Positions 1 through 64,000 of a DNA stretch of 64,000 nt are shown one piece after another. Under the pieces are notes generated by a model. That model saw only the letters and a program-made list of their open reading frames with translations, had not been told where the DNA came from and ran no database searches. This DNA comes from a virus. Position numbers and translations under genes: made by a program. The stretch covers positions 1 to 64,000 of the IMG/VR virus record IMGVR_UViG_3300022682_000042; one strand, 5' to 3'. The first letter of the stretch is position 1. The number at the start of each line of letters is the position of its first letter.

Positions 1-719
1 CCCACCCCCCTCCCGGCAGCTTTTTTCCTCTACTTTTAAGGGGGGGTGCCTATCAGGGTACAGGGTACTACCTCACACCGGCCAGCCCAGGCCCGGCTCT
101 ATCCATCCACCGGAGGCCACTGTACCCCGTACCCTAAACTAGATCAAGATGTACCCCGGCTCTCCTGAACCAGTACCCCAGGCTACCCAACCCCGTACCC
201 TGACCGGCTCACCCTGTACCCCATCGGTCGGAACGTCCCGACCCGGCAGGTCGATGGCCATCGGCCCGGCCCAACCCTGACCGGCCTCAGCCCTCCACCG
301 GCCGGGCCGGCTCGGCCTCGACCAGGCCATCACCCCGGCCCCGGCCCTGTTCTCCCTTGGCCTACCGGTGGCCAGCCGGTGGCCAGCCCCGGCCCGGCCT
401 CGCTCGCCGTCATCGGGCCGGTGGAGGGGCCGGCCTCGCGTTGGCCGGTCGGGTTGGCCGGTGGTTGGCGGTTTTCGGCCGGCCGGAGGATTACGGCCGG
501 GTCGGGGCGGAAGAGGGCCTTGTTCCCGAATACTATTTCTGCCATAATTGAAATCTGCCCGGCCCTATTCGGCCTTCGATAGCCTTACTTAAAGAGACCC
601 ATAACTGAGAGGCCCACATTCGAAACCTGCCCCGGCCTTACCCGGCCTTGTTCTGTAGGGTTAATGGAAGCCAATGAAACCTACCCGGCCTCACAATGTA
701 GTTTTGTGAGGGAAAAGAA
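1..719. other. Gene-free GC-rich region with GTACCC repeats
   Basis: No convincing gene lies here; the open frames on both strands are low-complexity and GC-driven. Positions about 55-235 hold some eight copies of GTACCC(C/T) or its complement, for example around 57, 124, 131, 151, 173, 192 and 216. Positions 240-480 are dominated by GGCC/CCGG runs. A hairpin CCTCACAA/TTGTGAGG lies near 690-711. Iteron-like repeats in a gene-free stretch could mark a replication origin, a packaging or partition site, or a regulatory region; nothing here decides between these. Confidence 0.5.
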
Positions 720-743
720 AAAGGCCCCGGTAGTGGGGCCTTT
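720..743 (-). terminator. Rho-independent terminator of the leftward small genes
   Basis: The stem AAAGGCCCC / GGGGCCTTT has a 6-base loop. Read on the minus strand it is followed by TTTTTCTTTT, so it fits an intrinsic terminator about 30 bases beyond the stop codon of the leftward gene ending at 773. Confidence 0.75.
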
Positions 744-772
744 GGGGGTGGGGTAAAAAATTTTAGGGTAGG

Positions 773-973
773 TTATTCAGTTTCGATCATTTTATAGGTA
801 GAGGTTAAGACCTGGAGAGCAATTTGGATAGCGAACCAGCGACCACAGCCTCTATTTTCCAGCTTACATGAGACGATATTAGGCTTTAATGTTTCCAGGC
901 GGTCAGGGTGGAAGGAATTGATATGACCGCAGTAGGGGCACTTGACTTTAACGGTTCCTTTGACATTTAGCAT
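773..973 (-). CDS. Small zinc-ribbon protein
   Basis: This 66-residue protein has CPYCGH near residue 12 and a second cysteine cluster (C-x6-C) near residues 36-43, which could form a zinc ribbon. It is probably co-transcribed with the leftward gene just upstream and is followed by a terminator at 720-743. The family is not recognised. A small zinc-binding regulator or accessory phage protein is plausible, but no function can be assigned from the sequence. Confidence 0.6.
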   Translation of the reverse strand: MLNVKGTVKVKCPYCGHINSFHPDRLETLKPNIVSCKLENRGCGRWFAIQIALQVLTSTYKMIETE

Positions 974-1021
974 AAGTATAACCTTTCTGCCGGTAAGTGG
1001 GCCACCGGCGGGGCCATTAGA

Positions 1022-1258
1022 TTAGTTATTGACCGGAGTCAACTTATCTCTGTCGTATTCTACCATTTTATCATTGCCAACATTAACCAGAGAGATGAGT
1101 ACCCGTTGGCAGGTTTTGCAGGTTATCTTGCCAACATTCTCTTGTCCGTGGGTCAACATATGTCCATCGGCAACATTCAACCCGCATAAGGTCTTTTCAT
1201 CCTGCCCGTATTTTCCATAATGTCGTTTATATTCGTAAGTCATTTCATCCTCCGTCAT
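1022..1258 (-). CDS. Small hypothetical protein with CxxC
   Basis: This 78-residue protein has a central cysteine, a CKTC motif near residue 47 and a charged N-terminus. It is transcribed leftward from a near-consensus promoter (TTGACA 1308-1313, TATAAT 1285-1290 on the minus strand, 17-bp spacer), divergent from the XRE regulator gene. The position suggests an early or lysogeny-type gene controlled at the shared operator. No family is recognised. Confidence 0.6.
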   Translation of the reverse strand: MTEDEMTYEYKRHYGKYGQDEKTLCGLNVADGHMLTHGQENVGKITCKTCQRVLISLVNVGNDKMVEYDRDKLTPVNN

Positions 1259-1284
1259 TTGCTTAAGCTCAATACTTAACTCTT

Positions 1285-1394
1285 ATTATAAGCCCAAACA
1301 GTTTATTTGTCAAGTATTTTCTTACCATCTAACCGTGTAATTTCCCCCAATTTACCTTAAAATACTTGACTTGAGCCAAAAGGTGTGCTATCCT
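1285..1394. promoter_or_regulatory. Divergent promoters with 12-bp inverted operator candidate
   Basis: The leftward promoter is TTGACA/TATAAT (1313-1285) and the rightward promoter is TTGACT 1366-1371 with TATCCT 1389-1394; both spacers are 17 bp. Each -35 overlaps one arm of an inverted repeat, GTCAAGTATTTT at 1309-1320 and AAAATACTTGAC at 1359-1370. The same 12-mer sits at other early promoters (38124, 44238, and one-mismatch inverse at 35159). The layout fits an autoregulated operator bound by the adjacent XRE protein; that binding is an inference. Confidence 0.75.
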
Positions 1395-1446
1395 GTCAAG
1401 GTAGAGTATTAACCAACTAACAAAATTAGTAAAGAGGGGACAACCA

Positions 1447-1746
1447 ATGGCAGACAACCCGGCCGATATGGCCCAGACATTGAAGGATAATAAGGAACTG
1501 TACCAGGAAGAGCAGGCCCGGTTGTGGCGAGAACTGGGGCCGGTGTTTTTTAAGGCCAGAGAGGAGGCCGGCCTGACTCAGAAGATATTGGCCAATAAAG
1601 TCGGGACCACCGATGTCACTATTCATAATATCGAAACAGGCCAGGGGTTAGGGGCCTGTTCGGTAGGGTTGTTGAGTAGAATCGCTGATGTTTTGATGAT
1701 GTTGGTAGAGATCAAACTCAAAGCGGTAGAGGAAAATGACCGGTAA
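1447..1746 (+). CDS. XRE-family helix-turn-helix transcriptional regulator
   Basis: In this 99-residue protein, residues about 35-85 form a Cro/cI-type helix-turn-helix: a REEAGLTQ helix, then VGTTDVTIHNIETGQG as turn and recognition helix, then LLSRIADVL. A charged N-terminal helix precedes it. It is expressed from the promoter at 1366-1394 and is probably a repressor or early-gene regulator acting on the 12-bp element shared by several early promoters. Its 3' end overlaps the next membrane-protein gene by 11 bases, so they form one operon. It has no cleavage or dimerisation domain typical of cI, so it may be more Cro-like. Confidence 0.8.
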   Translation: MADNPADMAQTLKDNKELYQEEQARLWRELGPVFFKAREEAGLTQKILANKVGTTDVTIHNIETGQGLGACSVGLLSRIADVLMMLVEIKLKAVEENDR

Positions 1747-2119
1747 GCAAAAACGGGCTGAGACCGGCTGGCCCTGGTATGGCAAGATTATTGTCTCAGT
1801 TCTGGTCTTTTTCGGGGTTCTACTTTTTGCCTTTTTGTTCGTTACCTCTATGAGCCAGAACCCGGACCCCAGGGGCCAATACTATCTGGATTACCAGAAT
1901 AAAGGGGTGACGTTGTTGGTAGATTGGGAGGCCGGGGCTACCTGTTGGATTGTGGCCGATGTTGGAGTGTCTTGTTTGCCGTTGAATGACCTTAATCGGC
2001 CCCGATTGTTTTTTATGGTGTATGGTATACCGGTTATGGCTACCCCTGGCGCTGATACTGTACCATATCCCTGGCAACAACAAGGTCAAAAACTGGTTAC
2101 CCCGGAAGGAGTAAGATAG
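1736..2119 (+). CDS. Single-pass membrane protein, unknown
   Basis: This 127-residue protein has a short cytoplasmic N-terminus, one strong transmembrane helix at about residues 15-40 and a mostly soluble remainder rich in aromatic residues. It overlaps the XRE gene upstream and ends just before the DUF2637-like gene, so it belongs to the same operon as the translocation module. Its role is unknown; it may assist the membrane complex encoded downstream. Confidence 0.6.
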   Translation: MTGKQKRAETGWPWYGKIIVSVLVFFGVLLFAFLFVTSMSQNPDPRGQYYLDYQNKGVTLLVDWEAGATCWIVADVGVSCLPLNDLNRPRLFFMVYGIPVMATPGADTVPYPWQQQGQKLVTPEGVR

Positions 2120-2854
2120 ATGAAACAAAAAACTACTGTCAATCTGGCAATCGAAACCACCACCTGGGCCGTGGTGACCGGGGCCGGTCTGGTCATCCTG
2201 GCCGCCGGTGTCCTGTCTTTCTCAGCCCTCAAAGATTTGTTCGGGATGATGGGTCTATTCCCCGACTGGCTGGCCTGGCTATTCCCCCTCCTGTTTGATC
2301 TGACCGAGGTCTCTTTTGCCCTGGCCGTCTGGAACAGCTACCTGCAAGGCCGAGAGGATAAATGGGCCTGGAAAATGGTGGTCATCTTCACGTTGGTCGG
2401 GGTTATAGCCAACGTGACCCACGCTGTGGCTGCCTACGGGTTTGGAAATATTTCCCGACAACAGGCAGCTTTGGCCGTGTTTTTGACAAGTCTTTTTCCG
2501 GTCTCGGTAGCTCTGGCCACCCACCTGCTCAAGCAAACTATTACGTTGGCCGTCGAGCGGTCGGGACGTCCCAACCATAAAGAGGTTGACTTATTGTCAG
2601 AATTACAAAAAGACCTCGACAAACTCCGCCAACAGGTCCAGACTTTACCGGCCTCAGTTTCGGCCCGGACCGGCCGAAAAGAAGCCCGAAAACAAAGGTT
2701 GTTAGCCTGGTTGGATGAGAACCCGGCTGCTACTAAAAATGCAGCCTATGAACATCTGGGGGTAGCCAAGTCTACCGGCCAGACGTACTTTGAAGAGTTG
2801 GAGGCCGATGGGCTACTGGTCAAGAATGGAAAAGGGTGGGAGGTGGCAGGATGA
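2120..2854 (+). CDS. DUF2637-like membrane protein with C-terminal winged helix
   Basis: This 244-residue protein has about four transmembrane helices in residues 15-150, then a charged linker and a C-terminal winged-helix-like segment (residues about 185-240: RLLAWLDENPAATKNAAYEH, then a KSTGQTYFEELEADGLL recognition region). Membrane proteins of the DUF2637 type accompany FtsK-like transfer ATPases in actinobacterial plasmids and ICEs, and an FtsK-like gene lies 270 bases downstream here. It probably anchors or regulates DNA transfer or partition at the membrane. The assignment rests on topology and context rather than on a signature motif. Confidence 0.55.
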   Translation: MKQKTTVNLAIETTTWAVVTGAGLVILAAGVLSFSALKDLFGMMGLFPDWLAWLFPLLFDLTEVSFALAVWNSYLQGREDKWAWKMVVIFTLVGVIANVTHAVAAYGFGNISRQQAALAVFLTSLFPVSVALATHLLKQTITLAVERSGRPNHKEVDLLSELQKDLDKLRQQVQTLPASVSARTGRKEARKQRLLAWLDENPAATKNAAYEHLGVAKSTGQTYFEELEADGLLVKNGKGWEVAG

Positions 2855-3099
2855 ACCAACTAACCTGTTCCACCCGTAGTCCCAAAGTCTTGGTAGTCAA
2901 AAGACAAAATAACCTGTTTCTGTTGGCCGACCTGTCAGCCCTGCTTGTCCTGTGGTATTGGTTAGTGACCTGGCTCGATCTGGCCTCGGCCCTGGTAGAC
3001 CTTGTATCGGCTACCTTGACCCTACTGACTTACCGGCTCGATGTCTGGCTTACTGTGGCCGGGGTAGTGGGCCGGGCTGTAGTTTGGGCCATTACCTGA
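2851..3099 (+). CDS. Small hydrophobic membrane protein
   Basis: This 82-residue protein is largely hydrophobic, with two membrane segments at about residues 25-80. Its ATG overlaps the stop codon of the preceding gene (ATGA), indicating translational coupling. It lies between the DUF2637-like gene and the FtsK-like ATPase gene and is probably part of the same membrane complex. No family is recognised. Confidence 0.55.
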   Translation: MNQLTCSTRSPKVLVVKRQNNLFLLADLSALLVLWYWLVTWLDLASALVDLVSATLTLLTYRLDVWLTVAGVVGRAVVWAIT

Positions 3100-3124
3100 T
3101 AAATTATTCCGAGGGGACCGGAAG

Positions 3125-4417
3125 ATGAGAACCGCCCAATTCTATGCCAACCAAATAGCCGGGGTCCTGCAAAAAACCGAGGCCCACGAACGCCGGGGCC
3201 TCCGTAAGCAGAAATTGCCCTACGGGGTCCCTTTCCAATGGGCCGGCCAACCGGTCAGAGGGCCTCAGTGTGCTACCTTCGCTCTTAAAGTCAGGGACCA
3301 GGACCTCAAGAATATTTTGGATTTGGGTCCCCGGTTGGCCCTGGCAACCGGCTCCCACGCCTGTCGGGTCTATCGGGACCATTCAGTTGTCCGGGTCGAA
3401 TTTACCCTCCCCAAAGGGGAATGGAAGGAAGTACCCCTAAATACCCTACCGGTCCGGCCCGGTAAAATGGCTGTAGGCCGGCAAGCATTAGGGGCTACTC
3501 AATGGCTTAATTGGGCCATTCCTCATAAGGCTGTTTTTGGGGCTACCCGGACCGGCAAGACCGTCTTTCTGTCTGACCTGATTATCTCGGCAGCTCTGGC
3601 CCATCAACCTGACGACTACAGATTCCTCATCCTCAATCCCAAGAATGACCCGGCCCTGCGACCTTTCCATAACCTGGCTCACCTGGCCGGCCCGATGGCT
3701 GTAGGATATGAGGATTGTGACCGGACTTTGAGGTATGCCCTGGCTGAAATGGAGGCCAGACGACTGGACCATACCCGGACCCATACCCGGTGGGTGGTGG
3801 TAGTCGATGAGGTGGCCCACCTGGTGACCAATGTCCCGGAAGTGTCCGGGATGTTGACCCAATTAGGCCAGTTGGCCGGGGGCCTTAATATGAACCTGGT
3901 AGTGGCCTCCCAAAGTGCCAACCCGTCTGTATTTGGGAAGTCAGGGACATTGGCCCGAACGAACCTGGGTAGCCGGTTTGTATTCCAACTCCCCAAAGAA
4001 CAAAGCTGGCTGGCCACCGGAGTCAAGGGAGTAGATACTCAGGAACTTGGGGGCCTGGGGGATGGGTTTGTAGTGGCCGATGACCGGGTGGCCCGGTTTC
4101 GGGCAGCCCTGCCTTCCCAGGCTGACTATGACAAATTGCCCAGGGTCGAGGTTATCGATCAACCCAGGGGCGAACAGGTGGCCCCCGACAGATTGGTTGA
4201 TAGGCCGGTCTCTGACTTGACCGTAACCAACCCGACCTATGAAGAGGACCAGTCCTGGGATGTCGAGGAGTTGGCCTTAAGAACTGTTTGGGCTATTATG
4301 AAGAAAGCCAGCGCCCACGCCGTCCGGCAGGAGTTTGGAGGGGGGCAAAAGCGGGCCGATACCATTAGTAAGTTAGCGGCCAAAATGAGGGAGTTGGCCG
4401 GGGAGATGAAGAAATGA
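3125..4417 (+). CDS. FtsK/SpoIIIE-like DNA translocase ATPase
   Basis: This 430-residue P-loop ATPase has Walker A GATRTGKT at about residue 140 and Walker B VVVVDEVAHL at about residue 225, followed by a sensor-like VASQSANPS and an arginine-rich region (TNLGSRFVFQL). The order and spacing match the FtsK/TraSA-type motor core without the long FtsK membrane domain. Membrane anchoring could come from the neighbouring DUF2637-like and small membrane proteins. Such ATPases move double-stranded DNA in conjugation or segregation; in this phage-like genome a plasmid-maintenance or transfer role is plausible. It overlaps the next gene by 4 bases. Confidence 0.8.
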   Translation: MRTAQFYANQIAGVLQKTEAHERRGLRKQKLPYGVPFQWAGQPVRGPQCATFALKVRDQDLKNILDLGPRLALATGSHACRVYRDHSVVRVEFTLPKGEWKEVPLNTLPVRPGKMAVGRQALGATQWLNWAIPHKAVFGATRTGKTVFLSDLIISAALAHQPDDYRFLILNPKNDPALRPFHNLAHLAGPMAVGYEDCDRTLRYALAEMEARRLDHTRTHTRWVVVVDEVAHLVTNVPEVSGMLTQLGQLAGGLNMNLVVASQSANPSVFGKSGTLARTNLGSRFVFQLPKEQSWLATGVKGVDTQELGGLGDGFVVADDRVARFRAALPSQADYDKLPRVEVIDQPRGEQVAPDRLVDRPVSDLTVTNPTYEEDQSWDVEELALRTVWAIMKKASAHAVRQEFGGGQKRADTISKLAAKMRELAGEMKK

Positions 4418-4782
4418 AAAGATTTTTAACCTTTGCCGGCCTGAGCTTTGGCCTCATAACCGGGGGCTGGCTGGCCTATAGTTTCACCTACTCTGAGAGT
4501 GTCCGGCTGGTGGTCTCGGTCCTGGGGGCTATTCTCTTAACGGCCACCCTGTTACTAACTACTGCCTGGATTGTGGCCTCAAGTATGTCGAGGGCCTACG
4601 GCAACCGGCGAGACCAGTATCAATTCCGATACGATCAACGGCCTCAATTTTCGGGGCAGCAACAGTATTATCCTGGCCTGTCACCGGGCCAGGACTTTTA
4701 TCAGGCCGGCCAATCTTACCAACAACCGGCCGTTATCGAGTGGGATGACCGGGGTGGGCAGACTGAGGAGGTGGTGGGATAA
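4414..4782 (+). CDS. Membrane protein with Gln/Tyr-rich tail
   Basis: This 122-residue protein has two transmembrane helices (about residues 5-25 and 30-55) followed by a polar tail rich in Q, Y, R and P (repeated QYQ, QQYYPG, SPGQ). Its ATGA overlap with the FtsK-like gene shows coupling. Low-complexity QY-rich tails often mediate assembly, but no family is recognised. Confidence 0.6.
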   Translation: MKRFLTFAGLSFGLITGGWLAYSFTYSESVRLVVSVLGAILLTATLLLTTAWIVASSMSRAYGNRRDQYQFRYDQRPQFSGQQQYYPGLSPGQDFYQAGQSYQQPAVIEWDDRGGQTEEVVG

Positions 4783-5219
4783 TGGACAAACTGATAGCCT
4801 TCCTGATAACGGCCGGCCTGTGTCTCATTGTCGGCTTGGGACTGGTTTATCTGGTATCTAACAGCGAAGCCAACCGGCTTAACGCCCAGGCCGGAGTAGA
4901 ACGGGCCAGGGGTGAGGCCGAAGCGATGATACTACGGGCGCAAGGCCAAAACAGCCTGGACCGGGCGCAAGCCTATACTATGACGCTCAATAGTGGCCTG
5001 CCGTGGGGTGTTTTGGGGGTGTTAGGGGTGTTGGGCCTGGCTATCGTGGCCCTGTCCTTTGCGGTTATCGGCAGAAGCCAACAAAACCAACCAAGGGTGA
5101 TAGAACGAATCGTGGTTGAACGATTGCCGGAACCAAAACACCGGATGTTACCTCAAGATAATCACTGGCAATTGCCAACTCAGGTAGATTACCCAATTGA
5201 ATGGATAGAGAGGGGGTAG
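4782..5219 (+). CDS. Membrane protein with central coiled segment
   Basis: This 145-residue protein has an N-terminal membrane helix (residues 4-26), an alanine/arginine-rich helical stretch (NAQAGVERARGEAEAMILRA) resembling prohibitin/stomatin-type helices, and a second membrane helix at about 75-98. It is the last gene of the FtsK-like membrane operon; transcription appears to restart at 5240 for the head genes. The function is unknown. Confidence 0.6.
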   Translation: MDKLIAFLITAGLCLIVGLGLVYLVSNSEANRLNAQAGVERARGEAEAMILRAQGQNSLDRAQAYTMTLNSGLPWGVLGVLGVLGLAIVALSFAVIGRSQQNQPRVIERIVVERLPEPKHRMLPQDNHWQLPTQVDYPIEWIERG

Positions 5220-5239
5220 AAAAATACAATAGACTGTGG

Positions 5240-5304
5240 TACAATGAGGTAGAATTGGTTGAATGTGACGGACGGGACACCGAGTCAAGGTGTCCTGTTT
5301 TTTT
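5240..5304 (+). promoter_or_regulatory. Late leader: promoter, 16-bp motif, terminator-like hairpin
   Basis: An extended -10 (TGG TACAAT, 5240-5245) is followed by the motif ATTGGTTGAATGTGAC (5254-5269). Next comes the hairpin GGACACC/GGTGTCC (5275-5281 with 5289-5295) and a seven-T run (5298-5304). The ribosome binding site AGGAG and the ATG at 5315 follow at once. The same 16-mer recurs at 38416-38431 and, with one mismatch, at 62023-62038. The promoter call is moderate because no good -35 is present. Confidence 0.65.
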
Positions 5305-5314
5305 AGGAGATACT

Positions 5315-6484
5315 ATGGCCTCACCAACTATGAGAGATGTCCATGTCCCTACAACCGGGGACGATGACGATATGAAAAAAAAGTCTTATCAACCCCCGGA
5401 AGCAGCCCGAAATAATGCCCGGAAAGTTTTACGTTGGCGGGAAGAGTATCCCAATGAAATCAAGGGAATGACCAGGGTTGGTTGGACCAGGGCCAGCCAG
5501 TTGGCCTCCGGTAAGCCGGTCAGCCTGGATACCGTCAAACGGATGGCCCAATTTAATCGACACCGGCAAAATGCTAAAGTAGCCCCGGAATACAAAGACC
5601 GGCCCTGGCGGGATGCCGGCTATGTGGCCTGGCTTGGATGGGGTGGCACAAGTGGGATAGATTGGGCCAGACGAATAGCTCAGAGGGAGGCAAATAAGAT
5701 TATGGATAAAATATTCAAGGTCAACGGAGATGAAGTCAAACTGACCGACCTGGTATCGGCCTGGCTGACCAAAGCAGAAAAATTTACCTCTGTCCCCTGG
5801 TCTGACCCTCAAAGCGATCTGTCTGCCTCAGACTATGCCAAGGTTAGCCTGATCGATCTTAACGAACCGGGGGCCGATAAGGTCAAGAGTAAGATCAAAC
5901 TACCAATACGTTCCCGGCCCGGCGGCCCGATCAATGTCAATGCTCTACGTGCAGTAGCCTCGGTATTGGCCGGGGGGCGGGGTGGAGTCGATGCCCCGGA
6001 TGAGGCCAAACAGAAAGCGGCTCGAATTACGGTCAGGCTTCTCAGGCAGGCCGGGGTAGAGGTCTCATCGGAACCATTGCTCAGGTTGGCCGGGGAAACT
6101 AAAAAGGAACTTGAGGTTGAAATTATTCATAAGGCCGATGAAAAACAGGTGGCCTACGGGGTTATTCTCCGGCCCAATATCCCTGACGGTGACGGGGACC
6201 TGTACGATGAAGAGGCCGTTCAGGAAGCAGCCTGGAAATACATGGCCAATACCGGGGGAACGGCCGACTGGCTCCATCAAGAGGAGTTGGGTAAAGAACA
6301 GGCTGTGATGGTCGAGAGTTTCATTGCCCCCACTGATTTTGACTGGGGTGGTTTCCAGGTCAAAATCGGTGATTGGGTTGGGGGGATGTGGGTCAGAGAC
6401 AAGAAAATGTGGGGGGCTGTCAAGAAAGGTGAGATTTCGGCCTTTTCGATTCGGGGGATGGGTAGGCGAAGGCCGGTAACATAA
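5315..6484 (+). CDS. Head maturation protease, XkdF-like
   Basis: The start at 5315 is chosen because AGGAG sits 6 bases upstream, after the leader hairpin. The protein has 389 residues. Residues about 270-385 resemble the phage serine protease XkdF domain: QVAYGVILRPNIPDGDGDLY, then an alanine-rich helix, and a final ISAFSIRGMGRR. The N-terminal two thirds contain a KSKIKLPIR region of the type found in DUF6582/XkdF fusions. Its first residues, MASPTMRDVHV, closely match the major capsid protein start (MASPTRRDVHV). The protein ends just before the CRISPR-tnpB island, and the typical end of such proteins appears at the start of the scaffold gene across that island. Confidence 0.7.
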   Translation: MASPTMRDVHVPTTGDDDDMKKKSYQPPEAARNNARKVLRWREEYPNEIKGMTRVGWTRASQLASGKPVSLDTVKRMAQFNRHRQNAKVAPEYKDRPWRDAGYVAWLGWGGTSGIDWARRIAQREANKIMDKIFKVNGDEVKLTDLVSAWLTKAEKFTSVPWSDPQSDLSASDYAKVSLIDLNEPGADKVKSKIKLPIRSRPGGPINVNALRAVASVLAGGRGGVDAPDEAKQKAARITVRLLRQAGVEVSSEPLLRLAGETKKELEVEIIHKADEKQVAYGVILRPNIPDGDGDLYDEEAVQEAAWKYMANTGGTADWLHQEELGKEQAVMVESFIAPTDFDWGGFQVKIGDWVGGMWVRDKKMWGAVKKGEISAFSIRGMGRRRPVT

Positions 6485-6487
6485 CCC

Positions 6488-6627
6488 CCCCTACCCTACG
6501 CACGTGTAGGGAAATCGCAGGCATATTCGGTTTGTTCCCCTGCTCCACGCCCGTGTGGGGAAACCACTCAAAAACTGACTACCACAAAATACTATACTCC
6601 CCTGCTCCACGCCCGTGTGGGGAAACC
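6488..6627 (-). CRISPR. Mini CRISPR-like array 1 (3 repeats)
   Basis: Three 29-bp units lie at 6488-6516 (degenerate), 6537-6565 and 6599-6627, separated by a 20-bp gap and a 33-bp spacer. The two full units are identical and each forms a short CCAC/GTGG stem-loop. The 29/32-33 geometry and the sequence resemble type I-E repeats. The minus-strand repeat starts GGTTTCCCCACACGGGCG and matches the array at 8238 at roughly 22 of 29 positions when that array is read on the plus strand. The degenerate unit is the one farthest from tnpB. No cas gene is present in the window. The array begins 19 bases after the tnpB stop codon. Confidence 0.7.
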
Positions 6628-6645
6628 CCTTAAATGGCCTAAGTA

Positions 6646-7965
6646 TTAGAGCGTAGATTCACCGTCAACGTTTGACCCTATGGCCTGCGTTACCGACGGT
6701 TCTTTTAAGTCCGACCCAGGTAGTACCGGACTATAATTTAATTGTTTAAGAGCCTCATTCTTGATATTTACTGCTGCGTTACCGTCTCTATGGTGGTTTA
6801 TACCACATTCAGGACAAGTCCATTCACGAATAGCCAGAGTCAAATTAGCATTGATATAGCCACAATTCGAGCAAGTTTTGCTTGATGGAAACCATCTACT
6901 AATAGGAATGATAATGCCACCATTCCACCCTGTTTTATATTCAAGTTGCCGGCGTTTTTCGTAAAGGGCAGCGTCGCTAATTGCCTGAGCCAGTCGATGA
7001 TTTTTCACCATTCCTCTCAGATTCAAATCTTCAATCCCGATAATTTCATAGCTACTGGCTATATCTGTAGTCAACTTATGAGAAGCGTCTTGCCTGATGT
7101 TAGCTATTCTGGCGTGAAGTTTTGTAATTTGTCTCTCTGTTTGCTTTATTTTGTTAGAGACAATCCAGTTTTTTGCACCTTTTTTGACCGTGCCATTCTC
7201 ATTGAAGTTTTCTGGGTTATTAGCCCGGCGCTGTCTATCAAGCTTTCTTTGCAATCGTCTTAATTTAGCCTGAGCTTCTTTCAGTGCCTTTGGATTTTCA
7301 TAAAACACACCATCACTGGTAACAGCCAGGTATTTAATACCAAGATCAACCCCAACGGCATCATCTAATTGTGGCTGATTGTGAATTGTCTCAACCTGTA
7401 CTGATAACCACCAATCTCCATGTCGATAGCTAATTCTTGCTCCTAATATTTTACCATCAAATCTTAGCTCTTCGGTCATATTGACCCAACCAACTCGGCC
7501 TTTATCGAATTGTACGTTATAGTCATCAAACTTTAGGGCCGTATTTGCTAAATAAAAAGCGGGGATTGACTTTTGTTTAGACTTGAAACGGGGCCAACCA
7601 TTGGGTTTACCGTCTTTGCGGGGTTTGTCGGCTTTAGGTAGTAATCCGTTTTTGCGTTTATGAAAGAAATTTCTAAAAGCAGATTGAAGGTCATCAAAAG
7701 CACCTTGACTTGCCCATGTTGTAACGTCATTAATCCAATTTGGTTTGACTTGATTAAATCGTTTCTTGAGCCATCGCCCGTTGACTGGAATAGTATCACC
7801 AATCCCGGCTTGCTTAACTTGCCAATTGTAATCAGAAAAAAAGTTCCACTCGGCAAGTCCCCAGTTAAAGGTATATCTTGCTATCCCCGCGGCTTGCCAA
7901 AAATATTGTTCTTGGTCAGGAGTTGGATTCAGTTTTATCCTGTGGGCCTTCGTTACTGTTTTCAA
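6646..7965 (-). CDS. tnpB: TnpB RNA-guided nuclease (IS200/IS605 family)
   Basis: This 439-residue protein is full length for TnpB. It has an N-terminal helix-turn-helix/OrfB domain (KAHRIKLNPTPDQEQYFWQA) and an OrfB_IS605 core. The RuvC-like catalytic set is D in GVDLGIK (about residue 205), E in GIEDLNLRGM (about 320) and D in HHRDGNAAVNIK. A CSNCGY ... CPECG zinc finger lies between the last two. All three acidic residues and four cysteines are intact, so it should be an active RNA-guided DNase. There is no tnpA nearby, so it is non-autonomous or domesticated. The first 50 bases overlap the upstream RHH gene. Base composition is clearly AT-richer than the phage backbone. The guide-RNA region expected at the 3' end would run into array 1. 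Confidence 0.93.
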   Translation of the reverse strand: MKTVTKAHRIKLNPTPDQEQYFWQAAGIARYTFNWGLAEWNFFSDYNWQVKQAGIGDTIPVNGRWLKKRFNQVKPNWINDVTTWASQGAFDDLQSAFRNFFHKRKNGLLPKADKPRKDGKPNGWPRFKSKQKSIPAFYLANTALKFDDYNVQFDKGRVGWVNMTEELRFDGKILGARISYRHGDWWLSVQVETIHNQPQLDDAVGVDLGIKYLAVTSDGVFYENPKALKEAQAKLRRLQRKLDRQRRANNPENFNENGTVKKGAKNWIVSNKIKQTERQITKLHARIANIRQDASHKLTTDIASSYEIIGIEDLNLRGMVKNHRLAQAISDAALYEKRRQLEYKTGWNGGIIIPISRWFPSSKTCSNCGYINANLTLAIREWTCPECGINHHRDGNAAVNIKNEALKQLNYSPVLPGSDLKEPSVTQAIGSNVDGESTL

Positions 7966-8101
7966 TTTCTATCCTCTGCTTATCTAAATACTGACGAACT
8001 GCCCGACGTACGCTCTCGGCAAGTGGTATGCCATCCCTATCTTTTAGCTTTTTCAAGGCACGATATAGATTATTATCAAGCCTCATTTGACGTTGTTTCA
8101 T
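7916..8101 (-). CDS. Ribbon-helix-helix (CopG-like) regulator
   Basis: From ATG 8101 the protein has 61 residues. It shows a CopG/Arc-type ribbon-helix-helix: strand RQMRLDNNLY, helix RALKKLKDRDG, turn IPLAES and helix VRRAVRQYLDKQ, then an acidic tail. The gene ends inside tnpB (50-bp overlap), so the two are one transcription unit. A perfect 20-bp palindrome lies immediately upstream of the ATG and overlaps the -10, implying autorepression of the RHH-tnpB unit. An upstream in-frame TTG at 8119 is less likely because the -10 lies there and the mRNA would start near the ATG. Confidence 0.8.
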   Translation of the reverse strand: MKQRQMRLDNNLYRALKKLKDRDGIPLAESVRRAVRQYLDKQRIEIENSNEGPQDKTESNS

Positions 8102-8136
8102 ATTTGTATTATAATACAAATGTATACATTAGTCAA
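8102..8136 (-). promoter_or_regulatory. Promoter with palindromic operator, leaderless start
   Basis: On the minus strand TTGACT (8136-8131) and TATAAT (8113-8108) have a 17-bp spacer. The -10 lies at the centre of the perfect 20-bp palindrome ATTTGTATTATAATACAAAT (8102-8121). The ATG at 8101 begins 6 bases after the -10, so the transcript would be essentially leaderless. The palindrome is a natural operator for the dimeric RHH protein encoded next to it. Confidence 0.8.
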
Positions 8137-8237
8137 ACTCGCTGTACTACCTGGGCAGAGAGGATAAACGGGCCATCGCTAACCCTTAGCATAAGCGGGG
8201 TTGATGGTCAACCACGTGCCTTATAAACCGAATATGA

Positions 8238-8575
8238 GTATACCCCACAGGCGTGTGGAACAGGGGAACTTACCAGACTGGCCGGCAATTCCTGGCCAGC
8301 GTATACCCCACAGGCGTGTGGAACAGGGGGGACCGGGCCAGGAAGCACAACTAATCCAGGTGTATACCCCACAGGCGTGTGGAACAGGGGAATGTCCACG
8401 ATGGAAACCACGACGTTAAAGAAGTATACCCCACAGGCGTGTGGAACAGGGGGACTTTGGCCGGCAACCGATAACAGAGCCGGGCGTATACCCCACAGGT
8501 GTGTGGAACAGGGGTAATCACTACATAAAGTAGCCATAAGGAGTTGGTATACCCCACAGGTGTGTGGAACAGGGG
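8238..8575 (+). CRISPR. CRISPR-like array 2 (6 repeats, 5 spacers)
   Basis: Six 29-bp repeats start at 8238, 8301, 8362, 8424, 8486 and 8547. The spacers are 34, 32, 33, 33 and 32 bp and share no sequence. The repeat begins GTATACCCCACAGGCGTG and ends GGAACAGGGG; a CCACA/TGTGG stem is present. The last two repeats carry the same C-to-T change, suggesting that the right side is the trailer end. The 61-63 bp period and stem are typical of type I-E. No cas genes lie in the window, so the array would depend on host Cas proteins or be inert. It points away from tnpB, as array 1 does on the other strand. Confidence 0.88.
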
Positions 8576-8591
8576 GGGGGTGACTACCCCC

Positions 8592-8694
8592 TTGACATAG
8601 TGTAAAAAATAATATATCATAGTAGCAGTATGGGCGGGGACCCCCACGGGTCCCCGTTTTTGTTTTTTAGGGGCCGGACGTTCGGCCTTTTTTT
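8592..8694 (+). promoter_or_regulatory. Late leader with promoter and tandem terminator hairpins
   Basis: TTGACA 8592-8597 and TATCAT 8615-8620 have a 17-bp spacer. Two hairpins with T-runs then follow in series: GGGGACCC/GGGTCCCC (8636-8655, T-run from 8657) and GGCCG/CGGCC (8672-8687, seven Ts). The ribosome binding site TTGGAG and ATG 8708 come directly after. A strong promoter facing two intrinsic terminators before the scaffold-capsid genes needs readthrough or antitermination. Confidence 0.8.
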
Positions 8695-8707
8695 ATTGGA
8701 GCAAAAT

Positions 8708-9574
8708 ATGGACGAAGATCAAGTATTAAACAATGAGGAAGAACAGGCCGAGGCCAGATACCACCTGGACGAAATGGAAATATCGTCGGTGGGACTGGTC
8801 CCAAAAGGCGCGAATCTGATGCCCGGCTTTATCTTGCTCAAAAATGATAAGGAGGCAAGTATGACCGAGAAAGTCGATATTGAAGAGGTCGTGCCGGAGG
8901 ATGCCCCGGAGGAGGTCAAGGGAATTTTGAAGCAGGTTGGCGATGGTATTGCCAGTTTGTTCCAGAAGGCCCAGGACGCCGAACCCGAAGTGGCCGATGG
9001 TGATGACCAGCCGGAACCGGCCCCGGAGGAAACCCCACCGGAACCGGCCCCGGCCGAGCCACCGCCTACCCTGGCCAGCCCGGACCTGGAGAAAATTCTC
9101 AAGGCCCAGACAGACCGGTTCGAGGCGATGCTCAAGGCTCAAAAGGCCGAGTTTAGCGAACAACTGACCAAGATGGACGCCGAACTGAAAAAGGCCAATG
9201 ACCGGGCGGAGAAGGCCGAGAAGTATGCTACCGAACAGACGGTGCAGGCCGAAAAGCAGGCAGCCATCCAGAAGGCCCTGAACTACAAGGCAATGCCGGT
9301 CAAACCGGCCGAGTTGGGTGAGATGCTCTACAAGCTGGAAAAGGGCCTGCCTAAAGAGGACTACGAGCAGGTTGAGGCCGTTCTCAAGGCAATGGACAAA
9401 CAAGCTTGGACCGCCGGCCTGTTCAAAGAGTTTGGGACCAGCCGGAGCGCCGAGGAAATCACCCTTGAGGCCAAGGTAGAGAAAATCCAGAAGGAACAGG
9501 ATATTTCCTACGAAGAGGCCCTGTTAAGCCTGCCGGAACATGAGCAGTTACAACTGCTTGGGGAGGTGGAATGA
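8708..9574 (+). CDS. Capsid scaffold-like protein
   Basis: The start at 8708 is chosen for the GGAG 7 bases upstream. The protein has 288 residues. Residues 15-50 (HLDEMEISSVGLVPKGANLM) resemble the end of XkdF-type proteases. An acidic PEP-rich linker follows (about 90-125), then a long coiled coil (about 125-205, KAQTDRFEAMLKAQ...), and a helical C-terminus. Acidic, coiled-coil scaffold proteins normally sit between protease and capsid genes, as here. The stop overlaps the next ATG. The protease-like N-terminus suggests that a protease-scaffold gene was broken by the island at 6488-8575. Confidence 0.7.
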   Translation: MDEDQVLNNEEEQAEARYHLDEMEISSVGLVPKGANLMPGFILLKNDKEASMTEKVDIEEVVPEDAPEEVKGILKQVGDGIASLFQKAQDAEPEVADGDDQPEPAPEETPPEPAPAEPPPTLASPDLEKILKAQTDRFEAMLKAQKAEFSEQLTKMDAELKKANDRAEKAEKYATEQTVQAEKQAAIQKALNYKAMPVKPAELGEMLYKLEKGLPKEDYEQVEAVLKAMDKQAWTAGLFKEFGTSRSAEEITLEAKVEKIQKEQDISYEEALLSLPEHEQLQLLGEVE

Positions 9575-9981
9575 TGGCTGACTATAACTGGGGATTTGAT
9601 TACCCGATGACGGCCTCCGGTGACGCCAACGCGCTCCAGTATCACTTTGTGCAGGTGGCCTCCGGTGGGGCCGGTGATACGTTTGAGAAATCTAGCGGGG
9701 CCTCTAACCCGGCTCCAACCGGGGTTTTGCAGGATGACCCGGAAAGCGGGAATGTTGGGGCGGTCAGAATCCTGGGTGTCACCAAGTTGATCGTCAATGC
9801 TGACTCGGCCATCAATGCCGGCGACTATCTGACCTCAAGCTCAACCGGTCAGGCTGTTGTTAGTACCGGCTCAAGTGTGGCTGCCCTGGCTCTGGAGAGT
9901 GTTTCCAGTGGGTCCGGGGTTTATATCAAGGCTTTACTGTTGCCTTACGGCAGCGGTAACAAGGCCGATAACACGCCGTAA
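9571..9981 (+). CDS. Capsid decoration (cement) protein candidate
   Basis: This 136-residue, glycine/serine/alanine-rich beta protein lies between scaffold and major capsid genes. Its pattern (GVLQDDPESG, VRILGVTKLIVN, INAGDYLTSSSTGQAV) is typical of DUF2190-like head decoration or head-fibre proteins. Translation is coupled to the scaffold gene by ATGA overlap. Assignment is by pattern and gene order. Confidence 0.65.
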   Translation: MMADYNWGFDYPMTASGDANALQYHFVQVASGGAGDTFEKSSGASNPAPTGVLQDDPESGNVGAVRILGVTKLIVNADSAINAGDYLTSSSTGQAVVSTGSSVAALALESVSSGSGVYIKALLLPYGSGNKADNTP

Positions 9982-10002
9982 CGGACGAAAGGAGAATAAA
10001 TT

Positions 10003-10929
10003 ATGGCTAGTCCAACGAGGCGTGATGTCCACGTAAATCGACCTTTGACTAACGTCTCAATTGCCTACAGCAACACTATGTACATTGCCGAGATGGTTTT
10101 TCCGACCATCCCGGTAGATAACCAGTCCGATGTCTATTTCACTTTTGACAAATCGAGCTGGTTCCGCAACCGGTCTGGCCCCAGGGCTCCCGGAACGAGA
10201 GCACCACGGGCAGACTACGGGATTGCCACGGCGTCCTATATCTGTATTTCAGATGCCCTGGCCAAACCCATCCCGGATGAAGTTCGGGACAACGCCGACT
10301 CCCCCCTTCGGCCCGAAGTAACGGCCACCCGGTTTGTGACCGATGGCCTGATGTTGGGGCTGGAAAAACGGGTGGCTGACCTGGTTTCCGGGTCCGGTAA
10401 CTGGGCGGCGGCCTCTAATCCGTCTACCCGGTGGGACGTTGATACCTCGGATGCCTGGGGAGACATCGATACCGTAGTTGATGCGGTTGTGCAACGCATT
10501 GGCCGGCACCCCAATACGATGTGTATGTCCTGGTCTGTCTGGAAGGCCCTGCGTAACCACCCGGACCTGCTAGATCGGGTCAAATATACCCGCCAGAACG
10601 GACGGGTTATGGCCGAGGATTTGGCAGCCTGGTTCGGTGTAGACAATGTTTACATCGGGGAGGCTATCTATGACAGTGCCCAGGAAGGGGCCACCGAGTC
10701 TCTAACCTATGTCTGGGGCGATATGCTCTGGGCCGGGTATGTCTCACCTAATGCGGCTATCGAAGAACCATCGGCCGGCTACTGTTTCCGGTGGGGGCAG
10801 CGTAGTATCAGTCGTTTTTACGAAGCTCAGGAGCACCAAACCATCATAGAGGGTGAGCACTATACCGATGAGGTGATTACGGCCTCAGACGCTGGAGCTT
10901 TGATGAGCGATTGCACTGGCGGTGCTTAG
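10003..10929 (+). CDS. Major capsid protein
   Basis: This 308-residue protein lies directly after scaffold and decoration genes and has its own strong ribosome binding site (GGAGAA). Features fit phage major head proteins: an N-terminal arm (VHVNRPLTNVSIAYSNTMYI, FPTIPVDNQSDVYFTFDK), a helix-rich P-domain (VTATRFVTDGLMLGLEKRVADLV), the NTMCMSWSVWKALRNHPDL segment, a GVDNVYIGEA stretch and a C-terminal beta region. The N-terminus MASPTRRDVHV is nearly repeated at the protease start. A leftward HNH cluster begins 4 bases after its stop. Confidence 0.82.
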   Translation: MASPTRRDVHVNRPLTNVSIAYSNTMYIAEMVFPTIPVDNQSDVYFTFDKSSWFRNRSGPRAPGTRAPRADYGIATASYICISDALAKPIPDEVRDNADSPLRPEVTATRFVTDGLMLGLEKRVADLVSGSGNWAAASNPSTRWDVDTSDAWGDIDTVVDAVVQRIGRHPNTMCMSWSVWKALRNHPDLLDRVKYTRQNGRVMAEDLAAWFGVDNVYIGEAIYDSAQEGATESLTYVWGDMLWAGYVSPNAAIEEPSAGYCFRWGQRSISRFYEAQEHQTIIEGEHYTDEVITASDAGALMSDCTGGA

Positions 10930-10933
10930 TTCG

Positions 10934-11740
10934 TCAGGGAATTTGAATATCGTTAGCTTTTAATAAGTCCTCAAGTAGCCTAATCCGCTGCTTGAGGTTC
11001 TTATTTTCTTTTACAAGCTTAGATTCCCGTCTGATAGTTTCAGCATGCAGGATAGAGTGACTCGATTTGTCAAACACTTCGAGGTTCTCTATCCTGTTGT
11101 CTTGTTTATCCCCATTTACATGATGAACAGATTCACTTCGTTTTAATGGTCTTCCTAATTCCAGGGCTACTACTGCCCTATGTTCTAAGACATAACAATT
11201 TCCCACAGCCATTGATTTGAGAAGGCTCCACTCTTCATCGGTATAAGTTTGCCGATGACGGTAAACGTAATCATCTTGATTTCTGATTATCCGTTCATTA
11301 CTGCGTAAAGTGACCTTTCTATGTTTTCGGTAACATTTTTGACAACAACCAGTAAATTGTTTCAATCTTAAGGATGTCTTTAGATGATGAACATATTTCA
11401 AAAATTCGTCCTTACATCTAACACATTTGATTGGAACTTTTAGTCGGTCTTCCTGAGTGGTCAATCTTGACCAATAGATAATAGCTCCGGTCGAATGATG
11501 TTCATCCTCAGTTGGATTGTATTGTTTCGGGAAATATGATTGACCCTGATTAAATGTCTTAGGGCCAATATTCTTGATTTTATCCAATGTCTCCCGGTCA
11601 AATAGGTTGGGCCTACCCTTTCCAGCTATAGCACGAGCTACCGGGTTGACCTTTCCAACATTAACCCAGGTCTTAAATGTTCTGTAGTTTACCCCAATAT
11701 AGTCGGCCGCCTCTGGGGTTGTATATAGGCCATCAATCAT
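10934..11740 (-). CDS. HNH homing-type endonuclease with N-terminal HTH
   Basis: In this 268-residue protein, residues 5-50 form a MerR/excisionase-like DNA-binding helix ([20 protein letters not shown]). Zinc cysteines follow (CVRC ... CCQKC, about 118-147), then an HNH_3 nuclease core ([16 protein letters not shown], then [18 protein letters not shown], about 185-225) and a C-terminal coiled coil. It is read against the capsid operon, 4 bases from the capsid stop, and is AT-richer than its neighbours, as expected of an inserted homing endonuclease. Confidence 0.85.
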
Positions 11741-12047
11741 TCTTCACCCTCCACTCATAATACAACCCGTCCGGCCCTGTCTTGGCCTCAGACTCCACCA
11801 GTCCCCATTTCCGTAAATTGCCCAAGATATTCCCAACCCGATTAATAACCAGGTCAAAATGGTCAGCTATTTGCCGGGAGGTACAAGGGCCATTTTTTTC
11901 AAGATAGACCAGGGTTTTGCTTTCTGCCGGGGGGAGGCTTTCTAAAAGGAGTTCTAAAATAACTTGTTCTGAACTGCGAATTACCATTTTTTCATATTCT
12001 AAGATTTCAGCTAATCGATCAGTCGTTATGTGGGCCATGTTCAACAT
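11733..12047 (-). CDS. Winged-helix DNA-binding protein
   Basis: This 104-residue protein has a winged-helix fold pattern at about residues 40-95: [20 protein letters not shown], then [20 protein letters not shown] and a wing. It sits between a small acidic protein and the HNH gene, overlapping both (29 and 8 bases), so the three form one leftward operon. It is probably a regulator of that operon or of adjacent capsid expression; the target is unknown. Confidence 0.7.
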
Positions 12048-12297
12048 TTCTTTCGTTGGGTGAATTTACGTAATACACATAATCAATTTCATCATCTGCC
12101 GCTTTTTCATCAAGTTCGTCATCGTCCATCCAATCCATAGTTTCTGGATATTCAATAGTAACATCTACAGCAAAATACTCGGACCCTAAGACCCAATAAC
12201 CATCAGGGTCAAATTGTGATGTTTCAATTTGAATTGTACGACGCATATTTCTTATAGGATTAAATTGTGATGTTTCAACTTGAATTGTGTGGGCCAT
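12019..12297 (-). CDS. Small acidic protein with duplicated motif
   Basis: The start at 12297 (MAHT) is chosen because AAAGGAG lies 7 bases upstream; the in-frame ATG at 12321 has none. The protein has 92 residues. TIQVETSQFNP and TIQIETSQFDP are a tandem duplication visible in the DNA as well (TTGTGATGTTTCAA twice). The rest is very acidic. It is the first gene of the leftward HNH operon. Its function is unknown; an acidic DNA-mimic-like role is only a guess. Confidence 0.6.
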   Translation of the reverse strand: MAHTIQVETSQFNPIRNMRRTIQIETSQFDPDGYWVLGSEYFAVDVTIEYPETMDWMDDDELDEKAADDEIDYVYYVNSPNERNVEHGPHND

Positions 12298-12342
12298 ACT
12301 AACACTCCTTTTATTAGTCATAATAGATTTATACCTACAGGT

Positions 12343-12371
12343 ATTATACTGTTTATGAATAGACTTGTCAA
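12343..12371 (-). promoter_or_regulatory. Promoter of the leftward HNH operon
   Basis: On the minus strand TTGACA (12371-12366) and TATAAT (12348-12343) have an exact 17-bp spacer, 46 bases upstream of the operon's first ATG. It diverges from the rightward late promoter at 12383. Confidence 0.8.
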
Positions 12372-12382
12372 ATATACCCTAT

Positions 12383-12530
12383 TGACCAACCCTCCAAAGT
12401 ATGCTATTATAATTATGTTCAGAGGTGGGACCTCATCGGTCTCACCTCTTTTTGTTTAGTCTACCTTGAGACCTGCCTCAAATTGGGGTAGCAATAAACC
12501 AAGATGGCCCGGAGTGCTACCGGGCGAGGA
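12383..12530 (+). promoter_or_regulatory. Late leader with promoter and terminator-like hairpin
   Basis: TTGACC 12383-12388 and TATTAT 12405-12410 (16-bp spacer) precede a strong hairpin, AGAGGTGGGACC/GGTCTCACCTCT (12421-12449), with TTTTTGTTT. A second hairpin, GCCCGG/CCGGGC (about 12507-12525), ends just before the ribosome binding site GAGGAG. It follows the same plan as the other late leaders. Confidence 0.75.
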
Positions 12531-12536
12531 GTTATA

Positions 12537-12911
12537 ATGCCTGATTTCAAAGTTCGACGTAAGATTTTGGCCACCGGTGGGATTGACATTACCGGGACGG
12601 CCTCCTTCTCCGGCCCAATTGCGGCCGGTTCTGCCGGGACTGCTTTTAATGATTTGCTTTACGGGTCTGGTTGTGTCAATTGCCCGTCGGCTACGGCCTC
12701 AACCGTAGTTGTCGGGACCGGTAGCTTGACTACCGGTTTTGCAGCCGGTGACCCTGTTTTCTTAACCCCCACTGCCAGCCTACAAGCTGGTATGGCTCTT
12801 ATTGGGGCCTGTTGTGTGTCCGGTTGTATTTCGGCCAGTTGGTTCTGTGTCGGTGGGGCTGATGTGTCGGCCTCAGCCGATGTGCATTGCCATTACCTGA
12901 TATTCAGTTAA
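12537..12911 (+). CDS. Virion structural protein, Cys-rich beta type
   Basis: The start at 12537 follows GAGGAG. The protein has 124 residues. It begins with a KVRRKILATGGIDITGTASF segment common in phage fibre or decoration proteins, then Gly/Ser/Thr-rich beta repeats with several cysteine pairs (GCVNC, ACCVSGC). It is the first gene of a structural operon running to 15219. A fibre, decoration or adaptor role is likely; exact identity is not seen. Confidence 0.55.
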   Translation: MPDFKVRRKILATGGIDITGTASFSGPIAAGSAGTAFNDLLYGSGCVNCPSATASTVVVGTGSLTTGFAAGDPVFLTPTASLQAGMALIGACCVSGCISASWFCVGGADVSASADVHCHYLIFS

Positions 12912-12922
12912 GGGGGCCAACT

Positions 12923-13150
12923 ATGAAACAGTTGGCCCAACACCTGGGGATAACTCAGGCCGAAGCTAAAAAACTGTGGGATTCTGTTGGCCTTGACGGT
13001 GACGAACAGGCCAGCCTGAAGGAAGTGTTCGGGCTGGCTGTCAAGGCTCCCCCTGATGGCCGGGTTTCGACCGGTAAGGTTGAGTCTGGCCTGGCTAAAT
13101 TTAAACCCCCACCCAAGCCCAAGTCCAAACGAAAGAAGGCGGCGAAATGA
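12923..13150 (+). CDS. Small basic-tailed phage protein
   Basis: This 75-residue protein has an N-terminal helix-turn-helix-like segment (LAQHLGITQAEAKKLWDSVG) and a strongly basic proline/lysine tail (PPPKPKSKRKKAAK). It could bind DNA or the acidic capsid interior. It overlaps the next start by 4 bases. No family is recognised. Confidence 0.55.
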   Translation: MKQLAQHLGITQAEAKKLWDSVGLDGDEQASLKEVFGLAVKAPPDGRVSTGKVESGLAKFKPPPKPKSKRKKAAK

Positions 13151-13494
13151 GCAACAAAACTTTCGTTGCCAGAACTGCCGACCTGTACTATTCAACCGAT
13201 GTAGAGTTGGCCGGGGCTGCCTGTGTTTCAGGCTCTTTACCTTGTGCTGGCTTTTCAAAGTTGTTAGGTGGGGTAATTTCCAATAGCTCTACTCTGGCCG
13301 CTGCCTCCGGGGTTAGAATTTACCAGTCTATCAACGGGGGGGTCAATTGGGATATTACCAGCGCTTCAGAAGCCTTGACAGCCGACACTGCCCAGACCTT
13401 TGACATTGATATCGTTGGAGACTATGTGCAATTTGTCTGGCGTAATGGAGCTACAGCAGCCAGCGGCCGGGCACATCTCTATCTGAGGCCATAG
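13147..13494 (+). CDS. Small virion structural protein
   Basis: This 115-residue, beta-rich and Ser/Ala/Gly-rich protein reads YQSINGGVNWDI ... FDIDIVGDYVQFVWRNG and resembles small head or fibre domains of siphoviruses. It sits in the operon after the basic-tailed protein. The exact role is unknown. Confidence 0.5.
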   Translation: MSNKTFVARTADLYYSTDVELAGAACVSGSLPCAGFSKLLGGVISNSSTLAAASGVRIYQSINGGVNWDITSASEALTADTAQTFDIDIVGDYVQFVWRNGATAASGRAHLYLRP

Positions 13495-13505
13495 GACTAT
13501 GAAAA

Positions 13506-13841
13506 ATGGAACTTGCTTTCACGATTCAAATAACCCTATTTCTACAATTTTTTCTAGTCTCTCTCCTTTTCCTCTGGCTGGTGAGCGTGTGTTATCGGCT
13601 ATACACGGAATACAGGAAGGACCAGGAAGAAGACGGAATTACCAGGGGATTATTACTCGTTTTCGGCGGTTGGGCCTTGCTCACGGTCTGGTGGATATGG
13701 ACGATTCCAACAGTATCGATGAGGTTTGAATTAGCCACCTATGGCCGGTTGTTTAATTTGTTGTTATATGACCTGGTTTTGATTATCACATTGATAGCAG
13801 CGGTCTATCTCGATTACCACCTGTTTCGGAGAAACAAGTGA
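13506..13841 (+). CDS. Membrane protein, three helices (holin-like?)
   Basis: This 111-residue protein has three hydrophobic helices (about 5-30, 45-68, 80-105) with charged loops. It is embedded in the structural operon and coupled to the next gene by GTGA overlap. Size and topology fit a class I holin or an infection-related membrane protein, but no endolysin is seen nearby. Confidence 0.5.
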   Translation: MELAFTIQITLFLQFFLVSLLFLWLVSVCYRLYTEYRKDQEEDGITRGLLLVFGGWALLTVWWIWTIPTVSMRFELATYGRLFNLLLYDLVLIITLIAAVYLDYHLFRRNK

Positions 13842-14275
13842 TTAAACGTCCAATATCCAAACTCATTGCCGACCGGATTACTCCGGCCTACCAGCACGCC
13901 GGGGAATTTGCCCGAACCTACCGGCAACTAACTCCGATGTTGGACCAGACTATAGCCAGTATTCGGGAATTGGCCAAGGTGATGAGGACCAGCGCCGACC
14001 AGGGAGATACTCTGGCCGATGAGTTGGAAGTCATTTATGGGTATGCCCAGGAAGGCCGGGATATTGCCGAAGAACACGCCGATGAAATGGCCCAACTCGC
14101 GACCCTGGTCACCAACCTGGATGTCTTTTTACAGGGAGACCCAGGAATGTTGACCCACGTTCTACGAGTAGCTGACCCGGCCATAATGAAAGAGGCTGCC
14201 GGCAAACTGGACAGTAAAAGACTAGTCTTACTTCAACAGGCTTTGAATGAGGCCGTTGATGAATACAAGGAGTAG
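13838..14275 (+). CDS. Helical phage protein
   Basis: This 145-residue protein starts at GTG within the GTGA overlap. It is almost entirely alpha-helical and charged, with likely coiled segments (QLTPMLDQTIASIRELAKVM; EEHADEMAQLATLV). It may pair with the preceding membrane protein, as its gene is coupled to it. No family is recognised. Confidence 0.55.
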   Translation: MIKRPISKLIADRITPAYQHAGEFARTYRQLTPMLDQTIASIRELAKVMRTSADQGDTLADELEVIYGYAQEGRDIAEEHADEMAQLATLVTNLDVFLQGDPGMLTHVLRVADPAIMKEAAGKLDSKRLVLLQQALNEAVDEYKE

Positions 14276-14278
14276 ACT

Positions 14279-14821
14279 ATGGCGGCAACAGTTGTCATAA
14301 ATAGATTGATGGGGGTTGGCCCCACACCGACTGCCTGCCTGATTACCAGTGGGTCTTTACGGGCGGGGACCGAAGATGTCAATGTTAGCCCGTGTAATAT
14401 CCCGGTCCCCTCTTCCGGCTCAAATTATAGTTACTGGATGGTCACCCAATTGGAAGCGACCGCTGCCCCCGATACCTCTCTTACCAATGTCAAATGGTAC
14501 TCGGACGGGACTAATTCTCAGGGGACCGGGGTAAGTACAGTGGTGGCCACGGCCTCAGCCTATGCCGGAGCCAGTGGAACGGCCGGCTCATCCGGTATCA
14601 TTTTGTCGGTTGCCAACTATGGGGCCGGTTTAACTGATGAGGCCAGCCCGGTCTGGCAATATACCTCGGATAGCTCAAGCCAGTTGACGGTATCCGGGTC
14701 TATTGATGCCTCGACCGGTTCATTTGCTGACCGGGTAGTTTTACAGGTTCAGGTGGAAAGTACCGCCGGGGCCGGAACGGTGGCCGAAGAGACGATGACT
14801 TGGGCCTTTGACGAAGCTTGA
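14279..14821 (+). CDS. Virion structural protein (beta, Ser/Thr-rich)
   Basis: This 180-residue protein has the alternating Ser/Thr/Gly composition of phage fibre and baseplate beta domains (SLTNVKWYSDGTNSQG, SVANYGAGLTDEASPVWQY, VLQVQVESTAGAG). A two-tailed receptor-contact or decoration role is plausible. The stop overlaps the next start (TGATG). Confidence 0.55.
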   Translation: MAATVVINRLMGVGPTPTACLITSGSLRAGTEDVNVSPCNIPVPSSGSNYSYWMVTQLEATAAPDTSLTNVKWYSDGTNSQGTGVSTVVATASAYAGASGTAGSSGIILSVANYGAGLTDEASPVWQYTSDSSSQLTVSGSIDASTGSFADRVVLQVQVESTAGAGTVAEETMTWAFDEA

Positions 14822-15219
14822 TGACTGAGGAATTAACCTGGCTGGCCCACTATGAAGACGGTTCTAATCTGGCCCAGGCCAACGGAAACACCTACAAGGA
14901 CATTGACCGGACCCGGTTAGCTATCTTTGATTTATGGCAGGGGGACCGGCTTGTTGTCCGGGTAGACCTGACCGATGATGTGACCGATGGGATAGGACCC
15001 CGGCGGCTTATTTGGCGAACCCGGCATTTTTTAGATAGCGCCGGGGGCCGGGTCAAAGTCCATCTCTGTGGCTGGCAACGAAGGGTGGCCGGGAAAAACG
15101 TGCAGGCCATTTGTTACGTGACTGAGGATGGGACGGTTTTATTGGGGGGGCAGTTTGGTCACAATTTGCCGTTCGGATATGCCCCGGTCAAGTTGGAGTG
15201 TGAAACTGATTTGACCTGA
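14821..15219 (+). CDS. Hypothetical phage protein, beta type
   Basis: From ATG 14821 the protein has 132 residues. It is a beta-rich soluble protein: WLAHYEDGSNLAQANGNTYK, then DRTRLAIFDLWQGDRLVVRV and VHLCGWQRRVAGKNVQAICY. Similar small proteins occur beside tail fibre genes in environmental siphophages. It is the last gene before the leader at 15220. The function is unknown. Confidence 0.55.
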   Translation: MTEELTWLAHYEDGSNLAQANGNTYKDIDRTRLAIFDLWQGDRLVVRVDLTDDVTDGIGPRRLIWRTRHFLDSAGGRVKVHLCGWQRRVAGKNVQAICYVTEDGTVLLGGQFGHNLPFGYAPVKLECETDLT

Positions 15220-15323
15220 TAGTTTCTGATAATCGAGACAACTGCAATACAATGCGGTTTGATAGAGGACGCGCTACGGCCATACCAGGCTGGCGCGGTT
15301 TTGTATACCTTAAGGAGGTTACT
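15220..15323 (+). promoter_or_regulatory. Late leader with weak promoter and hairpin
   Basis: A TACAAT -10 (15248-15253) is present without a clear -35. A hairpin with arms near 15271-15275 (CGCGC) and 15293-15297 (GCGCG) is followed by GGTTTTG, and then by TAAGGAGG six bases before ATG 15324. It has the same layout as the other leaders but a weaker T-run. Confidence 0.5.
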
Positions 15324-15731
15324 ATGGCTGATTTATTGGCCTTATATAACGAGTTGACAACTGACCCTCTGGGTCGAGGGTATGACGGGATGTCGGCTGC
15401 TTCGGCTGCCTCCAACCTGAATATCGTAGACCGGACCCGGAACCGGGAAACGATGGAGGCTTATGAGGTGATGAACGCTATTGCTGTACCTGAATTTCTG
15501 GCCCTATCATCGGCCAGCCGGCAAATAGTCTGGGATATTTTACATAATGGAATGGTCAACCCTTTTGGGGTGGAGGCCGATTTATTTATTCAGGTCTTTG
15601 GAGCCGGGGCCAGTACCCTTCAAACTCTGGCTGATTTAAGAGTAGATGATGTTAGCCGAGCAAACGAGATTGGATTCGGTCCGGTCAGTGAAGGGCAGGT
15701 TATCAAGGCCCGTGCCCTGGGAGGTGAATGA
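15324..15731 (+). CDS. Phage structural/connector-region protein
   Basis: The start follows TAAGGAGG. The protein has 135 residues: LLALYNELTTDPLGRGYDGM, then VDRTRNRETMEAYEVMNAI and FGAGASTLQTLADLR. This sequence type recurs in siphophages near fibre or minor tail genes. It is helical and soluble, and its stop overlaps the next ATG. No function is assigned. Confidence 0.55.
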   Translation: MADLLALYNELTTDPLGRGYDGMSAASAASNLNIVDRTRNRETMEAYEVMNAIAVPEFLALSSASRQIVWDILHNGMVNPFGVEADLFIQVFGAGASTLQTLADLRVDDVSRANEIGFGPVSEGQVIKARALGGE

Positions 15732-16165
15732 TGGCATCAAGAATTGGCTATACCAGTTTATCGGCCTCAACTTTATCGGCCTCAGCTACGTTTGTCAGTT
15801 TGGCCGATGACGGAAATGCGTCCGGGGGAATAATTGAGGCCAGTGATAATGGCCAGATGTATGGTGACTGGATATTGCAGGCCAGCTTTACGGCTGCCCC
15901 GTCGGGTGGGGTTTCCTTGTATTTTGTAACCAGTCACGGAAACCTGACAGTAGATGGTAATGGTTCGACAGACCCTCCCCCTAATGCCCTGGTCGGGGTA
16001 TTTTCAATGCGTCAGGTGACCGGTGTTCAGCGAGTCCCGATAAGTTTTTTACAAATTCCTAACCGGGATTTTTTCCCGGTTTATATTAACGAGACCGGTG
16101 TATCGATGGGGGCCGGTTCTAATGCAGCTTATTATGAGTTATATGACATAAACCCGGATGCCTGA
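15728..16165 (+). CDS. Virion structural protein, jelly-roll-like
   Basis: This 145-residue, beta-rich protein (GIIEASDNGQMYGDWILQAS; PSGGVSLYFVTSHG; NRDFFPVYINETG) looks like a carbohydrate-binding or receptor-tip module. It precedes the LamG fibre gene and overlaps it by one base. Two in-frame ATGs (15728, 15731) are possible starts. Confidence 0.55.
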   Translation: MMASRIGYTSLSASTLSASATFVSLADDGNASGGIIEASDNGQMYGDWILQASFTAAPSGGVSLYFVTSHGNLTVDGNGSTDPPPNALVGVFSMRQVTGVQRVPISFLQIPNRDFFPVYINETGVSMGAGSNAAYYELYDINPDA

Positions 16166-17781
16166 TGAGTATTAAGACCTTGCCCCTTTACCGGGGTTTG
16201 CGGCGGACGCTTTTTCCTGATGGTCCGTTTGAATTGAACAAAAACTCCCTACAGGCCAATGGGTTGGTGGCCTGGTGGCCGACAATTGCTAGCCGGGGTG
16301 GAAATGTTATGATGGATTTGGCTCGCCGTCATAACGCGGCTTTTAACGGCGGTTTGACCTGGACTATTGACCCCAATGCCGGAAATATTTTAGATTATAA
16401 TGGCTCCTCTGGCTATTTATCGTTTAGCCGTACCGGGGATATACCTACATCTTCTGAGGCTTTTACACTATCCGTTTGGATAGAAGACAATACTACTGTT
16501 GACAACCTAGGCACATATCATCGCATTATCTCATACTATGATGAATCACAAAATATCCAATTGGGATTAGGCCGAACAGAGACATCTGGTGATAGGTGTT
16601 TTTATATTTACAATTTGTCTGGTGGCGGTGGCGACCCATCAGAAGTAACAATGGGAGACGTTCCGTTGATTCTCAACCACGTTATCGCCACATTTGATGG
16701 CAGTAACGTATACAAGATATATCTCAACGGGTTCGATAAGGGTGGAGGATCAATGGTAACGGGGGTGGGGGGCTTTACCGCCAACTCAACGACCGTATAC
16801 ATCGGGCAACGGGGCAACGGGGCTTATGTTGACGGGACGATAGGTGACGTTAGGTTCTACAACCGCGCCTTGTCCGACGCCGAAGTCTGGCAACTCTACG
16901 ACCAGGCTACCCGGTGGGAACTGTACCAACCGGTCCAACCGAAATTTATAGTCACTATCCCGGTAGCCGGAGGGCCAACAACCGAAACTGTTAGCCATAT
17001 ATTGGCAGCCACCCTCCGAAAAACTCAGACAGTTGACCACATTCTAACAGCCACCTTACAAGAAACCAGGGCCGAAATTCACGTTCTGACTTCTACCCTC
17101 GAAAAGACCCAAACGGCCTCTCACGTCCTGACAGCCCAACTATCCGGGGTTTCAACTGTTACCCATATTCTAACCTCAACTCTTAAAAAAACTCAAACGG
17201 TTACTCACGTCCTGACTTCTACCCTTCAAAAGACTGATACAGCCACCCACGTCCTGACAACCGAACTTACTCAGACCCGGACAGCCACCCATATCCTAGC
17301 CTCAATCCTTGAAAAGACCCAGACGACCACCCACGTCTTAACGGCCGAACTTTCCCAGGCCGGGGTAGTTCAATACCTATTAACGGCCACCCTGTCTCAG
17401 ACCCAAACAGCTACCCATATCCTGGCTGCTACCCTATCTCAAACCCAAATGGCCACCTACGTCCTGACAACCCAACTATCAGGGGCCACAACTGTCAATC
17501 ACGTCTTGGTTGCTACCTTATCCCAGACCCAAACAGCTACCCATACCCTGGCTGCTACCCTCCAAGAAACCAGGACTGCTACTCACATTTTGACAGCCAC
17601 TTTGGGAATGGCCCAACTGACCCACGTCTTAACGGCTACCCTGATTTCCCTGGAAGTTCCGGGTCGGGTCGAGTTGGCCGGGTCATTGGTTTTGACTACA
17701 ATATTATCGGGTAGATTTGAGACCGGAAAAGCCTTGGCCGGACAATTCGAGGGAGCCATTGATTTAAGAGGAGAAAAATGA
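16165..17781 (+). CDS. LamG-domain fibre protein with 14-residue repeats
   Basis: This 538-residue protein has residues about 55-250 forming a concanavalin/LamG-like jelly roll (FTLSVWIEDNT ... NHVIATFDGSNVYKIYLNG ... TVYIGQRGNGAYVDGTIGDV, then RFYNRALSDAEVWQLY). Such domains bind glycans. Residues about 277-498 are a tandem repeat of a 14-residue unit with consensus THVLTATLSQTQTA, about 16 copies. The C-terminus is short and beta-rich. It is probably a surface fibre or adhesin of the virion. Confidence 0.8.
   Translation: MSIKTLPLYRGLRRTLFPDGPFELNKNSLQANGLVAWWPTIASRGGNVMMDLARRHNAAFNGGLTWTIDPNAGNILDYNGSSGYLSFSRTGDIPTSSEAFTLSVWIEDNTTVDNLGTYHRIISYYDESQNIQLGLGRTETSGDRCFYIYNLSGGGGDPSEVTMGDVPLILNHVIATFDGSNVYKIYLNGFDKGGGSMVTGVGGFTANSTTVYIGQRGNGAYVDGTIGDVRFYNRALSDAEVWQLYDQATRWELYQPVQPKFIVTIPVAGGPTTETVSHILAATLRKTQTVDHILTATLQETRAEIHVLTSTLEKTQTASHVLTAQLSGVSTVTHILTSTLKKTQTVTHVLTSTLQKTDTATHVLTTELTQTRTATHILASILEKTQTTTHVLTAELSQAGVVQYLLTATLSQTQTATHILAATLSQTQMATYVLTTQLSGATTVNHVLVATLSQTQTATHTLAATLQETRTATHILTATLGMAQLTHVLTATLISLEVPGRVELAGSLVLTTILSGRFETGKALAGQFEGAIDLRGEK
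16993..17658 (+). repeat. Tandem 42-bp coding repeats (14-residue unit)
   Basis: About 16 imperfect copies of a 14-codon unit encode the pattern H-[VIL]-L-x-[AST]-x-L-x-x-T-x-T-x-[TVA] with variable polar residues. Periodicity is regular except for one or two 13-residue units near the end. The copies have diverged at synonymous and non-synonymous sites, so the expansion is not very recent. A beta-solenoid or stalk structure is the likely outcome. Confidence 0.85.
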
Positions 17782-18122
17782 TGACGAAAGTCACTCAAGA
17801 TTTCGAGTATTGGACCGGGGATGATAAAACTTTGATCTATACAATTACCGGGTCAGACTCCGGTAGTGTCAACATGGCCGGGGCTACCTGTGAATGGCTC
17901 CTACAGGATGAGTATGACTCCGGGTCTTTGTTAAAACTTGCTACCGGGGGTAGTGGGATTACTATCTCAGGCTGTACGGTCTCAGTTCAACTATCAGCCT
18001 CAGATACTATCGGCCAGACCTGGCAAGGGACTTATCATACCCAATTGGCGGCCTCGGACGCAGCCGGGAATGTAGCTGTATTGGCCGTTGGTACTGCCCG
18101 AATACACCGGCGGGCCTACTAA
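17781..18122 (+). CDS. Baseplate/fibre-associated small beta protein
   Basis: This protein of about 113 residues has a pattern similar to BppU N-terminal-like Ig folds: DKTLIYTITGSDSGSVNMAG, ATCEWLLQDEYDSGSLLKLA, then TWQGTYHTQLAASDAAGNVA. Such proteins attach adhesins to the virion. It is coupled to the LamG fibre gene by ATGATG overlap, which supports a partner role. Confidence 0.6.
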   Translation: MTKVTQDFEYWTGDDKTLIYTITGSDSGSVNMAGATCEWLLQDEYDSGSLLKLATGGSGITISGCTVSVQLSASDTIGQTWQGTYHTQLAASDAAGNVAVLAVGTARIHRRAY

Positions 18123-18132
18123 GGAGGATATT

Positions 18133-18651
18133 ATGAGCTATTCAAGCCCTAGTGCCGTTGGGGCCTTATGTCGTAACCTATTAGGCGAGTTTGTGACCTG
18201 GACCGATAGCAGTTGCCCTACCCGGCAACAGGTAGACGGCTGGTTATCGTCCGGTTGTTCCATTATCGAGGCCCGTCTATCAGCCCTGGGTTACTCAGTC
18301 CCGGTCAGTCAGGGGACCAGGGCCTATGATTGGCTATCGGACCTCAATACCCTGTTTGGGGTCAGCCGGGCCGAGTTAAGCCGGACCACAGCCACTATCG
18401 GGCCGGGGGAAAGAAGCCGGGGAGAGCTATTTTCTGAAATGTTTTATGATGGCCTTGACAGGTTGGCCGATATTGACCTGTCCAGTATGGGGGTAAGCCG
18501 GGCCAGCCGGGGGGTGATGTATGCCGGGGGTATCTCAGTGGCCGACAAGCAAACTCAGGAGGCCGATACAGACCGGGTGAAACCACGTTATGAACGGGAT
18601 ATGTTTAGATTTCCGGGGGTCCAGGACCCAACCGGAGGAACGGCCAGTTAG
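18133..18651 (+). CDS. Head-tail connector-like protein
   Basis: The start follows AAGGAGGAT. The protein has 172 residues, mainly helical: VGALCRNLLGEFVTWTDSSC, then QQVDGWLSSGCSIIEARLSALGY and a disordered C-terminus. Its size and helical N-terminus fit gp6-like head-tail adaptors, and it lies upstream of the gp10-like and tail terminator genes. It is an assignment by position and fold pattern only. Confidence 0.5.
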   Translation: MSYSSPSAVGALCRNLLGEFVTWTDSSCPTRQQVDGWLSSGCSIIEARLSALGYSVPVSQGTRAYDWLSDLNTLFGVSRAELSRTTATIGPGERSRGELFSEMFYDGLDRLADIDLSSMGVSRASRGVMYAGGISVADKQTQEADTDRVKPRYERDMFRFPGVQDPTGGTAS

Positions 18652-18660
18652 GAGGTTATT

Positions 18661-19440
18661 ATGACACAGTACAGAAGCTACAAAAAGCCAGAAGTGCCAT
18701 TTGGTATTATGGTTTCCGGTGGGTCTATTCCAGGCTGGTCCTATGTCCATAAATTCGGGCGAAATCCGGCTTGTGCTGCCGATACCAAAGAAATCATCTG
18801 GGACGGCTCCAGAGGAACCTATGAATGGCCTGACTCGGCCTGTACCCTGTCTATTCAATCTACTTCTGCCTGTGATGTAGCCACTACCGGGGCCGGGGCG
18901 CAAACGGTTAAAATCTATGGCCATAATGCCAGCCGGTCAGAAATATCTGAGACCGTATCTCTAAATGGGACAACGACCGTTAATTCGGCCTGCGCTTATA
19001 GTCGGGTATTTAGAATGGAGGTTACTCAGGCCGGGTCAGATATGCACAATCACGGCATTATATCGGCTTGTGCAAATAGCTATGGATTGGCCTATATTTC
19101 GGCTTCATACAATCAGACCTTGATGGCCCTATATTCTATTCCAGATGACCGGGAGGGATTTTTGGTTGATTGGTATGGGTCTGTCAATATTTCAAGTAAA
19201 ATTGCCGCTGAACGAGAGGCTGACCTAACTCTATGGATTCGTGGGGCCAGTTCAAATAATGCTTTTCAGATTAAGGACTTTATTGGCCTTAACTCTAATG
19301 GGGCCGGTCATGCTGAAATAGATTTTAACCCGAACCGTTATCTAGCTCCCGGTACAGACCTTTATATTTCAGCTTGCGCCCAGGATGCTGATACAGACAT
19401 ATCGGCCGGTTTTGACATTTACCTACATGATATAACGTAA
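18661..19440 (+). CDS. Virion structural protein
   Basis: This 259-residue, beta-rich protein (PGWSYVHKFGRNPACAADTK; EIIWDGSRGTYEWPDSACTL; DDREGFLVDWYGSVNIS) is of a type seen among structural proteins of marine and environmental phages. A GGAGG site lies 4 bases upstream. It is the last gene before a new promoter at 19445. Its role in the virion is not resolved. Confidence 0.6.
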   Translation: MTQYRSYKKPEVPFGIMVSGGSIPGWSYVHKFGRNPACAADTKEIIWDGSRGTYEWPDSACTLSIQSTSACDVATTGAGAQTVKIYGHNASRSEISETVSLNGTTTVNSACAYSRVFRMEVTQAGSDMHNHGIISACANSYGLAYISASYNQTLMALYSIPDDREGFLVDWYGSVNISSKIAAEREADLTLWIRGASSNNAFQIKDFIGLNSNGAGHAEIDFNPNRYLAPGTDLYISACAQDADTDISAGFDIYLHDIT

Positions 19441-19444
19441 CCCC

Positions 19445-19473
19445 TTGCAGTCTGCCTCAAAATGTTGTATAGT
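19445..19473 (+). promoter_or_regulatory. Promoter of the glycosyltransferase operon
   Basis: TTGCAG 19445-19450 and TATAGT 19468-19473 have a 17-bp spacer. The downstream leader (19480-19640) can fold extensively. CCCTGGTC near 19511 can pair with GGCCAGGG just after the GTG at 19556. The sequence at 19564-19577 can pair with 19618-19631 (12 of 14 positions). Confidence 0.65.
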
Positions 19474-19537
19474 ATTTTTACAGATTACAACAGTTTGATA
19501 TGGGCCGGGGGTCCCTGGTCAGAAAAGGAAAACTACC

Positions 19538-19672
19538 TTGCAAAAGGAGAAGGAGGTGGGCCAGGGCAGTTCTATTCAAGCGTATAACGTTGTCTTCATT
19601 TATGCAGACAATCAGCATGAATGGAACTGCTCTAGTCCCAGTGGCGTAGTCTATCGCCATCAAGTGGTTTGA
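19538..19672 (+). pseudogene. Out-of-frame N-terminal segment of the glycosyltransferase
   Basis: An open frame from TTG 19538 or GTG 19556 (GGAGAAGGAG immediately upstream) encodes AYNVVFIYADNQHEWNCS, a typical first strand of a GT-B glycosyltransferase, and then stops at 19670. The continuation QWRSLSPSSGLNRAGQGW lies in the -1 frame. Joining them near 19632-19636 restores the expected family N-terminus (EWNCS..WRS..P..GLNRAG). This may be a sequencing indel, a real mutation or a programmed frameshift; no classic slippery heptamer is visible. Confidence 0.55.
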
Positions 19673-20967
19673 ATCGGGCCGGCCAAGGCTGGTCTGGTAG
19701 ACTCATTCACGTTTCCGGATTCACCGAGTTCCTCAACCCCGTCATTCAAGACATTCTGATGCCGGCCGATGTGATTATCGTCCAACGTAATGTCATCCAT
19801 CCCAGGGTTTATGATGCTATGGCCTATTGGCAAGGGATGGGAAAACCGGTAGTGGTTGATCTGGATGACGCCTACCATTTTTTGCCCTGGTCCAATCCGG
19901 CCCGGCCTTTCTGGTTCCTGAAACCCCTGCCGGATGTAGACGGGGTAGAACGGGAAGGGGCCGGTATTAGGTTGCTTGAGGAAGGTCTGGTTAGAGCTGA
20001 CGGTCTGGTAGCCCCGAACAAGCTGTTGTTGGCCGATTGGGAGTATGCCAGCGGCAATAGTTATTTTATCCAGAATTATGCCGAGCCATCCTGGTGGGGA
20101 GTGCCACCCCCCGGCCCGTGGGTTCCATCCGGTCAACAACATTGGACCTGTAAAGATGATGACCGGCTCTGGCCCGTTAAGTGGTGGCGAGACAGAAACA
20201 GAACGGTCAGGGGCCTACCCCCCCGGTCTATCCTCAAGAAAGGATTGGGGATAAAAGATAGAATAGTTATTGGGTGGGGTGGGTCGATGTCCCACTATGA
20301 CAGTTTTTGGGGGAGTGGTCTAATGCAAGCCATCCCCAAAATATCGGCCCGATACCCCGAAGTCCTGTGGATGATCTGTGGGGGCGAGAAACGGCTTTAT
20401 GAACAGTTAGAGGTTCCGGCCCGACAAAAGTTCTGGCAACACGGCGTTCCTCCCCAACAATGGCCCGAAATAGTCTGCCGGTTTGACGTGGGCCTGGCCC
20501 CCCTGTATGGGCCTTATGACCAGCGTCGGTCCTGGATAAAAGGAATTGAGTATGCTCTGGCCGGAACCCCGTGGGTTGCTACCAGGGGCGAGACTTACAA
20601 GGGCCTGATAGACTGGCCTGCCGGCCTACAAGGGCCGGAAAGCGCCGAATGGTGGGAAGATAGCTTAGAGGTTATTCTGTCTGACCTTGAGGGCTGGCAG
20701 GATAAGGCCGAGGCCCTGTTACCGGAGGCCCGAAAGCGGTTCATTATTGACAATAACCTGGACAAATACAGTCAGGCTATTAACCAGATGATAGCCGATA
20801 AACAACAGGCCGGGCAGGGTGAGGTGGTTCTGCCGAACGTGATAAGGATACCAAAAAATGGCAAAAAGGAAAAGGAAGTCAGTCGGGACATCCCGACCGG
20901 AGAAATTATCAGTCTTGACGGCCCAGGCCCCAATGGGGTCAGAGAGGTTGAAATTAAAACCGGGTAA
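19669..20967 (+). CDS. Glycosyltransferase, GT-B type (frameshifted N-terminus)
   Basis: This open frame of 432 residues starts at TTG 19669 but is open back to 19636. Its motifs are those of the phage and bacterial GT4-like group: VIIVQRNVIHPRVYDAMAYW, VVVDLDDAYH, RADGLVAPNKLL, IGWGGSMSHY, LWMICGGEKRL, DVGLAPLYGPYDQRRSWIKGIEYALAG, and a nucleotide-sugar site E in KGIEYALAGTPWVA. It transfers a sugar from a nucleotide donor to an unknown acceptor. It sits inside the virion assembly region, so glycosylation of virion proteins is a reasonable inference. The first strand is encoded in another frame (19538-19672). Confidence 0.8.
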   Translation: MNRAGQGWSGRLIHVSGFTEFLNPVIQDILMPADVIIVQRNVIHPRVYDAMAYWQGMGKPVVVDLDDAYHFLPWSNPARPFWFLKPLPDVDGVEREGAGIRLLEEGLVRADGLVAPNKLLLADWEYASGNSYFIQNYAEPSWWGVPPPGPWVPSGQQHWTCKDDDRLWPVKWWRDRNRTVRGLPPRSILKKGLGIKDRIVIGWGGSMSHYDSFWGSGLMQAIPKISARYPEVLWMICGGEKRLYEQLEVPARQKFWQHGVPPQQWPEIVCRFDVGLAPLYGPYDQRRSWIKGIEYALAGTPWVATRGETYKGLIDWPAGLQGPESAEWWEDSLEVILSDLEGWQDKAEALLPEARKRFIIDNNLDKYSQAINQMIADKQQAGQGEVVLPNVIRIPKNGKKEKEVSRDIPTGEIISLDGPGPNGVREVEIKTG

Positions 20968-21079
20968 TGTGTTGATGTTGGCTGAGGAGGTTGGGGGTCA
21001 ATTGCCGACTATTGCCGGGGTTGAGGTAGGACGGGCTTTGACTTATGATTTGATACAATTTCTGAATAGGAATTGTTGA
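20858..21079 (+). CDS. Small overlapping hypothetical gene
   Basis: A frame of 73 residues begins inside the glycosyltransferase 3' end (110-bp overlap) with a basic MAKRKRKS start. It continues 112 bases past its stop into KLKPGNVLMLAEEVGGQLPT ... IAGVEVGRALTYDLIQFLN. The part beyond the overlap has ordinary coding character, and its position before the integron-like island makes it the last backbone gene of this block. The function is unknown; it may be spurious. Confidence 0.4.
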   Translation: MAKRKRKSVGTSRPEKLSVLTAQAPMGSERLKLKPGNVLMLAEEVGGQLPTIAGVEVGRALTYDLIQFLNRNC

Positions 21080-21165
21080 CCGAAATAGGTTTGGTGATTA
21101 TCCGAATCATAAATTTGTACCCTATACAGCCAATATTCTTCGTGTCAATCTCTGTTGCTTAAGCC

Positions 21166-21268
21166 ATATAACGCCCGCCAATAAGCCGCGCCAACGGGAC
21201 TTGGTTTATAGTTGAGCCTTACAGCCAGAGGCACGTGTCTGGCGTCGGCTTTATTGGCTTTGTTAGGT
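21166..21268 (-). other. attC-like site 1 (terminal)
   Basis: On the minus strand it reads CCTAACAAAGCCAATAAAGC at the gene side and ends GGCTTATTGGCGGGCGTTAT. The arms GCCAATAA(A)GCCG pair around an internal imperfect hairpin. The outer core GTTATAT departs from GTTRRRY, as is often seen for terminal sites. The stop codon of the cassette gene ending at 21263 lies in the first core. Confidence 0.75.
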
Positions 21269-21502
21269 TGCGTCTTGGCTATCTTGCATTGCCAGATACA
21301 GCCCTAGCACAACTTTGTCCATTACCATTTCAAGATCGGTTTGCGACCAGATTGCAAACCCTTTTTGCTTGTCAAAAATAGCCTGATTTATTTTGCGACG
21401 TTTTAATGGCTTACCTGTTCGCTTATTTAGACCGTAGTCAAAATCTTCCGTAAGGCACTTTAATATTTTTTTCTTTGCTAACCGTATATCTGATTTGTTC
21501 AT
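21263..21502 (-). CDS. Cassette gene D, hypothetical
   Basis: This 79-residue, basic, mostly helical protein (SDIRLAKKKILKCLTEDFDYG; KRRKINQAIFDKQKGF; TDLEMVMDKVVLGLYLAMQD) has no recognised family. Its ATG lies 5-6 bases after the attC2 core and its TAA is inside the attC1 core, so the gene fills exactly one cassette. Expression probably comes from the upstream cassette promoter region. The unknown function is typical of environmental integron cassettes. Confidence 0.65.
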   Translation of the reverse strand: MNKSDIRLAKKKILKCLTEDFDYGLNKRTGKPLKRRKINQAIFDKQKGFAIWSQTDLEMVMDKVVLGLYLAMQDSQDAT

Positions 21503-21507
21503 AGCAA

Positions 21508-21592
21508 CCTAACGCCCGCCAATGAGCGGCGGGCTACTGTGATTGTTTGTGATGGCCAGAATCAACCGTCCGCTCCATTGGCATTGTTGGGC
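21508..21592 (-). other. attC-like site 2
   Basis: The best-formed site of the array. On the plus strand CCTAACGCCCGCCAATGAGC opens it and CCATTGGCATTGTTGGGC closes it. GCCAATG(G)AGCGG(A)CGG pairs with its complement with one or two extrahelical bases, as required for strand-specific folding. The core sites GTTAGGT and GTTGGGC both fit GTTRRRY. Confidence 0.85.
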
Positions 21593-21740
21593 GGATGCAT
21601 ACCGGATAGCAATGCTTCTGGTATGATGCGCCCTGAGCGTTTGGTTGAAAAAAATACATTTTCTGGCCTGCCTCGATAACCGCACCGCATTTGTCACAGG
21701 TCGTTATGTAATCGTTGACAACTGGCTCAAAATTAAACAA
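21534..21740 (-). CDS. Cassette gene C, small zinc-motif protein
   Basis: This 68-residue protein uses a TTG start with GAGGTGG upstream. Residues 10-50 carry CDKCGAVIEAGQKMYFFQ ... HCYPVC, a plausible zinc-binding CxxC...HxxxxC arrangement. The last 20 or so codons run through attC2, a common property of small cassette genes. No family is recognised. Confidence 0.6.
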   Translation of the reverse strand: MFNFEPVVNDYITTCDKCGAVIEAGQKMYFFQPNAQGASYQKHCYPVCIRPTMPMERTVDSGHHKQSQ

Positions 21741-21770
21741 GTTCCACCTCTAAGCTATCCGCCTAACGAT

Positions 21771-21886
21771 CTGAGTTGTGGCGATTGCGGGTTGGCTCCA
21801 CAACTATGATTTACAGAATATTTGCAGCCCCAACCGACCACAATTAAAAGCAAGATTAGCAATTCGCTACGAACGACTTGTTAGCT
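21771..21886 (-). other. attC-like site 3
   Basis: The left core on the plus strand is GCCTAAC (21771-21777) and the right core is GTTAGCT (21880-21886). The arms GTTGTGGCGATTGC and GCAATTCGCTACGAAC pair imperfectly. A 20-base stretch, TGAGTTGTGGCGATTGCGGG, is shared exactly with site 4, which marks the two as the same attC type. Confidence 0.8.
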
Positions 21887-22114
21887 ACCGTGACGGCTGG
21901 CATAGACACGCAAACACCGCTTGCAGGCATTGGCTAACGGTACATTTATGGTCATCCGGTAGCCATTAGAATATTTTCCGCTGGTATCAAAACCACGTCC
22001 GCAAATTGGCGCACTAATATGTCCGGCTTCAATTAAATTTTGGCGGCTTTTACCTTCGCCAGCCTCATAAACCAAATGTAACTTTTGACCACCTTTGATT
22101 TGCATATAACGCAT
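21881..22114 (-). CDS. Cassette gene B, hypothetical
   Basis: The start at 22114 is chosen because GGAGG lies 5 bases upstream; the longer frame to 22171 lies in the attC4 region. The protein has 77 residues: MQIKGGQKLHLVYEAGEGKS, then CGRGFDTSGKYSNGYRMTIN and CKRCLRVYASRHG. It has three or four cysteines in a possible zinc knuckle. The TAA stop is part of the attC3 core. The function is unknown. Confidence 0.65.
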   Translation of the reverse strand: MRYMQIKGGQKLHLVYEAGEGKSRQNLIEAGHISAPICGRGFDTSGKYSNGYRMTINVPLANACKRCLRVYASRHGS

Positions 22115-22134
22115 TTTGGCCTCCAAAAGAAGGT

Positions 22135-22259
22135 AGCTAACTATTGAGTTGTGGCGATTGCGGGCCAGCACCGAACCGCAACATAATTGATAGATACGCT
22201 GGCAAGACTATTTCAAAAATCGCTGTGGTAGCAATTCGCCCACCAACGATTTGTTATTA
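22135..22259 (-). other. attC-like site 4 (first cassette)
   Basis: The left core AGCTAAC (22135-22141) and right core GTTATTA (22253-22259) bound arms GTTGTGGCGATTGC and GCAATTCGCCCACCAAC, with an internal GCCAGC/GCTGGC hairpin. The shared 20-mer with site 3 supports homology. The cores deviate slightly from GTTRRRY. Confidence 0.75.
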
Positions 22260-22546
22260 CGGGGTTGGATTACAAAGCCGTATTTCTCTTGCCTCACCCG
22301 TTCTTTTTCAACCCAAAGGGCGCGGACATTAGCCACTTTCTGGTTATCAATTTCACCATCTGTAAATAATATCCCTTCGGGGTCATCGCGGTAATCCCAC
22401 ACCCCGCCAAGTTTAACTTCGCCTGTTTCTCTATCAAAAACAACTTCAAGGGCCAACCCTAACGGATGAAAGAACTGCCGGTTCGCCTCTTGCAAAAAAC
22501 CCTTCTCTTGAAATTCTTTTATGTTTATACGTTTGATTTCTGGCAT
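22208..22546 (-). CDS. Cassette gene A, conserved hypothetical
   Basis: The start at 22546 has GGAGG 6 bases upstream. The protein has 112 residues with the run GFLQEANRQFFHPLGLALEV then DRETGEVKLGGVWDYRDDPE, a conserved phage and bacterial protein type of unknown function, judged from memory. It is the cassette nearest the recombinase and is read from the Pc-like promoter at 22634-22606. The 3' end overlaps attC4. Confidence 0.7.
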   Translation of the reverse strand: MPEIKRINIKEFQEKGFLQEANRQFFHPLGLALEVVFDRETGEVKLGGVWDYRDDPEGILFTDGEIDNQKVANVRALWVEKERVRQEKYGFVIQPRNNKSLVGELLPQRFLK

Positions 22547-22600
22547 CTTGCCTCCGATCTTAAAACAAGTACATAACAATATTATAACATTACACCTTGC

Positions 22601-22634
22601 TTGATATTATACCCAACCTATGCTATAATGTCAA
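22601..22634. promoter_or_regulatory. Overlapping divergent Pint-like and Pc-like promoters
   Basis: Rightward: TTGATA 22601-22606 and TATAAT 22624-22629. Leftward on the minus strand: TTGACA 22634-22629 and TATAAT 22611-22606. Both spacers are exactly 17 bp and the two promoters overlap almost completely, so they should be mutually exclusive. This matches the intI/Pc intergenic organisation of integrons. The rightward transcript would start at or next to ATG 22637, i.e. leaderless. Confidence 0.85.
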
Positions 22635-22636
22635 AT

Positions 22637-23299
22637 ATGAAACCATCAAATGAATTACAACAAAAATTGGACAGTGCCTTTGCCGGCCTGTCCAAGAATA
22701 CCGTCCGGCTTTACTCTCACTGGATTATTGAGTTGGCCAAATTCCACGCGCCGCTCAAACTATCCGAGCTTGAACAATGGTATATTGACCAGTTTTTGGC
22801 CTGGATGGTCCGGCCCGGTGAATACTCCCGATCTACTACCAATCAGGCCAAAAGGGCGATCCGTCTGTTTTATGAGTCGCTCGGCAGGCCGGTCAATGTA
22901 CAAATGGTATCGACCCGGCACAAATCCCGACCAGTCGATACCATCAGCCGGGAGCAGGTCAAGGAGGTTTTGTCCCGGTTGCCACTGCTGTACCAGATGC
23001 TGGCTGGCGACATTTACCACAACCTGACCCGACCCGGCGAGGTCGTCAAGCAGTCGAGGTCCAGGGGTGGATATACCGCCGTCTCTACCCTAACCAATCA
23101 CATCAAACAAGCCGGTAAGGAGGCCGGGATTATCAAGCCGGTAACAGCGATAACACTATATCAGTCCGGCATTGTTCATCGGCTTGAGGATAACGGACCG
23201 GTGGCAGTAATGGAACTAACAGGGCTAAAACCAAGTACAATTCAGAGGTACTTGAGACAGACTAAAAATAGTGATATAATAAATAAAAAGGGGTTTTAA
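22637..23299 (+). CDS. Degenerate IntI/Xer-like tyrosine recombinase
   Basis: From ATG 22637 the protein has 220 residues, against about 320 for IntI. The N-terminal core-binding domain is well kept (LSKNTVRLYSHWIIELAKFH; STTNQAKRAIRLFYESLGRP). The C-terminal part is shortened: EAGIIKPVTAITLYQSGIVH aligns with the family's AGI.KP.T.HTLRHS region but lacks the catalytic H and R, and the last box reads STIQRYLRQ, keeping a tyrosine. No Arg I box is seen. It is probably catalytically inactive or strongly altered. It is read from its own promoter, divergent to the cassettes, and its TAATG overlap couples it to the next phage gene. Confidence 0.65.
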   Translation: MKPSNELQQKLDSAFAGLSKNTVRLYSHWIIELAKFHAPLKLSELEQWYIDQFLAWMVRPGEYSRSTTNQAKRAIRLFYESLGRPVNVQMVSTRHKSRPVDTISREQVKEVLSRLPLLYQMLAGDIYHNLTRPGEVVKQSRSRGGYTAVSTLTNHIKQAGKEAGIIKPVTAITLYQSGIVHRLEDNGPVAVMELTGLKPSTIQRYLRQTKNSDIINKKGF

Positions 23300-24468
23300 T
23301 GAAAACTATTGTAGTTAGCCATCAACCGACTTTTTTACCCATTATCCGGCAATTGTCTCAATTAGGATGGACCATTATCACCCTGACCCAACCCTATGCC
23401 CAGGAATTGGGCAATCAGGGAATTGAGGCCAAACCTCTGGGGGCCTTTGGGGGCGAAGGACAAGACTCGGCCTTTGCCTGGGCCGGGGCCTGTATCTCGG
23501 CCCTGTCCGGCCTGGAACTGAACGGGGCCGGGCCGGGGCCGATAGGTTGGCTCAGACAAAACTCAGTCCCCTTTTACTATCCCAGATTGGCCGACATGGG
23601 GATGATCGTTGTCTGTCTTGAAAATCTCAAGCCTGATTTGGTCTTGCTACATAATGATGTAGAACCGGCGACCAGGGCCGTAGCTCTGTGGGCCAAAACC
23701 AAGTCGGTTCCTTGTCTACACATCCCTCACGCTATTTACCAACTGGTCAACCGGGGGCCTCTAGGGACCGATGTCCACGACTTGGTAACGGCCTCGAATA
23801 TCGGGGTGGCCGGCCCTTTCCAGCGGGTCTGGTATGAGGCTTGTGGGGCTGAACCGGCTAATGTCAGGGAGACCGGCCTGCCTCAGTTCGATGGGTGGGC
23901 CACCCGGCAATCGGGGGACCAAAAGAAGGCCAAGAAATTGTTGGGCCTTGACCCAAACAGGCCGGTAGTAGCTTACGGGGGAACCTGGCCCCAGGGGACC
24001 AATGCCGGGGGCCTAAATGATGAATGGCAATTTGTCTACTTCTCTTTTCTTGAGGCAGCCAACCGGCTTGGCTTTCAGGCTGTAGTCAAATGTCATCCCA
24101 GGGGAGGAAAACAGAATTGGGACTGGCACGTGCAACAGGCAACCGAGGCCGGCCTGGATGGAGTTGTAACCCCATCTCACCTGGAACAAGTGATAGATGC
24201 CTCTGACCTATTTCTGGCCCCCTACGGCTCTAATGTATTGCTTGAGGCGGCCCATAATCCGGCCTGTCGACTGGCTACGACCCACGGCTATAAGGGAGAC
24301 AGGGCCGTGGAAAAAGTGCCGATAGACCCAGACGGGATGGCCGAGGCCCTGGGTAAATTATTGACCGAAGAACCCAGGCCAACCGGGACCTTGTTGGCCA
24401 AGTACCTGGGAGACCGGGATGGGTTAGCCTGGCAACGGGTAGTAGGGTATTGTGAGGAGTTGGCCTGA
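23299..24468 (+). CDS. Glycosyltransferase, GT-B type
   Basis: This 389-residue, two-Rossmann (GT-B) protein has VVSHQPTFLPIIRQLSQLGW (first strand/helix), LKPDLVLLHNDVEP (inter-domain), VPCLHIPHAIYQL and, in the C-terminal half, RPVVAYGGTWPQG, AVVKCHPRGG and VIDASDLFLAPYGSNVLLEA. The latter group resembles CDP-glycerol transferase/epimerase-like GT-B enzymes. The acceptor is unknown. It is placed among virion assembly genes and coupled to the gp10-like gene (TGATG), so virion glycosylation is again plausible. Confidence 0.75.
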   Translation: MKTIVVSHQPTFLPIIRQLSQLGWTIITLTQPYAQELGNQGIEAKPLGAFGGEGQDSAFAWAGACISALSGLELNGAGPGPIGWLRQNSVPFYYPRLADMGMIVVCLENLKPDLVLLHNDVEPATRAVALWAKTKSVPCLHIPHAIYQLVNRGPLGTDVHDLVTASNIGVAGPFQRVWYEACGAEPANVRETGLPQFDGWATRQSGDQKKAKKLLGLDPNRPVVAYGGTWPQGTNAGGLNDEWQFVYFSFLEAANRLGFQAVVKCHPRGGKQNWDWHVQQATEAGLDGVVTPSHLEQVIDASDLFLAPYGSNVLLEAAHNPACRLATTHGYKGDRAVEKVPIDPDGMAEALGKLLTEEPRPTGTLLAKYLGDRDGLAWQRVVGYCEELA

Positions 24469-24944
24469 TGCCCCCAATACGTTTGAAAATTGAGACCCAC
24501 CCATCTTTAGAGCAAGTCTCTTTACCTTACCGGAAATTTAGAGAAAAGGATTTGGCCGGGTTTATGGAGACATTAGCCGGGATATTGCATCAAAATATCC
24601 AGGATGTTGCCCCAGTTCGAACCGGTGTTGGCCGAAAAAGTATTGTTGCTCGAAAAAGAAAAGATTTGGAATGGGCAATCTTAATTGATAGACGGTTTCG
24701 GGGTGGGAAATATATGACCTGGCAACATGAAGGGGTTTCACCTTCAAAAATAAATCCGATAGTTCCTAGAAAAAAACAGGCCCTTTGGTGGAGTGGGCTT
24801 CCTCATCCGATAGCTATTGTCAGAAATCATCCAGGCATTAAACGGCTTGGATTTTTCGAGACTGGAATTGAAATGAGTAGAGGAGACCTTGATTCTGCCA
24901 GAGATTTGATAGGGGCTGAAATACAAAGAAAGTTTGAGGAATAA
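24468..24944 (+). CDS. HK97 gp10-like tail completion protein
   Basis: In this 158-residue protein, the pattern AGILHQNIQDVAPVRTGVGR, then a beta segment, YMTWQHEGV and a final FFETGIEMSRGDLDSA helix is the HK97 gp10 family signature (PVRTG...L...I). These proteins complete the head-tail joint in siphophages. It is followed on the other strand by a truncated endonuclease and then by the tail terminator. Confidence 0.8.
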   Translation: MPPIRLKIETHPSLEQVSLPYRKFREKDLAGFMETLAGILHQNIQDVAPVRTGVGRKSIVARKRKDLEWAILIDRRFRGGKYMTWQHEGVSPSKINPIVPRKKQALWWSGLPHPIAIVRNHPGIKRLGFFETGIEMSRGDLDSARDLIGAEIQRKFEE

Positions 24945-25289
24945 TTATTCTAAGGGAAAAGATAACTGAGACCAGTTTCTCGGTCTAGTAATAACAATAG
25001 ATTTTTGTTGGTTATCTGGTAAGTTTGTCAATAAAAAGCTTGACAGTTTGTTGTCAAGATATTTATTTAATTGTTGCGCTAAAAACAAGCTAATATTATC
25101 AACAGTATATGAAATTCTTATCAAAATAAAATCATATTTTTTAGCAAAGTTGTTTTTGATTTGGTCATTTTCTTGAGTTTTTTGTAGGCCATCTTTTCCC
25201 CCAAATTCTGCAACTGGTTCAAAGTGTTGCCGCCCATCATATTCAATTAAGAACTGTAATTTCCCAATTCTGTAATTACAAAGGGCCAC
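24945..25289 (-). pseudogene. Truncated EDxHD/Vsr-like homing endonuclease
   Basis: The 114-residue frame has a GTG start and an in-frame stop four codons upstream. The segment LQFLIEYDGRQHFEPVAEFG ... QENDQIKNNFAKKYDFILIR is the catalytic part of the PD-(D/E)xK homing endonuclease group (DGRQH, FGG, D..K). Usual members carry 100-200 more N-terminal residues with zinc or DNA-binding repeats, missing here, so this looks like a remnant. AT-rich composition and the inverted repeat at its 5' end point to an inserted element. Confidence 0.65.
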
Positions 25290-25351
25290 CCCTATGGTCT
25301 ACCCGCAACAGTTTTTGTAAGAACTGACGGCATAGAGGCGGCCCTTTGTAA
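25276..25351. repeat. 21-bp inverted repeat
   Basis: TTACAAAGGGCCACCCCTATG (25276-25296, plus strand) pairs with the complement of 25331-25351 at 19 of 21 positions, with 34 bases between. It overlaps the start of the truncated endonuclease and could be an element end, a leftover of a self-splicing structure, or a strong RNA hairpin. Confidence 0.6.
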
Positions 25352-25430
25352 GCCAGTTGTCCAAATAAAAAACCGTTGCTTGCAGACAAGAATATTATAC
25401 CACAATACTTGGACCGACACAAGTACCCCC

Positions 25431-25551
25431 TTGTCAACCTCCCCTAATTATGTTATACTATTCCTAGAAATCCCAACGGCCAGCTAGCCCCTGGCCCACA
25501 ACCTAAAGACAGTAATCAGGCCGAGAGGACCGGCATCCTCTCGGCCTTTTT
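25431..25551 (+). promoter_or_regulatory. Late leader with promoter and terminator hairpin
   Basis: TTGTCA 25431-25436 and TATACT 25454-25459 have a 17-bp spacer. The hairpin GGCCGAGAGGA/TCCTCTCGGCC (25519-25546) is followed by TTTTTG; TTGGAG and ATG 25565 come next. It is the strongest single hairpin of the leader set. Confidence 0.8.
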
Positions 25552-25564
25552 GTATTGGAGCAAA

Positions 25565-25993
25565 ATGTCAGCTTCAAATATTGCATCGGCCCTGGTCACT
25601 ACTTTATCTAGTGCATCACGGTTTGGGCCAAAATGTGTTGGGCTTGATTTTGGGGTACTTGAGACAAGTTCGGCCTCTGGGATTGTAGTCTCCTGGGCCA
25701 CAGTCGAGGCCATGCAGGGTCAGTTCGGGGACCGGCCCGAAAGTGACCGGGAATGGACTTTCCTGCTGGATACATTTAGTAAGGACACCGGTAACGTCAA
25801 ATCGGTATTAGCCCGAACTTTGGCCTGTGTGGATGATGTGTTGGGGGCCATCGGGGATGACCCGACCTTGCAGGGAACGGTCGAAAGGGTATCGGCCATC
25901 CGAGGCCGGCGGAATGTTGACCTGGCTTATGAGGCCGGGGGCTTTACCTGGCTACGGATGCCGATAGAGGTAGATGTCGTTGAATGGCCTTAG
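25565..25993 (+). CDS. Tail terminator-like protein
   Basis: The start at 25565 follows TTGGAG. In this 142-residue protein, an N-terminal helix (ASNIASALVTTLSSA) is followed by a strand and helix pattern with DREWTFLLDTFSKDTGNVKS, common in siphophage minor tail or tail terminator proteins. The gene lies between the gp10-like gene and the tail tube gene, the standard place for the tail terminator. The RLAYEAGG..W..M.IEV C-terminal pattern supports this. Confidence 0.65.
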   Translation: MSASNIASALVTTLSSASRFGPKCVGLDFGVLETSSASGIVVSWATVEAMQGQFGDRPESDREWTFLLDTFSKDTGNVKSVLARTLACVDDVLGAIGDDPTLQGTVERVSAIRGRRNVDLAYEAGGFTWLRMPIEVDVVEWP

Positions 25994-26243
25994 TCATATT
26001 CAACTAAATTTCAACTTGTTTATTGTAAAGTTGAATCTAGTAATCACAAAGTGATATTTAATGTTATCCCCTAGCTTGTAGCATCGCCTCATGATTGAGG
26101 AATTACTGGGTCAAGTACGCCATAAAATTGTAGGTCATTTGCCTCAGTAATTAGAGTTGGATGTATGACTGCATCCATTGATTAAAATTATAACACAAGT
26201 TTAAAATATATAGAAATGGCCTTACGGGTAGAAAGGGGGCCTT
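25994..26243. other. AT-rich gene-free gap with successive hairpins
   Basis: The 250 bases hold no gene. Several short inverted repeats follow one another: TTCAACTT/AAGTTGAA (26010-26035), ATCAC/GTGAT (26043-26055), CCTC/GAGG (26087-26100), AATTACTG/CAGTAATT (26101-26152) and GGATG/CATCC (26159-26176). The stretch is clearly AT-richer than both flanks. It may be a structured RNA or the remains of a small mobile element. No promoter is evident. Confidence 0.5.
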
Positions 26244-26468
26244 ATGTCCAAAAAGAAGAAACTGTATCGGATATTAGAGCCGGGGGGCCTAACCCTGGCC
26301 GGCAAACATTTTGTTGAGCATCAGGAATATGACCTGTTGGCTGAAGGGTGGGGGACCGGTGACATTGGCCCGGCCCTCCGGTCAAATATGATAGTTGAGG
26401 CCGGGGAGGTTGAGGAACCTGAACCGGCCAAAAAAGAACAGATAACAAAGGAGAAAGACAATGACTAG
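26244..26468 (+). CDS. Small phage protein with charged ends
   Basis: This 74-residue protein has a lysine-rich start, a small beta core (LYRILEPGGLTLAGKHFVEH) and an acidic/lysine tail. Such proteins often lie before the tail tube gene. It overlaps the next gene by 8 bases. No function is assigned. Confidence 0.55.
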   Translation: MSKKKKLYRILEPGGLTLAGKHFVEHQEYDLLAEGWGTGDIGPALRSNMIVEAGEVEEPEPAKKEQITKEKDND

Positions 26469-26883
26469 AAAGTCGGCGCGTGACGCCTATATCGTTATTC
26501 TGGATGGTAATTCGGCCAGTCAGAATATCAGTGGCCGGTCCAATAGTTATACATTCAGCTTTACCTCGGAAGAGGTGGACGTGACTACCTTTGGGGCCTT
26601 ATACCGGGAACGGGTGGCCGATGGTTTGCGGGATTGGTCTCTGGAATTGGGTGGTTTTTGGGACGGGGCAGCCTCCCAGATTGACGATATTTTTTCCAGT
26701 GTGTTTGCAGCCTGTACGTCGGTTTGTCTGTACCCGGCCGGTTCATCGGTCTCGACCTACTATTCCGGCTGTGCAATTTTGCAGGACTACACGGTCGAGG
26801 GGGCCGTTGAAGGAGTTGTCTCCTGGTCGGCCACCTTGATGGCGGCCAGTATCCTCAATTGGACTGATGGTGATGGTATTTAA
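26461..26883 (+). CDS. Major tail tube protein
   Basis: This 140-residue protein has a fold pattern of siphophage tail tube proteins: YIVILDGNSASQNISGRSNS, then FTSEEVDVTTFG, a DGLRDWSLELGGFWDGAASQ segment, and TVEGAVEGVVSWSATLMAA near the end. It precedes the gpG/gpGT chaperones and tape measure gene, as expected. It should be the most abundant tail protein. Confidence 0.75.
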   Translation: MTRKSARDAYIVILDGNSASQNISGRSNSYTFSFTSEEVDVTTFGALYRERVADGLRDWSLELGGFWDGAASQIDDIFSSVFAACTSVCLYPAGSSVSTYYSGCAILQDYTVEGAVEGVVSWSATLMAASILNWTDGDGI

Positions 26884-26906
26884 TGGCAACTAGGGAGGCC
26901 AATACA

Positions 26907-27311
26907 ATGGCTAAAACTAAAATGGTGATGCCGGTCAGAACCCGGCAAGTTGAACTTGATGGGGCCTGGGAGGGGTGGCAATTCGAGGGCCGGGTCAATC
27001 CCCCTATTGCTATTCTGGATAAGTTACAGTCTGACCGGTTCCACGATATTTGTGAGGCCCTGGGGTCTATTATCCTTGATTGGAATTTTGTAGATGAGGA
27101 AGGCCAACCCCTGGACTCTCCCCCCCAGGCCAAAGAGAAGGCCATCAAGCAATACCGGGCCAATTTGAACGGGGATAAACCTACCCTGACCGAGGAAAAG
27201 ATCATAGGGATTGAGGCCGCTACTCAGGCGGCGGCAGCCCTGCCTTTTGACCTGGCTATTGCTGTTTCGGCGGCCCTGTCCCGGTCTATTGCTACACCGG
27301 ACCCAAACTAA
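26907..27311 (+). CDS. Tail assembly chaperone gpG-like
   Basis: The start at 26907 is preferred because GGGAGG lies 8 bases upstream; an ATG at 26883 overlapping the tube gene stop is the alternative. The protein has about 134 residues, helical. It ends at TAA 27309 directly after the slippery CCCAAAC. A fraction of ribosomes should shift -1 there to make a longer gpGT-like product to 27532. Both forms would chaperone the tape measure protein. Confidence 0.8.
   Translation: MAKTKMVMPVRTRQVELDGAWEGWQFEGRVNPPIAILDKLQSDRFHDICEALGSIILDWNFVDEEGQPLDSPPQAKEKAIKQYRANLNGDKPTLTEEKIIGIEAATQAAAALPFDLAIAVSAALSRSIATPDPN
27302..27308 (+). promoter_or_regulatory. Programmed -1 frameshift site CCCAAAC
   Basis: In the gpG frame the codons read GAC CCA AAC TAA, so C CCA AAC is a canonical X XXY YYZ heptamer immediately before the stop. 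A -1 slip enters the frame that runs to 27532 without a stop. It matches the lambda-type G/GT arrangement in location and frame. Confidence 0.85.
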
Positions 27312-27322
27312 CGCTCAGGGTG

Positions 27323-27532
27323 ATGGACGCCGGCAAGACTGGCGCTCCTCCACCCTGGGCCTTAGTCAAAGCCTGGTTGTGTCAGTTCTACGGCTGTACC
27401 CCCGGCCAACTGGCTCAGGAAGAGGCTGATGAAATTTTGCTACTTTATAATTTGAGTGGAACCTATGAAGAGTGGCGCAAGAAAAGGCCCGGTTTTGGTG
27501 GCAATAAACCCAAAATCAGGAGGCTCGAATAG
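27323..27532 (+). CDS. Tail assembly chaperone, T segment (frameshift product)
   Basis: The -1 frame continues from the slippery site through GTG 27320/ATG 27323 to 27532: about 70 residues with LVKAWLCQFYGCTPGQLAQE and YEEWRKKRPGFGG. It is probably expressed mainly as the C-terminal part of a gpG-gpT fusion, 26907-27532. Free translation from ATG 27323 is possible but has only a weak ribosome binding site. Confidence 0.75.
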   Translation: MDAGKTGAPPPWALVKAWLCQFYGCTPGQLAQEEADEILLLYNLSGTYEEWRKKRPGFGGNKPKIRRLE

Positions 27533-30459
27533 TGGCCCGTAATGTCACCATCAGGTTCATCGGTAAAGATGAACTATCCCCCGTTGCCCAAAAGATAGGT
27601 AACAATATGTCCGGCCTGGGCAAACAGCTTGGGTCGGCTTCTTCTGAGGCATCTTCATCGACCGGTATATTCTCTAAATTAGGGTCGGCCATTGGTGGTA
27701 TGGCTACTGTGGCCGGGGGGATTATTGCGGCCAATATTTTTGGCAATCTCGTTACTGGCTTAAAGGATTTTGCGGCGGCCGGCCTTCAGGCTGTCGGTGA
27801 AACCCAGATGCTTGAGCAACGGCTTAACTCCCTCTTTGCAGCTAACCTAATGTACGAACAACAAACAGTCACCACTACTGAGGCCATAACTAAATCAGCC
27901 GAAGCTATTGCCAAAGAACGGGAGGAGATGGAACGGAATGTGGCCAAGCGCGATACTCTGGCTGCCAAGATACAGGAACAACGTCAACGGGTTATAGACT
28001 TGACGGCAGCCTGGGGGGAACAGGGGTTGGCTACCAAAACAGCCCAGGCCAAACTTGGGGAGATGGAAGTTCAGTTATCCCAACTAGATGCCGAAATAGC
28101 CAGGGGGGTATCATCAGTTGATGATTTTGTAACTATCACCCAAACTCAATGGGTTCCTACCGGTAAAGATTTGGCTCAGACCCAGGCCGAAGCCAGGGTT
28201 GAGGCTGAAAAACTCCTCAAGGGTATTGAGGCCCTGGTCAAAGTTTCTCCCTTCCCTACAACTGAAATTCAGACTATCGGGGCCTACGGGGTTCAGATGG
28301 GGATGACAGCCGATGAGGCCCTGGAATTTACTACCACGATGACCAACTTGGGCCTGGCCCTGGGTCTACCAGCGCACGAAGTGGTCAGAATGTCTCAAAA
28401 CCTGAAACAGATGCAGGGGATGAGTAAACTAACTACTATTGATATGCGGGAGATGGAACGCCGGGGTTTTGATCTGGCCAAAGTCTTACAAATTGAAATG
28501 GGGATGTCGGTTGAGGAGTTTAATGCCGAACTTGCCCGGTCCCCGGAAAAGTTCAACGAGCTTATTTCAGCCATCAATACCTTTTCTCAAAACACATTCG
28601 GGGATGTTATTACCCAGATGAACCAAACCTTACCGGCCATGTATGGTCGGCTCAAGGATACGTTTGTTTTAGGGGCCAGAGACTTGTTACGGCCCATAGT
28701 CGAAGCTGTAACCCCGTTTGCCTCAGATTTTATAGATGAGTTCGATAGTCAAATGACTACCTTAATGCCTGCCATCGGGGAACAGATAGCCGGTTATCTG
28801 GTAACCGGCCTGCAACTAGGACAGACCGGTCAACTCGGACCAGCTATAGCTCAAATTCTATCTGACGGGTGGACTAACTATGTTTTGCCGGTCCTACAAA
28901 CCTGGACAGAGACATTTTTTCAGTGGGTAGTGACAACGGTTCAGGAATTACCTACTCAATTATCAACTTTGGTATCCGGTATTACCGAATATTTTTCCGG
29001 GTCCGGGGCCGAACTGCAAACCTCGGTTCATACCTGGGTCCAGGCATTTTGGTCCTGGGTACAGGAGGCCGGAGCGCAGTTAGGTCAGGTCTTGGGGGCC
29101 TTGTTAGGTCAGATATTCAATTGGGCCTCAAGTGGGGAAACCCAAACCCAACTTAACGAAATGGGCTTTGTTTTGGGACAACGGTTAGTAGATGGTTTGG
29201 CTCAATTAGTCGAGGACCAGGCGGCCCTAATTGATATTATGTCGAAATTGGTAGCCGGTTTGGGAATAGCAGTTGGGGCTATCGGTGGGGCCTTGATAAT
29301 GGTTGGGGGCCAGATTGTGGCCGGTATCATCTCCGGTATTCTGGAAAAATTGGGGGTAGACCTCAAGCCGGCCTTAGTTAGTGACCTGGGAAATATTTTT
29401 TCCGGTATGGCCGAAAACATTAAAATCATTGCCAAAGTCATCGGAACTAATATTGTCGAGGGCATCAAGACCGGGATAACCGATGCCAAAGACAAAGTAA
29501 CTACGGCCATAACTGACATAGCTACCGGGGCCTTGGATACCATCAAAGATGTTCTGGGTATTGGCAGTCCGGCCAAAGCCTTTATTGACATCGGCCTGAA
29601 TATTATGGAGGGGCTGGCCGGGGGTATTACTGAGAATATAGGCAAGGTTCTGGGAGCGCTTGGGTCAGTCGGTAAGTCTCTTCTGGGGGGCCTATTCGGG
29701 GGGGATGATGAAGGGTCAAGCCTGGACCTGGGGGACCTGTTAATGAACTTGGTAACCGGTATCCCGGAGGCCATAGAGAACCTAAAGATCGGCTTTACCG
29801 AACTGTGGACGATATTGAATGAACAAGTAGTTGGCCTGGTAATAGAACAGGCTCTTGTTCCCCTGGTAGCTTTATTAGTACAACTGTATACGGTCCATAT
29901 TCCTACCCTACAAACAGTTTGGACGGCAGCCAACGAAGCCATCACTTCATCGACGTTCCCGGTCCATGATGCCATCCGACTTATTATTACCTTATTGGGT
30001 CAAGCCTCACAAGCGGTCAAACAGTTGGCCCTGGATTTTAAGGCGGCTATGGATGACATTGCCGATTCGATGGAAGATGCCGCCGATGGTATTGGGGAAT
30101 TAGTAGACCGGATAGATGAGGCCACTGAGGCATTTAGGAAAATGGCCGAGGCAGCCAAGGAAGCGGCAGGGGCCTCGGAGGCTGCCGGGTCTACGGCCCC
30201 CGGTGGGGCCGGGTTCCAACACGGTACGGGCCTGTCAGGGTTCCGGGTTCCGGGGCCTGGGGGCCGGCCTTTCCCCTTGACGGTTCATGGCGGCGAGATG
30301 GTTGAGGTAATGCCGGCCGGGGCAGCCAGACAGGCCCGGCGGAGTGGGGATGGTGGGGGTAATACCTGGAATGTGACTATTAACGCTACGGAGTCGGTTG
30401 GGGGAGTTCAACATTCTTTGATGACGCTGATGGCGCTTGTTGGTTCCTCTTCTGGATGA
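27532..30459 (+). CDS. Tape measure protein
   Basis: This 975-residue protein starts at a GTG overlapping the preceding stop (TAGTG). It has an N-terminal phage TMP region (GLKDFAAAGLQAVGETQMLE), a coiled coil at about 120-190, and a conserved block around 240-340 (VSPFPTTEIQTIGAYGVQMG; MSQNLKQMQGMSKLTTIDMR; EMERRGFDLAKVLQ). Hydrophobic helical stretches at 560-590 and 650-700 follow, with a glycine-rich C-terminus (GGNTWNVTINATES). It sets tail length and is injected with DNA; by the usual 0.15 nm per residue rule the tail would be near 145 nm. Confidence 0.9.
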   Translation: MARNVTIRFIGKDELSPVAQKIGNNMSGLGKQLGSASSEASSSTGIFSKLGSAIGGMATVAGGIIAANIFGNLVTGLKDFAAAGLQAVGETQMLEQRLNSLFAANLMYEQQTVTTTEAITKSAEAIAKEREEMERNVAKRDTLAAKIQEQRQRVIDLTAAWGEQGLATKTAQAKLGEMEVQLSQLDAEIARGVSSVDDFVTITQTQWVPTGKDLAQTQAEARVEAEKLLKGIEALVKVSPFPTTEIQTIGAYGVQMGMTADEALEFTTTMTNLGLALGLPAHEVVRMSQNLKQMQGMSKLTTIDMREMERRGFDLAKVLQIEMGMSVEEFNAELARSPEKFNELISAINTFSQNTFGDVITQMNQTLPAMYGRLKDTFVLGARDLLRPIVEAVTPFASDFIDEFDSQMTTLMPAIGEQIAGYLVTGLQLGQTGQLGPAIAQILSDGWTNYVLPVLQTWTETFFQWVVTTVQELPTQLSTLVSGITEYFSGSGAELQTSVHTWVQAFWSWVQEAGAQLGQVLGALLGQIFNWASSGETQTQLNEMGFVLGQRLVDGLAQLVEDQAALIDIMSKLVAGLGIAVGAIGGALIMVGGQIVAGIISGILEKLGVDLKPALVSDLGNIFSGMAENIKIIAKVIGTNIVEGIKTGITDAKDKVTTAITDIATGALDTIKDVLGIGSPAKAFIDIGLNIMEGLAGGITENIGKVLGALGSVGKSLLGGLFGGDDEGSSLDLGDLLMNLVTGIPEAIENLKIGFTELWTILNEQVVGLVIEQALVPLVALLVQLYTVHIPTLQTVWTAANEAITSSTFPVHDAIRLIITLLGQASQAVKQLALDFKAAMDDIADSMEDAADGIGELVDRIDEATEAFRKMAEAAKEAAGASEAAGSTAPGGAGFQHGTGLSGFRVPGPGGRPFPLTVHGGEMVEVMPAGAARQARRSGDGGGNTWNVTINATESVGGVQHSLMTLMALVGSSSG

Positions 30460-30481
30460 TTTGAATATCCCATAGGTAATC

Positions 30482-30510
30482 TTGCTTAGTATGGTAAAGT
30501 ATGGTATAAT
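30482..30510 (+). promoter_or_regulatory. Promoter of the GIY-YIG gene
   Basis: TTGCTT 30482-30487 and TATAAT 30505-30510 have a 17-bp spacer; AAGGAGA and the ATG at 30546 follow. The region contains repeated TATGGTA/TACT elements that may be an operator. Confidence 0.7.
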
Positions 30511-30545
30511 TACCTTACTATACTATAACACTAAAGGAGATTACC

Positions 30546-31070
30546 ATGAGTGATTATATTTTGTTAAGTGCTTTAGCCGATGAATTGGGGATGTGGAAAA
30601 GTAACTTAAGAAAATACATTTTATCAAACGGAATTTCATTTCAAAAAATAAGAACCCCAGAAACAAGAAATCAATTAGCCTTAGCCTTAACTGAGAATGA
30701 TGCCAATTTAGTCCGGCAACTAAGAGAACAAGGTGGATTTGGCACGAAAAAACCTATTCCTTCTGATAAAAACGGGGATGGGTTTTTTTATATCATCCAA
30801 ATTGTTCCAGACCTTGACCCATTACGGGTAAAGCTTGGCTTTTCATCTAACGTTGAGGGACGTTTACAGGCCCATCGAACTGCGGCCCCTACTGCCAAAT
30901 TGGCTAAGTCTTGGCCCTGTCGTCGTAGTTGGGAAATAGCAGCTATGGCAAGTATAACTAAAGACGGCTGTGAGTTGATTGCCAATGAGGTTTATATATG
31001 TAAGGATGTTGACAAACTCACAAGTAACGGTGATAAGTTCTTTGAAATTATGCCAGAAGTTAATTTTTAA
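30546..31070 (+). CDS. GIY-YIG/T5orf172-like endonuclease with HTH
   Basis: This 174-residue protein has an N-terminal helix-turn-helix (YILLSALADELGMWKSNLRK). From about residue 80 it carries a GIY-YIG-like T5orf172 domain: GFFYIIQIVPDLDPLRVKLG, FSSNVEGRLQAHRTAAPTAK, and a later E (ANEVY). This combination is typical of phage mobile endonucleases. AT-rich and self-contained with its own promoter between the tape measure and distal tail genes, it is very likely an inserted selfish gene. Confidence 0.8.
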   Translation: MSDYILLSALADELGMWKSNLRKYILSNGISFQKIRTPETRNQLALALTENDANLVRQLREQGGFGTKKPIPSDKNGDGFFYIIQIVPDLDPLRVKLGFSSNVEGRLQAHRTAAPTAKLAKSWPCRRSWEIAAMASITKDGCELIANEVYICKDVDKLTSNGDKFFEIMPEVNF

Positions 31071-31075
31071 GGCTA

Positions 31076-31174
31076 TTGTACTGTTCTCTATTTTGTGATA
31101 AAATGAGGTTACAGGCAATCAAAAAATAATAATTTGAAAAAGCGGTGGGACCGCCCAGGCCCTACCGCTTTTTT
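31076..31174 (+). promoter_or_regulatory. Late leader with promoter and terminator hairpin
   Basis: TTGTAC 31076-31081 and TAAAAT 31099-31104 have a 17-bp spacer. The hairpin AAGCGGT/ACCGCTT (31140-31170) carries a TTTTTT run; TTGGAG and ATG 31187 follow at once. It follows the same plan as 8592 and 25431. Confidence 0.75.
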
Positions 31175-31186
31175 ATTGGAGTAACT

Positions 31187-33112
31187 ATGGGTGATTGGAA
31201 AGTTATCCAAAATGGAAGTCAGCTTGATTTTGCTGACAATTTTGGCTTTAGAATATCGCAGGCCCCTGGAACCGGCTTTAGTCCGGTTGAAAATATTTAT
31301 GTCGATTACGGCCTACTTGACGGGGGCCTCTTCCAGCGTACCCGGACCGGGGTCAAGTCATTTAGCCTGGTAGGGACTATCTCCGGTTCAAGCGTGGCCG
31401 GCCTGTTGGGGAATCGGCGGGCCTTAATTGATGCCGTCAAGCCTGACCGGACCAGCCCTCAAGAGCCGGTGGTTATCCAATATACCGGGGGGGCCTCAAC
31501 CTTGCAGGCCAGCGCCTATTATGATGGGGGCCTTGAATTAGGTAATGTGGAAAGTTTTCACGAGCCCAGGGTGGCTCTGAACTTTTTGCAATTTGATCCG
31601 TATTGGGAGGTGGCGGCTAGTGATGGGGCGGTAGTTAACAATACAACTTCATTGGGCAACCAGGAAATAGTTACAGCTTCGTATTTTTTAGAAAGGCAAA
31701 TAACGGGTCAATGGACAGTACCTGGCTCTATCGGTTGGTCTGGGGTTCCTGGTACTACGTCCAAGACATTATACGACCCTAGTGGGCGATTATATTTGGG
31801 CGCACCAGATGATGTTTTCGGTGGGTCAAATACTGGACCGATTGTATATCTTGAAAATAACCAATGGACAGCAATCTCAGCGTGTACCGGAGGAATTTTC
31901 TCAGATATGGCTTTGGGGCCTAATAGACTTTATGCCTTGAACATTAGAGACCATGCAGACCAGACTCAAAATGTCTGCTCCTGGATATTTGGGTCAGCCA
32001 GTATTTTTACGGTAGGAGCCAGTAGCGGACAAACATGGACAAATACGCCTAGGAATATACTTGTCGAAAAAAATAACAGCATTTTTATGACAGGTAATTT
32101 AACCGCTGTTGGTAGTAATACGGCTTGTGGTATTGCCTGGTTTGATGGAACCGAATGGTGGGGAGATACTGAATTTGATGGGGGAGCAAGTTTGGCGCAA
32201 ACATATCCATTAGAGGATATAAAAAAAGGGGGGGATGGTAGATATTATGTAATTTTACCAGAAAATATAGATGCTGTTGGGTCTGCCGTTGAAGTGTCTG
32301 CCTGTGGGTTAGCAGCCTGGGACCGGTCTGCCAGTCGTTGGTATGGGGTTTCATCCTCCCCGACCGAATGGATTGGGGGAGGACTGGAAAGTATTGCAGT
32401 TGGCCTGGATGGTACAATGTATTTTGCCGGGGCCTGTGGTTTTGTTGGGTTAGGAAGTGGCTGTACCGCTGTTGCTTATGACTATGAAAATGTTAGATTA
32501 GTCGGAGGTGGCCTGGGAGGTGGAAATAGCCAGGTTAATGCCCTGAAGGTCGATGCAAATAATAATCTACATGCTGTAGGTCAAGGGAATATTTTACCGG
32601 TAGGTTATTCGGCCTCAAACCAATATTGGGTCTGGAATGGGTATAGTTGGAATGTTGGGGGAGGGGCTATTCTTTTTAATGACAATCTTTATGATATTGA
32701 CATATACAATGATAACAACGACAAAAGAACAGCTATCGTAGGTAACTTTACATCGGCTAGTTGTTGTTCTTATACAAAAATCACAAATAACGGTACGTCT
32801 AATGCTTACCCCGTCATTACTGCCAGTGGACCAGGAAAATGGTACTCAATTGAGAATCATACTACAAATCAAACTATCTTAATAGATTATACATTGGCAA
32901 CTGGTGAGACTGCATCGTTAGACCTTAGACCAGGACAGAAAACATTTATCAGTGATTTTAATGGTAATATATTGTCTAATATTCGGCCTGAATCAGATAT
33001 ATCTAATTTTTATTTGGCCCCCGGAGACAACAATATTACTATTTTTATAAATGATGAATCCGCCAGTTCTAACATTGAGTGGGTAACTCGCTCCTGGTCA
33101 ATAGATTTATAA
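31187..33112 (+). CDS. Distal tail-like protein with inserted beta-propeller
   Basis: The start at 31187 follows TTGGAG. The protein has 641 residues. Residues 1-160 match siphophage distal tail proteins (VDYGLLDGGLFQRTRTGVKS; LNFLQFDPYWEV) and residues about 540-641 match their C-terminal domain (GKWYSIENHTTNQTILIDYT). In between, about 190-530, lie six or so blades rich in Gly/Trp/Asn (GGIFSDMALGPNRLYALNIR; IAWFDGTEWWGD; LESIAVGLDGTMYFAGA), a Kelch-like beta-propeller. The insertion is AT-richer than the flanks. A receptor-binding role at the tail tip is likely. Confidence 0.75.
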   Translation: MGDWKVIQNGSQLDFADNFGFRISQAPGTGFSPVENIYVDYGLLDGGLFQRTRTGVKSFSLVGTISGSSVAGLLGNRRALIDAVKPDRTSPQEPVVIQYTGGASTLQASAYYDGGLELGNVESFHEPRVALNFLQFDPYWEVAASDGAVVNNTTSLGNQEIVTASYFLERQITGQWTVPGSIGWSGVPGTTSKTLYDPSGRLYLGAPDDVFGGSNTGPIVYLENNQWTAISACTGGIFSDMALGPNRLYALNIRDHADQTQNVCSWIFGSASIFTVGASSGQTWTNTPRNILVEKNNSIFMTGNLTAVGSNTACGIAWFDGTEWWGDTEFDGGASLAQTYPLEDIKKGGDGRYYVILPENIDAVGSAVEVSACGLAAWDRSASRWYGVSSSPTEWIGGGLESIAVGLDGTMYFAGACGFVGLGSGCTAVAYDYENVRLVGGGLGGGNSQVNALKVDANNNLHAVGQGNILPVGYSASNQYWVWNGYSWNVGGGAILFNDNLYDIDIYNDNNDKRTAIVGNFTSASCCSYTKITNNGTSNAYPVITASGPGKWYSIENHTTNQTILIDYTLATGETASLDLRPGQKTFISDFNGNILSNIRPESDISNFYLAPGDNNITIFINDESASSNIEWVTRSWSIDL

Positions 33113-33113
33113 A

Positions 33114-34229
33114 ATGCCTGTCAATTATTCTGTCTCCTTACTCAACCCAATAGGCGAACAGCTTGACCTATTAGATGACTGGCTTACCCTGTCTTATACC
33201 CGGTCTGTCAACGATGTTGGGGTGCTGGAGCTGGTCCTGGATGGTAACTATTCCCCTTTTGCTAACCTCAAACTTGATGGCCGGTTAGTGGTTTGGCGTA
33301 ATGCCGGAGGCCGGTCTTATGCCGACACTGATACAGTATTTCTTATCCGACAAATAGAACGGACCTTATCCAGTTCAGGCCAACGAACGATAACAGTAGT
33401 GGGCCTGTCGGCCGTTGAACTACTTAGGCGACGCATTGTAGCCTATGACGCCGGGTCCTCTCAGGCCAGTAAGTCAGATTTGGCCGATGACTTGCTGAAA
33501 GAGATTGTAGCCGAAAACCTGGGTAGCTCGGCCACAGATAGCAACCGGGATATCTCAACCTATCTGGATATTGAGGCCGATGTCAGTTTGGGGCCAACGG
33601 TCACGACTGACTTTGCTAGAGACAATGTTTTGTCTGTCTGTCAGGAAATAAGTCAGTCTACAATTCAGGCCGGTAGTCCGGTTTATTTTGATGTAGTGGC
33701 CCCTACTCAATCCACCCTTGAGTTCAGGACGTTCCGGGGCCAACGAGGGCTTGACCACACGTTTCCAAGCGGAACAAACCCGGTGGTATTATCCCCGGAC
33801 CGGGGAAACCTGGTCAATGTTAGACGAACCTATGATTGGTCTGATGAGGTTACTTTTGCCTATGTTGGAGGGCAGGGGTTAGAGAGTGACCGGGATGTGC
33901 AGTCGGCCTCAAGCGGGGACCGGATAGCCAACAGTCCTTTAAACCGGCGGGAACGATTTGTGAGTTATTCTCAGGCTACCAGTGGGTCAGCGGCTTTGGT
34001 CAATCAGGCTGAGGCAGCTTTACGGGAAGGCCGACCCAAACGGTCCTTTGTAGGAGAATTGGTCAACGTACCGGGGGCTACTGAATACGGGGTTCATTGG
34101 AAGTTCGGGGATTTGGTAACGGCCCAATTCGAGGGGGAAAGTGTTGACTGTATGGTTGAGGCTGTTCAGGTGAGCTTTGTCCGGGGCCGGGAAAGCATCA
34201 ATGCCAAATTACGGGTAGTGGAGGACTGA
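33114..34229 (+). CDS. Tail hub/tip protein, Gp37-like
   Basis: This 371-residue protein has the features of siphophage ReqiPepy6 Gp37-like tail hub proteins: DDWLTLSYTRSVNDVGVLEL, WRNAGGRSYADTDTVFLIRQ, TITVVGLSAVELLRRRIVAY, and VHWKFGDLVTAQFEGESVDC near the end. It follows the distal tail gene, the expected order, and precedes the fibre genes. Confidence 0.8.
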   Translation: MPVNYSVSLLNPIGEQLDLLDDWLTLSYTRSVNDVGVLELVLDGNYSPFANLKLDGRLVVWRNAGGRSYADTDTVFLIRQIERTLSSSGQRTITVVGLSAVELLRRRIVAYDAGSSQASKSDLADDLLKEIVAENLGSSATDSNRDISTYLDIEADVSLGPTVTTDFARDNVLSVCQEISQSTIQAGSPVYFDVVAPTQSTLEFRTFRGQRGLDHTFPSGTNPVVLSPDRGNLVNVRRTYDWSDEVTFAYVGGQGLESDRDVQSASSGDRIANSPLNRRERFVSYSQATSGSAALVNQAEAALREGRPKRSFVGELVNVPGATEYGVHWKFGDLVTAQFEGESVDCMVEAVQVSFVRGRESINAKLRVVED

Positions 34230-34843
34230 TGAGCTTTGAGCAGGAAGTAGCCGAGGTTTTGGTCAATCTAAGGCGACGGGTTGAACGGCTGGAAATTCAA
34301 GAAAGTAGTGGGTCTGGGGCAATACAACTCATTGCCGAAACAGAACTAACAGCTGATACTGCTATTGTATCATTAACATCTATCCCTGATAGTTACCGTG
34401 GATTGATTGTGACTGGACAATTCAGAACTACTCGTTCTAATGATAATGACACTATTGATTTCCGTTTCAATGGTTCGTCAGCTACTAATTATGATTATTT
34501 TTCCACAGCGTTTCGAGGTGATTCGGCCACAGTTTATAACTCAGGTTCTGGAGTCACAGAAATATCGACAGTATTTAACTGTGAAGGTGGAACGGCGTGT
34601 GATTCAAATTTTACTCCGGCTTTGGGATATATTTTAGGATATGCAGAAACAAATAGGCAAAAACAAATTTTCTCTGTTTTTTCTGGTAGGTTTGGGGATA
34701 CTACCAGCAATACAGATTTTTTGTATAGGCAAACAATGGGTCGATGGAGATCGTCAGATGCTATTACCCAAATTGATATGTTCTCAACCAATGGTTGCAA
34801 TATTGCAGCCTCATCTATTGTTCAGCTATATGGGATACTTTGA
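34229..34843 (+). CDS. Tail tip fibre / receptor-binding protein candidate
   Basis: This 204-residue protein has an N-terminal coiled coil (VLVNLRRRVERLEIQ), a short linker and a beta domain (SIPDSYRGLIVTGQFRTTRS; NDTIDFRFNGSS; QIDMFSTNGCN) typical of fibre heads. The 3' two thirds is AT-rich, consistent with recently exchanged host-range DNA. The ATGA overlap couples it with the next gene. Confidence 0.65.
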   Translation: MSFEQEVAEVLVNLRRRVERLEIQESSGSGAIQLIAETELTADTAIVSLTSIPDSYRGLIVTGQFRTTRSNDNDTIDFRFNGSSATNYDYFSTAFRGDSATVYNSGSGVTEISTVFNCEGGTACDSNFTPALGYILGYAETNRQKQIFSVFSGRFGDTTSNTDFLYRQTMGRWRSSDAITQIDMFSTNGCNIAASSIVQLYGIL

Positions 34844-35160
34844 TGGCTGACAAAGTGATAATTGTTGGAAAAAACATAACAAGAGTTCCATTGTCTGCTG
34901 ACGAAGAGCAAATCATTGCTGACCGCGCCATTAATGTACCACAAGCCGAAGCTGACCGTCTTGCAATATTAAACGCCTGGAAAGTCTGGCTAGGTAATCA
35001 CCCCGCAGTTCTAAATGTTTTACGAATGACCCCCGATGAAATTGAGGCAGAACTGGCCACCTACGATATAACCCAACTCCGGGCTGTTATTACCGCCCAG
35101 GCCGTTATTTTGGCCGGTCTGACCAGGGCTGTATTGGCCGATATCCAAGATAATTCTTGA
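34843..35160 (+). CDS. Small tail-fibre-associated protein
   Basis: This 105-residue, helical protein (EEQIIADRAINVPQAEADRL; QLRAVITAQAVILAGLTRAV) is of the type often found as the last gene of siphophage tail clusters. Its start ATG overlaps the preceding stop. No more precise role is seen. Confidence 0.55.
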   Translation: MADKVIIVGKNITRVPLSADEEQIIADRAINVPQAEADRLAILNAWKVWLGNHPAVLNVLRMTPDEIEAELATYDITQLRAVITAQAVILAGLTRAVLADIQDNS

Positions 35161-35185
35161 CAAGTATTTTAGGTTGTAGTATAAT
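35157..35185 (+). promoter_or_regulatory. Early promoter with shared operator-like element
   Basis: TTGACA 35157-35162 and TATAAT 35180-35185 have a 17-bp spacer. GACAAGTATTTT (35159-35170) is the inverse of the AAAATACTTGTC-type element shared with the XRE region. Transcription would lead into the SSB-like gene, starting the replication block. Confidence 0.8.
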
Positions 35186-35235
35186 ATCCTTGTCTATGTT
35201 AATCGTTTTAATTAACAGTCAAGGAGAATAGAAAA

Positions 35236-36063
35236 ATGTCTGACAGTTTTTTCGATCAAGATTTTGGTTATGTGCCGGAGGACCAGGCCGAGGCCGTTCT
35301 ACCTCCCCTTATTCAGTGGCGGCGGGGAGACCTGCAAAACGAGGATGAGCGACTCAAGGCCGGTTGTTTTCAATTGCCGGTCGAGCGGTATGGCCTCGAT
35401 GATGTTGACCCGGTAGATGTTCTTCACGGGTCAAAGACCATCCCCAGTTATCTTTTTAAGGGCCTTCACGTGGCTGTCATCGGTTGGCGTAAGGACTGGT
35501 TTACCGGCCGGGGTGAGGATATGCGCCGGGTAACGACCTATGACCCCAACGTACGGGCCTGGAGCCGGACTCAAGCCTGGGTCCTGGTCAAGCAGTTGGG
35601 CAATGCTCAGTTTATGCTGACTTTCAGCCGGTCAAACTCAATGGGTTTTGAAGACGCCCTGAACCAATTCCGGCAAACGGTTATCGGCCCGGCCAGCCAG
35701 AAGGCCCGACGAGCTTTCCCGGTCTATTCCTTCTGGATGCCGGTTGGGGTTGGTGATGTCCGGGAATTCAAAGAACAAGGGACCTATGCCACCCCGCCGA
35801 AACTCTACTTGACCCCGCCGGTCAAAGAAGAGACCCTCAAGGATTTGTACATCGGTCCTGATTTGGTAGGGGTTTGCAAAGAGCTTTATCCCCAAGTTAA
35901 GGTCTGGGCCGAACGGAAATATGGCAAAGATGAGGTTACCGGTGACGATGAGGCCGAGTTCGATGATAACGGCCACAACCAGGCCGGGCCACCCCCGCCC
36001 CCGGAACCGCCGGCCAATGATGTAGCCCCGGTTTATGCCGGAGATGGCGAAATCCCGTTCTAA
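35236..36063 (+). CDS. Phage single-stranded DNA-binding-like protein
   Basis: This 275-residue protein has a core with beta-strand pattern (SYLFKGLHVAVIGWRKDWFT; WVLVKQLGNAQFMLTFSR) and a long acidic/proline-rich tail ending DGEIPF, the hallmark of SSB proteins that recruit replication partners. Proteins of this size (DUF5895-like) are common at the start of phage replication modules. It has its own promoter at 35157 and a terminator at 36076. Confidence 0.7.
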   Translation: MSDSFFDQDFGYVPEDQAEAVLPPLIQWRRGDLQNEDERLKAGCFQLPVERYGLDDVDPVDVLHGSKTIPSYLFKGLHVAVIGWRKDWFTGRGEDMRRVTTYDPNVRAWSRTQAWVLVKQLGNAQFMLTFSRSNSMGFEDALNQFRQTVIGPASQKARRAFPVYSFWMPVGVGDVREFKEQGTYATPPKLYLTPPVKEETLKDLYIGPDLVGVCKELYPQVKVWAERKYGKDEVTGDDEAEFDDNGHNQAGPPPPPEPPANDVAPVYAGDGEIPF

Positions 36064-36075
36064 ACTGAATAACCG

Positions 36076-36106
36076 GGGGGAGGGTTGAGGCCCTCCCCCA
36101 TTTTTT
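36076..36106 (+). terminator. Rho-independent terminator after SSB-like gene
   Basis: GGGGGAGGG / CCCTCCCCC (36076-36099) with a 6-base loop and ATTTTTT run lies just after the SSB-like stop. It probably reduces transcription into the replication genes relative to SSB. Confidence 0.9.
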
Positions 36107-36125
36107 ATCTTAAGGAGTCCATACA

Positions 36126-36914
36126 ATGACTGTACTATTTTTTGACATCGAAACGATAATCAGGCCCGAAGTCGAGGATGATGCCTGGGACTGGGCAGCC
36201 CAACGAACCCAACGGTTCGATACGGCTGTGGCCCTCGGTAACAAAGAAGAAGAGGAAGCCGTCAAGCAGTTGGCCGGAACTACCCCGGAGTGGATACAGG
36301 TAGTGGGCCTGTCTGTAGCCCGTGATGAAGAGATGCCCCGATCAGCCTGGGTGGGAGAACTACTGGAAGATGGCCGGGAAGTGACTGAACAATTCTTACT
36401 AGAATCCTTTTGGCAATTGTCCAGGGGACACAATAGCCGGCCTCCAACGTTGGTCAGCTTTAACGGGTCAGCCTTTGATCTTGATGTTATCCGGCTCCGG
36501 TCTGCCCTACTTGGGGTCAAGCCGGGCCGGGACCTGTCAGACATTAAACCCTGGGACCGTGAAAGTCATATAGATACATTTAGCTTGAGATGGCCCAAGG
36601 CGACACGGGCCAGGATGGGCCTCAAGGATTTGGGGAAACGGCTGAACCTACCTTTGCCGCAATTTTTGCCAATTGGGATATCACAATTAGAAGGCGATTC
36701 AGTAAATACATTATATCAGGAAGCTTTAGAGACTAGGGATTTTAGTCTTTGTAAGGATTACGGCTTTCTGGACATCTACCTGACCCGTGAGTTCTACCGG
36801 GTAGGCCAGGGCTTTTGGTGGCCTCAACAGTTGAGCCGGTGGAGTGAGGCCGGGTTCCCCTATGACTATGAGGCCGGTAAGTGGGTTGAGGAAGTGCCGC
36901 CGGGGTGGGAATGA
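36126..36914 (+). CDS. PolB-like 3'-5' exonuclease (DEDD)
   Basis: This 262-residue protein has LFFDIET (Exo I, residues 4-10), LVSFNGSAFDLDVIRLRS (Exo II) and KDYGFLDIYLTREFY (Exo III region with D). The set matches predicted 3'-5' exonucleases of the PolB-like group. It probably acts in phage replication or recombination, next to RusA. Confidence 0.8.
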   Translation: MTVLFFDIETIIRPEVEDDAWDWAAQRTQRFDTAVALGNKEEEEAVKQLAGTTPEWIQVVGLSVARDEEMPRSAWVGELLEDGREVTEQFLLESFWQLSRGHNSRPPTLVSFNGSAFDLDVIRLRSALLGVKPGRDLSDIKPWDRESHIDTFSLRWPKATRARMGLKDLGKRLNLPLPQFLPIGISQLEGDSVNTLYQEALETRDFSLCKDYGFLDIYLTREFYRVGQGFWWPQQLSRWSEAGFPYDYEAGKWVEEVPPGWE

Positions 36915-37288
36915 TGCAGGCTGTTATTGAAATCCCCGGCCAAGCAATGAGCCTTAAAAACTCAAAACAAATTATCAAGGCCGGAAAGTCCTGGCGACTT
37001 GTCCCATCAAAACCATACCGGCAATGGGCCGAGGCTGTTTTGTGGCAACTCAAGGTCAACGAGAATGTGAGCCGACAGTGGCGGTATCCTCTTCGGGTTA
37101 GCTTCCATTTTTACCGAAGAACCAGGCACCGGTTTGACTATATCAATTTAGCCCAGGGTCCTCTTGATTTGTTGGTAGAAGCTGGTATTATAGAGGATGA
37201 TGATATGAGACACATCGTCCCCGGTGATTTCTCATGGTCATTAGATAAGAATAACCCCCGCACTATTATCAAATTGGAGGAATTATGA
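36911..37288 (+). CDS. RusA-like Holliday junction resolvase
   Basis: This protein of about 125 residues has SLKNSKQIIKAGKSWRLVPS (N-terminal RusA region), the conserved aspartates in RFDYINLAQGPLDLLVEAGI, and IIEDDDMRHIV. The spacing and size match RusA endonucleases that cut Holliday junctions at late replication. ATGA overlap with the exonuclease gene. Confidence 0.8.
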   Translation: MMQAVIEIPGQAMSLKNSKQIIKAGKSWRLVPSKPYRQWAEAVLWQLKVNENVSRQWRYPLRVSFHFYRRTRHRFDYINLAQGPLDLLVEAGIIEDDDMRHIVPGDFSWSLDKNNPRTIIKLEEL

Positions 37289-38121
37289 CCGAAACAAGAG
37301 AGACCTATACTATTGGCAATTTGACCCTGGTCGAGACGAAAAGTCGGGATATCCCAACCGATCAATTACTTGAAGAATGGTTCCGGCTAACAGAGACCGG
37401 CCTTATCCAACTTCGACAAGATACCCCACCCCAAGATATCCTGGAATTGCTTGGCTACCGGCTGGCCTCAGACCTGGACGAACTACGATGGCAGATAGGG
37501 GACTGGGCTGTATTGATGGCCTCTCATTATGGCCTGGAAGCTTACGAGAGGCTGGTGGTGGTTTGTGGCCTGAACCATAAGGCCACAGCCGTGGAGGATT
37601 GGGCCTATATCTGTCGGGGAGTGTCTCAACCGGTCCGTTGCCCTGACCTATCTATCTACTACCACCGGCTAGTTGTTCCCCTGAGAGACCCGGCCAAACA
37701 GGGGGAATGGCTAGGCCGGTGTGTCGAAGAGGGCTGGTCCATCAGCCGGTTTGAGGCCGAACTGAGGAAGGCCGGGGAGAAAGAGCCGGAGGCCGAAAAA
37801 CCGTATTACCCTTCTGACCGGGAATACGAATTGATGCTTGAGGCTGAGGCCGAACGTAAGGCCCGGTATGAGGCCCAGGACCGGTTGGCCGAAGTGGAGA
37901 ATGAACTGTCTGAGGCCCGATCAAAACTTGACCAGTATGCCGATGGCTTACCGGCCCCGGAAGTGGCCAGGGGGCAGGTTAGGGAAGTTGTCCGGGTTCT
38001 ACGGGAATTTGCCTCTACCCTGGAACTGGTTGAGATAGTCAAAGACCCGGCCAAGTGGGTCAGGACTGTTCGGGCCTTATTGGAGTCGGTGGCCACTGAC
38101 TTGGAGGAACTTGAGGCTTGA
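37285..38121 (+). CDS. Phage protein with ParB/HTH-like centre and coiled coil
   Basis: This 278-residue protein has a central part (HRLVVPLRDPAKQGEWLGRC, then EEGWSISRFEAELRKA) resembling the helical region of ParB/KorB-type phage proteins. A coiled coil follows (about 180-215) and then a helical end. It sits between RusA and the primase leader in an early operon. A replication-control or partition role is a guess. Confidence 0.55.
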   Translation: MTETRETYTIGNLTLVETKSRDIPTDQLLEEWFRLTETGLIQLRQDTPPQDILELLGYRLASDLDELRWQIGDWAVLMASHYGLEAYERLVVVCGLNHKATAVEDWAYICRGVSQPVRCPDLSIYYHRLVVPLRDPAKQGEWLGRCVEEGWSISRFEAELRKAGEKEPEAEKPYYPSDREYELMLEAEAERKARYEAQDRLAEVENELSEARSKLDQYADGLPAPEVARGQVREVVRVLREFASTLELVEIVKDPAKWVRTVRALLESVATDLEELEA

Positions 38122-38483
38122 CAAAAATACTTGACTGTAGTATAATGCCTATGTAGAGTTTTTTGAGATTAACCCGGCGGGGTGGGATGGCAACTACCCC
38201 AGGAAGGGCCGGGAACTTAGAAAAATAAGGGACATCGGAGAAAACAGTGAAACGTACATTTCACAGTTTAATACACTTTACTATAGCTAAAAACGCTTTT
38301 ATCTCTGGCCGGCCCCCGTCCCTATGGGGGCCAGCCAAGCCCCCGGCCAACGGCAGCGATGCCACTGTTTTCTCCGGGGCCGGTCAGAGGTAAAGGTGTT
38401 TTTTTATTTGGTGAGATTGGTTGAATGTGACGAAAGCCTGGTGATGGAACAAGCCGGGGCGCAAAGACTGCCGGGGTTCTAAA
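38118..38483 (+). ncRNA. Long structured leader RNA before primase
   Basis: The promoter TTGACA 38118-38123 and TATAAT 38141-38146 (17-bp spacer) drives about 330 untranslated bases. A first hairpin, CCCGGC...GCCGGG, encloses GGGGT/ACCCC (38173-38214). CGGAGAAAACAGTG (38238-38251) is exactly complementary to 38362-38375. CTCTGGCCGGCCCC (from 38312) can pair with 38376-38389 at 13 of 14 positions, crossing the former helix, so a pseudoknot or a switch is possible. A GTGTTTTTTT run follows at 38398, and the motif ATTGGTTGAATGTGAC lies at 38416-38431. Confidence 0.65.
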
Positions 38484-39509
38484 ATGATGGACCTAACCTC
38501 CCTCAAGCTATCTGTCAGCCTGGCAGAATTAGTAGAACGTCGGTTAGGCCCTCCCACCGGCAAAACAAACCCGATGTGGCCCTGTCCTTTCCACGACGAT
38601 AGAGATCCATCTTTTGGGATCTTTGTAGACCAGGCCGGGGCCGAACGGTACAAATGTTTTGGCTGTGGGGCCACCGGGGATGTATTCGACTGGTTAGAGG
38701 CTACCGGCCAGGCCCACAACTTAACTGAGGCCATAGAACTGCTTAACGGCAAACCCGGCAAACCGATCAAACTATCCCCGGAAGCCCAGGCCAGAGTCGA
38801 ACAAATAAGACAAGAGAGGCTGACCGAAAAGCAACGAAAGGCCCAGGAAGCCCTGTCTACCCTGGATAGGTTGTCCGACAAGGTGGAAGTCTATCATCGA
38901 CAGGTGGGGGAGATATTAGGCCATTGGGAGACTGAGGGGATACAGGCTGAGGCCGTAGGCCGGTGGAAGTTGGGATATTGCCCTTCATTTCCTGTGGCCG
39001 GTCGGTCGGAACCAACGGCCGTTATCCCCTATTTCGAGGGGGGCCGGTTAGTCAATTTGAGACATCGGCTACTGTACCCCAATGGTCACGGCAAGTACCG
39101 GCCCGAATTTGCCGGTATCCCCAACCGGCCTTTCAACCTGGATGTGTTGAGGCCCAACGATATCCCCTTTTGGCTGCTGGAACCGGGTGAATATGTACTG
39201 GTTGAGGGAGAGAAGAAGGCTATCGTCTTGACCGAGTGGGGCCTGCCGGCCATTGGCCTACCAGGGGTCTCTTCCTGGCAATCTGAGTGGGCCAAAGAGT
39301 TTACCGGGGCCGGAACTGTCTTTGTGGCCCTGGATGACCAGCAGCCCCAGACATTAGCCCAGGCAGGCCGGATAGGGACTGACCTGGTGGGGGCCAGGGT
39401 TAACGTAAGAGTGGCATCTATGCCCTGCAAGCCGGATGACTTCTTTGTCCGGTATGGGGGAAGGGCGGATGATTTTATAGGGATATTGAAGCAAGGGAGG
39501 AATCTATGA
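38484..39509 (+). CDS. DnaG-like primase
   Basis: This 341-residue protein has an N-terminal zinc finger (CPFHDDRDPSF ... CFGCGATGDVFDW, about 33-75) and a linker. The TOPRIM region has EYVLVEGEKKAIVLTEWGLP (E in EGEK) and VFVALDDQQP. It makes RNA primers with the DnaB-like helicase encoded at 42282. The large structured leader upstream suggests special control of primase dosage. Confidence 0.85.
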   Translation: MMDLTSLKLSVSLAELVERRLGPPTGKTNPMWPCPFHDDRDPSFGIFVDQAGAERYKCFGCGATGDVFDWLEATGQAHNLTEAIELLNGKPGKPIKLSPEAQARVEQIRQERLTEKQRKAQEALSTLDRLSDKVEVYHRQVGEILGHWETEGIQAEAVGRWKLGYCPSFPVAGRSEPTAVIPYFEGGRLVNLRHRLLYPNGHGKYRPEFAGIPNRPFNLDVLRPNDIPFWLLEPGEYVLVEGEKKAIVLTEWGLPAIGLPGVSSWQSEWAKEFTGAGTVFVALDDQQPQTLAQAGRIGTDLVGARVNVRVASMPCKPDDFFVRYGGRADDFIGILKQGRNL

Positions 39510-39838
39510 CAACAGAATATACCGGAACAATTTGGGCAAAAAGCAATGACAGGCAGGCTTTAGAAAATATAGGGATTATTCTTGGGAGTCATAATGGATA
39601 TGAATTTACAAATTGTATAGTCTCTGAAGAAGCTATGGAAAAACTGGATAAACTTTGGGGCCGATATTATTGGAAATTAGAGGATAAAGAATGGGTCACA
39701 GTTGGATGTAGTAGTGGAAACTGTCGAGGCCGAAGAAACGGGAAAAGGGGCTTCCCGGTAACTATTAAAGCATCAAAATTAGAAGATTATAACTCTGGCA
39801 AATATAGACCAGTATGTAATGAGTGCTTTAGTAAATAG
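39506..39838 (+). CDS. Hypothetical protein with C-terminal cysteines
   Basis: This 110-residue protein has an N-terminal alpha/beta segment (GTIWAKSNDRQALENIGIIL) and cysteines at CSSGNC and CNEC, which could bind zinc. AT-rich, ATGA overlap with primase. No family is recognised. Confidence 0.6.
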   Translation: MTTEYTGTIWAKSNDRQALENIGIILGSHNGYEFTNCIVSEEAMEKLDKLWGRYYWKLEDKEWVTVGCSSGNCRGRRNGKRGFPVTIKASKLEDYNSGKYRPVCNECFSK

Positions 39839-39847
39839 GAGAAAGCT

Positions 39848-40033
39848 ATGACCCAAGAATTTACACCCGACCAATTATTGGAATGGCTCGAAGAGGCCAA
39901 AGAACTCGAGGAATATTACCGGAAGAACCTTATCCAGTGGAAACGGGTCCGAGAGAACCTTGAGGCCCGGCTGAACCTGGTTATCGATCAGCAGTTGGCA
40001 GTTATGGAAGTCGAAAAATGGCTGGATCAATAG
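39848..40033 (+). CDS. Small helical protein
   Basis: This 61-residue protein is nearly all helix (DQLLEWLEEAKELEEYYRKN; RVRENLEARLNLVIDQQLAV), probably a coiled-coil dimer. AGGAG lies 7 bases upstream. Unknown function in the early operon. Confidence 0.6.
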   Translation: MTQEFTPDQLLEWLEEAKELEEYYRKNLIQWKRVRENLEARLNLVIDQQLAVMEVEKWLDQ

Positions 40034-40245
40034 ACTGTGACTGTGGCAAGGTCAACGTATTTCCTACCCTGGAACTGGCCGAACAGGCCGTAAACCACTA
40101 TAACCGGGATAGATGCACCCCTAACGGAGTGAGGCAGTACCCGGTTCGTTGTACTCGCTGTGGCCAATATTGCCTGACCAGCCATAAGTATGGCGAGTGG
40201 AGGCCGGGGGTGGCAGTGGAAGAGATGGTGGAGGCTGAGGTTTGA
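40018..40245 (+). CDS. Small zinc-ribbon-like protein
   Basis: This 75-residue protein overlaps the preceding gene by 16 bases. CDCGK near the start, and CTRCGQYCLTSHKYGEW in the C-terminal half, make a likely zinc ribbon, similar to short phage zinc-finger proteins. Possibly DNA or RNA binding. Confidence 0.6.
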   Translation: MAGSIDCDCGKVNVFPTLELAEQAVNHYNRDRCTPNGVRQYPVRCTRCGQYCLTSHKYGEWRPGVAVEEMVEAEV

Positions 40246-40451
40246 CTACAAAATACTTTGGGGGTATAATATCTGTACAATTGAATGGTAGTTCATTCCC
40301 TTTGGCCGGGGAATGGCTGCCGGTAAGTAAGACAAGCCCATAGTCACGGTGACTCCTGTTTTTTCGGGGCCGCTGGATAGCTATCTATCATTGACTATGG
40401 GGGTAGATGGCAGGCCAGCCAGCGGTGCCGAAAGGATGGGAGTTTTTTATT
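40242..40451 (+). ncRNA. Structured leader RNA before HNH/initiator operon
   Basis: The promoter TTGACT 40242-40247 and TATAAT 40265-40270 has a 17-bp spacer. Hairpin CATTCCC/GGGAATG (40294-40315). Helix CCCATAGTCA/TGACTATGGG (40337-40346 with 40392-40401). A long terminator-like stem: ACTCC/GGAGT (40352/40439), TTTCGG/CCGAAA (40362/40428) and CCGCTGG/CCAGCGG (40370/40419), followed by TTTTTT and ATG 40452. The last two groups of helices cross, so a pseudoknot is possible, as in the leader at 38118. Confidence 0.7.
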
Positions 40452-41273
40452 ATGGCAAAACGGAAAAGTATAAGCAAGAAAACAAGATTTGAAGTATTTA
40501 AGCGTGATAGTTTTACTTGCCAGTATTGTGGTAGGTCTGCCCCTGATGTGCTTCTCCAAATAGATCATATTGAGCCATATTCAAAAACAGAAGATAATGA
40601 CATTCTTAATCTAGTTACAAGCTGTTCGGACTGTAACTTGGGAAAAGGAGCCAAGTCTTTACAAGATGATACTGTAATCAAGAAAAAGAAACAACAATTA
40701 AATGAATTACAGGAAAGACGAGAGCAGCTTGAAATGATGATGGCTTGGCATCGGTCTTTACTTGATTTGGAAGAACAGGCAGTTACCGAGTTATCTGACT
40801 TTTGGTCTGAATTGACAGAATATAACTTAAATGAATATGGACTAAAAAACATTAAGCGATGGGTAAAACGATTTGGTCTTCAAGAAGTTATTGAAGTTAT
40901 GAAAATATCAACATCTCAATATCTAAAATATGAATATACCGAGGAAAATCCTACTTCACCTACCCACGAATCTGTTGAAAAAAGTTTCAACTATATTCCA
41001 AAAATTTGTGCATCACGTCGAAAAACAAAAGATAAGCCCTATTTGAAAGACCTGTATTATATCAGGGGTATTATTAGAAATCGTCTGTCTTATATCAACG
41101 AGTGGCAATCAATCCAAATTATGGAAGAGGCTTTTTTAGTAGGTGTATCTATTGACACCTTAAAAAATATCGCTCTGGCAGTAGACTCCTGGAAAGAGTT
41201 TAAGGTAACAGTTGATTACTGCAAGGATTATAAAGAAAGGGAAAGTGGCGAAAATGGGCAAGAAACTTTATGA
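40452..41273 (+). CDS. HNH endonuclease
   Basis: The start at 40452 follows the leader; GGGAG 8 bases upstream overlaps the terminator stem. In this 273-residue protein, residues 1-75 form a classic HNH domain (RFEVFKRDSFTCQYCGRSAP; LLQIDHIEPYS; LVTSCSDCNLGKG). The rest is helical. HNH genes of this kind often precede phage replication initiators and may be early replication accessories rather than homing enzymes. AT-rich compared with downstream genes. Confidence 0.85.
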   Translation: MAKRKSISKKTRFEVFKRDSFTCQYCGRSAPDVLLQIDHIEPYSKTEDNDILNLVTSCSDCNLGKGAKSLQDDTVIKKKKQQLNELQERREQLEMMMAWHRSLLDLEEQAVTELSDFWSELTEYNLNEYGLKNIKRWVKRFGLQEVIEVMKISTSQYLKYEYTEENPTSPTHESVEKSFNYIPKICASRRKTKDKPYLKDLYYIRGIIRNRLSYINEWQSIQIMEEAFLVGVSIDTLKNIALAVDSWKEFKVTVDYCKDYKERESGENGQETL

Positions 41274-42282
41274 AAAATCTCAGTCTGGTAATTTTAGATT
41301 TAAGACCACCAGAAAAATAGGAGATGTCCGAATACCTAATTATGTTTATGACTTATGGATGCCACTTGTCGGAGCCACAGCTATAGGCGTATATGGAACA
41401 TACTGCCGACTGGAAAGAGAAGGTTCTGTCAAGGCTATTACAATGGCAGACCTTGCAAAAGCCTGCCGAATAGGGACCGATAAGTTACGAACAATCAATG
41501 AAACATTAGAGGAGTGTGGTTTTGTTTCTATTACCAAACCAGAGGGGGCGGCCCGGCTCATGCATTTTACAACAGAAATCACTACTCATAATCCACCATT
41601 TGTTATTCCCAAAAAGTTAATTGAAAAACTGGCTATTACCAGTGGTTATGAGGTTTTAAGCAAGTGGTTAGTTGAAGAAAATGACCAAGAAGATGAAGAC
41701 CAAACTCCATCTTCGGAAAACCTAGATGGGTTTTCCGAAGAGCCTAACCAGGCCCTTGACGAAGACCTATCTGGGTCTCCCAAGGTTGTAGCCCTTGGTT
41801 TGCAACCCTTGGAGGTTGCAGAAAGTGAACCTTCTTTTTCTGGAAAAAACGGCCAACCCTCTGACCCGACAGACTTCTTTTTTGCTGGAAAAGAAGTAAA
41901 CGAGTTAACCGGTCCTAATCCAACCGACCAACACTTTCGATACGGACAGGAGGTAGAACGGGCCTTTGACGAATTAGCCGGCGGATGGGGTAAGACGGCC
42001 CAACAACGATTGGTTCAGCGAGACTTGCTCAGGGGTGGTGTAGTTGAACGTGAAAAGCGGGGCGAGAAATTTGATTTGGCTCAGTGGGAGCAGTCTATCC
42101 GGGAGAGTATAGGCCGGGGGGTTGGGGCTGGTAACATTGCCCGGTTCTGGGAGGTCTATGACTGCGGGGGAAGTTATGAAGAGTATCTCAGGCAGGCTTA
42201 CCCGAAAGAGAACAAGTCTGCACAATCCCGTTATGGCATACAGGAAAGGGAAGACGGTAAGACCGTCCTGGTGATAGATTGA
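41254..42282 (+). CDS. Replication initiator-like protein with winged helix
   Basis: The start at 41254 lies inside the HNH gene (20-base overlap). In this 342-residue protein, residues about 15-115 form a winged-helix DNA-binding domain (VYDLWMPLVGATAIGVYGTY; MADLAKACRIGTDKLRTINE; GFVSITKP). A long acidic, low-complexity linker (about 155-230) and a helical C-terminal domain with FDELAGGWG and WEQSIRESIGR follow. The layout (HNH, this, DnaB-like helicase) fits a DnaD/O-like initiator and helicase loader. Confidence 0.7.
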   Translation: MGKKLYEKSQSGNFRFKTTRKIGDVRIPNYVYDLWMPLVGATAIGVYGTYCRLEREGSVKAITMADLAKACRIGTDKLRTINETLEECGFVSITKPEGAARLMHFTTEITTHNPPFVIPKKLIEKLAITSGYEVLSKWLVEENDQEDEDQTPSSENLDGFSEEPNQALDEDLSGSPKVVALGLQPLEVAESEPSFSGKNGQPSDPTDFFFAGKEVNELTGPNPTDQHFRYGQEVERAFDELAGGWGKTAQQRLVQRDLLRGGVVEREKRGEKFDLAQWEQSIRESIGRGVGAGNIARFWEVYDCGGSYEEYLRQAYPKENKSAQSRYGIQEREDGKTVLVID

Positions 42283-43301
42283 TGACAAACAACGGCAGCC
42301 AGCCAGCAATGGACAGGGTTAAAGAGGCCGGCAAGATGTTTTTGTTCACGCCGGCCGAAAGCACGGCCAGCTACACGGCCTATGTCGAGGAACAGTTACA
42401 GGCCCCCCAGGTCAATTGGGGCTGCAAGACCCTGGATAACAGTATTACCCCGATGAAACCGGGTCAGGTAACGATGGTGGTGGCCAGGCCGGGCAATGGC
42501 AAGACTTCATTTATGGTCTATCTGGCCCGAAAGACAGCCTTGGATTTACGGGCTAGGGGAGAAGATAAGGACAAGTGTGTAGTCTATATCAGTTGGGAAG
42601 AGCCGGTTGAGTCGATTGAGATGTCTATTCAGTCCGGGGAACGGTACAGTAGTGAGGATGTGGCCTGGAATCGGGTCAACCTGGACCAGGTAGTGGGGGC
42701 CAGCCTGTCCCGGCCCTCTCTTCCCATCTGGCTTATTGGCCGGTCATTGGTTAGAGACCGGGATAAGCGTAAGCCCCCTTTGACTGTGGATAAGGTCATT
42801 GATACGATCAAAGCGATGTTCTATGAGTTTGGTAAGAAACCGGTCCTGATATGTGGTGACTATCTACAAAAGGTTCCGGTCTCTGTCCGGGGTCGGTCAA
42901 GGATGGATGAAGTCACCGAGGCCATGTTTAGCCTGACTGAGCTTTCTATTGACACCAATTGTCCGGTCCTGTTTGGGGCGCAGGCTACCAGGGATGTCGA
43001 TGACCAGGGCCTACCAATTCCTACCCTGTCCGGGGCGCAGTGGACATCAGCCATAGAACAAGAAGCTTTCAGGATGTTGGCCCTACTCAGGCCGACAACG
43101 GTATTCAAGAAAGGGGGTGGGGGAATGGAGTATATCGAGGTTGGGGGCCGGGAATACAAGGTGGATGAGAATTTGCTTTTAGTCCGGCTCTTGAAGCAGC
43201 GTCAATATTTTCCATCGAATAATACCTATGCAGTCCGGTTTGACCCAAGACGGTTTGAGATGCAAGATTTTTCTTATGTCGGGGTTGGTAATGAAATATA
43301 G
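42282..43301 (+). CDS. DnaB-like replicative helicase
   Basis: This 339-residue RecA-fold protein has Walker A ARPGNGKTS (about 68) and Walker B VLICGDYLQKV (about 190), with VYISWEEPVESIEM (H1a-like) and CPVLFGAQATR (sensor) motifs. The N-terminal domain of bacterial DnaB is absent, as in many phage helicases. ATGA overlap with the initiator-like gene supports joint function. Confidence 0.85.
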   Translation: MTNNGSQPAMDRVKEAGKMFLFTPAESTASYTAYVEEQLQAPQVNWGCKTLDNSITPMKPGQVTMVVARPGNGKTSFMVYLARKTALDLRARGEDKDKCVVYISWEEPVESIEMSIQSGERYSSEDVAWNRVNLDQVVGASLSRPSLPIWLIGRSLVRDRDKRKPPLTVDKVIDTIKAMFYEFGKKPVLICGDYLQKVPVSVRGRSRMDEVTEAMFSLTELSIDTNCPVLFGAQATRDVDDQGLPIPTLSGAQWTSAIEQEAFRMLALLRPTTVFKKGGGGMEYIEVGGREYKVDENLLLVRLLKQRQYFPSNNTYAVRFDPRRFEMQDFSYVGVGNEI

Positions 43302-43401
43302 TGACCTCCCCCGCCTGTACGTTTATCATTGCCTGTTGGCCCGGAATAGTTTTGGGCCTGAACGGGCTATGTGGTGGCTAAAATACTCTGTACTAAATTG
43401 A
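43291..43401 (+). CDS. Short overlapping ORF
   Basis: A 36-residue frame starts at an ATG inside the helicase 3' end (KYSDLPRLYVYHCLLARNSF, then GPERAMWWLKYSVLN). It has ordinary codon use and coupling by overlap, and residue types typical of a small phage protein. Function unknown. Confidence 0.4.
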   Translation: MKYSDLPRLYVYHCLLARNSFGPERAMWWLKYSVLN

Positions 43402-43409
43402 ATATTGAT

Positions 43410-43520
43410 ATGGGACAGGTGATGGCCGACAATATCGAGAAATTGCTTGTCAGGTATCCTAATGGCTACTCTTCAGATGATAGTCAAAACAGAATTGACG
43501 TTAAAAAGGAGAAAGTGTAA
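43410..43520 (+). CDS. Short ORF, MazG-tail-like
   Basis: A 36-residue frame (MADNIEKLLVRYPNGYSSDD, then SQNRIDVKKEKV) resembles the RYPxGF..EDS..R end seen in MazG-like phage proteins, so it may be a shortened relative. Its TAATG stop/start overlap couples it to the Gp37/Gp68 gene. Confidence 0.45.
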   Translation: MGQVMADNIEKLLVRYPNGYSSDDSQNRIDVKKEKV

Positions 43521-44248
43521 TGGGGAAAAACAGTTCTATCGAGTGGACCGATTCAACTGTAAATTTTTGGCAAGGCTGCCAGAAGGTTAGCCCCGGCTGC
43601 AAAAACTGTTATATGTACCGGGACAAGAAACGGTATGGCCAAGACCCGGCCACAGTAGTCAGGTCTAGCCCGGCCACATTCAATAAACCGAAGAAGTGGA
43701 AAGACCCGGCCCTGGTCTTTACCTGTTCCTGGTCGGACTTTTTCATCGAACAGGCTGACCCCTGGCGGGATGAAGCCTGGGACATTATCAGGCAGACTCC
43801 TCATTTGACTTACCAGATTTTGACAAAGCGGCCCGAACTGGTCAAGGACCGGTTGCCCGATGATTGGGGCGAGGGGTGGCCCAATGTCTGGCTTGGGGTT
43901 AGTATTGAGACTGAGGATTATTACTGGCGGATTATGGCTATCGAGGATATTCCGGCAATGGTTAAATTTGTCAGCGCTGAACCCCTGTTAGGGCCATTAT
44001 CCAACCTGTACAGTTATTTCCCGGTTATTGATTGGGTAATTACCGGGGGGGAAAGCGGGCCAAAGTACAGGCCGGCCAACCTGGATTGGTTCCGGGAAAT
44101 TCGGGATGATTGCCAGAAGTGGGGAGTTCCGTTCTTCCATAAGCAACATGGAGGGAACCGGAAGGTCGATGGAGTCTGGGGAGGCCGGATGTTGGACGGG
44201 CGGGCCTGGGATGAGATGCCGGAAGTTAGAAGTCTTAAAAATACTTGA
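43520..44248 (+). CDS. Phage Gp37/Gp68 family (DUF5131) protein
   Basis: This 242-residue protein starts SIEWTDSTVNFWQGCQKVSP, GCKNCYM, with the three-cysteine CxxxxxxCxxC cluster of this radical-SAM-like phage family. FTCSWSDFFIEQADPWRDEA, YQILTKRPELV, WLGVSIE and WVITGGESGPKYRP are typical family blocks. Its biochemical reaction is not established; the cysteines suggest an iron-sulfur cluster. Confidence 0.88.
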   Translation: MGKNSSIEWTDSTVNFWQGCQKVSPGCKNCYMYRDKKRYGQDPATVVRSSPATFNKPKKWKDPALVFTCSWSDFFIEQADPWRDEAWDIIRQTPHLTYQILTKRPELVKDRLPDDWGEGWPNVWLGVSIETEDYYWRIMAIEDIPAMVKFVSAEPLLGPLSNLYSYFPVIDWVITGGESGPKYRPANLDWFREIRDDCQKWGVPFFHKQHGGNRKVDGVWGGRMLDGRAWDEMPEVRSLKNT

Positions 44249-44273
44249 CTTGTCGGGCCAACGGTGGTACAAT
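44238..44273 (+). promoter_or_regulatory. Early promoter with shared 12-bp element
   Basis: AAAATACTTGAC (44238-44249) overlaps TTGACT 44245-44250; TACAAT 44268-44273 (17-bp spacer, TGG extended -10). The same element lies at 1359, inverted at 1309, and at 38124. Confidence 0.8.
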
Positions 44274-44296
44274 GGATGGTAGGAGGATTACTGAGT

Positions 44297-44704
44297 ATGA
44301 CAAATAGACTTACTATAGGCCGGGCCACAGAATTGTACCGGAAGGGCCTACTCAAAATAGCTCCCCCCCAGTATCGGGGCCGATCTGCCGTATTTATGCC
44401 AGTTGTCGATACAGAAACTGGCCAACCGGTCAACCTGAACCCCCAGTCTTTTCGGGTCAACGGCTCATTTATTCCGGCCCGACAATACCTGCTTGAGAAA
44501 GACGTTATTCTGTCCGATGCCCAGAGGTTTGGTCTGGCCCTGATAGCCTGGCTCAAGGGCTACGAAGGCCCTGACAAATGGGCTTTGGTCGAGGATATTG
44601 TTCAATTCCTGGGGGAACCGGACGATAACGGAAATATTACTTTAACAATCAATGTGGGGCCTCATCTTGCCGAACGAGAACAAGACCCCAACGGGACCGG
44701 GTAA
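44297..44704 (+). CDS. Hypothetical early protein
   Basis: The start at 44297 follows AGGAGGA. This 135-residue protein (NRLTIGRATELYRKGLLKIA; PARQYLLEKDVILSDAQRFG) has a soluble mixed fold. It is the first gene after the early promoter at 44245 and overlaps the next frame by about 50 bases. No family is recognised. Confidence 0.6.
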   Translation: MTNRLTIGRATELYRKGLLKIAPPQYRGRSAVFMPVVDTETGQPVNLNPQSFRVNGSFIPARQYLLEKDVILSDAQRFGLALIAWLKGYEGPDKWALVEDIVQFLGEPDDNGNITLTINVGPHLAEREQDPNGTG

Positions 44705-45134
44705 CGGCCCGGATACCGAAAACCTGACCGGGGAACAGGTTGGCCTTCTCAGGATGTTGGGTCGGCTTGAGGCTAAACTTGACGGCCTGGCCCAGATAAT
44801 CCGGGAAGGGCAGGAAGAACTGGCAGACTCAATAGACCACCTGGTTGAGTGTCAGAACCGGGTTAGAGATGCCCTGGCTTATCTACTAAGCCACCGAGAG
44901 GGGCCGGAAGCCCGGAAGTTCCAGGAAGCCATAGAAAAATATCCGGGCCACCCAGAGGATAGGACCGAGTATGAAAGTTTGCTGGTACAGGTCCGAGAGA
45001 AACAAAGATACCTGAATCTGTTAAGGGAAGAGGGGGCCAGGGCGGGACATCCCGACCCGGCTCGACAAATTGAGATAGAAGATTTGCAGGACGAAATCAA
45101 CGAGTTACATATTAAAATTAGGAGAATGTCATGA
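44652..45134 (+). CDS. Coiled-coil protein before holin-like gene
   Basis: The frame from ATG 44652 gives 160 residues, but the true start may be an internal TTG/GTG, as the first 20 residues overlap the previous gene. Long helices (GLLRMLGRLEAKLDGLAQII; VQVREKQRYLNLLREEGARA; LQDEINELHIKIRRM) predict a coiled coil. It is coupled to the membrane gene at 45131 and could be a lysis or structural accessory. Confidence 0.55.
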   Translation: MWGLILPNENKTPTGPGNGPDTENLTGEQVGLLRMLGRLEAKLDGLAQIIREGQEELADSIDHLVECQNRVRDALAYLLSHREGPEARKFQEAIEKYPGHPEDRTEYESLLVQVREKQRYLNLLREEGARAGHPDPARQIEIEDLQDEINELHIKIRRMS

Positions 45135-45541
45135 AAACTTTGACCATTGTTATTTTAGCTTTACTGTTGTTTGTAGCCCTGGCAGTACCGGCCCTGGCTC
45201 AAGACAATACCGGCCAATTGCCTGATACGGCCGTTGGCTTCCTGACCCTGCTGACCGGCCTGGCTACGGCCTGGATAGGGGGTGGGGCTATCGGTTCGTT
45301 TCTAACCAACCTACTCAAGACCTTGACCTTTATCCCAGAAGAGGATAGATCAAGGATAACCGGAACAGGAGCCGAGTTTGTGGCGGCAGTTCTGACTACG
45401 GCTGTAGGGGTTCTGGTCCAATACTCTTTACCTTTATTCCAATACCTTGATACAGCCGGAATATGGCCTATTATCCTGGCGATTGTAGCGGCAACACCGG
45501 CGGCCTTCTTTGGTAAGCTAACTTACAAACTGTCGAAATAA
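45131..45541 (+). CDS. Holin-like membrane protein
   Basis: This 136-residue protein has an N-terminal signal-like helix ending PALAQ, then hydrophobic segments at about 35-65, 85-105 and 110-130. Topology and size fit phage holins (phage_holin-like with N-out start), but no endolysin or spanin is recognised next to it. It is the last gene before the glycan cluster. Confidence 0.55.
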   Translation: MKTLTIVILALLLFVALAVPALAQDNTGQLPDTAVGFLTLLTGLATAWIGGGAIGSFLTNLLKTLTFIPEEDRSRITGTGAEFVAAVLTTAVGVLVQYSLPLFQYLDTAGIWPIILAIVAATPAAFFGKLTYKLSK

Positions 45542-45565
45542 CAGGCAGGCGGGAGGGGACCCCGA

Positions 45566-46525
45566 ATGTTGCCACTTAAGCAGTACCGTATTTTAATTAC
45601 CGGTGGAACCGGCTCCCTCGGTTCTACTCTGGCCCGACAGTGGGCCGGCGATGGTCACCAACTGACCATTATCAGCCGGAATGACCACCGGCAGGCCGAA
45701 CTTATGGCCGACCTTCCCCAGGTAGCTTTCTATTCTCTGGACCTGGGAGACCGGAAACATTTACCTCGGCTTGAACGAATATGCCGGGGACAAGACCTCT
45801 GTATCCACACAGCGGCCCAAAAAGTTGTATCAATGGGCCAGTATCAACCCTCCGCTTATATCTCTACCAACATTCAAGGAACCCAAAATATTTGTGATGC
45901 CTGGGCCGCGGCCCACGGCAATTGTCGGCGGTTGTTAGCCATCTCGACTGATAAAGCACCACAAAGTTTGAATCTATACGGGGCTACCAAAAAGGTTGGA
46001 GAGGCCCTTGTCCGGGACTATGACGGGTCTTGCCTCCGGTATGGCAATGTAGTTACCTCAAAAGGTTCCTTTATTCAGGTCTGGAAAGAGGCAGCCAAAC
46101 AGGGCCACCCCCTGGTTTTACGGTCCGGGGCAACCCTGGATGAAAAATTGACCTGGGAATTTCCGACCCGGTTTTATCTGTCAATGGCCCAGGCCGTGGG
46201 GTTGGTTGAGGAAGCCCTGGGCTTGGTTCTGATAGGCCAGCAAGGGATATTCGTCCCTAACCACGTTTGGGCCTTTGATATGAAAGATGTAGCTGAGGCC
46301 ACCGGCCTTCCCTACGAAATCAGGCCCATCACCGGGTATGAGAAACTTCACGAAATCTTACTGGCCCCCGGTGAAGGGTGGCAAGGGATGGGCCGGTATT
46401 TGGGCCGGGTAGTTGTTCCTCATTGGCCTGATGAGGACCTGGGGTATTATGATACATTCAGGAGTGATAAGGCCCGAAGGCTGTCAGGCCTTCGGGTATT
46501 AGAGTTAGCGGGATGGTGGAAATGA
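45566..46525 (+). CDS. NAD-dependent sugar epimerase/dehydratase, PseB/CapD-like
   Basis: In this 319-residue SDR-extended enzyme, TGGTGSLGS (residues 13-21) binds NAD. ISTDKAPQSLNLYGATKKVG contains the STDKA.P...YGATK block of UDP-GlcNAc 4,6-dehydratases such as PseB and LegB. SCLRYGNVVTSKGSFI is also conserved. It probably makes the 4-keto-6-deoxy sugar that starts the nonulosonate-like pathway encoded downstream. Confidence 0.8.
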   Translation: MLPLKQYRILITGGTGSLGSTLARQWAGDGHQLTIISRNDHRQAELMADLPQVAFYSLDLGDRKHLPRLERICRGQDLCIHTAAQKVVSMGQYQPSAYISTNIQGTQNICDAWAAAHGNCRRLLAISTDKAPQSLNLYGATKKVGEALVRDYDGSCLRYGNVVTSKGSFIQVWKEAAKQGHPLVLRSGATLDEKLTWEFPTRFYLSMAQAVGLVEEALGLVLIGQQGIFVPNHVWAFDMKDVAEATGLPYEIRPITGYEKLHEILLAPGEGWQGMGRYLGRVVVPHWPDEDLGYYDTFRSDKARRLSGLRVLELAGWWK

Positions 46526-46794
46526 CCGAAGAAGAAAAACGAGAAGAGTTTGAGAAAGCATTTTTTATTCGACAGGTAATTGAGGCCGTTATGAATCGTC
46601 ATCAAGCCTGGTGGTACTCAGGTGGGGCCTGCCTGTCAGCCGGGGCCTGTCTGTTTCTGGCCCTACTGTTGATCGGTTGGTTGGCCGGCTGGTGGCCTGG
46701 GGGGTGGCAGTTAGGGGTAACGGTTATTGTTACCGGAATTCTGGCGATTAGCGGGGCGGGACAATATTCAAGGAGCAAGAAAGATGCCAGTTGA
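46522..46794 (+). CDS. Small two-helix membrane protein
   Basis: This 90-residue protein has an acidic N-terminal helix followed by two membrane helices (about 32-60, 63-82). Start ATG overlaps the previous stop (ATGA), end overlaps the NeuB-like start. Its presence inside the sugar operon may reflect a membrane anchor for the pathway or a phage moron. Unknown. Confidence 0.55.
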   Translation: MTEEEKREEFEKAFFIRQVIEAVMNRHQAWWYSGGACLSAGACLFLALLLIGWLAGWWPGGWQLGVTVIVTGILAISGAGQYSRSKKDAS

Positions 46795-47608
46795 ATTTAT
46801 TGCCGAAGTCGGCTCTAATCACAATCATGACCTGGACCGGGCGGAAGCAATTATAGGACAGTCAGCCCAGGCCGGGTTTAATGCCGTTAAGTTCCAGTTC
46901 CAACAGATTGACAAAATGTTCCGGCCCGAAGTTTTTGCAAAGCGACCCGACCTCAGAGACCGGCGACAGTATGATTTTGACCCAGCTTGGTTATTGACGT
47001 TAAGAGAGATTTGCCAGGAATACCGGGTCAAGTTTTATATTACTTGTTACCGGGCTGAACAGATAAAACAAACTGATTATGTGGACGGCCTCAAAATATC
47101 ATCTTATGACCTATTGAATCGGCCCTTACTTGAGGCTATCAGCTATATCAACATCCCGGTACTGATGTCAACCGGAATGGCCTCAATAAATGAAATTGAG
47201 GCAGCTATTGAGGCCCTCGATGGCAATGTATCTACCCTATTACATTGTGTAAGCCAATATCCGGCCCGAATCGAACAGGCCGATTTGTGGCGGATAGCAG
47301 ATTTATCGGCCTTTGGTTTACCGGTGGGTTACTCTGACCACACGGCCAACTTTGGGGTGGTTCAGAGGGCAATTCACAAGTGGGGGGCCTCAGTGGTCGA
47401 GCTTCACGTTGACCTTGATGACCGGCAAGGGGTTGAAACTGCCGGGGGCCACTGTTGGACTATGACATCGGCAGCGATGTTGATAGGCAGTATCAGGGAC
47501 GGGGAACAGGCTGACGGGAGCGAGGGCCTTACCAGGACTGACTTATCAGAACGAGACTGGCGGGCCGATACGGACGGATTAAGGCCACTCAAGGGGGTAC
47601 AGGTATGA
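46784..47608 (+). CDS. NeuB/PseI-like nonulosonate synthase (no SAF domain)
   Basis: In this 274-residue TIM-barrel protein, FIAEVGSNHNHDLDRAEAII (start), GFNAVKFQFQ, VDGLKISSYDLLNRPLL, PVLMSTGMASINEIEAAIEA, LLHCVSQYPA and PVGYSDHTANFGV are the conserved NeuB blocks that bind PEP and metal. The enzyme would condense PEP with a 6-carbon sugar to a 9-carbon acidic sugar. The C-terminal antifreeze-like (SAF) domain of usual NeuB/PseI enzymes (total about 340) is absent. Confidence 0.85.
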   Translation: MPVEFIAEVGSNHNHDLDRAEAIIGQSAQAGFNAVKFQFQQIDKMFRPEVFAKRPDLRDRRQYDFDPAWLLTLREICQEYRVKFYITCYRAEQIKQTDYVDGLKISSYDLLNRPLLEAISYINIPVLMSTGMASINEIEAAIEALDGNVSTLLHCVSQYPARIEQADLWRIADLSAFGLPVGYSDHTANFGVVQRAIHKWGASVVELHVDLDDRQGVETAGGHCWTMTSAAMLIGSIRDGEQADGSEGLTRTDLSERDWRADTDGLRPLKGVQV

Positions 47609-48846
47609 CCTTACCGGCAGCAGCTACATTTAGCAAAGACGGCCTGGCCTGGGGTTTGCCTCACTTAACCCCGGTCAAAAAGGTTGACGGCCCATCGGTT
47701 TTATGTGCTGATGACCGATGGAGAATAGACTGGACAAGTAGCCTGGGCCAGTGGTTATTCGGCCAAACTCAGGCTTTCAGAAATCATCTCCATTGGGCCT
47801 TAGATGAGTATGGGGGCCTATCGGCTACCCTGGCCCACGAACTGGAATACCGGGTAGCTGACCGGCTATCCTCGATGTTGGGGGCCAATGTGCCGGGATG
47901 GGAAGGCCGGGATATCGGGGTCAGGTTCCTCAAGTCTGGTTCCGATGCGACTCTGGCTGCTATCAGACTGGCCAGGGCGGTCACAGGCCGGGACACTATA
48001 GTAACCCTCAAAGGCCACTACCACGGGTGGGGGGATCAATTTATAGCCCGGACCGACCCGGCCCTGGGTATCCCCGATGTGGTCAAATACAAGGTAGTTG
48101 AGGCCGAATGGGGCAATGAGCTATCGGTCAACCATCTTCCCAATTATTTGCCGGCCGCCGTGATATTTGAGCATCCCCCGGAACAACCCCCGGACGGTTG
48201 GCCCGAATGGTTACGGGCCTGGTGTGACCGGAATGGAGCTTTACTTATTGCTGATGAAGTTGTAACCGGCCTCAGATATGGCCTGGGTGGGGCCTGTGGC
48301 CTGTGGGGGTATCAACCGGACTTGGTTTGTATGGGTAAGGCCTTGGGTAATGGGGCGGCAGTATCGGCCCTGGTAGGGCCAATGGAGACCGGTCTGTACG
48401 GAGAGGTTAAGCCATTGATGGGCCGATTTGGTGACAATTGTCCCCCATTTGTCAGTACCACGACCGGGGGGAATATCTTGGATTTGGCTGCGGTCGATTG
48501 GGTATTAACCAACTGGAACCAGGATAAAGTAGATGAGTTATGGCGAAATGGGGTCAGTATTCTTGAGGTAATAAAGTGGGCCGGCCTGGATGTTTACGGC
48601 CACGCTCCCCGGTCTGTTATCCGGTGGGAGTCTGAGATAGAACGGGGCTATTTTATTAAGGCAATGGCCGACCGGGGTCATCTAATTAACCGGCCTCAGT
48701 TCCCTAACCTGGCTCAGACGGTCGAGGACCGGGAAAGTCTGGGTAATGCCTTACAGGAAGTTATGGCCGAAATGGAGGGGATGGACCAGGCCGAGATGTA
48801 CCGGAAGGCCGGGCCATTGCCGAGAGTGTTGTTTAGTAATAGATAG
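47605..48846 (+). CDS. Class III PLP aminotransferase (GSAM-like)
   Basis: This 413-residue protein has SGSDATLAAIRLARAVTGRD, LKGHYHGWGDQF, ALLIADEVVTGLRYG (D binds PLP nitrogen) and CMGKALGNG (the PLP lysine), plus FVSTTTGGN. This is the glutamate-1-semialdehyde aminotransferase type, seen in some nonulosonate and surface-sugar clusters instead of a DegT-type (PseC) enzyme. It probably aminates a sugar ketone. ATGA overlap with the NeuB-like gene. Confidence 0.88.
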   Translation: MTLPAAATFSKDGLAWGLPHLTPVKKVDGPSVLCADDRWRIDWTSSLGQWLFGQTQAFRNHLHWALDEYGGLSATLAHELEYRVADRLSSMLGANVPGWEGRDIGVRFLKSGSDATLAAIRLARAVTGRDTIVTLKGHYHGWGDQFIARTDPALGIPDVVKYKVVEAEWGNELSVNHLPNYLPAAVIFEHPPEQPPDGWPEWLRAWCDRNGALLIADEVVTGLRYGLGGACGLWGYQPDLVCMGKALGNGAAVSALVGPMETGLYGEVKPLMGRFGDNCPPFVSTTTGGNILDLAAVDWVLTNWNQDKVDELWRNGVSILEVIKWAGLDVYGHAPRSVIRWESEIERGYFIKAMADRGHLINRPQFPNLAQTVEDRESLGNALQEVMAEMEGMDQAEMYRKAGPLPRVLFSNR

Positions 48847-48861
48847 AAAGGTTTTGGTTGT

Positions 48862-49011
48862 ATGAATAATAATAATTTTGATAAAGACTTCAATCGTATG
48901 CGAATAGCTATTTTTATTGTCTGGATTATTTCCATGGTGGTTGGCCTGAGTTTATTTGGATTCCTTGTTTGGGTTGTAATTATGTTGTTGCGCTTTTTCG
49001 GTGTGATATGA
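48862..49011 (+). CDS. Small membrane protein
   Basis: The 49-residue frame from 48862 (MNNNNFDKDFNRMRIAIFIV, then WIISMVVGLSLFGFLVWVVI) carries one or two membrane helices and ends by ATGA overlap with the oxidoreductase gene. AT-rich. Unknown. Confidence 0.5.
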   Translation: MNNNNFDKDFNRMRIAIFIVWIISMVVGLSLFGFLVWVVIMLLRFFGVI

Positions 49012-49844
49012 ATATTCTCATTGTCGGCTACGGCCGGGCCGGTAAACGCCACGCCAAGATTGTAGAAAAACTAGGACATTTTTGGTTAGCTGTTGACCCG
49101 TCTATACAGGCTACAAAGGTTTTTAATACTCTTGATAGCGCCTTAGCCTATAAGTTAATTGATGAAAAATATGGCTCGTTTGATCTGGCCGTGATATGCA
49201 CCCCCCCCGGCCTTCACATTTCCCAGGCCCAAACCTGTCTTGACGCCGGCCTCCACGTTTTGATAGAAAAACCCTTGTGTGGGCGGGGCCAACTGGATAA
49301 GGCCGAAAAGTTGCTATATCACCCCCGGCAAGACCGGGTGATGATGGCCCTAAATTACAGGTGGCATCCGGCCATCAAAGGATTGAGACAAACCAGGGGG
49401 ATAGACTGGAATGAAGATTGGGCCGGACAATGGCAGGCCCATAGCGAACAACACCGGCAGACTATACCGGAATGGGGAATATTGCTTGACCACGCAGCCC
49501 ATACCATTGACATTATCCGGCATCTGTCCGGGTATGAACTACAACCCTCTTTTACCAGTCAGGACAATGACCGGCGGTTCGGAATATCTGGCCGGTTGTC
49601 TCACCCATCGGCCACATTCCTGATGTCAGATTGGGCCGACAGACCGGGGCAGAAGGTGGCCTACATCAAGGGGCCGTTTGGCCGAGTCGATATCCCGACC
49701 TTACCCTGGGAACTTGACCAGATGTTCGGGGGGATGTGGGGGGATGTGTTGGCCTGGGTCCGGGGAGAGATAGATAACCCTTGTCCGTTGGCTGATGGGT
49801 ATTTGGCTCAGGTGGTGCTGGAAAGGGCAAGGAAATTATTATGA
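49008..49844 (+). CDS. Gfo/Idh/MocA-type sugar oxidoreductase
   Basis: This 278-residue protein has ILIVGYGRAGKRHAKIVEKL (Rossmann NAD(P) site), LAVICTPPGLHISQAQTCLD and HVLIEKPLCG (the EKP motif), with DHAAHTIDIIRHLSGY in the catalytic half. It oxidises or reduces a sugar intermediate. The usual family length is about 330, so it is a compact version. It is part of the glycan operon by overlaps at both ends. Confidence 0.85.
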   Translation: MNILIVGYGRAGKRHAKIVEKLGHFWLAVDPSIQATKVFNTLDSALAYKLIDEKYGSFDLAVICTPPGLHISQAQTCLDAGLHVLIEKPLCGRGQLDKAEKLLYHPRQDRVMMALNYRWHPAIKGLRQTRGIDWNEDWAGQWQAHSEQHRQTIPEWGILLDHAAHTIDIIRHLSGYELQPSFTSQDNDRRFGISGRLSHPSATFLMSDWADRPGQKVAYIKGPFGRVDIPTLPWELDQMFGGMWGDVLAWVRGEIDNPCPLADGYLAQVVLERARKLL

Positions 49845-50671
49845 CCCACTACGGCCCTCCCATAGCCAAAAAAGGCAAGTTAATAGTCATCAACTGTCGA
49901 GAGTGCAAATATGCCCATCTTTACCCTTTACCGGACCCAATAGCCACAGCCCGGCATTATGCCGAGTATGACGCCGAATATTCTACCCCGGATGGGGCGG
50001 CCTGGCTAGACAAAGAAAAGGCCGAACACGAGGACGGTCTGTGGAACTCGGCCTACAGGTGGCAGGCGTCTCTACTCAATGAGGGGGCCTTGCTTGACGT
50101 GGGGGCCGGGGCCGGTTGGTTTGTTAGATGGTGGGATAAGAATGTTTGTCCGGCGGCCTACGGGGTAGAGCCTTCCAAAATTTGCCGGGATATTGGCCCT
50201 TCAATGCTGTCAACATTCGAGCAGGCTCAAAATGTTTTGGCCGATGTTCCTCTGGCTAATATACGCCTATCCCTGGTCCTGGAACACATTTTAGACCCGG
50301 AAACATTGCTCAGGCAGTATGTAGAGTTATTGAGGCCCGGAGGCCGGGTTATGGTCATAGTCCCCAATGAGTTCAACCCGTTACAAATGAGGGCAGCCCG
50401 GAAACGGGGAGACTGGTTTGTTAGCCGGAAACATATCAACTATTTTACCGGCCCCACTCTGGCTAAACTGTTCAACCGAGTTGGCCTGAGAGTCCGTTAT
50501 CTTGGGGCGACCTGTCCGACAGAGTTTTGGCCTGTCCGGAGGGGGTCTCAGTTTCATCGGGGGCGGTTACGGTTTGAGAAGTTGGTGGGGCCGGTGGCTT
50601 TCAGGTGGTATACAAGACTATACCACTCAAGGGGATGGGGCCGGGAAATTGTGATAGTCGGGGAAAAATGA
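49841..50671 (+). CDS. SAM-dependent methyltransferase
   Basis: This 276-residue class I methyltransferase has ALLDVGAGAGWFVRWWDKNV (motif I), LSLVLEHILDPETLLRQYVE and LRPGGRVMVIVPNEF (motif post III), with CRECKY near the N-terminus. It belongs to the Methyltransf_23-like group acting on sugars. A C-terminal helical domain could bind the acceptor. Confidence 0.8.
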   Translation: MTHYGPPIAKKGKLIVINCRECKYAHLYPLPDPIATARHYAEYDAEYSTPDGAAWLDKEKAEHEDGLWNSAYRWQASLLNEGALLDVGAGAGWFVRWWDKNVCPAAYGVEPSKICRDIGPSMLSTFEQAQNVLADVPLANIRLSLVLEHILDPETLLRQYVELLRPGGRVMVIVPNEFNPLQMRAARKRGDWFVSRKHINYFTGPTLAKLFNRVGLRVRYLGATCPTEFWPVRRGSQFHRGRLRFEKLVGPVAFRWYTRLYHSRGWGREIVIVGEK

Positions 50672-51318
50672 TATCTACTTTTAAACAATATATTCAACGT
50701 GAATTTAATCTTGTGGCAAAGAATTCCCCTGAATTTATTCCTGTGTATATTGATTATCTTGAAAAGATGAAAGCGGGATTTTTCAAAAATCTTTCTGTTT
50801 TCGGGCAACATTTCCGGGGTTTTGACTTGGTAGATGCAATGATTTTTTCTAGATTACATACAAGAATGTGTAATGGGGAAATTCTCTCGGCTGAAATAGA
50901 AGTAGGCCATGAACCTGTTGCAGATAGATATGAAAAGGAAAATAACGAATTTTTGAAATCATTACCATATCCATTTTCGGCAAAGTTTTTGAATGGCCCT
51001 GGTGGTTATTGTGATGGATGGTTTTATTGGGAAAAACCTGTATTTGTAGGTGTGAAAAAGCCCGATGATGACAAGATAATAGAAGAACAGTTGATGCCTA
51101 GATATTGTCAATTGGAGGTTGGTTACACACAATTAAGCCGAACTTTTTTCCATCTTTTCGAGGAGGGTTGTTTAGCCAGATGGCCGTACCATAGCAATAT
51201 TATTACTTTACTTTATCACAATACACAAACAGAAAAAAAAGAAAAATTGAGATATATGCCAGATGATAAATTTATGCAGTTAAGTTTTCGTCAACCTTTA
51301 TTTTTCAATCTAGAATAA
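50668..51318 (+). CDS. Hypothetical protein, low-GC insert
   Basis: This 217-residue protein (ISTFKQYIQREFNLVAKNSP; VGHEPVADRYEKENNEFLKS; LGYTQ-like repeats absent) is of unknown family. The gene is clearly AT-richer than both neighbours and uses different codons, so it is probably a recent arrival. It is nevertheless coupled by ATGA overlap to the methyltransferase gene. Confidence 0.6.
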   Translation: MISTFKQYIQREFNLVAKNSPEFIPVYIDYLEKMKAGFFKNLSVFGQHFRGFDLVDAMIFSRLHTRMCNGEILSAEIEVGHEPVADRYEKENNEFLKSLPYPFSAKFLNGPGGYCDGWFYWEKPVFVGVKKPDDDKIIEEQLMPRYCQLEVGYTQLSRTFFHLFEEGCLARWPYHSNIITLLYHNTQTEKKEKLRYMPDDKFMQLSFRQPLFFNLE

Positions 51319-51319
51319 T

Positions 51320-51742
51320 ATGAGATACTGGAAACTGACCGACCCCGCCTACACCTGGCCTACCCGCCTATCCCTGGCTTTAGGCCAATGGGAAAGCCCG
51401 ATGGAGGCCCTGTTCTGGCAGGAGGCCCGGAAGTGGGAGATATTCCCTGTCAGGCGGCGATTGCCCGGTTTAAGGCGGCAAGTTCTTTGTGGTGAGTACC
51501 GGCTTGACTTTGCTATAGTCCGGTGGCGATTTGGTAAACCGGCCATAAAGTTAGCTATCGAAATCGATGGCTGGCTCTATCATTCTACTCCTGAACAAAA
51601 GGCCAGAGACCGGCAACGACAGACTTATTGTGAGGCCAGAGGATGGCAGTTTATCAGATTTACCGGGTCAGAGGTTTATAGAGACACAACGGGGTGTATT
51701 AATGAAGTCCAGAATCAACTTCGTATTTTTGGCCTACGGTAA
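51320..51742 (+). CDS. DUF559/Vsr-like nuclease-fold protein
   Basis: In this 140-residue protein, ESPMEALFWQEARKWEIFPV ... LPGLRRQVLCGEYRLDFAIV ... AIEIDGWLYHSTPEQKARDR ... RGWQFIRFTGSEVYRD matches DUF559 (E, D, E-x-D, PD-(D/E)xK fold). Such proteins are single-domain endonucleases or damage-repair-like enzymes. It lies inside the sugar operon and overlaps the PseG-like gene by 41 bases. Confidence 0.85.
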   Translation: MRYWKLTDPAYTWPTRLSLALGQWESPMEALFWQEARKWEIFPVRRRLPGLRRQVLCGEYRLDFAIVRWRFGKPAIKLAIEIDGWLYHSTPEQKARDRQRQTYCEARGWQFIRFTGSEVYRDTTGCINEVQNQLRIFGLR

Positions 51743-52583
51743 TGAACAGGTTGGCCTGGGCCATTACTACCGGACCATGGCCCTGGCTCAAGAGGCCAGT
51801 TGCCGGGGCCACCGGGTAACGTTTCTATCAGACAGGCCAACCCATCAACCTGGGGTCAGGTGGGAACAGGTAGTCTATAATGATCCGGCCTCATTCCTGG
51901 GGTGGATAAGACCATTACGGCCCGATTGGGTAATCGTTGATTTGCCGGAAAAGGCCCCGGATTGGGTCAGAGGCAATTGTAAATTGATGCTGCTTGACCC
52001 GGTCAATCCCTGGGAACAGGATTGTGATTTAGCTATCTCTCAGGGGTTCCGGGGCCACTATACAGCCCCGGAATATCTCATTTTGGCCCCGGAACTAAGG
52101 GCCATTCACCGGCCAACAGAACGGGACCGGTGTTGGTTTGTCTGGGGTGGGGCCTCTGATAATTTGGGCCTGTTGGAGCTATTTGCCCGGAATGTCCCTC
52201 AAACAGCCTTGCTTGCTTCGGCCAATGGGGTAACGCCAGAAGTCCAGTCCTGGAACCCTAAGCACTGGCAGGGGCGGGCCACAAACCGGTCAGAGTTTTT
52301 CCGGTGGATGGCTGAATGTGACCGGGCTGTTATCCAGATGGGTCATACAGCCTGGGAATGTCTCTATTTTGGTTTGCCTTTATGGTTGATTGCCCATTCT
52401 GATCGGGGCTATAAAACGGCCCTACAGATGGAAAAGCGAGGGTGGGCCAAAGTCTGGCCTCAAGTTGGCTCACCTCCGGGCCGGTCAATTAGACGATGGC
52501 TGGCTGAGAAATGGAGGCCGGAACCCTGCCCGATAGACGGTAAGGGGACTGAACGAATTATCAAGCTAATGGAGGCCGGGTGA
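51702..52583 (+). CDS. PseG-like nucleotide-sugar hydrolase / GT-B protein
   Basis: The start at 51702 gives 293 residues and begins MKSRINFVFLAYGNEQVGLG, HYYRTMALAQEA: the GxGHxxRxxxLA motif of PseG/SpsG. It has an N-terminal Rossmann half and a C-terminal half with VIQMGHTAWECLYFGLPLWL, the typical GT-B nucleotide site. PseG removes UDP from the 2,4-diamino sugar before condensation by PseI. That role fits the cluster, but an SpsG-like or transferase role is possible. Confidence 0.78.
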   Translation: MKSRINFVFLAYGNEQVGLGHYYRTMALAQEASCRGHRVTFLSDRPTHQPGVRWEQVVYNDPASFLGWIRPLRPDWVIVDLPEKAPDWVRGNCKLMLLDPVNPWEQDCDLAISQGFRGHYTAPEYLILAPELRAIHRPTERDRCWFVWGGASDNLGLLELFARNVPQTALLASANGVTPEVQSWNPKHWQGRATNRSEFFRWMAECDRAVIQMGHTAWECLYFGLPLWLIAHSDRGYKTALQMEKRGWAKVWPQVGSPPGRSIRRWLAEKWRPEPCPIDGKGTERIIKLMEAG

Positions 52584-52858
52584 GACGGGATAACCGAGCT
52601 ATCATATCGGCCAGTCGGACCGGGGTGGCCGGGGATGAACTACCGGAAAAACGGGCCAGAATATACCTTTACAAACGGGGTGAACCGATACCGGGGCGGG
52701 ACCCCTGGCAGCATTATTGTGAGGAATGTCCATTTGATGACTGTATTAGAACAGAGGGAGATATGTCACCATTAGGAATGTGGGGGCGAGAATACCCTGG
52801 CTGTCCGATTTATGATGAGGCATTGAGGCAAAAAGGGGAAGAGGAGAGGGCGGCCTGA
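52580..52858 (+). CDS. Small Cys-rich protein
   Basis: This 92-residue protein starts at a GTG overlapping the preceding stop. HYCEECPFDDCIRTEGDM and GCPIYD supply five cysteines that could bind a metal. AT content as backbone. It ends at TGATG, after which only a 15-codon frame and a gap to 52971 follow. Unknown. Confidence 0.55.
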   Translation: MRRDNRAIISASRTGVAGDELPEKRARIYLYKRGEPIPGRDPWQHYCEECPFDDCIRTEGDMSPLGMWGREYPGCPIYDEALRQKGEEERAA

Positions 52859-52971
52859 TGCAATTGACAATAACTTGGCCTTTAGTTTTAGTGGTCTTCA
52901 TTTGATAAGAATACCATATACATGCAAAGATATCGCAATGACTTTAGTTAGTGAAATAAATAGGATATTGG

Positions 52972-53799
52972 GTGAAAAATACGAGAATTGCTTTTGTAGT
53001 TAGTTCTGGAAGATCAGGGACAGCCCTCCTCGGCCAAAAGTTGCTACCGGCCCTCAATACCGATGGCCTGCAAGTTGAGGCCACTCACGAGTATCATTGT
53101 ACTCAAGTTCAGGAGTGGGCCGTCCGGTATCACTCCGGGGTAATGAGTCGGCAAGAGGTTCAACCCTTGTTATGGCGGCTATATGAGTCGGCCCGGTATC
53201 ATTCTGAGGCTCCCTTATTCGTTGACGTGTCAAATAAGTTATCCTGGCACATTACGGCCCTAACTGAACTATGGCCTGATGCTAAGTTCGTCCATATTAT
53301 CCGGGGCGGGCCACAAACCTGTCTCAGTTTCTATCACAAGCTCAAGGCCGAGTGCTATACTGACCGGGGGGTCAAGGCCCTACATCACTGGCTGGCCCGG
53401 TCAAGTGGGGTTATCCCCCCTCAAGAAAAAGAGTGGTGGTGGCCGATGCCTCACCTTGACAGCCCGTTTCTTGGTGACTTCATTTGGTCCTGGGGCCGGT
53501 GGCAACGAATTTGTTGGTATTGGGCCGAAGTCAACCGGGTTATCGGTAAAAGCCTGGAAAACTATGTGAGGCCCAAAAACAGGATGACAGTCAGGCTTGA
53601 GGATTTGGTGGGGGATAGTGGAGCCACCTGGCTTGAGTTGGTAACCTTCCTGGGCCTCAATTGGGTTGATGTTGATAGCCTGTTAGCCCGGCCTCATAAT
53701 GTGGGGTGGTTGGCCGAATATGAGATGACCGATAGCCAAGAGGGACAGTTCTGGAAGTTGTGTGGGAAAGTACAGGAGAAGTATTATAGCGGGGTTTAG
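52972..53799 (+). CDS. Sulfotransferase-like protein
   Basis: This 275-residue protein starts at GTG. FVVSSGRSGTALLGQKLLPA is the PAPS 5'-phosphosulfate loop (SGRSGT), VDVSNKLSWHITALTELWPD and AKFVHIIRGGPQTCLSFYHK match the 3'-phosphate-binding region, and RMTVRLEDLVGDSGATWLEL is a conserved late block. It would transfer sulfate to a glycan or protein; the acceptor is not known. It lies in the glycan cluster, and a second sulfotransferase-like gene lies at 60128. Confidence 0.8.
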   Translation: MKNTRIAFVVSSGRSGTALLGQKLLPALNTDGLQVEATHEYHCTQVQEWAVRYHSGVMSRQEVQPLLWRLYESARYHSEAPLFVDVSNKLSWHITALTELWPDAKFVHIIRGGPQTCLSFYHKLKAECYTDRGVKALHHWLARSSGVIPPQEKEWWWPMPHLDSPFLGDFIWSWGRWQRICWYWAEVNRVIGKSLENYVRPKNRMTVRLEDLVGDSGATWLELVTFLGLNWVDVDSLLARPHNVGWLAEYEMTDSQEGQFWKLCGKVQEKYYSGV

Positions 53800-53859
53800 C
53801 CGGCCTCGGCCATTCTATCAATCGTAATTAGTAGCGAAATGAAAGGAGGGAAGCCCCCA

Positions 53860-54027
53860 ATGGCCAGGAAATTTGGGGAAAAACCTAGTGGATATGTCAA
53901 TGTGTCTGAGGCCGAGGCCGGCAGCCAAAAATTCGATTGGTGGCCCTGGGTGGCCGGGGCAATTATTATTCTATCCTGGTTATTGGCCGGCTATATGGCT
54001 GTCCAGTTGGTTAGGGGGGCGATATGA
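53860..54027 (+). CDS. Small single-pass membrane protein
   Basis: The start at 53860 follows AAAGGAGGG. The 55-residue protein has an N-terminal soluble part (ARKFGEKPSGYVNVSEAEAG) and one membrane helix (WVAGAIIILSWLLAGYMAV). ATGA overlap with the next gene. Unknown. Confidence 0.55.
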   Translation: MARKFGEKPSGYVNVSEAEAGSQKFDWWPWVAGAIIILSWLLAGYMAVQLVRGAI

Positions 54028-54512
54028 AAAAACATTTTAGATATTTCTGGTATGTTCTGAGACATAAGTGGTTTGTTCTTCAGGAGGGATTAAAACTTGG
54101 TTTGCCGTTATGGGTGCTTATTATTCATGATTGGCAAAAGTTTACACCGACAGAATGGCGACCATACGTATTATCATTTTATGGTCCGTGGTCTTATAAA
54201 GAACGTCCAAAATGGCTAGTTGATAATTTCAACCAAGCTTGGTTACACCATATCCATTATGGTCCACATCATTGGCAGTATTGGCTATTGGTGTATGATG
54301 ATGACAAAGAGGATGTTGAACGAATTGAAATGTCAGACAGGTATCGTCGGGAAATGCTGGCAGATTGGCGTGGCGCGGGCCGTGCAATTACGGGTAAAGA
54401 TAATACGAGGGATTGGTATATACAACGGCATGACCGTTTCAAAAAAATGTTACATCCGAATACTAGACAATGGATTGAATTAAAATTAGGTATTATGGGT
54501 GATATTGAATGA
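54024..54512 (+). CDS. DUF5662-like phage protein
   Basis: This 162-residue protein is histidine- and tryptophan-rich (VLRHKWFVLQEGLKLGLPLW; IIHDWQKFTPTEWRPYVLSF; HHIHYGPHHWQYW; EMSDRYRREMLADW), the pattern of phage DUF5662 proteins, with a possible HD-like metal site (H, HDW, HH). Low GC compared with its neighbours. Function unknown. Confidence 0.65.
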   Translation: MKKHFRYFWYVLRHKWFVLQEGLKLGLPLWVLIIHDWQKFTPTEWRPYVLSFYGPWSYKERPKWLVDNFNQAWLHHIHYGPHHWQYWLLVYDDDKEDVERIEMSDRYRREMLADWRGAGRAITGKDNTRDWYIQRHDRFKKMLHPNTRQWIELKLGIMGDIE

Positions 54513-55606
54513 GGTGTCTACTATGTAACGCTGACAAACCGGAACTGTCTCCGGCCTACAGGCCCGAAGGAACCCTACGAGATGTAACAGTCTGGCTTTG
54601 TAAACGGTGCGGGTTCCTGTTTAGCCAGGGCCAACCCCACGGTGATAGTCAACCCCGACCTACCCCCGATGCCTCATTCGGCAATTTGAGGCAGGGTAAG
54701 GCGGACCGGGTAGAACCCCATTTGGAATTTTTGTTAGATTATCACCCGGCCTTTACCCCGGCCAATATTCTTGATGTCGGGGCCAACCGGGGCCATTTTG
54801 TAAGGGCGGCCCTGGACCAATGGCCTGGATGTACGATAGTCGGAATAGAGCCAGACGACAGTTTGGGCCGGGTGGTCGATGACCGGGTGGCCTGGTTGAC
54901 AGGTAGACTTGAGGACTTTGAAGGGCCTAAACAAGCCTATGACCTTATTTATCTATCTCATACCCTGGAACATTTAGCCAATCCAAGGCAAGCCCTAAAA
55001 CGATTGGCCGATTGGACTTATCCAACCCTTGGCCTTCTGCTGGTTGAAGTTCCTAATATGGCCTTTATCCAACGGGAGGATGTTCTGGAAGAGTGGTTTA
55101 TTGATAAGCATGTTTCCCATTTCTCAGACCGGACTTTGAAAGCAATACTTGAGTTTGCCGGTTGGCGGGTAATGACCCTAGAAAAGTCAGACCATTATTT
55201 AACCGCTGTAGCTTCCCGTAGTATTCCCCTGGCTATTAGGACCTACAACGAACCGGCCATAGCCCTGGGTCGGCTCAAGTGGTATCAGGAGACCAGGGAG
55301 CGAAACCAGATGGCCTTAGTTGGTTACGTAGAAGCCTGGAACAAGGTAGCCCAGAACAACCGGGTAGCTGTCTGGGGAGAAGGCCGGATATTTCAGGCAA
55401 TGAGAAGAACTGGCCTTGATATGGGCCGGGTAGTGGTCGTTGACCGGAATGGCCCTAGCAGGCCGGCAGACTTGTTACCGGCTTACGGGCCTGATTATAT
55501 CTTGGTCTGTAGCCGGGAATATTTTGAGGAAATTGAGACTGAGGCCGAACAGTTGGGGTTGATGGCTGATGTGAGACGGTGGGACAGGCCACCGGGGAGA
55601 GAATAA
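54509..55606 (+). CDS. Sugar C-methyltransferase (three-domain)
   Basis: This 365-residue protein has an N-terminal zinc-binding domain (RCLLCNADKPEL ... LCKRCGFLFSQ), a SAM-binding core (ANILDVGANRGHFVRAALDQ; YDLIYLSHTLEHLANPRQAL; LLLVEVPNMAF) and a C-terminal Rossmann-like part (NRVAVWGEGRIFQAMRRTGL; VVVVDRNGP). This is the domain order of NDP-hexose C-methyltransferases. It would add a methyl branch to a keto-sugar. ATGA overlap upstream. Confidence 0.82.
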   Translation: MRCLLCNADKPELSPAYRPEGTLRDVTVWLCKRCGFLFSQGQPHGDSQPRPTPDASFGNLRQGKADRVEPHLEFLLDYHPAFTPANILDVGANRGHFVRAALDQWPGCTIVGIEPDDSLGRVVDDRVAWLTGRLEDFEGPKQAYDLIYLSHTLEHLANPRQALKRLADWTYPTLGLLLVEVPNMAFIQREDVLEEWFIDKHVSHFSDRTLKAILEFAGWRVMTLEKSDHYLTAVASRSIPLAIRTYNEPAIALGRLKWYQETRERNQMALVGYVEAWNKVAQNNRVAVWGEGRIFQAMRRTGLDMGRVVVVDRNGPSRPADLLPAYGPDYILVCSREYFEEIETEAEQLGLMADVRRWDRPPGRE

Positions 55607-55607
55607 T

Positions 55608-56471
55608 TTGAGAACCAACGATGATTTGAAACGGCTGGCCCGTGAGGTTCGGAAACGGGCTATCCGGTATATTCACGCAAGTTCCGGTGCTCATCCGGGT
55701 GGGTCGCTATCAGTGGCCGATATCTTGACGGCCCTATATTTCAAGGTGGCCGAACCTCAACCCGTATATCAACCCGACCACCCAAACCGGGATATTATAA
55801 TTCTCAGTAAAGGCCATTCATTTCCTGCATTAATGGCAACCTGGGAACTACTTATCGAGGAAAGCCATAACTACCTTGACTCAGACTTTATCAGCTTACC
55901 CCCCTGGTGGGACGGGGGACCTATCACTCTCAGGCAAATCAACTCACCATTCCAGGGTCATCCATCCTTAACCCATACCCCCTGGTGTGAGACCAGTACC
56001 GGCTCGCTCGGCCAAGGCTTTGCTGTAGCCGTGGGAATGGCCTACGGCCTCAAGCAGAAGGGCCAGGATAGGCGAGTTTACGTTGTCTTGGGGGATGGGG
56101 AATTACAAGAGGGGATAGTAGCCGAGGTAGCCAGGGCTGCGGCCTGGTTGGGCCTTGATAACCTGACTGCTATTGTTGATTTTAACGGGTTGGCCTCAGA
56201 CAGGTATAGTCGGACGATAGATGACCCCGTTAAGGAGTTTAGGGCCTGGGGGTGGCATAGTTTTGATTGTAACGGTCATCGTTTTGGGGCTTTATATGAT
56301 AGCTTGGTAAATGGCCCAAAGCGAGGAAATGGCAAACCCACTTGTATCATAGCTCATACAATTAAAGGTAAGGGAGTTCCAGCTTTCGAGAATGATCCAG
56401 ACGGTTGTCACGGGGCGGTCACCTTGTCTGATGAGGATTTACAGATGACATTGGAGGCTTTAGATGGTTAA
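55608..56471 (+). CDS. Transketolase N-terminal (TPP-binding) subunit
   Basis: This 287-residue protein starts at TTG. IHASSGAHPGGSLSVADILT, LSKGHSFPALMATWELL, STGSLGQGFAVAVGMAYGLK and VLGDGELQEGIVAEVARAAA with DFNGLASD give the full TPP/Mg motif (GDG-x27-N). It pairs with the C-terminal subunit at 57114. Split transketolase-like pairs in sugar clusters can transfer two-carbon units to make branched or ketose sugars rather than serve the pentose pathway. Confidence 0.9.
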   Translation: MRTNDDLKRLAREVRKRAIRYIHASSGAHPGGSLSVADILTALYFKVAEPQPVYQPDHPNRDIIILSKGHSFPALMATWELLIEESHNYLDSDFISLPPWWDGGPITLRQINSPFQGHPSLTHTPWCETSTGSLGQGFAVAVGMAYGLKQKGQDRRVYVVLGDGELQEGIVAEVARAAAWLGLDNLTAIVDFNGLASDRYSRTIDDPVKEFRAWGWHSFDCNGHRFGALYDSLVNGPKRGNGKPTCIIAHTIKGKGVPAFENDPDGCHGAVTLSDEDLQMTLEALDG

Positions 56472-56658
56472 GACAGTATTTGTTAGTGTAAAATTTGAAG
56501 TTAACTGGTTTGATATTGATTTTGGGAATAATTGGCCTGACAATGAGTCTCTTAAAAATTCCTCGGTTGATACTGTAATAGCAAATTATTTAACTAAAGA
56601 TGGTACAAATCAGGCCCCAGAGATATTAGTTAAGTTAATGGAGGAACTGGATGACTGA
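56464..56658 (+). CDS. Small hypothetical protein, low GC
   Basis: This 64-residue protein (KTVFVSVKFEVNWFDIDFGN; VDTVIANYLTKDGTNQAPEI) lies between the two transketolase subunit genes. AT-rich, overlapping on both sides (8 bases each). No family is recognised. Confidence 0.5.
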   Translation: MVKTVFVSVKFEVNWFDIDFGNNWPDNESLKNSSVDTVIANYLTKDGTNQAPEILVKLMEELDD

Positions 56659-56890
56659 ACTAATAATGGTCCCGGTCAACTCGACTAACCTGTTGGCCGT
56701 GGGATATGAGTCAGAGACCTTAACCCTTTACGTCCAGTTTAAGAATGGTCGGACTTACAAATACCACCGGGTTCCCGAACAGGTTTATCTTGACATATTG
56801 GCCTTCAATCAGTCACCAAACCTGAGTATAGGCCAGTATTTTGAGAAGGCTGTCAAGGGGGGTCAGTACAAATATACGGAGGTGACATAG
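56651..56890 (+). CDS. KTSC-domain protein
   Basis: In this 79-residue protein, PVNSTNLLAVGYESETLTLY, VQFKNGRTYKYHRVPEQVY and a final YFEKAVKGGQYKYT form the KTSC domain, a small beta/alpha module common in phages and mobile elements. The role is unknown. It overlaps the previous gene by 8 bases. Confidence 0.85.
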   Translation: MTELIMVPVNSTNLLAVGYESETLTLYVQFKNGRTYKYHRVPEQVYLDILAFNQSPNLSIGQYFEKAVKGGQYKYTEVT

Positions 56891-57112
56891 ATGGCAATGG
56901 CTACAATGGCTAACCGGAGAAAAGATAGTAAGCCCAGAGTTTTATGGGTAGGAAAAGATGGGGAACAGGCTATACCAATAGCTACTCCATCTGGCAAATT
57001 CATTGAAATAAATTGGAGGATATTAAGACGGTGGCTTATTATAACTCTGGTTGTCATTGGTATTTTTTCTTGTGGGTTTGTATCCGGGGCTACCTGGATG
57101 TGGGGAGGATAA
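56891..57112 (+). CDS. Small membrane protein
   Basis: This 73-residue protein has a basic start (MANRRKDSKPRVLWVGKDGE) and one membrane helix near the C-terminus (WLIITLVVIGIFSCGFVSGA). It lies between the KTSC and transketolase C-terminal genes. Unknown. Confidence 0.55.
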   Translation: MAMATMANRRKDSKPRVLWVGKDGEQAIPIATPSGKFIEINWRILRRWLIITLVVIGIFSCGFVSGATWMWGG

Positions 57113-57113
57113 G

Positions 57114-58058
57114 ATGGCCCAAAGTATTGTGAGTAATGATAGTCTCCGGGTGGCCTTTGGCAATGCCCTACTTGACCTGGCCCTCCTATCTGACTTTCAA
57201 ATTTTTGACGCCGACATAGCTGGAGGTTGCGGCCTTTCTCAGTTTCGGGAAACCTACCCGGACCGACTGACAAATGTGGGGATAGCTGAGGCCGGAATGG
57301 TCGGGATAGCAGCCGGTTACAGTCGGGCTACCGGTAGGAAGGCCATTGCAAGCACGTTTGCAATGTTTGGCTGGAGGGCCGCCGAAATTTTCTCCCTATC
57401 TGTGGCCTATAACCGATTTGATGTGACCTTGGCCCTTTCACACGCCGGACTCGGAACGGGCCCGGATGGGGCCAGTTGTCAGCCTATGAATGTTATTTCA
57501 ACTTGGGCCTCTATCCCTAATACGGTGGTATTATGGCCCTCTACCCCGACCTTGATGCGACAGGCCGTAACCTGGCTATTGGGAGAGTATGAGGGGCCGG
57601 CAGTCCTGATAACGGGCCGGTCCCCGGTCACCTTTGATTTGCCGGAGGCCCATCGGTTCCATTTTGGCAAGGTTCAACCGGCCTGGGGGACCGACATCCC
57701 GGAGGTAGTTATTTGCGGGGTTGGGCCTGGGGTGGGGGTGGCTGTTGAGGCAGCCCAAATATTATCAAGTCGGGATATCCCAACTGTGGCCCTGGACTGC
57801 CATACTTTGGCCCCATTCGATGAGGCCGGGGTTAGAGGCTTTTGTAGTCCGGCCAAAGTGGTGGTTACGGTTGAGGATGGGGGACCGAGTGGCCTGTATA
57901 GTTTGGTTTGTCGAGCATTGGCTCAGGCCGAACGAAGGCCCCCGGTGGCCCCGGTTTGTGTCTGGGGGTGGGGAGAAAGCGGGGAGGCCCCGGAACTCTA
58001 CGAGAAACACGGTATAACGGCTGAGGGGGTAATTAAGGCTGTGGAGAGGTGGTTATGA
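57114..58058 (+). CDS. Transketolase C-terminal subunit
   Basis: The start at 57114 follows GGGAGG. This 314-residue protein has a pyrimidine-binding domain (SLRVAFGNALLDLALLSDFQ; VGIAEAGMVGIAAGYSRATG, with the catalytic-type E in GIAEAGM) and a C-terminal transketolase domain (PEVVICGVGPGVGVAVEAAQ; VVVTVEDGGPSGLYSLVCRA). Together with the gene at 55608 it would form one two-subunit TPP enzyme; three small genes are inserted between the two. Confidence 0.9.
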   Translation: MAQSIVSNDSLRVAFGNALLDLALLSDFQIFDADIAGGCGLSQFRETYPDRLTNVGIAEAGMVGIAAGYSRATGRKAIASTFAMFGWRAAEIFSLSVAYNRFDVTLALSHAGLGTGPDGASCQPMNVISTWASIPNTVVLWPSTPTLMRQAVTWLLGEYEGPAVLITGRSPVTFDLPEAHRFHFGKVQPAWGTDIPEVVICGVGPGVGVAVEAAQILSSRDIPTVALDCHTLAPFDEAGVRGFCSPAKVVVTVEDGGPSGLYSLVCRALAQAERRPPVAPVCVWGWGESGEAPELYEKHGITAEGVIKAVERWL

Positions 58059-58807
58059 TAGATTTATCAGGCCGAAATTATCTTGTCATTGGCGGCTCCG
58101 GCCTTCTCGGTCGGGCCATTGCCCTGGCTATTGCTGAGGCCGGGGGCCGGGTAGCTATTACCTTTGATGAAAACTTGGACGGGGCCAAAGCCACGGTCAG
58201 GCTATTGGGAGGCAAGGCCCTACCAGGCCCATACCGGTTAGATGTCGTTGACCAGGACAGCCTTGAGGCTTTTGTAGATGACCTGAAACGAGAGGGGGTT
58301 CGGTTCGATGGCCTGGTCTACGGGGCCGGGGTCAACTCACCCGGTAGTATAAATCAGGTTAAGCCAGAGGTAGCCCGGTGGGTTATTGAGACAAATGTTA
58401 TAGGGGCCTGGAATGTAGCCCAACAGATAACCCCGTTCGTTGACCCGGAAGGGTCGGTGGTTTTTATCGGGTCATCTTGTGCTTATACTGGGGGCAGAAA
58501 GTCAGTTCACTATTCAATGTCAAAGTCGGCCTTGAGTGGCCTTGTCCTGGGCCTGGCCTGGCAATTGGGGGACTCGCATAAGTTCGATGGGTGGTCCATC
58601 CGGGTAAACGTCGTTCATCCCGGTTATGTTGAAAGTCCGATGGCTGACAAGGCCGGTTCAACAACCAATGAGGCCGTGGAACGCTCGGTCCTGAAACGAC
58701 TGGCCAGGGCGGAAGAGATAGCCGGCCCGGTTTTGTGGCTATTGTCCGATTTGAGTAGTTATGTGACCGGGCAAGAAATACGGATAGATGGGGGGTTGTT
58801 GCCGTGA
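58055..58807 (+). CDS. Short-chain dehydrogenase/reductase
   Basis: This 250-residue classical SDR has LVIGGSGLLGRAIALAIAEA (NAD(P) site), DGLVYGAGVNSPG (NNAG-like), VVFIGSSCAYTGGRKSVHYS and the catalytic Y-x-x-x-K in YSMSKSALSG. RVNVVHPGYVES and YVTGQEIRIDGG complete the family. It reduces or oxidises a sugar keto group. ATGA overlap with the transketolase gene. Confidence 0.9.
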   Translation: MIDLSGRNYLVIGGSGLLGRAIALAIAEAGGRVAITFDENLDGAKATVRLLGGKALPGPYRLDVVDQDSLEAFVDDLKREGVRFDGLVYGAGVNSPGSINQVKPEVARWVIETNVIGAWNVAQQITPFVDPEGSVVFIGSSCAYTGGRKSVHYSMSKSALSGLVLGLAWQLGDSHKFDGWSIRVNVVHPGYVESPMADKAGSTTNEAVERSVLKRLARAEEIAGPVLWLLSDLSSYVTGQEIRIDGGLLP

Positions 58808-59943
58808 CCCAACTAACCGGTAAGAATATCCTCTTTGTTGGCGGTCCCACTGAGGCAATCCCCGGTTTTGCTCAGGCCAAAGCCCTGGGGGTCAACGTCT
58901 ATGTATCCGATGGAAACCCTGACAGTTTGGGGTTAAGATGGGCCAAAAAATACGGGGCCGGATGGGGAGTGGCCTCAACTTATGATACCGAACAGACTAT
59001 TGACATAGCCTGGCGGTTGGCCGGGGGAAACCTTGACGGGATTGTGGCCCTGTCTTGCGATGTAGGGCCGGTAGTAGCTCGAACGGCCCAAGCCCTGGGT
59101 TTACCCCACATCGACCCGGAAACAGCCGATCTATCCTGGGATAAGCAAGCCTTAAGGGTCAAACTACAACGGGCTATGGTTCCGGTGGCTGACGGCTGGT
59201 TACATCCGGTAGATCGGGAATTATGGATGATACCGTCTGAGACCTGGGTTATCAAACCTATTGGAGGCCGGGGTGGGCGTGGGGTCAGGCTAGCCCGAAC
59301 AGCCGGAGAAATGAGACAGGCTATCAAAGAGGCCGGGCAAGTGGCCCGGTTGGTAGTCATTGAGCAATTTGTACCGGGGCCTCAAGTCAGTACAGAGACG
59401 ATAATCTGGGGAGGCCAACCCGTCTTTACCGGCATTACAGATCGGGATTATCGTTTTGACCAGACATTTCCATTCGTCACAGAATTTGGGGGGTGGGGTA
59501 GATCAAAGTACGACTCCAAACCTGTCCGGTATGGGATACGGGAAACGGTGGGAAAAGTAGTTAAGGCCCTGGGTATTGAGGCCGGAACGATAAAATGTGA
59601 CATCGTTTTGGATGAAAGGCGGGGCCTTTTACCGACTATCATAGAAACGGCTGTGGGTCGGCTGAGTGGGGGGTACAGTGCTACCCACTACTGGCCTATA
59701 TGCTACGGGGTAGACTTTATCGGAGCAGCCCTCTCGGTAGCCTGTGGCCTTGACCCGGCTCCATTCCTGATACCATCCGGCAGGCCGTTGTATTGCCGGG
59801 GGATATACCGGGATGCGGTCAAAGCCCATTGTGGACCTGAGAGGGGCCGGTTCTTTTTGGCCCTGGGTAAAAGCCGGGAAGAGGCTGAATTGAAGGCAGA
59901 AAGAAAGGTAGAACAGTGGAAAAAACACACCAACAACTATTAA
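58804..59943 (+). CDS. ATP-grasp carboxylate-amine ligase-like enzyme
   Basis: This 379-residue protein starts at GTG overlapping the SDR stop. The pre-ATP-grasp Rossmann part (KNILFVGGPTEAIPGFAQAK; DGNPDSLGLRWAKKYG) is followed by the ATP-grasp core (TWVIKPIGGRGGRGVRLART; RLVVIEQFVPGPQVSTETII; IETAVGRLSGGYSATHYWPI). It probably ligates an amino acid or other amine to a carboxyl group of a sugar or precursor. Substrate unknown. Confidence 0.82.
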   Translation: MTQLTGKNILFVGGPTEAIPGFAQAKALGVNVYVSDGNPDSLGLRWAKKYGAGWGVASTYDTEQTIDIAWRLAGGNLDGIVALSCDVGPVVARTAQALGLPHIDPETADLSWDKQALRVKLQRAMVPVADGWLHPVDRELWMIPSETWVIKPIGGRGGRGVRLARTAGEMRQAIKEAGQVARLVVIEQFVPGPQVSTETIIWGGQPVFTGITDRDYRFDQTFPFVTEFGGWGRSKYDSKPVRYGIRETVGKVVKALGIEAGTIKCDIVLDERRGLLPTIIETAVGRLSGGYSATHYWPICYGVDFIGAALSVACGLDPAPFLIPSGRPLYCRGIYRDAVKAHCGPERGRFFLALGKSREEAELKAERKVEQWKKHTNNY

Positions 59944-60131
59944 AAGACTTCCTGATGGAAGTCAAAATATCAGGCCGGATTATTGTCGGTAAACAGGCAG
60001 CCCTGGAAGCCTTTGCCAGATGGCTAGATAACCGGCAGGCCAATAAGGTGAGAAGGCAACAAGAGAAATCGGATAGTTATACAGTGCCGGTTCAGGCAGC
60101 CAAAATTATAGCTTCACGGGATGAAAAATGA
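59916..60131 (+). CDS. Small helical protein
   Basis: This 71-residue, charged and helical protein (QQLLKDFLMEVKISGRIIVG; LEAFARWLDNRQANKVRRQQ) overlaps the ATP-grasp gene by 28 bases and the next gene by 4. Unknown. Confidence 0.55.
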   Translation: MEKTHQQLLKDFLMEVKISGRIIVGKQAALEAFARWLDNRQANKVRRQQEKSDSYTVPVQAAKIIASRDEK

Positions 60132-60943
60132 TACAAATGGTCGGGGACGAAAAACTGGATAAATTTTTGTCAGACCATAATATTATTGTAGATACCCTGG
60201 ATAACGGGTTGACGTTATCCAGTAATCTTAATGATGACCAGGTTTTTCTGTCTCTTGAGCAATCCCCGGTAGTAGTCAGAGAACAACCCCGGCCTATTTG
60301 TGTGATGGTAGCTGGCGTCCCCCGGTCTGGTACATCCTGTTTGGCCGGGGTATTACACAGGTTAGGGGTCAGAATGGGGCCGTTTATCAATACAGATTCT
60401 GAGGCCAACCGAATGGGATATCATGAACATCTAGGGCTGGTTACATTTCATAGTAATTGGACCGGCCAAAATGTTCGGGAAGAATGGGACCCGGCCAACA
60501 TTACAAGGTTGGTAAAAATGGATGAAGAAACCAGAGAAGCCTATCAGGATGTGATTAAAGAGAGTGAGGAATGGGTTGGGCCTGGGAGCTTATGGGGGTT
60601 TAAGGATTTACGGATTTATCATTTTATCAACGAGTTTGTTAAATTAACCAGGTCTGAACTGATGGTGGTTGATGTTATCAGAAACACGGAAGCTACAATA
60701 GCTTCTATTGCTAATTACCCCGGCTTTAAAGGAGACCCCAAAAAAACATTTGAAGCGTGGCACATGATGAAACAGATTGCGTTAAATGTTTTAACCAACT
60801 ATGGTGCGCCCCGGTTAGTTATAGCTTATGAGGCCCTGCTATCAAACCCGGGCCGGCAAGTTCAATATATTGCTAATTTTTTAGGGGTTAAGATGAATGA
60901 GGCGGCCATTGAATTTATTGATCCAACTTTGAATAGGCATTGA
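60128..60943 (+). CDS. Sulfotransferase-like protein
   Basis: This 271-residue protein has ICVMVAGVPRSGTSCLAGVL (PRSGT phosphosulfate loop), LWGFKDLRIYHFINEFVKLT, ELMVVDVIRNTEATIASIAN (R..S-like 3'-phosphate site region) and LVIAYEALLSNPGRQVQYIA. It is the second sulfotransferase-like gene of the cluster and is only distantly related to the gene at 52972. AT-richer than the cytidylyltransferase that follows. Confidence 0.78.
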   Translation: MIQMVGDEKLDKFLSDHNIIVDTLDNGLTLSSNLNDDQVFLSLEQSPVVVREQPRPICVMVAGVPRSGTSCLAGVLHRLGVRMGPFINTDSEANRMGYHEHLGLVTFHSNWTGQNVREEWDPANITRLVKMDEETREAYQDVIKESEEWVGPGSLWGFKDLRIYHFINEFVKLTRSELMVVDVIRNTEATIASIANYPGFKGDPKKTFEAWHMMKQIALNVLTNYGAPRLVIAYEALLSNPGRQVQYIANFLGVKMNEAAIEFIDPTLNRH

Positions 60944-60944
60944 T

Positions 60945-61958
60945 ATGACTGACCTACTAACTGTTCTCTGCGCCCGGACCTCCTCAGAACGGCTCCCCGG
61001 CAAGGTCCTGGCCCCAATCTGTGGCTCTCCTTTGTTGGCCTGGATAATACGCCGGTTGTCTCACCCTACCACCGGGGTCGGGGGCAAGGTAGTAGTAGGG
61101 ACAACCACCCTGCCGGAAGATGACGAGATAGAGCAGGTAGCTCGGCAGGAAGGAGTTGACTGTTACCGGCATCCAGACCCGGATGATGTAACCGGTCGGG
61201 TCTATGAATGTGCCAAACGATGGCCTTCCCGGTTTATCCTCAGAGCCTTATGTGACTGTCCCTGGTTGGCCACCGATTTGGTCCGCCGGTCAGTTCACGT
61301 TATGAGGCGGTCTGAGGGTGATCTGTTCCTGTGGTATGGTCAGAATACAAGTTTAGTCTACGGGGCCAGTGAGTTCCCTTGGTCCCATCGGGTTTGGGCC
61401 TATACCCAGGAAAATGGCAAAGGAGACGAACGGGAACACCCCTCCCTATATGTTCACCGGAACCGGGGCCTGTGGGCAACCTCAACCTGTTACCACGACC
61501 CTCCCCCGGCAGTTTATTACCGGCATCCCCACCGGCTACGACTTGAGGTAGACTGGCCTGAAGATTTGGCCCTGGTCCGGGCTGTGTCTGAGAAAGGCCC
61601 TGGGATGTTGGCCCCCTTAGATGAGGTTGTCAGGTGGCTGGATAAACACGATGAGATAGCAGCCCTAAACCGTCACAGGGTCGAACGGACCGGGAACATT
61701 GCCAGTTATCCCCCCGACCTTCATCGGGAATGGTATAAATTGATGAAGGATAGCCCGGTCTGGACGTGGGACAATAAGTTGGTTGAGTCTCCGGTTGGCC
61801 GAAAGGGGTCTCCGGTCTGTTGTGATAATTGCGGCTTGTTATTGGGGTGGGGACTGGATGGCCGGTTCGTGGAACGTAAGACCGGGGGAATATGGGATGA
61901 GGGGCGACTTCCCTGTATTAACTGTGGGGAGGTTCGGGTTTGGGCGAGGAGTAAGTAA
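60945..61958 (+). CDS. SpsF/PseF-like cytidylyltransferase with zinc-knuckle tail
   Basis: In this 337-residue protein, LTVLCARTSSERLPGKVLAP (R-x-x-S-x-R-L-P-x-K nucleotide-binding signature), LLAWIIRRLSHPTTG, VVVGTTTLPEDDEIEQVARQ and FILRALCDCPWLATDLVRRS (D metal site) match the SpsF/KdsB-like cytidylyltransferases that activate nonulosonates. After residue about 285 a CCDNCGLLLGWG ... LPCINCGEVRVW zinc-knuckle tail is added, which is not usual. It would make a CMP-sugar. Last gene before a terminator. Confidence 0.85.
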   Translation: MTDLLTVLCARTSSERLPGKVLAPICGSPLLAWIIRRLSHPTTGVGGKVVVGTTTLPEDDEIEQVARQEGVDCYRHPDPDDVTGRVYECAKRWPSRFILRALCDCPWLATDLVRRSVHVMRRSEGDLFLWYGQNTSLVYGASEFPWSHRVWAYTQENGKGDEREHPSLYVHRNRGLWATSTCYHDPPPAVYYRHPHRLRLEVDWPEDLALVRAVSEKGPGMLAPLDEVVRWLDKHDEIAALNRHRVERTGNIASYPPDLHREWYKLMKDSPVWTWDNKLVESPVGRKGSPVCCDNCGLLLGWGLDGRFVERKTGGIWDEGRLPCINCGEVRVWARSK

Positions 61959-61961
61959 AAG

Positions 61962-61985
61962 AAGCCCTAACCAGGGCTTTTTTTT
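61962..61985 (+). terminator. Rho-independent terminator after the glycan cluster
   Basis: AAGCCCT/AGGGCTT stem (61962-61979) with a 4-base loop and an eight-T run lies 4 bases after the cytidylyltransferase stop. Confidence 0.92.
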
Positions 61986-62022
61986 GATTTAATTCAAGTA
62001 TTGTGTTATAATATATTTTGAG

Positions 62023-62120
62023 ATTGGTTGATTGTGACATTGTAAAAAGTGTTGTAATGTGTTAAACTGTAGCAAAGCAAGGCCGGGAGATGACCCCAGG
62101 GTTATCCCGGCCTTTTTCTT
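62023..62120 (+). promoter_or_regulatory. Late leader before the portal gene
   Basis: The motif ATTGGTTGATTGTGAC (62023-62038) differs by one base from the copies at 5254 and 38416. TTATAAT near 62006-62012 could be a -10. The hairpin GGCCGGGA/TCCCGGCC (62081-62112) is followed by TTTTTCTTT and then GTGAGGAC and ATG 62133. Confidence 0.65.
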
Positions 62121-62132
62121 TGTGAGGACAAA

Positions 62133-64000
62133 ATGACAGAATATTTGACGGCCAAAGAAGTCAAAGAGCGATACGGTTTTGATAGGTCCAGTCTACTCCG
62201 ATGGGAGGATGCCGGCCAACTACAGGTTGACCGGACCCCATCGGGGGGCCAAAGACGTTACCGGCCGGAGGCCATTGAAAAAGCGATGATTGGGGGTGGT
62301 CGGGATATCCCGACTGCCAAACAAGATGACAGGCCAACCAGACAACGGCCCAGGGGGGCTATGTTTGCCGAACTGGGAGCACCGGGCCTGACTCGTTTTG
62401 GTGGCTCGGTTTTAGAGGAACGTTTATCTGAACTACAGGGTCATAAGGGGTGGCGGCGATACAGAGAAATGAGGAGCAACGATGCGGTTATTGCCGCCGT
62501 CTTCTTCGGCCTGGTCAACGCTCTCAAGCAGCCCTCAGTCAGGGTCAAACCGGCCTCAGACAAAGACCCTGACAAACGGGTGGCCGAGTTCGTGCAGTCC
62601 TGCCTGGATGATATGTCGTTTACCTGGAACGATACGATGGACCTGATTCTCAACCCGGTCTTTGAACAAGGTTTTGCAGTGCCGGAAATAGTCTATAAAC
62701 GCCGGTTGGGGCCGGACGATGAGACCCCATCCCGGTATAATGATGGCCTGATAGGGTGGCGCAAGTGGGCGCCGAGGCCAGCCGAAAGTTTGGCCGACGG
62801 CAACGAATGGATATTCGATGCCAATGGGGGGGTCCGGGGCATTAACCAACAATTCGATTATGACATCACCCCCTCGACCCCGATAGTCCCTAAAGAGGTT
62901 CCGGGCCTCAACCCCAATGAGACCCAACCAGCCCTGGCCTCTATTCCCATTGAAAAGTTACTTCACTTTCGGACTACCCTACATCCGGCCAATACACCGG
63001 AGGGGATGTCAATATTACGGCCAATGTGGCAAAGTTACTGGATGTCTCAAAATATGATGGAGATTGAAGGTATCGGGGTCGAACGGGACTTGGGTGGTAT
63101 CCCGGTCATCTATCTGGGGCAGGGGACAACGTTAGGCGATGACCCGAATAGCGACTGGTCAATTTCCAAAGACATTGTGACCAATATCCGGGTAGACGAA
63201 CAACACGGGGTAGTCATCCCCCACCCCAAATTGGGGACAGTTGGTAATACCGGCCAGGGAGTGTTATTGGAGCTATTGTCAACCGGCGGCCGGCGGCAGT
63301 GGGATGTAGGAAATATCATTGATCGGTATGATAAACGGAAAGCCCTGTCAGCTCTGGCCCAATTCATTATGTTGGGGATGCAACAGGTGGGGAGTTATGC
63401 CCTATCCAGCCACCAGGGAGATTTATTTGTACTGGCAGCCCAGGCCCATTTGCAAGCCGTGGCCGGGGTCATCAATCGGCACGGAGTCAGACGGTTAGTT
63501 GAGCTAAACCCCTTCCCCGGTATGACCGGCCTGCCCGAAGTGGCCTTTTCCCCGGTTGGGGTTCCCAAGTTGGAAGAATTGTCTGAATTCGTGAATAAGC
63601 TAGTTGAACGGGAAGTGTTGACCCCGGATCAAGAGTTGGAGCGACATCTCAGGCAGGTAGCCGGGTTGCCTCAGAAGCCTATCCAGGTTATGGATGATAC
63701 AATAACCGAAACGGACCGGGTGGAACGGGACGCCGAACGAACGGCCCTGTTACTCCGCCGGATAAGTCTGGCCGTGGACCCGTTAGAAGAGTTGGGGGCC
63801 ATCAATCCGGGAGAGGGAGCAGAACTATTGAGGCCCCTGGTTGAGGAACTAAAAGATAGCCTGCGGGGTGACCCAACTTTACCCGGTATCGGGGAGGACC
63901 AGTACAGTGATATGGTGCAGGCGGCCAAACTCCGGCTCAAGTACGACCGGGCAGCCGGGGTCAAGTTAGAGAAAGCGGCCCGGCAGTACGTTGATCGGTT
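62133..64000 (+). CDS. Portal protein with N-terminal MerR-like HTH (partial)
   Basis: The frame runs from ATG 62133 to the window end (at least 622 residues, C-terminus missing). Residues 1-55 are a MerR/excisionase-type HTH (YLTAKEVKERYGFDRSSLLR, then a wing and GGQRRYRPEAIEKA). From about residue 75 the sequence is a phage portal of the DUF935-like group (ELGAPGLTRFGGSVLEERLS; YREMRSNDAVIAAVFFGLVN; ALKQPSVRVKPA; then LIGWRKWAPRP; AQFIMLGMQQVGSYALSSHQ). Fusion of a DNA-binding domain to a portal is unusual. Confidence 0.85.
   Translation, partial: MTEYLTAKEVKERYGFDRSSLLRWEDAGQLQVDRTPSGGQRRYRPEAIEKAMIGGGRDIPTAKQDDRPTRQRPRGAMFAELGAPGLTRFGGSVLEERLSELQGHKGWRRYREMRSNDAVIAAVFFGLVNALKQPSVRVKPASDKDPDKRVAEFVQSCLDDMSFTWNDTMDLILNPVFEQGFAVPEIVYKRRLGPDDETPSRYNDGLIGWRKWAPRPAESLADGNEWIFDANGGVRGINQQFDYDITPSTPIVPKEVPGLNPNETQPALASIPIEKLLHFRTTLHPANTPEGMSILRPMWQSYWMSQNMMEIEGIGVERDLGGIPVIYLGQGTTLGDDPNSDWSISKDIVTNIRVDEQHGVVIPHPKLGTVGNTGQGVLLELLSTGGRRQWDVGNIIDRYDKRKALSALAQFIMLGMQQVGSYALSSHQGDLFVLAAQAHLQAVAGVINRHGVRRLVELNPFPGMTGLPEVAFSPVGVPKLEELSEFVNKLVEREVLTPDQELERHLRQVAGLPQKPIQVMDDTITETDRVERDAERTALLLRRISLAVDPLEELGAINPGEGAELLRPLVEELKDSLRGDPTLPGIGEDQYSDMVQAAKLRLKYDRAAGVKLEKAARQYVDR

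What the first reader, a model, noticed from the sequence alone, without database searches (positions are those of the whole stretch)
6488..8575. Two outward-facing CRISPR mini-arrays flank a tnpB-RHH unit
Three repeats on the left (minus orientation) and six on the right (plus orientation) belong to one repeat family, with 29-bp repeats and mostly 32-34-bp spacers as in type I-E. In both arrays the degraded repeats lie at the end far from tnpB, so each appears to run away from the central 1.6-kb segment. No cas gene is present. A TnpB sitting between arrays recalls the proposed origin of type V systems, but the repeats look type I-E. Either host Cas is used for competition with other phages, or TnpB RNA and repeats interact.
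Basis: partly seen in the sequence, partly recalled or inferred. Interest (0 to 1): 0.88.

Follow-up and report, generated by a model that had tools for sequence, protein, structure and literature searches.

The report
Phage TnpB cassette with twin CRISPR arrays
An uncultivated bacterial virus carries a gene for the RNA-guided DNA cutter TnpB between two small CRISPR-type arrays, each preceded by a similar folded RNA, which makes it a new variant of the rare TnpB-plus-CRISPR loci known from a few phages and a possible natural step between transposon nucleases and CRISPR systems.

Summary
In detail: six 29-nt repeats at 8238-8575 (+) and three at 6487-6627 (-) flank tnpB-RHH in an 82.5-kb virus record without detected cas genes. 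Two related phages have the same gene junction without any of it, so 6485-8591 is an insert with repeats at both ends. New here: a symmetric, bidirectional promoter (8087-8136) lies between the arrays. The ~100 nt before each array are diverged copies of one another and fold alike (18 consensus pairs, 6 compensatory, none broken; 3/1000 column shuffles as good). The left copy is the 3' end of tnpB, where a TnpB guide-RNA scaffold is expected; the right copy stands alone. Repeats have type I-E geometry (stem, then 8-nt tail) but match no genome searched, and spacers match nothing. The closest published case is Thermus phage Lalka: tnpB, 22 nt, then 29-nt repeats with the same hairpin register, beside the capsid gene, with a TnpB not detectably related by BLASTP. 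I read this as a new, two-armed variant of cas-less phage TnpB-CRISPR loci. Whether TnpB or host Cas uses the arrays is open; I favour TnpB slightly.

The parts
6485..8591 (.). inserted block (both arrays, tnpB, RHH, promoter), between the head-maturation protease stop codon and the TTGACA promoter of the downstream head genes
   Evidence: relatives L137 and L138 have protease-promoter-terminator-scaffold with only 6-17 bp at this place
6487..6516 (-). left repeat L3, degenerate, outermost; keeps the hairpin by a compensatory C-G to U-A change
6517..6536 (-). 20-nt atypical left 'spacer' that contains AAACCGAATATG, also found directly before R1
   Evidence: chance about 3.5e-5
6537..6565 (-). 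left repeat L2 GGTTTCCCCACACGGGCGTGGAGCAGGGG
6566..6598 (-). left spacer, 33 nt
6599..6627 (-). left repeat L1, 18 nt after the tnpB stop codon
6628..6733 (-). left omegaRNA-like scaffold: 3' end of tnpB plus 18 nt; hairpin A (loop GTACTACCTGGG) and hairpin B
6646..7965 (-). tnpB, 439 aa; RuvC D/E/D residues and zinc finger present in the alignment to ISDra2 TnpB
7916..8119 (-). RHH (CopG/Arc-like) regulator ORF, probable ATG at 8101, overlaps the tnpB start
8087..8136 (.). symmetric bidirectional promoter: TTGACG-17-TATAAT (+) and TTGACT-17-TATAAT (-), each 11/12; perfect 20-bp palindrome at 8102-8121, possible RHH operator
8137..8237 (+). right, stand-alone omegaRNA-like scaffold, homologous to 6628-6733
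8238..8266 (+). right repeat R1 GTATACCCCACAGGCGTGTGGAACAGGGG
8267..8300 (+). right spacer 1, 34 nt
8301..8329 (+). right repeat R2
8330..8361 (+). right spacer 2, 32 nt
8362..8390 (+). right repeat R3
8391..8423 (+). right spacer 3, 33 nt
8424..8452 (+). right repeat R4
8453..8485 (+). right spacer 4, 33 nt
8486..8514 (+). right repeat R5 (C-to-T variant)
8515..8546 (+). right spacer 5, 32 nt
8547..8575 (+). right repeat R6 (C-to-T variant), outermost
8632..8659 (+). intrinsic terminator-like hairpin where a right-array transcript could end

Best explanation
The insert is a cas-less TnpB-CRISPR cassette carried by a phage. One symmetric promoter, probably repressed by the cassette's own RHH protein, sends out two transcripts. 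The leftward one carries RHH, tnpB, an omegaRNA-like scaffold (the 3' end of tnpB) and the left array. The rightward one carries a second, stand-alone omegaRNA-like scaffold and the right array. The arrays are small guide memories: identical hairpin repeats, unique 32-34-nt spacers, older repeat variants at the far ends. TnpB, held by the scaffold, is the most likely nuclease to work with guides from these transcripts, against rival mobile DNA or as a gene regulator. Shown: the repeats, the insert, the promoter sequence, the two homologous scaffolds with compensatory pairs, and an intact nuclease sequence. Inferred: transcription, that the scaffold is an omegaRNA, RHH control, guide use by TnpB, and targets.
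For: Sharp 29-nt repeats with 32-34-nt spacers. Absence from the same junction in two relatives. The ~100 nt before each array are homologous: local score 47 against a maximum of 41 in 1000 shuffles and 1960 genome windows. Folded separately, both give the same two-hairpin layout at the same offset. RNAalifold gives 18 pairs, 6 compensatory, 0 broken; column-shuffled alignments do as well in 3 of 1000, and slid controls are far worse. The shared loop GTACTACCTGGG lies 87 and 82 nt before the first repeat. tnpB has its catalytic residues. Bidirectional promoter. Independent precedent: Lalka8/27a/27b have tnpB-22 nt-array on one strand beside the capsid gene, with 29-nt repeats of the same hairpin register; on the joint alignment 3 of 5 pairs are changed on both sides. 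Lalka arrays differ in every spacer between strains whose tnpB is nearly identical, so such arrays turn over.
Against: A whole repeat lies between scaffold and first spacer, so in the usual TnpB layout the guide would be the repeat. The repeats have type I-E rather than type V geometry: an 8-nt tail separates hairpin from spacer. No anti-repeat is present in the scaffold. The same phage has a second tnpB without arrays, and L137 has an RHH-tnpB pair without arrays, so TnpB and RHH do not need arrays. The scaffold model finds no copy at other tnpB genes, so its identity as omegaRNA rests on position and structure only. A homologous region before each array is also what CRISPR leaders look like.
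Confidence: 0.42

Rival explanations
1. Virus-borne arrays that borrow host Cas. The host's type I-E-like Cas proteins process both arrays, the spacers exclude rival phages, and TnpB only provides the promoter and the mobile neighbourhood.
For: 29-nt repeats, 32-34-nt spacers, stem at positions 8-12/17-21 and 8-nt tail match type I-E crRNA geometry. Older repeats sit distally, as in leader-polarised arrays. cas-less virus-borne mini-arrays are known (PMC6858448; PMC11656645).
Against: Known mini-arrays have repeats identical to the host's. No genome of 84,980 species representatives holds a tandem pair of these repeats, and 400 Chloroflexota, phages and plasmids gave only chance matches. No spacer match. 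The host is unknown and may be unsampled.
Confidence: 0.3
2. Accidental neighbourhood. A TnpB element landed between two arrays taken up from a host, and nothing couples them.
For: tnpB has lower G+C (0.41) than the arrays (0.57) or the genome (0.50). RHH-tnpB without arrays occurs in L137, and the second tnpB has no arrays. The first left repeat starts only 18 nt after the tnpB stop codon, as an insertion beside a repeat could leave it.
Against: The right array has its own copy of the tnpB 3'-end structure at matching distance. Lalka shows the same layout with a TnpB that is not detectably related.
Confidence: 0.16
3. The repeats are not CRISPR but DNA hairpins, such as binding sites, element ends or a segregation/replication array spaced by about six helical turns.
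For: Repeats form the ends of the insert in inverted orientation; copies in the right array are 61-63 bp apart; an RHH protein, a class known to bind repeat arrays, lies between them.
Against: Copy number and spacing with unrelated spacers, variants at the distal ends, and the Lalka arrays with all spacers exchanged between strains fit guide memories better. No transposase or partition gene is in the insert.
Confidence: 0.12

Closest known systems
tnpB-CRISPR loci of Thermus phages Lalka8, Lalka27a, Lalka27b (PQ109075-77; PMC11437467)
   Same: phage; no cas1/cas2 per the authors; array about 20 nt downstream of tnpB on the same strand; 29-nt repeats, 32-33-nt spacers; hairpin at the same positions with an 8-nt tail; next to head genes; repeat variants at the end far from tnpB
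   Different: TnpB of another lineage (565 aa, no significant BLASTP match); a single array; no stand-alone scaffold seen; no RHH; repeat letters agree at only about half the positions
Cyanophage vB_AphaS-CL131 CRISPR array with TnpB, assigned to type V-U2 (PMC6293099)
   Same: phage CRISPR array beside a TnpB-family nuclease
   Different: one array; repeat not compared here; effector assigned to V-U2 by its authors
[quoted passage not shown]
   Same: cas-less arrays in a virus, with leader-like upstream sequence
   Different: 1-2 spacers, host-like repeats, spacers matching related viruses, no TnpB coupling
Type I-E CRISPR arrays
   Same: repeat length, spacer length, stem and 8-nt tail
   Different: no cas genes; no matching repeat found in any genome searched; host unknown

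Membership tests
CRISPR array (any type) | near-identical repeats at regular spacing with unrelated spacers | tested here: met
CRISPR array (any type) | spacers derived from foreign mobile DNA | tested here: inconclusive
   no match in own genome, phages, plasmids, fetched loci or four exact seed scans of IMG/VR
Type I-E CRISPR-Cas | Cascade/Cas3 and Cas1-Cas2 genes | tested here: not met
   no Cas1 or Cas6e-type match in the record; no cas family among the 25 shown in the PADLOC scan of 100 ORFs; the record may be incomplete
Type I-E CRISPR-Cas | 29-nt repeat, stem, 8-nt 5' handle, about 32-nt spacer | tested here: met
   the I-E values themselves are general knowledge
Type V-U (TnpB-like effector with array) | TnpB-family nuclease next to an array | tested here: met
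   general TnpB model passed; IS200, IS607 and Cas12 exception models below cut-off
Type V-U (TnpB-like effector with array) | association conserved among close relatives of the effector | tested here: inconclusive
   array search in the flanks of TnpB relatives found one other, unrelated case, L046, but the best relatives are only 36-40% identical, so no close relative was available
Type V with tracrRNA | anti-repeat in a flanking RNA | tested here: not met
   complementarity no better than shuffles
TnpB-omegaRNA element | structured RNA at the 3' end of tnpB | tested here: met
   conserved structure with compensatory pairs between the two copies; no further homologue found
TnpB-omegaRNA element | RNA-guided DNA cleavage next to a TAM | not testable with these tools
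   needs biochemistry; active-site residues present
Virus-borne mini-array using host Cas | repeat identical to the host's repeats | tested here: inconclusive
   no such genome found; host unknown

The most novel reading that the evidence does not exclude
TnpB here runs on two guide-RNA genes, each an omegaRNA scaffold that ends in a CRISPR array, one inside tnpB and one stand-alone, switched together by an RHH-controlled bidirectional promoter. It would be an independently arising RNA-guided system caught between transposon TnpB and type V CRISPR, with repeats of type I-E rather than type V shape.
Probability: 0.3. Interest if true: 0.88.

Novelty: new variant of a known kind. Interest (0 to 1): 0.72.

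Why it matters
TnpB is held to be the ancestor of Cas12, and about 50 separate captures of arrays or adaptation modules by TnpB have been inferred (PMC12669027), but how a single-guide omegaRNA becomes a multi-guide array is open. This locus has two copies of the joint between an omegaRNA-like scaffold and an array, one free of the protein gene, and so offers a testable intermediate. With Lalka it also suggests that 29-nt, I-E-shaped repeats beside phage tnpB recur with different TnpBs, which a simple host-Cas hitch-hiking account does not explain.

Tried and rejected
Host by repeat match: tandem pattern in 84,980 species genomes, 17 genomes of TnpB relatives and 400 Chloroflexota, nothing above chance; phages and plasmids likewise. 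Host by phage genes: capsid, terminase and tape-measure relatives are too distant. Rfam CRISPR or RNA families: no credible match. Spacer targets: none. The similarity among spacers R1, R2 and R4 (a shared 10-mer) is weak (87 of 2000 random sets reach it). An IS200-type or attC/REP-like reading of the repeats was dropped because spacing and spacers fit CRISPR better and no Y1 or tyrosine recombinase gene is in the insert. A tracrRNA-type anti-repeat was looked for and not found. A CRISPR-like signal in L019 is a 62-bp exact tandem repeat at a contig end, probably an assembly artefact. Finding the scaffold at other tnpB genes with a covariance model failed; that model came from two sequences, so its reach is short. 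Lalka spacers matched only the Lalka phages themselves.

Full report
What is there. The window is bases 1-64000 of an 82,541-bp IMG/VR record of a tailed phage: a Mu-type portal protein, an XkdF-type head protease, a capsid protein whose relatives are phage major capsid proteins, and an SPP1-type Dit protein. Between the head protease (stop at 6484) and the next head gene (8630) lie six 29-nt repeats at 8238-8575 on the plus strand and three at 6487-6627 on the minus strand. They flank tnpB (6646-7965, -) and a small RHH gene (7916-8119, -). The chance expectation for the core pattern is nil. Conservation stops sharply at the edges of the 29 nt. All nine repeats share the register of a 4-bp stem, columns 8-11 with 18-21, including one compensatory change, followed by an 8-nt tail.

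It is an insert. The two phages nearest by capsid protein (L137, 64%; L138, 62%) have the same protease, a TTGACATA promoter, a terminator and the scaffold-like head gene, with 6-17 bp between protease stop and promoter and no tnpB or array there. So 6485-8591 was added in this phage, with repeats at both ends; whether in one step or several is not known. L137 carries two other tnpB genes, the first preceded by an overlapping RHH-like gene, without arrays. Our phage has a second, distantly related tnpB at record positions 67430-68749, also without arrays. RHH-tnpB therefore exists without arrays, and the arrays are the special part.

Transcription signals. At 8087-8136 two promoters, each matching 11 of 12 consensus bases, face away from each other and share their -10 region in a perfect 20-bp palindrome, 8102-8121. 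The leftward one would read RHH, tnpB and the left array; the rightward one would read the right array up to the terminator at 8632-8659. RHH proteins bind short palindromes (general knowledge), so self-control of both arms is plausible but not shown.

The new element. The ~100 nt before the right array (8137-8237, +) is a diverged copy of the 3' end of tnpB before the left array (6733-6628, -). The local alignment score is 47; the best of 1000 shuffles and of 1960 random windows of this genome is 41. Folded separately, both give hairpin A with the identical loop GTACTACCTGGG but different stem letters, then hairpin B with a 3-nt bulge, at the same offsets. The consensus fold has 18 pairs, six with both sides changed and none broken. 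Only 3 of 1000 column-shuffled alignments fold as well, and slid partners fail. The hairpin-A loop lies 87 and 82 nt before the first repeat. A structured RNA at the 3' end of tnpB is where TnpB omegaRNA lies (established for IS200/IS605 and IS607 elements; general knowledge). I therefore call both copies omegaRNA-like. The alternative, a common CRISPR leader, explains the homology but not the compensatory pairs. A covariance model of the pair finds no further copy in the 94 other sources searched, which include most of the tnpB loci fetched, so the family membership of this RNA is not established. A second shared 12-mer, AAACCGAATATG, sits directly before R1 and before the degenerate left repeat L3 (chance about 3.5e-5); it may mark an old scaffold-repeat joint on the left.

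The nuclease. TnpB aligns over its length with ISDra2 TnpB (PDB 8H1J, E 6e-55). The RuvC aspartate, glutamate and aspartate and the zinc-finger cysteines are present. It passes NCBI's general TnpB model and stays below the cut-offs of the IS200, IS607, C2c8 and Cas12f2 models.

Closest known. The paper on Thermus Lalka phages reports short arrays of 29-bp repeats and 32-33-bp spacers next to tnpB, not matching Thermus repeats, and suggests a possible new type V system (PMC11437467). I fetched these loci. tnpB (565 aa) is followed after about 20 nt on the same strand by the array, beside the capsid gene. The three strains have 8, 7 and 2 repeats, all spacers differ between strains, one spacer is duplicated in Lalka8, and the variant repeat type lies at the far end. 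Aligned to ours, the repeat has the same hairpin register with covariation (3 of 5 pairs changed on both sides; 3 of 500 shuffles reach the score), although the letters agree at only about half the positions and the TnpBs show no significant similarity (E 0.085). The shared features are layout, spacing and hairpin; common descent of the repeats is not proven. Cyanophage CL131 (PMC6293099) and landfill phages (PMC12607003) are further cases of TnpB near arrays.

Mechanism. Three readings remain for the effector. TnpB: favoured slightly, because both arrays are fused behind an omegaRNA-like scaffold, because the pairing recurs with another TnpB, and because no host with these repeats was found. 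Host type I-E-like Cas: favoured by repeat geometry and spacer length, and weakened by the missing host repeat, since known mini-arrays match their hosts (PMC11656645). Neither, with TnpB as a passer-by: weakened by the second scaffold. The main difficulty of the TnpB reading is that a repeat separates scaffold and spacer and that no anti-repeat exists, so some processing step would be needed. Spacer targets are unknown.

Verdict. Observation confirmed; interpretation partly supported; a new, two-armed variant of phage TnpB-CRISPR loci. What is shown is sequence and RNA-structure evidence; transcription, processing and function are inferred.

Noticed in passing
L046:4455-6492: Virus contig with a TnpB-like nuclease (430 aa) followed about 210 bp downstream by nine repeats of about 33 nt at mostly 65-67-bp spacing: another candidate type V-U locus with a different repeat.
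   Followed up: partly
record position 67430-68749 (-), outside the window (L056:4430-5749): Second, distantly related tnpB in the same phage (25% identity over 214 aa), with no arrays around it.
   Followed up: yes
L137:1782-3150 and 11580-12734: Two tnpB genes in the closest relative phage; the first overlaps an RHH-like gene and has a consensus promoter, and neither has arrays.
   Followed up: partly
8592-8690: Promoter followed within about 60 nt by a terminator, also between the same genes in L137 and L138: possible conserved small RNA of the head operon.
   Followed up: partly
22601-22634: A second pair of overlapping divergent consensus promoters in the same phage.
   Followed up: no
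45566-61958: Cluster of sugar-nucleotide and related biosynthesis genes (epimerase, class-III aminotransferase, sulfotransferase, methyltransferase, transketolase half, cytidylyltransferase).
   Followed up: no
L175:4282-4742, L176:4066-4435, L177:3526-3615: Lalka arrays differ in all spacers between strains with nearly identical tnpB; Lalka27b has a 6-nt 'spacer' and Lalka8 a duplicated one. None of the spacers matches another record of the phage collection.
   Followed up: partly
6517-6536: Atypical 20-nt left spacer sharing 12 nt with the end of the right scaffold, possibly a remnant of an older scaffold-repeat joint.
   Followed up: partly
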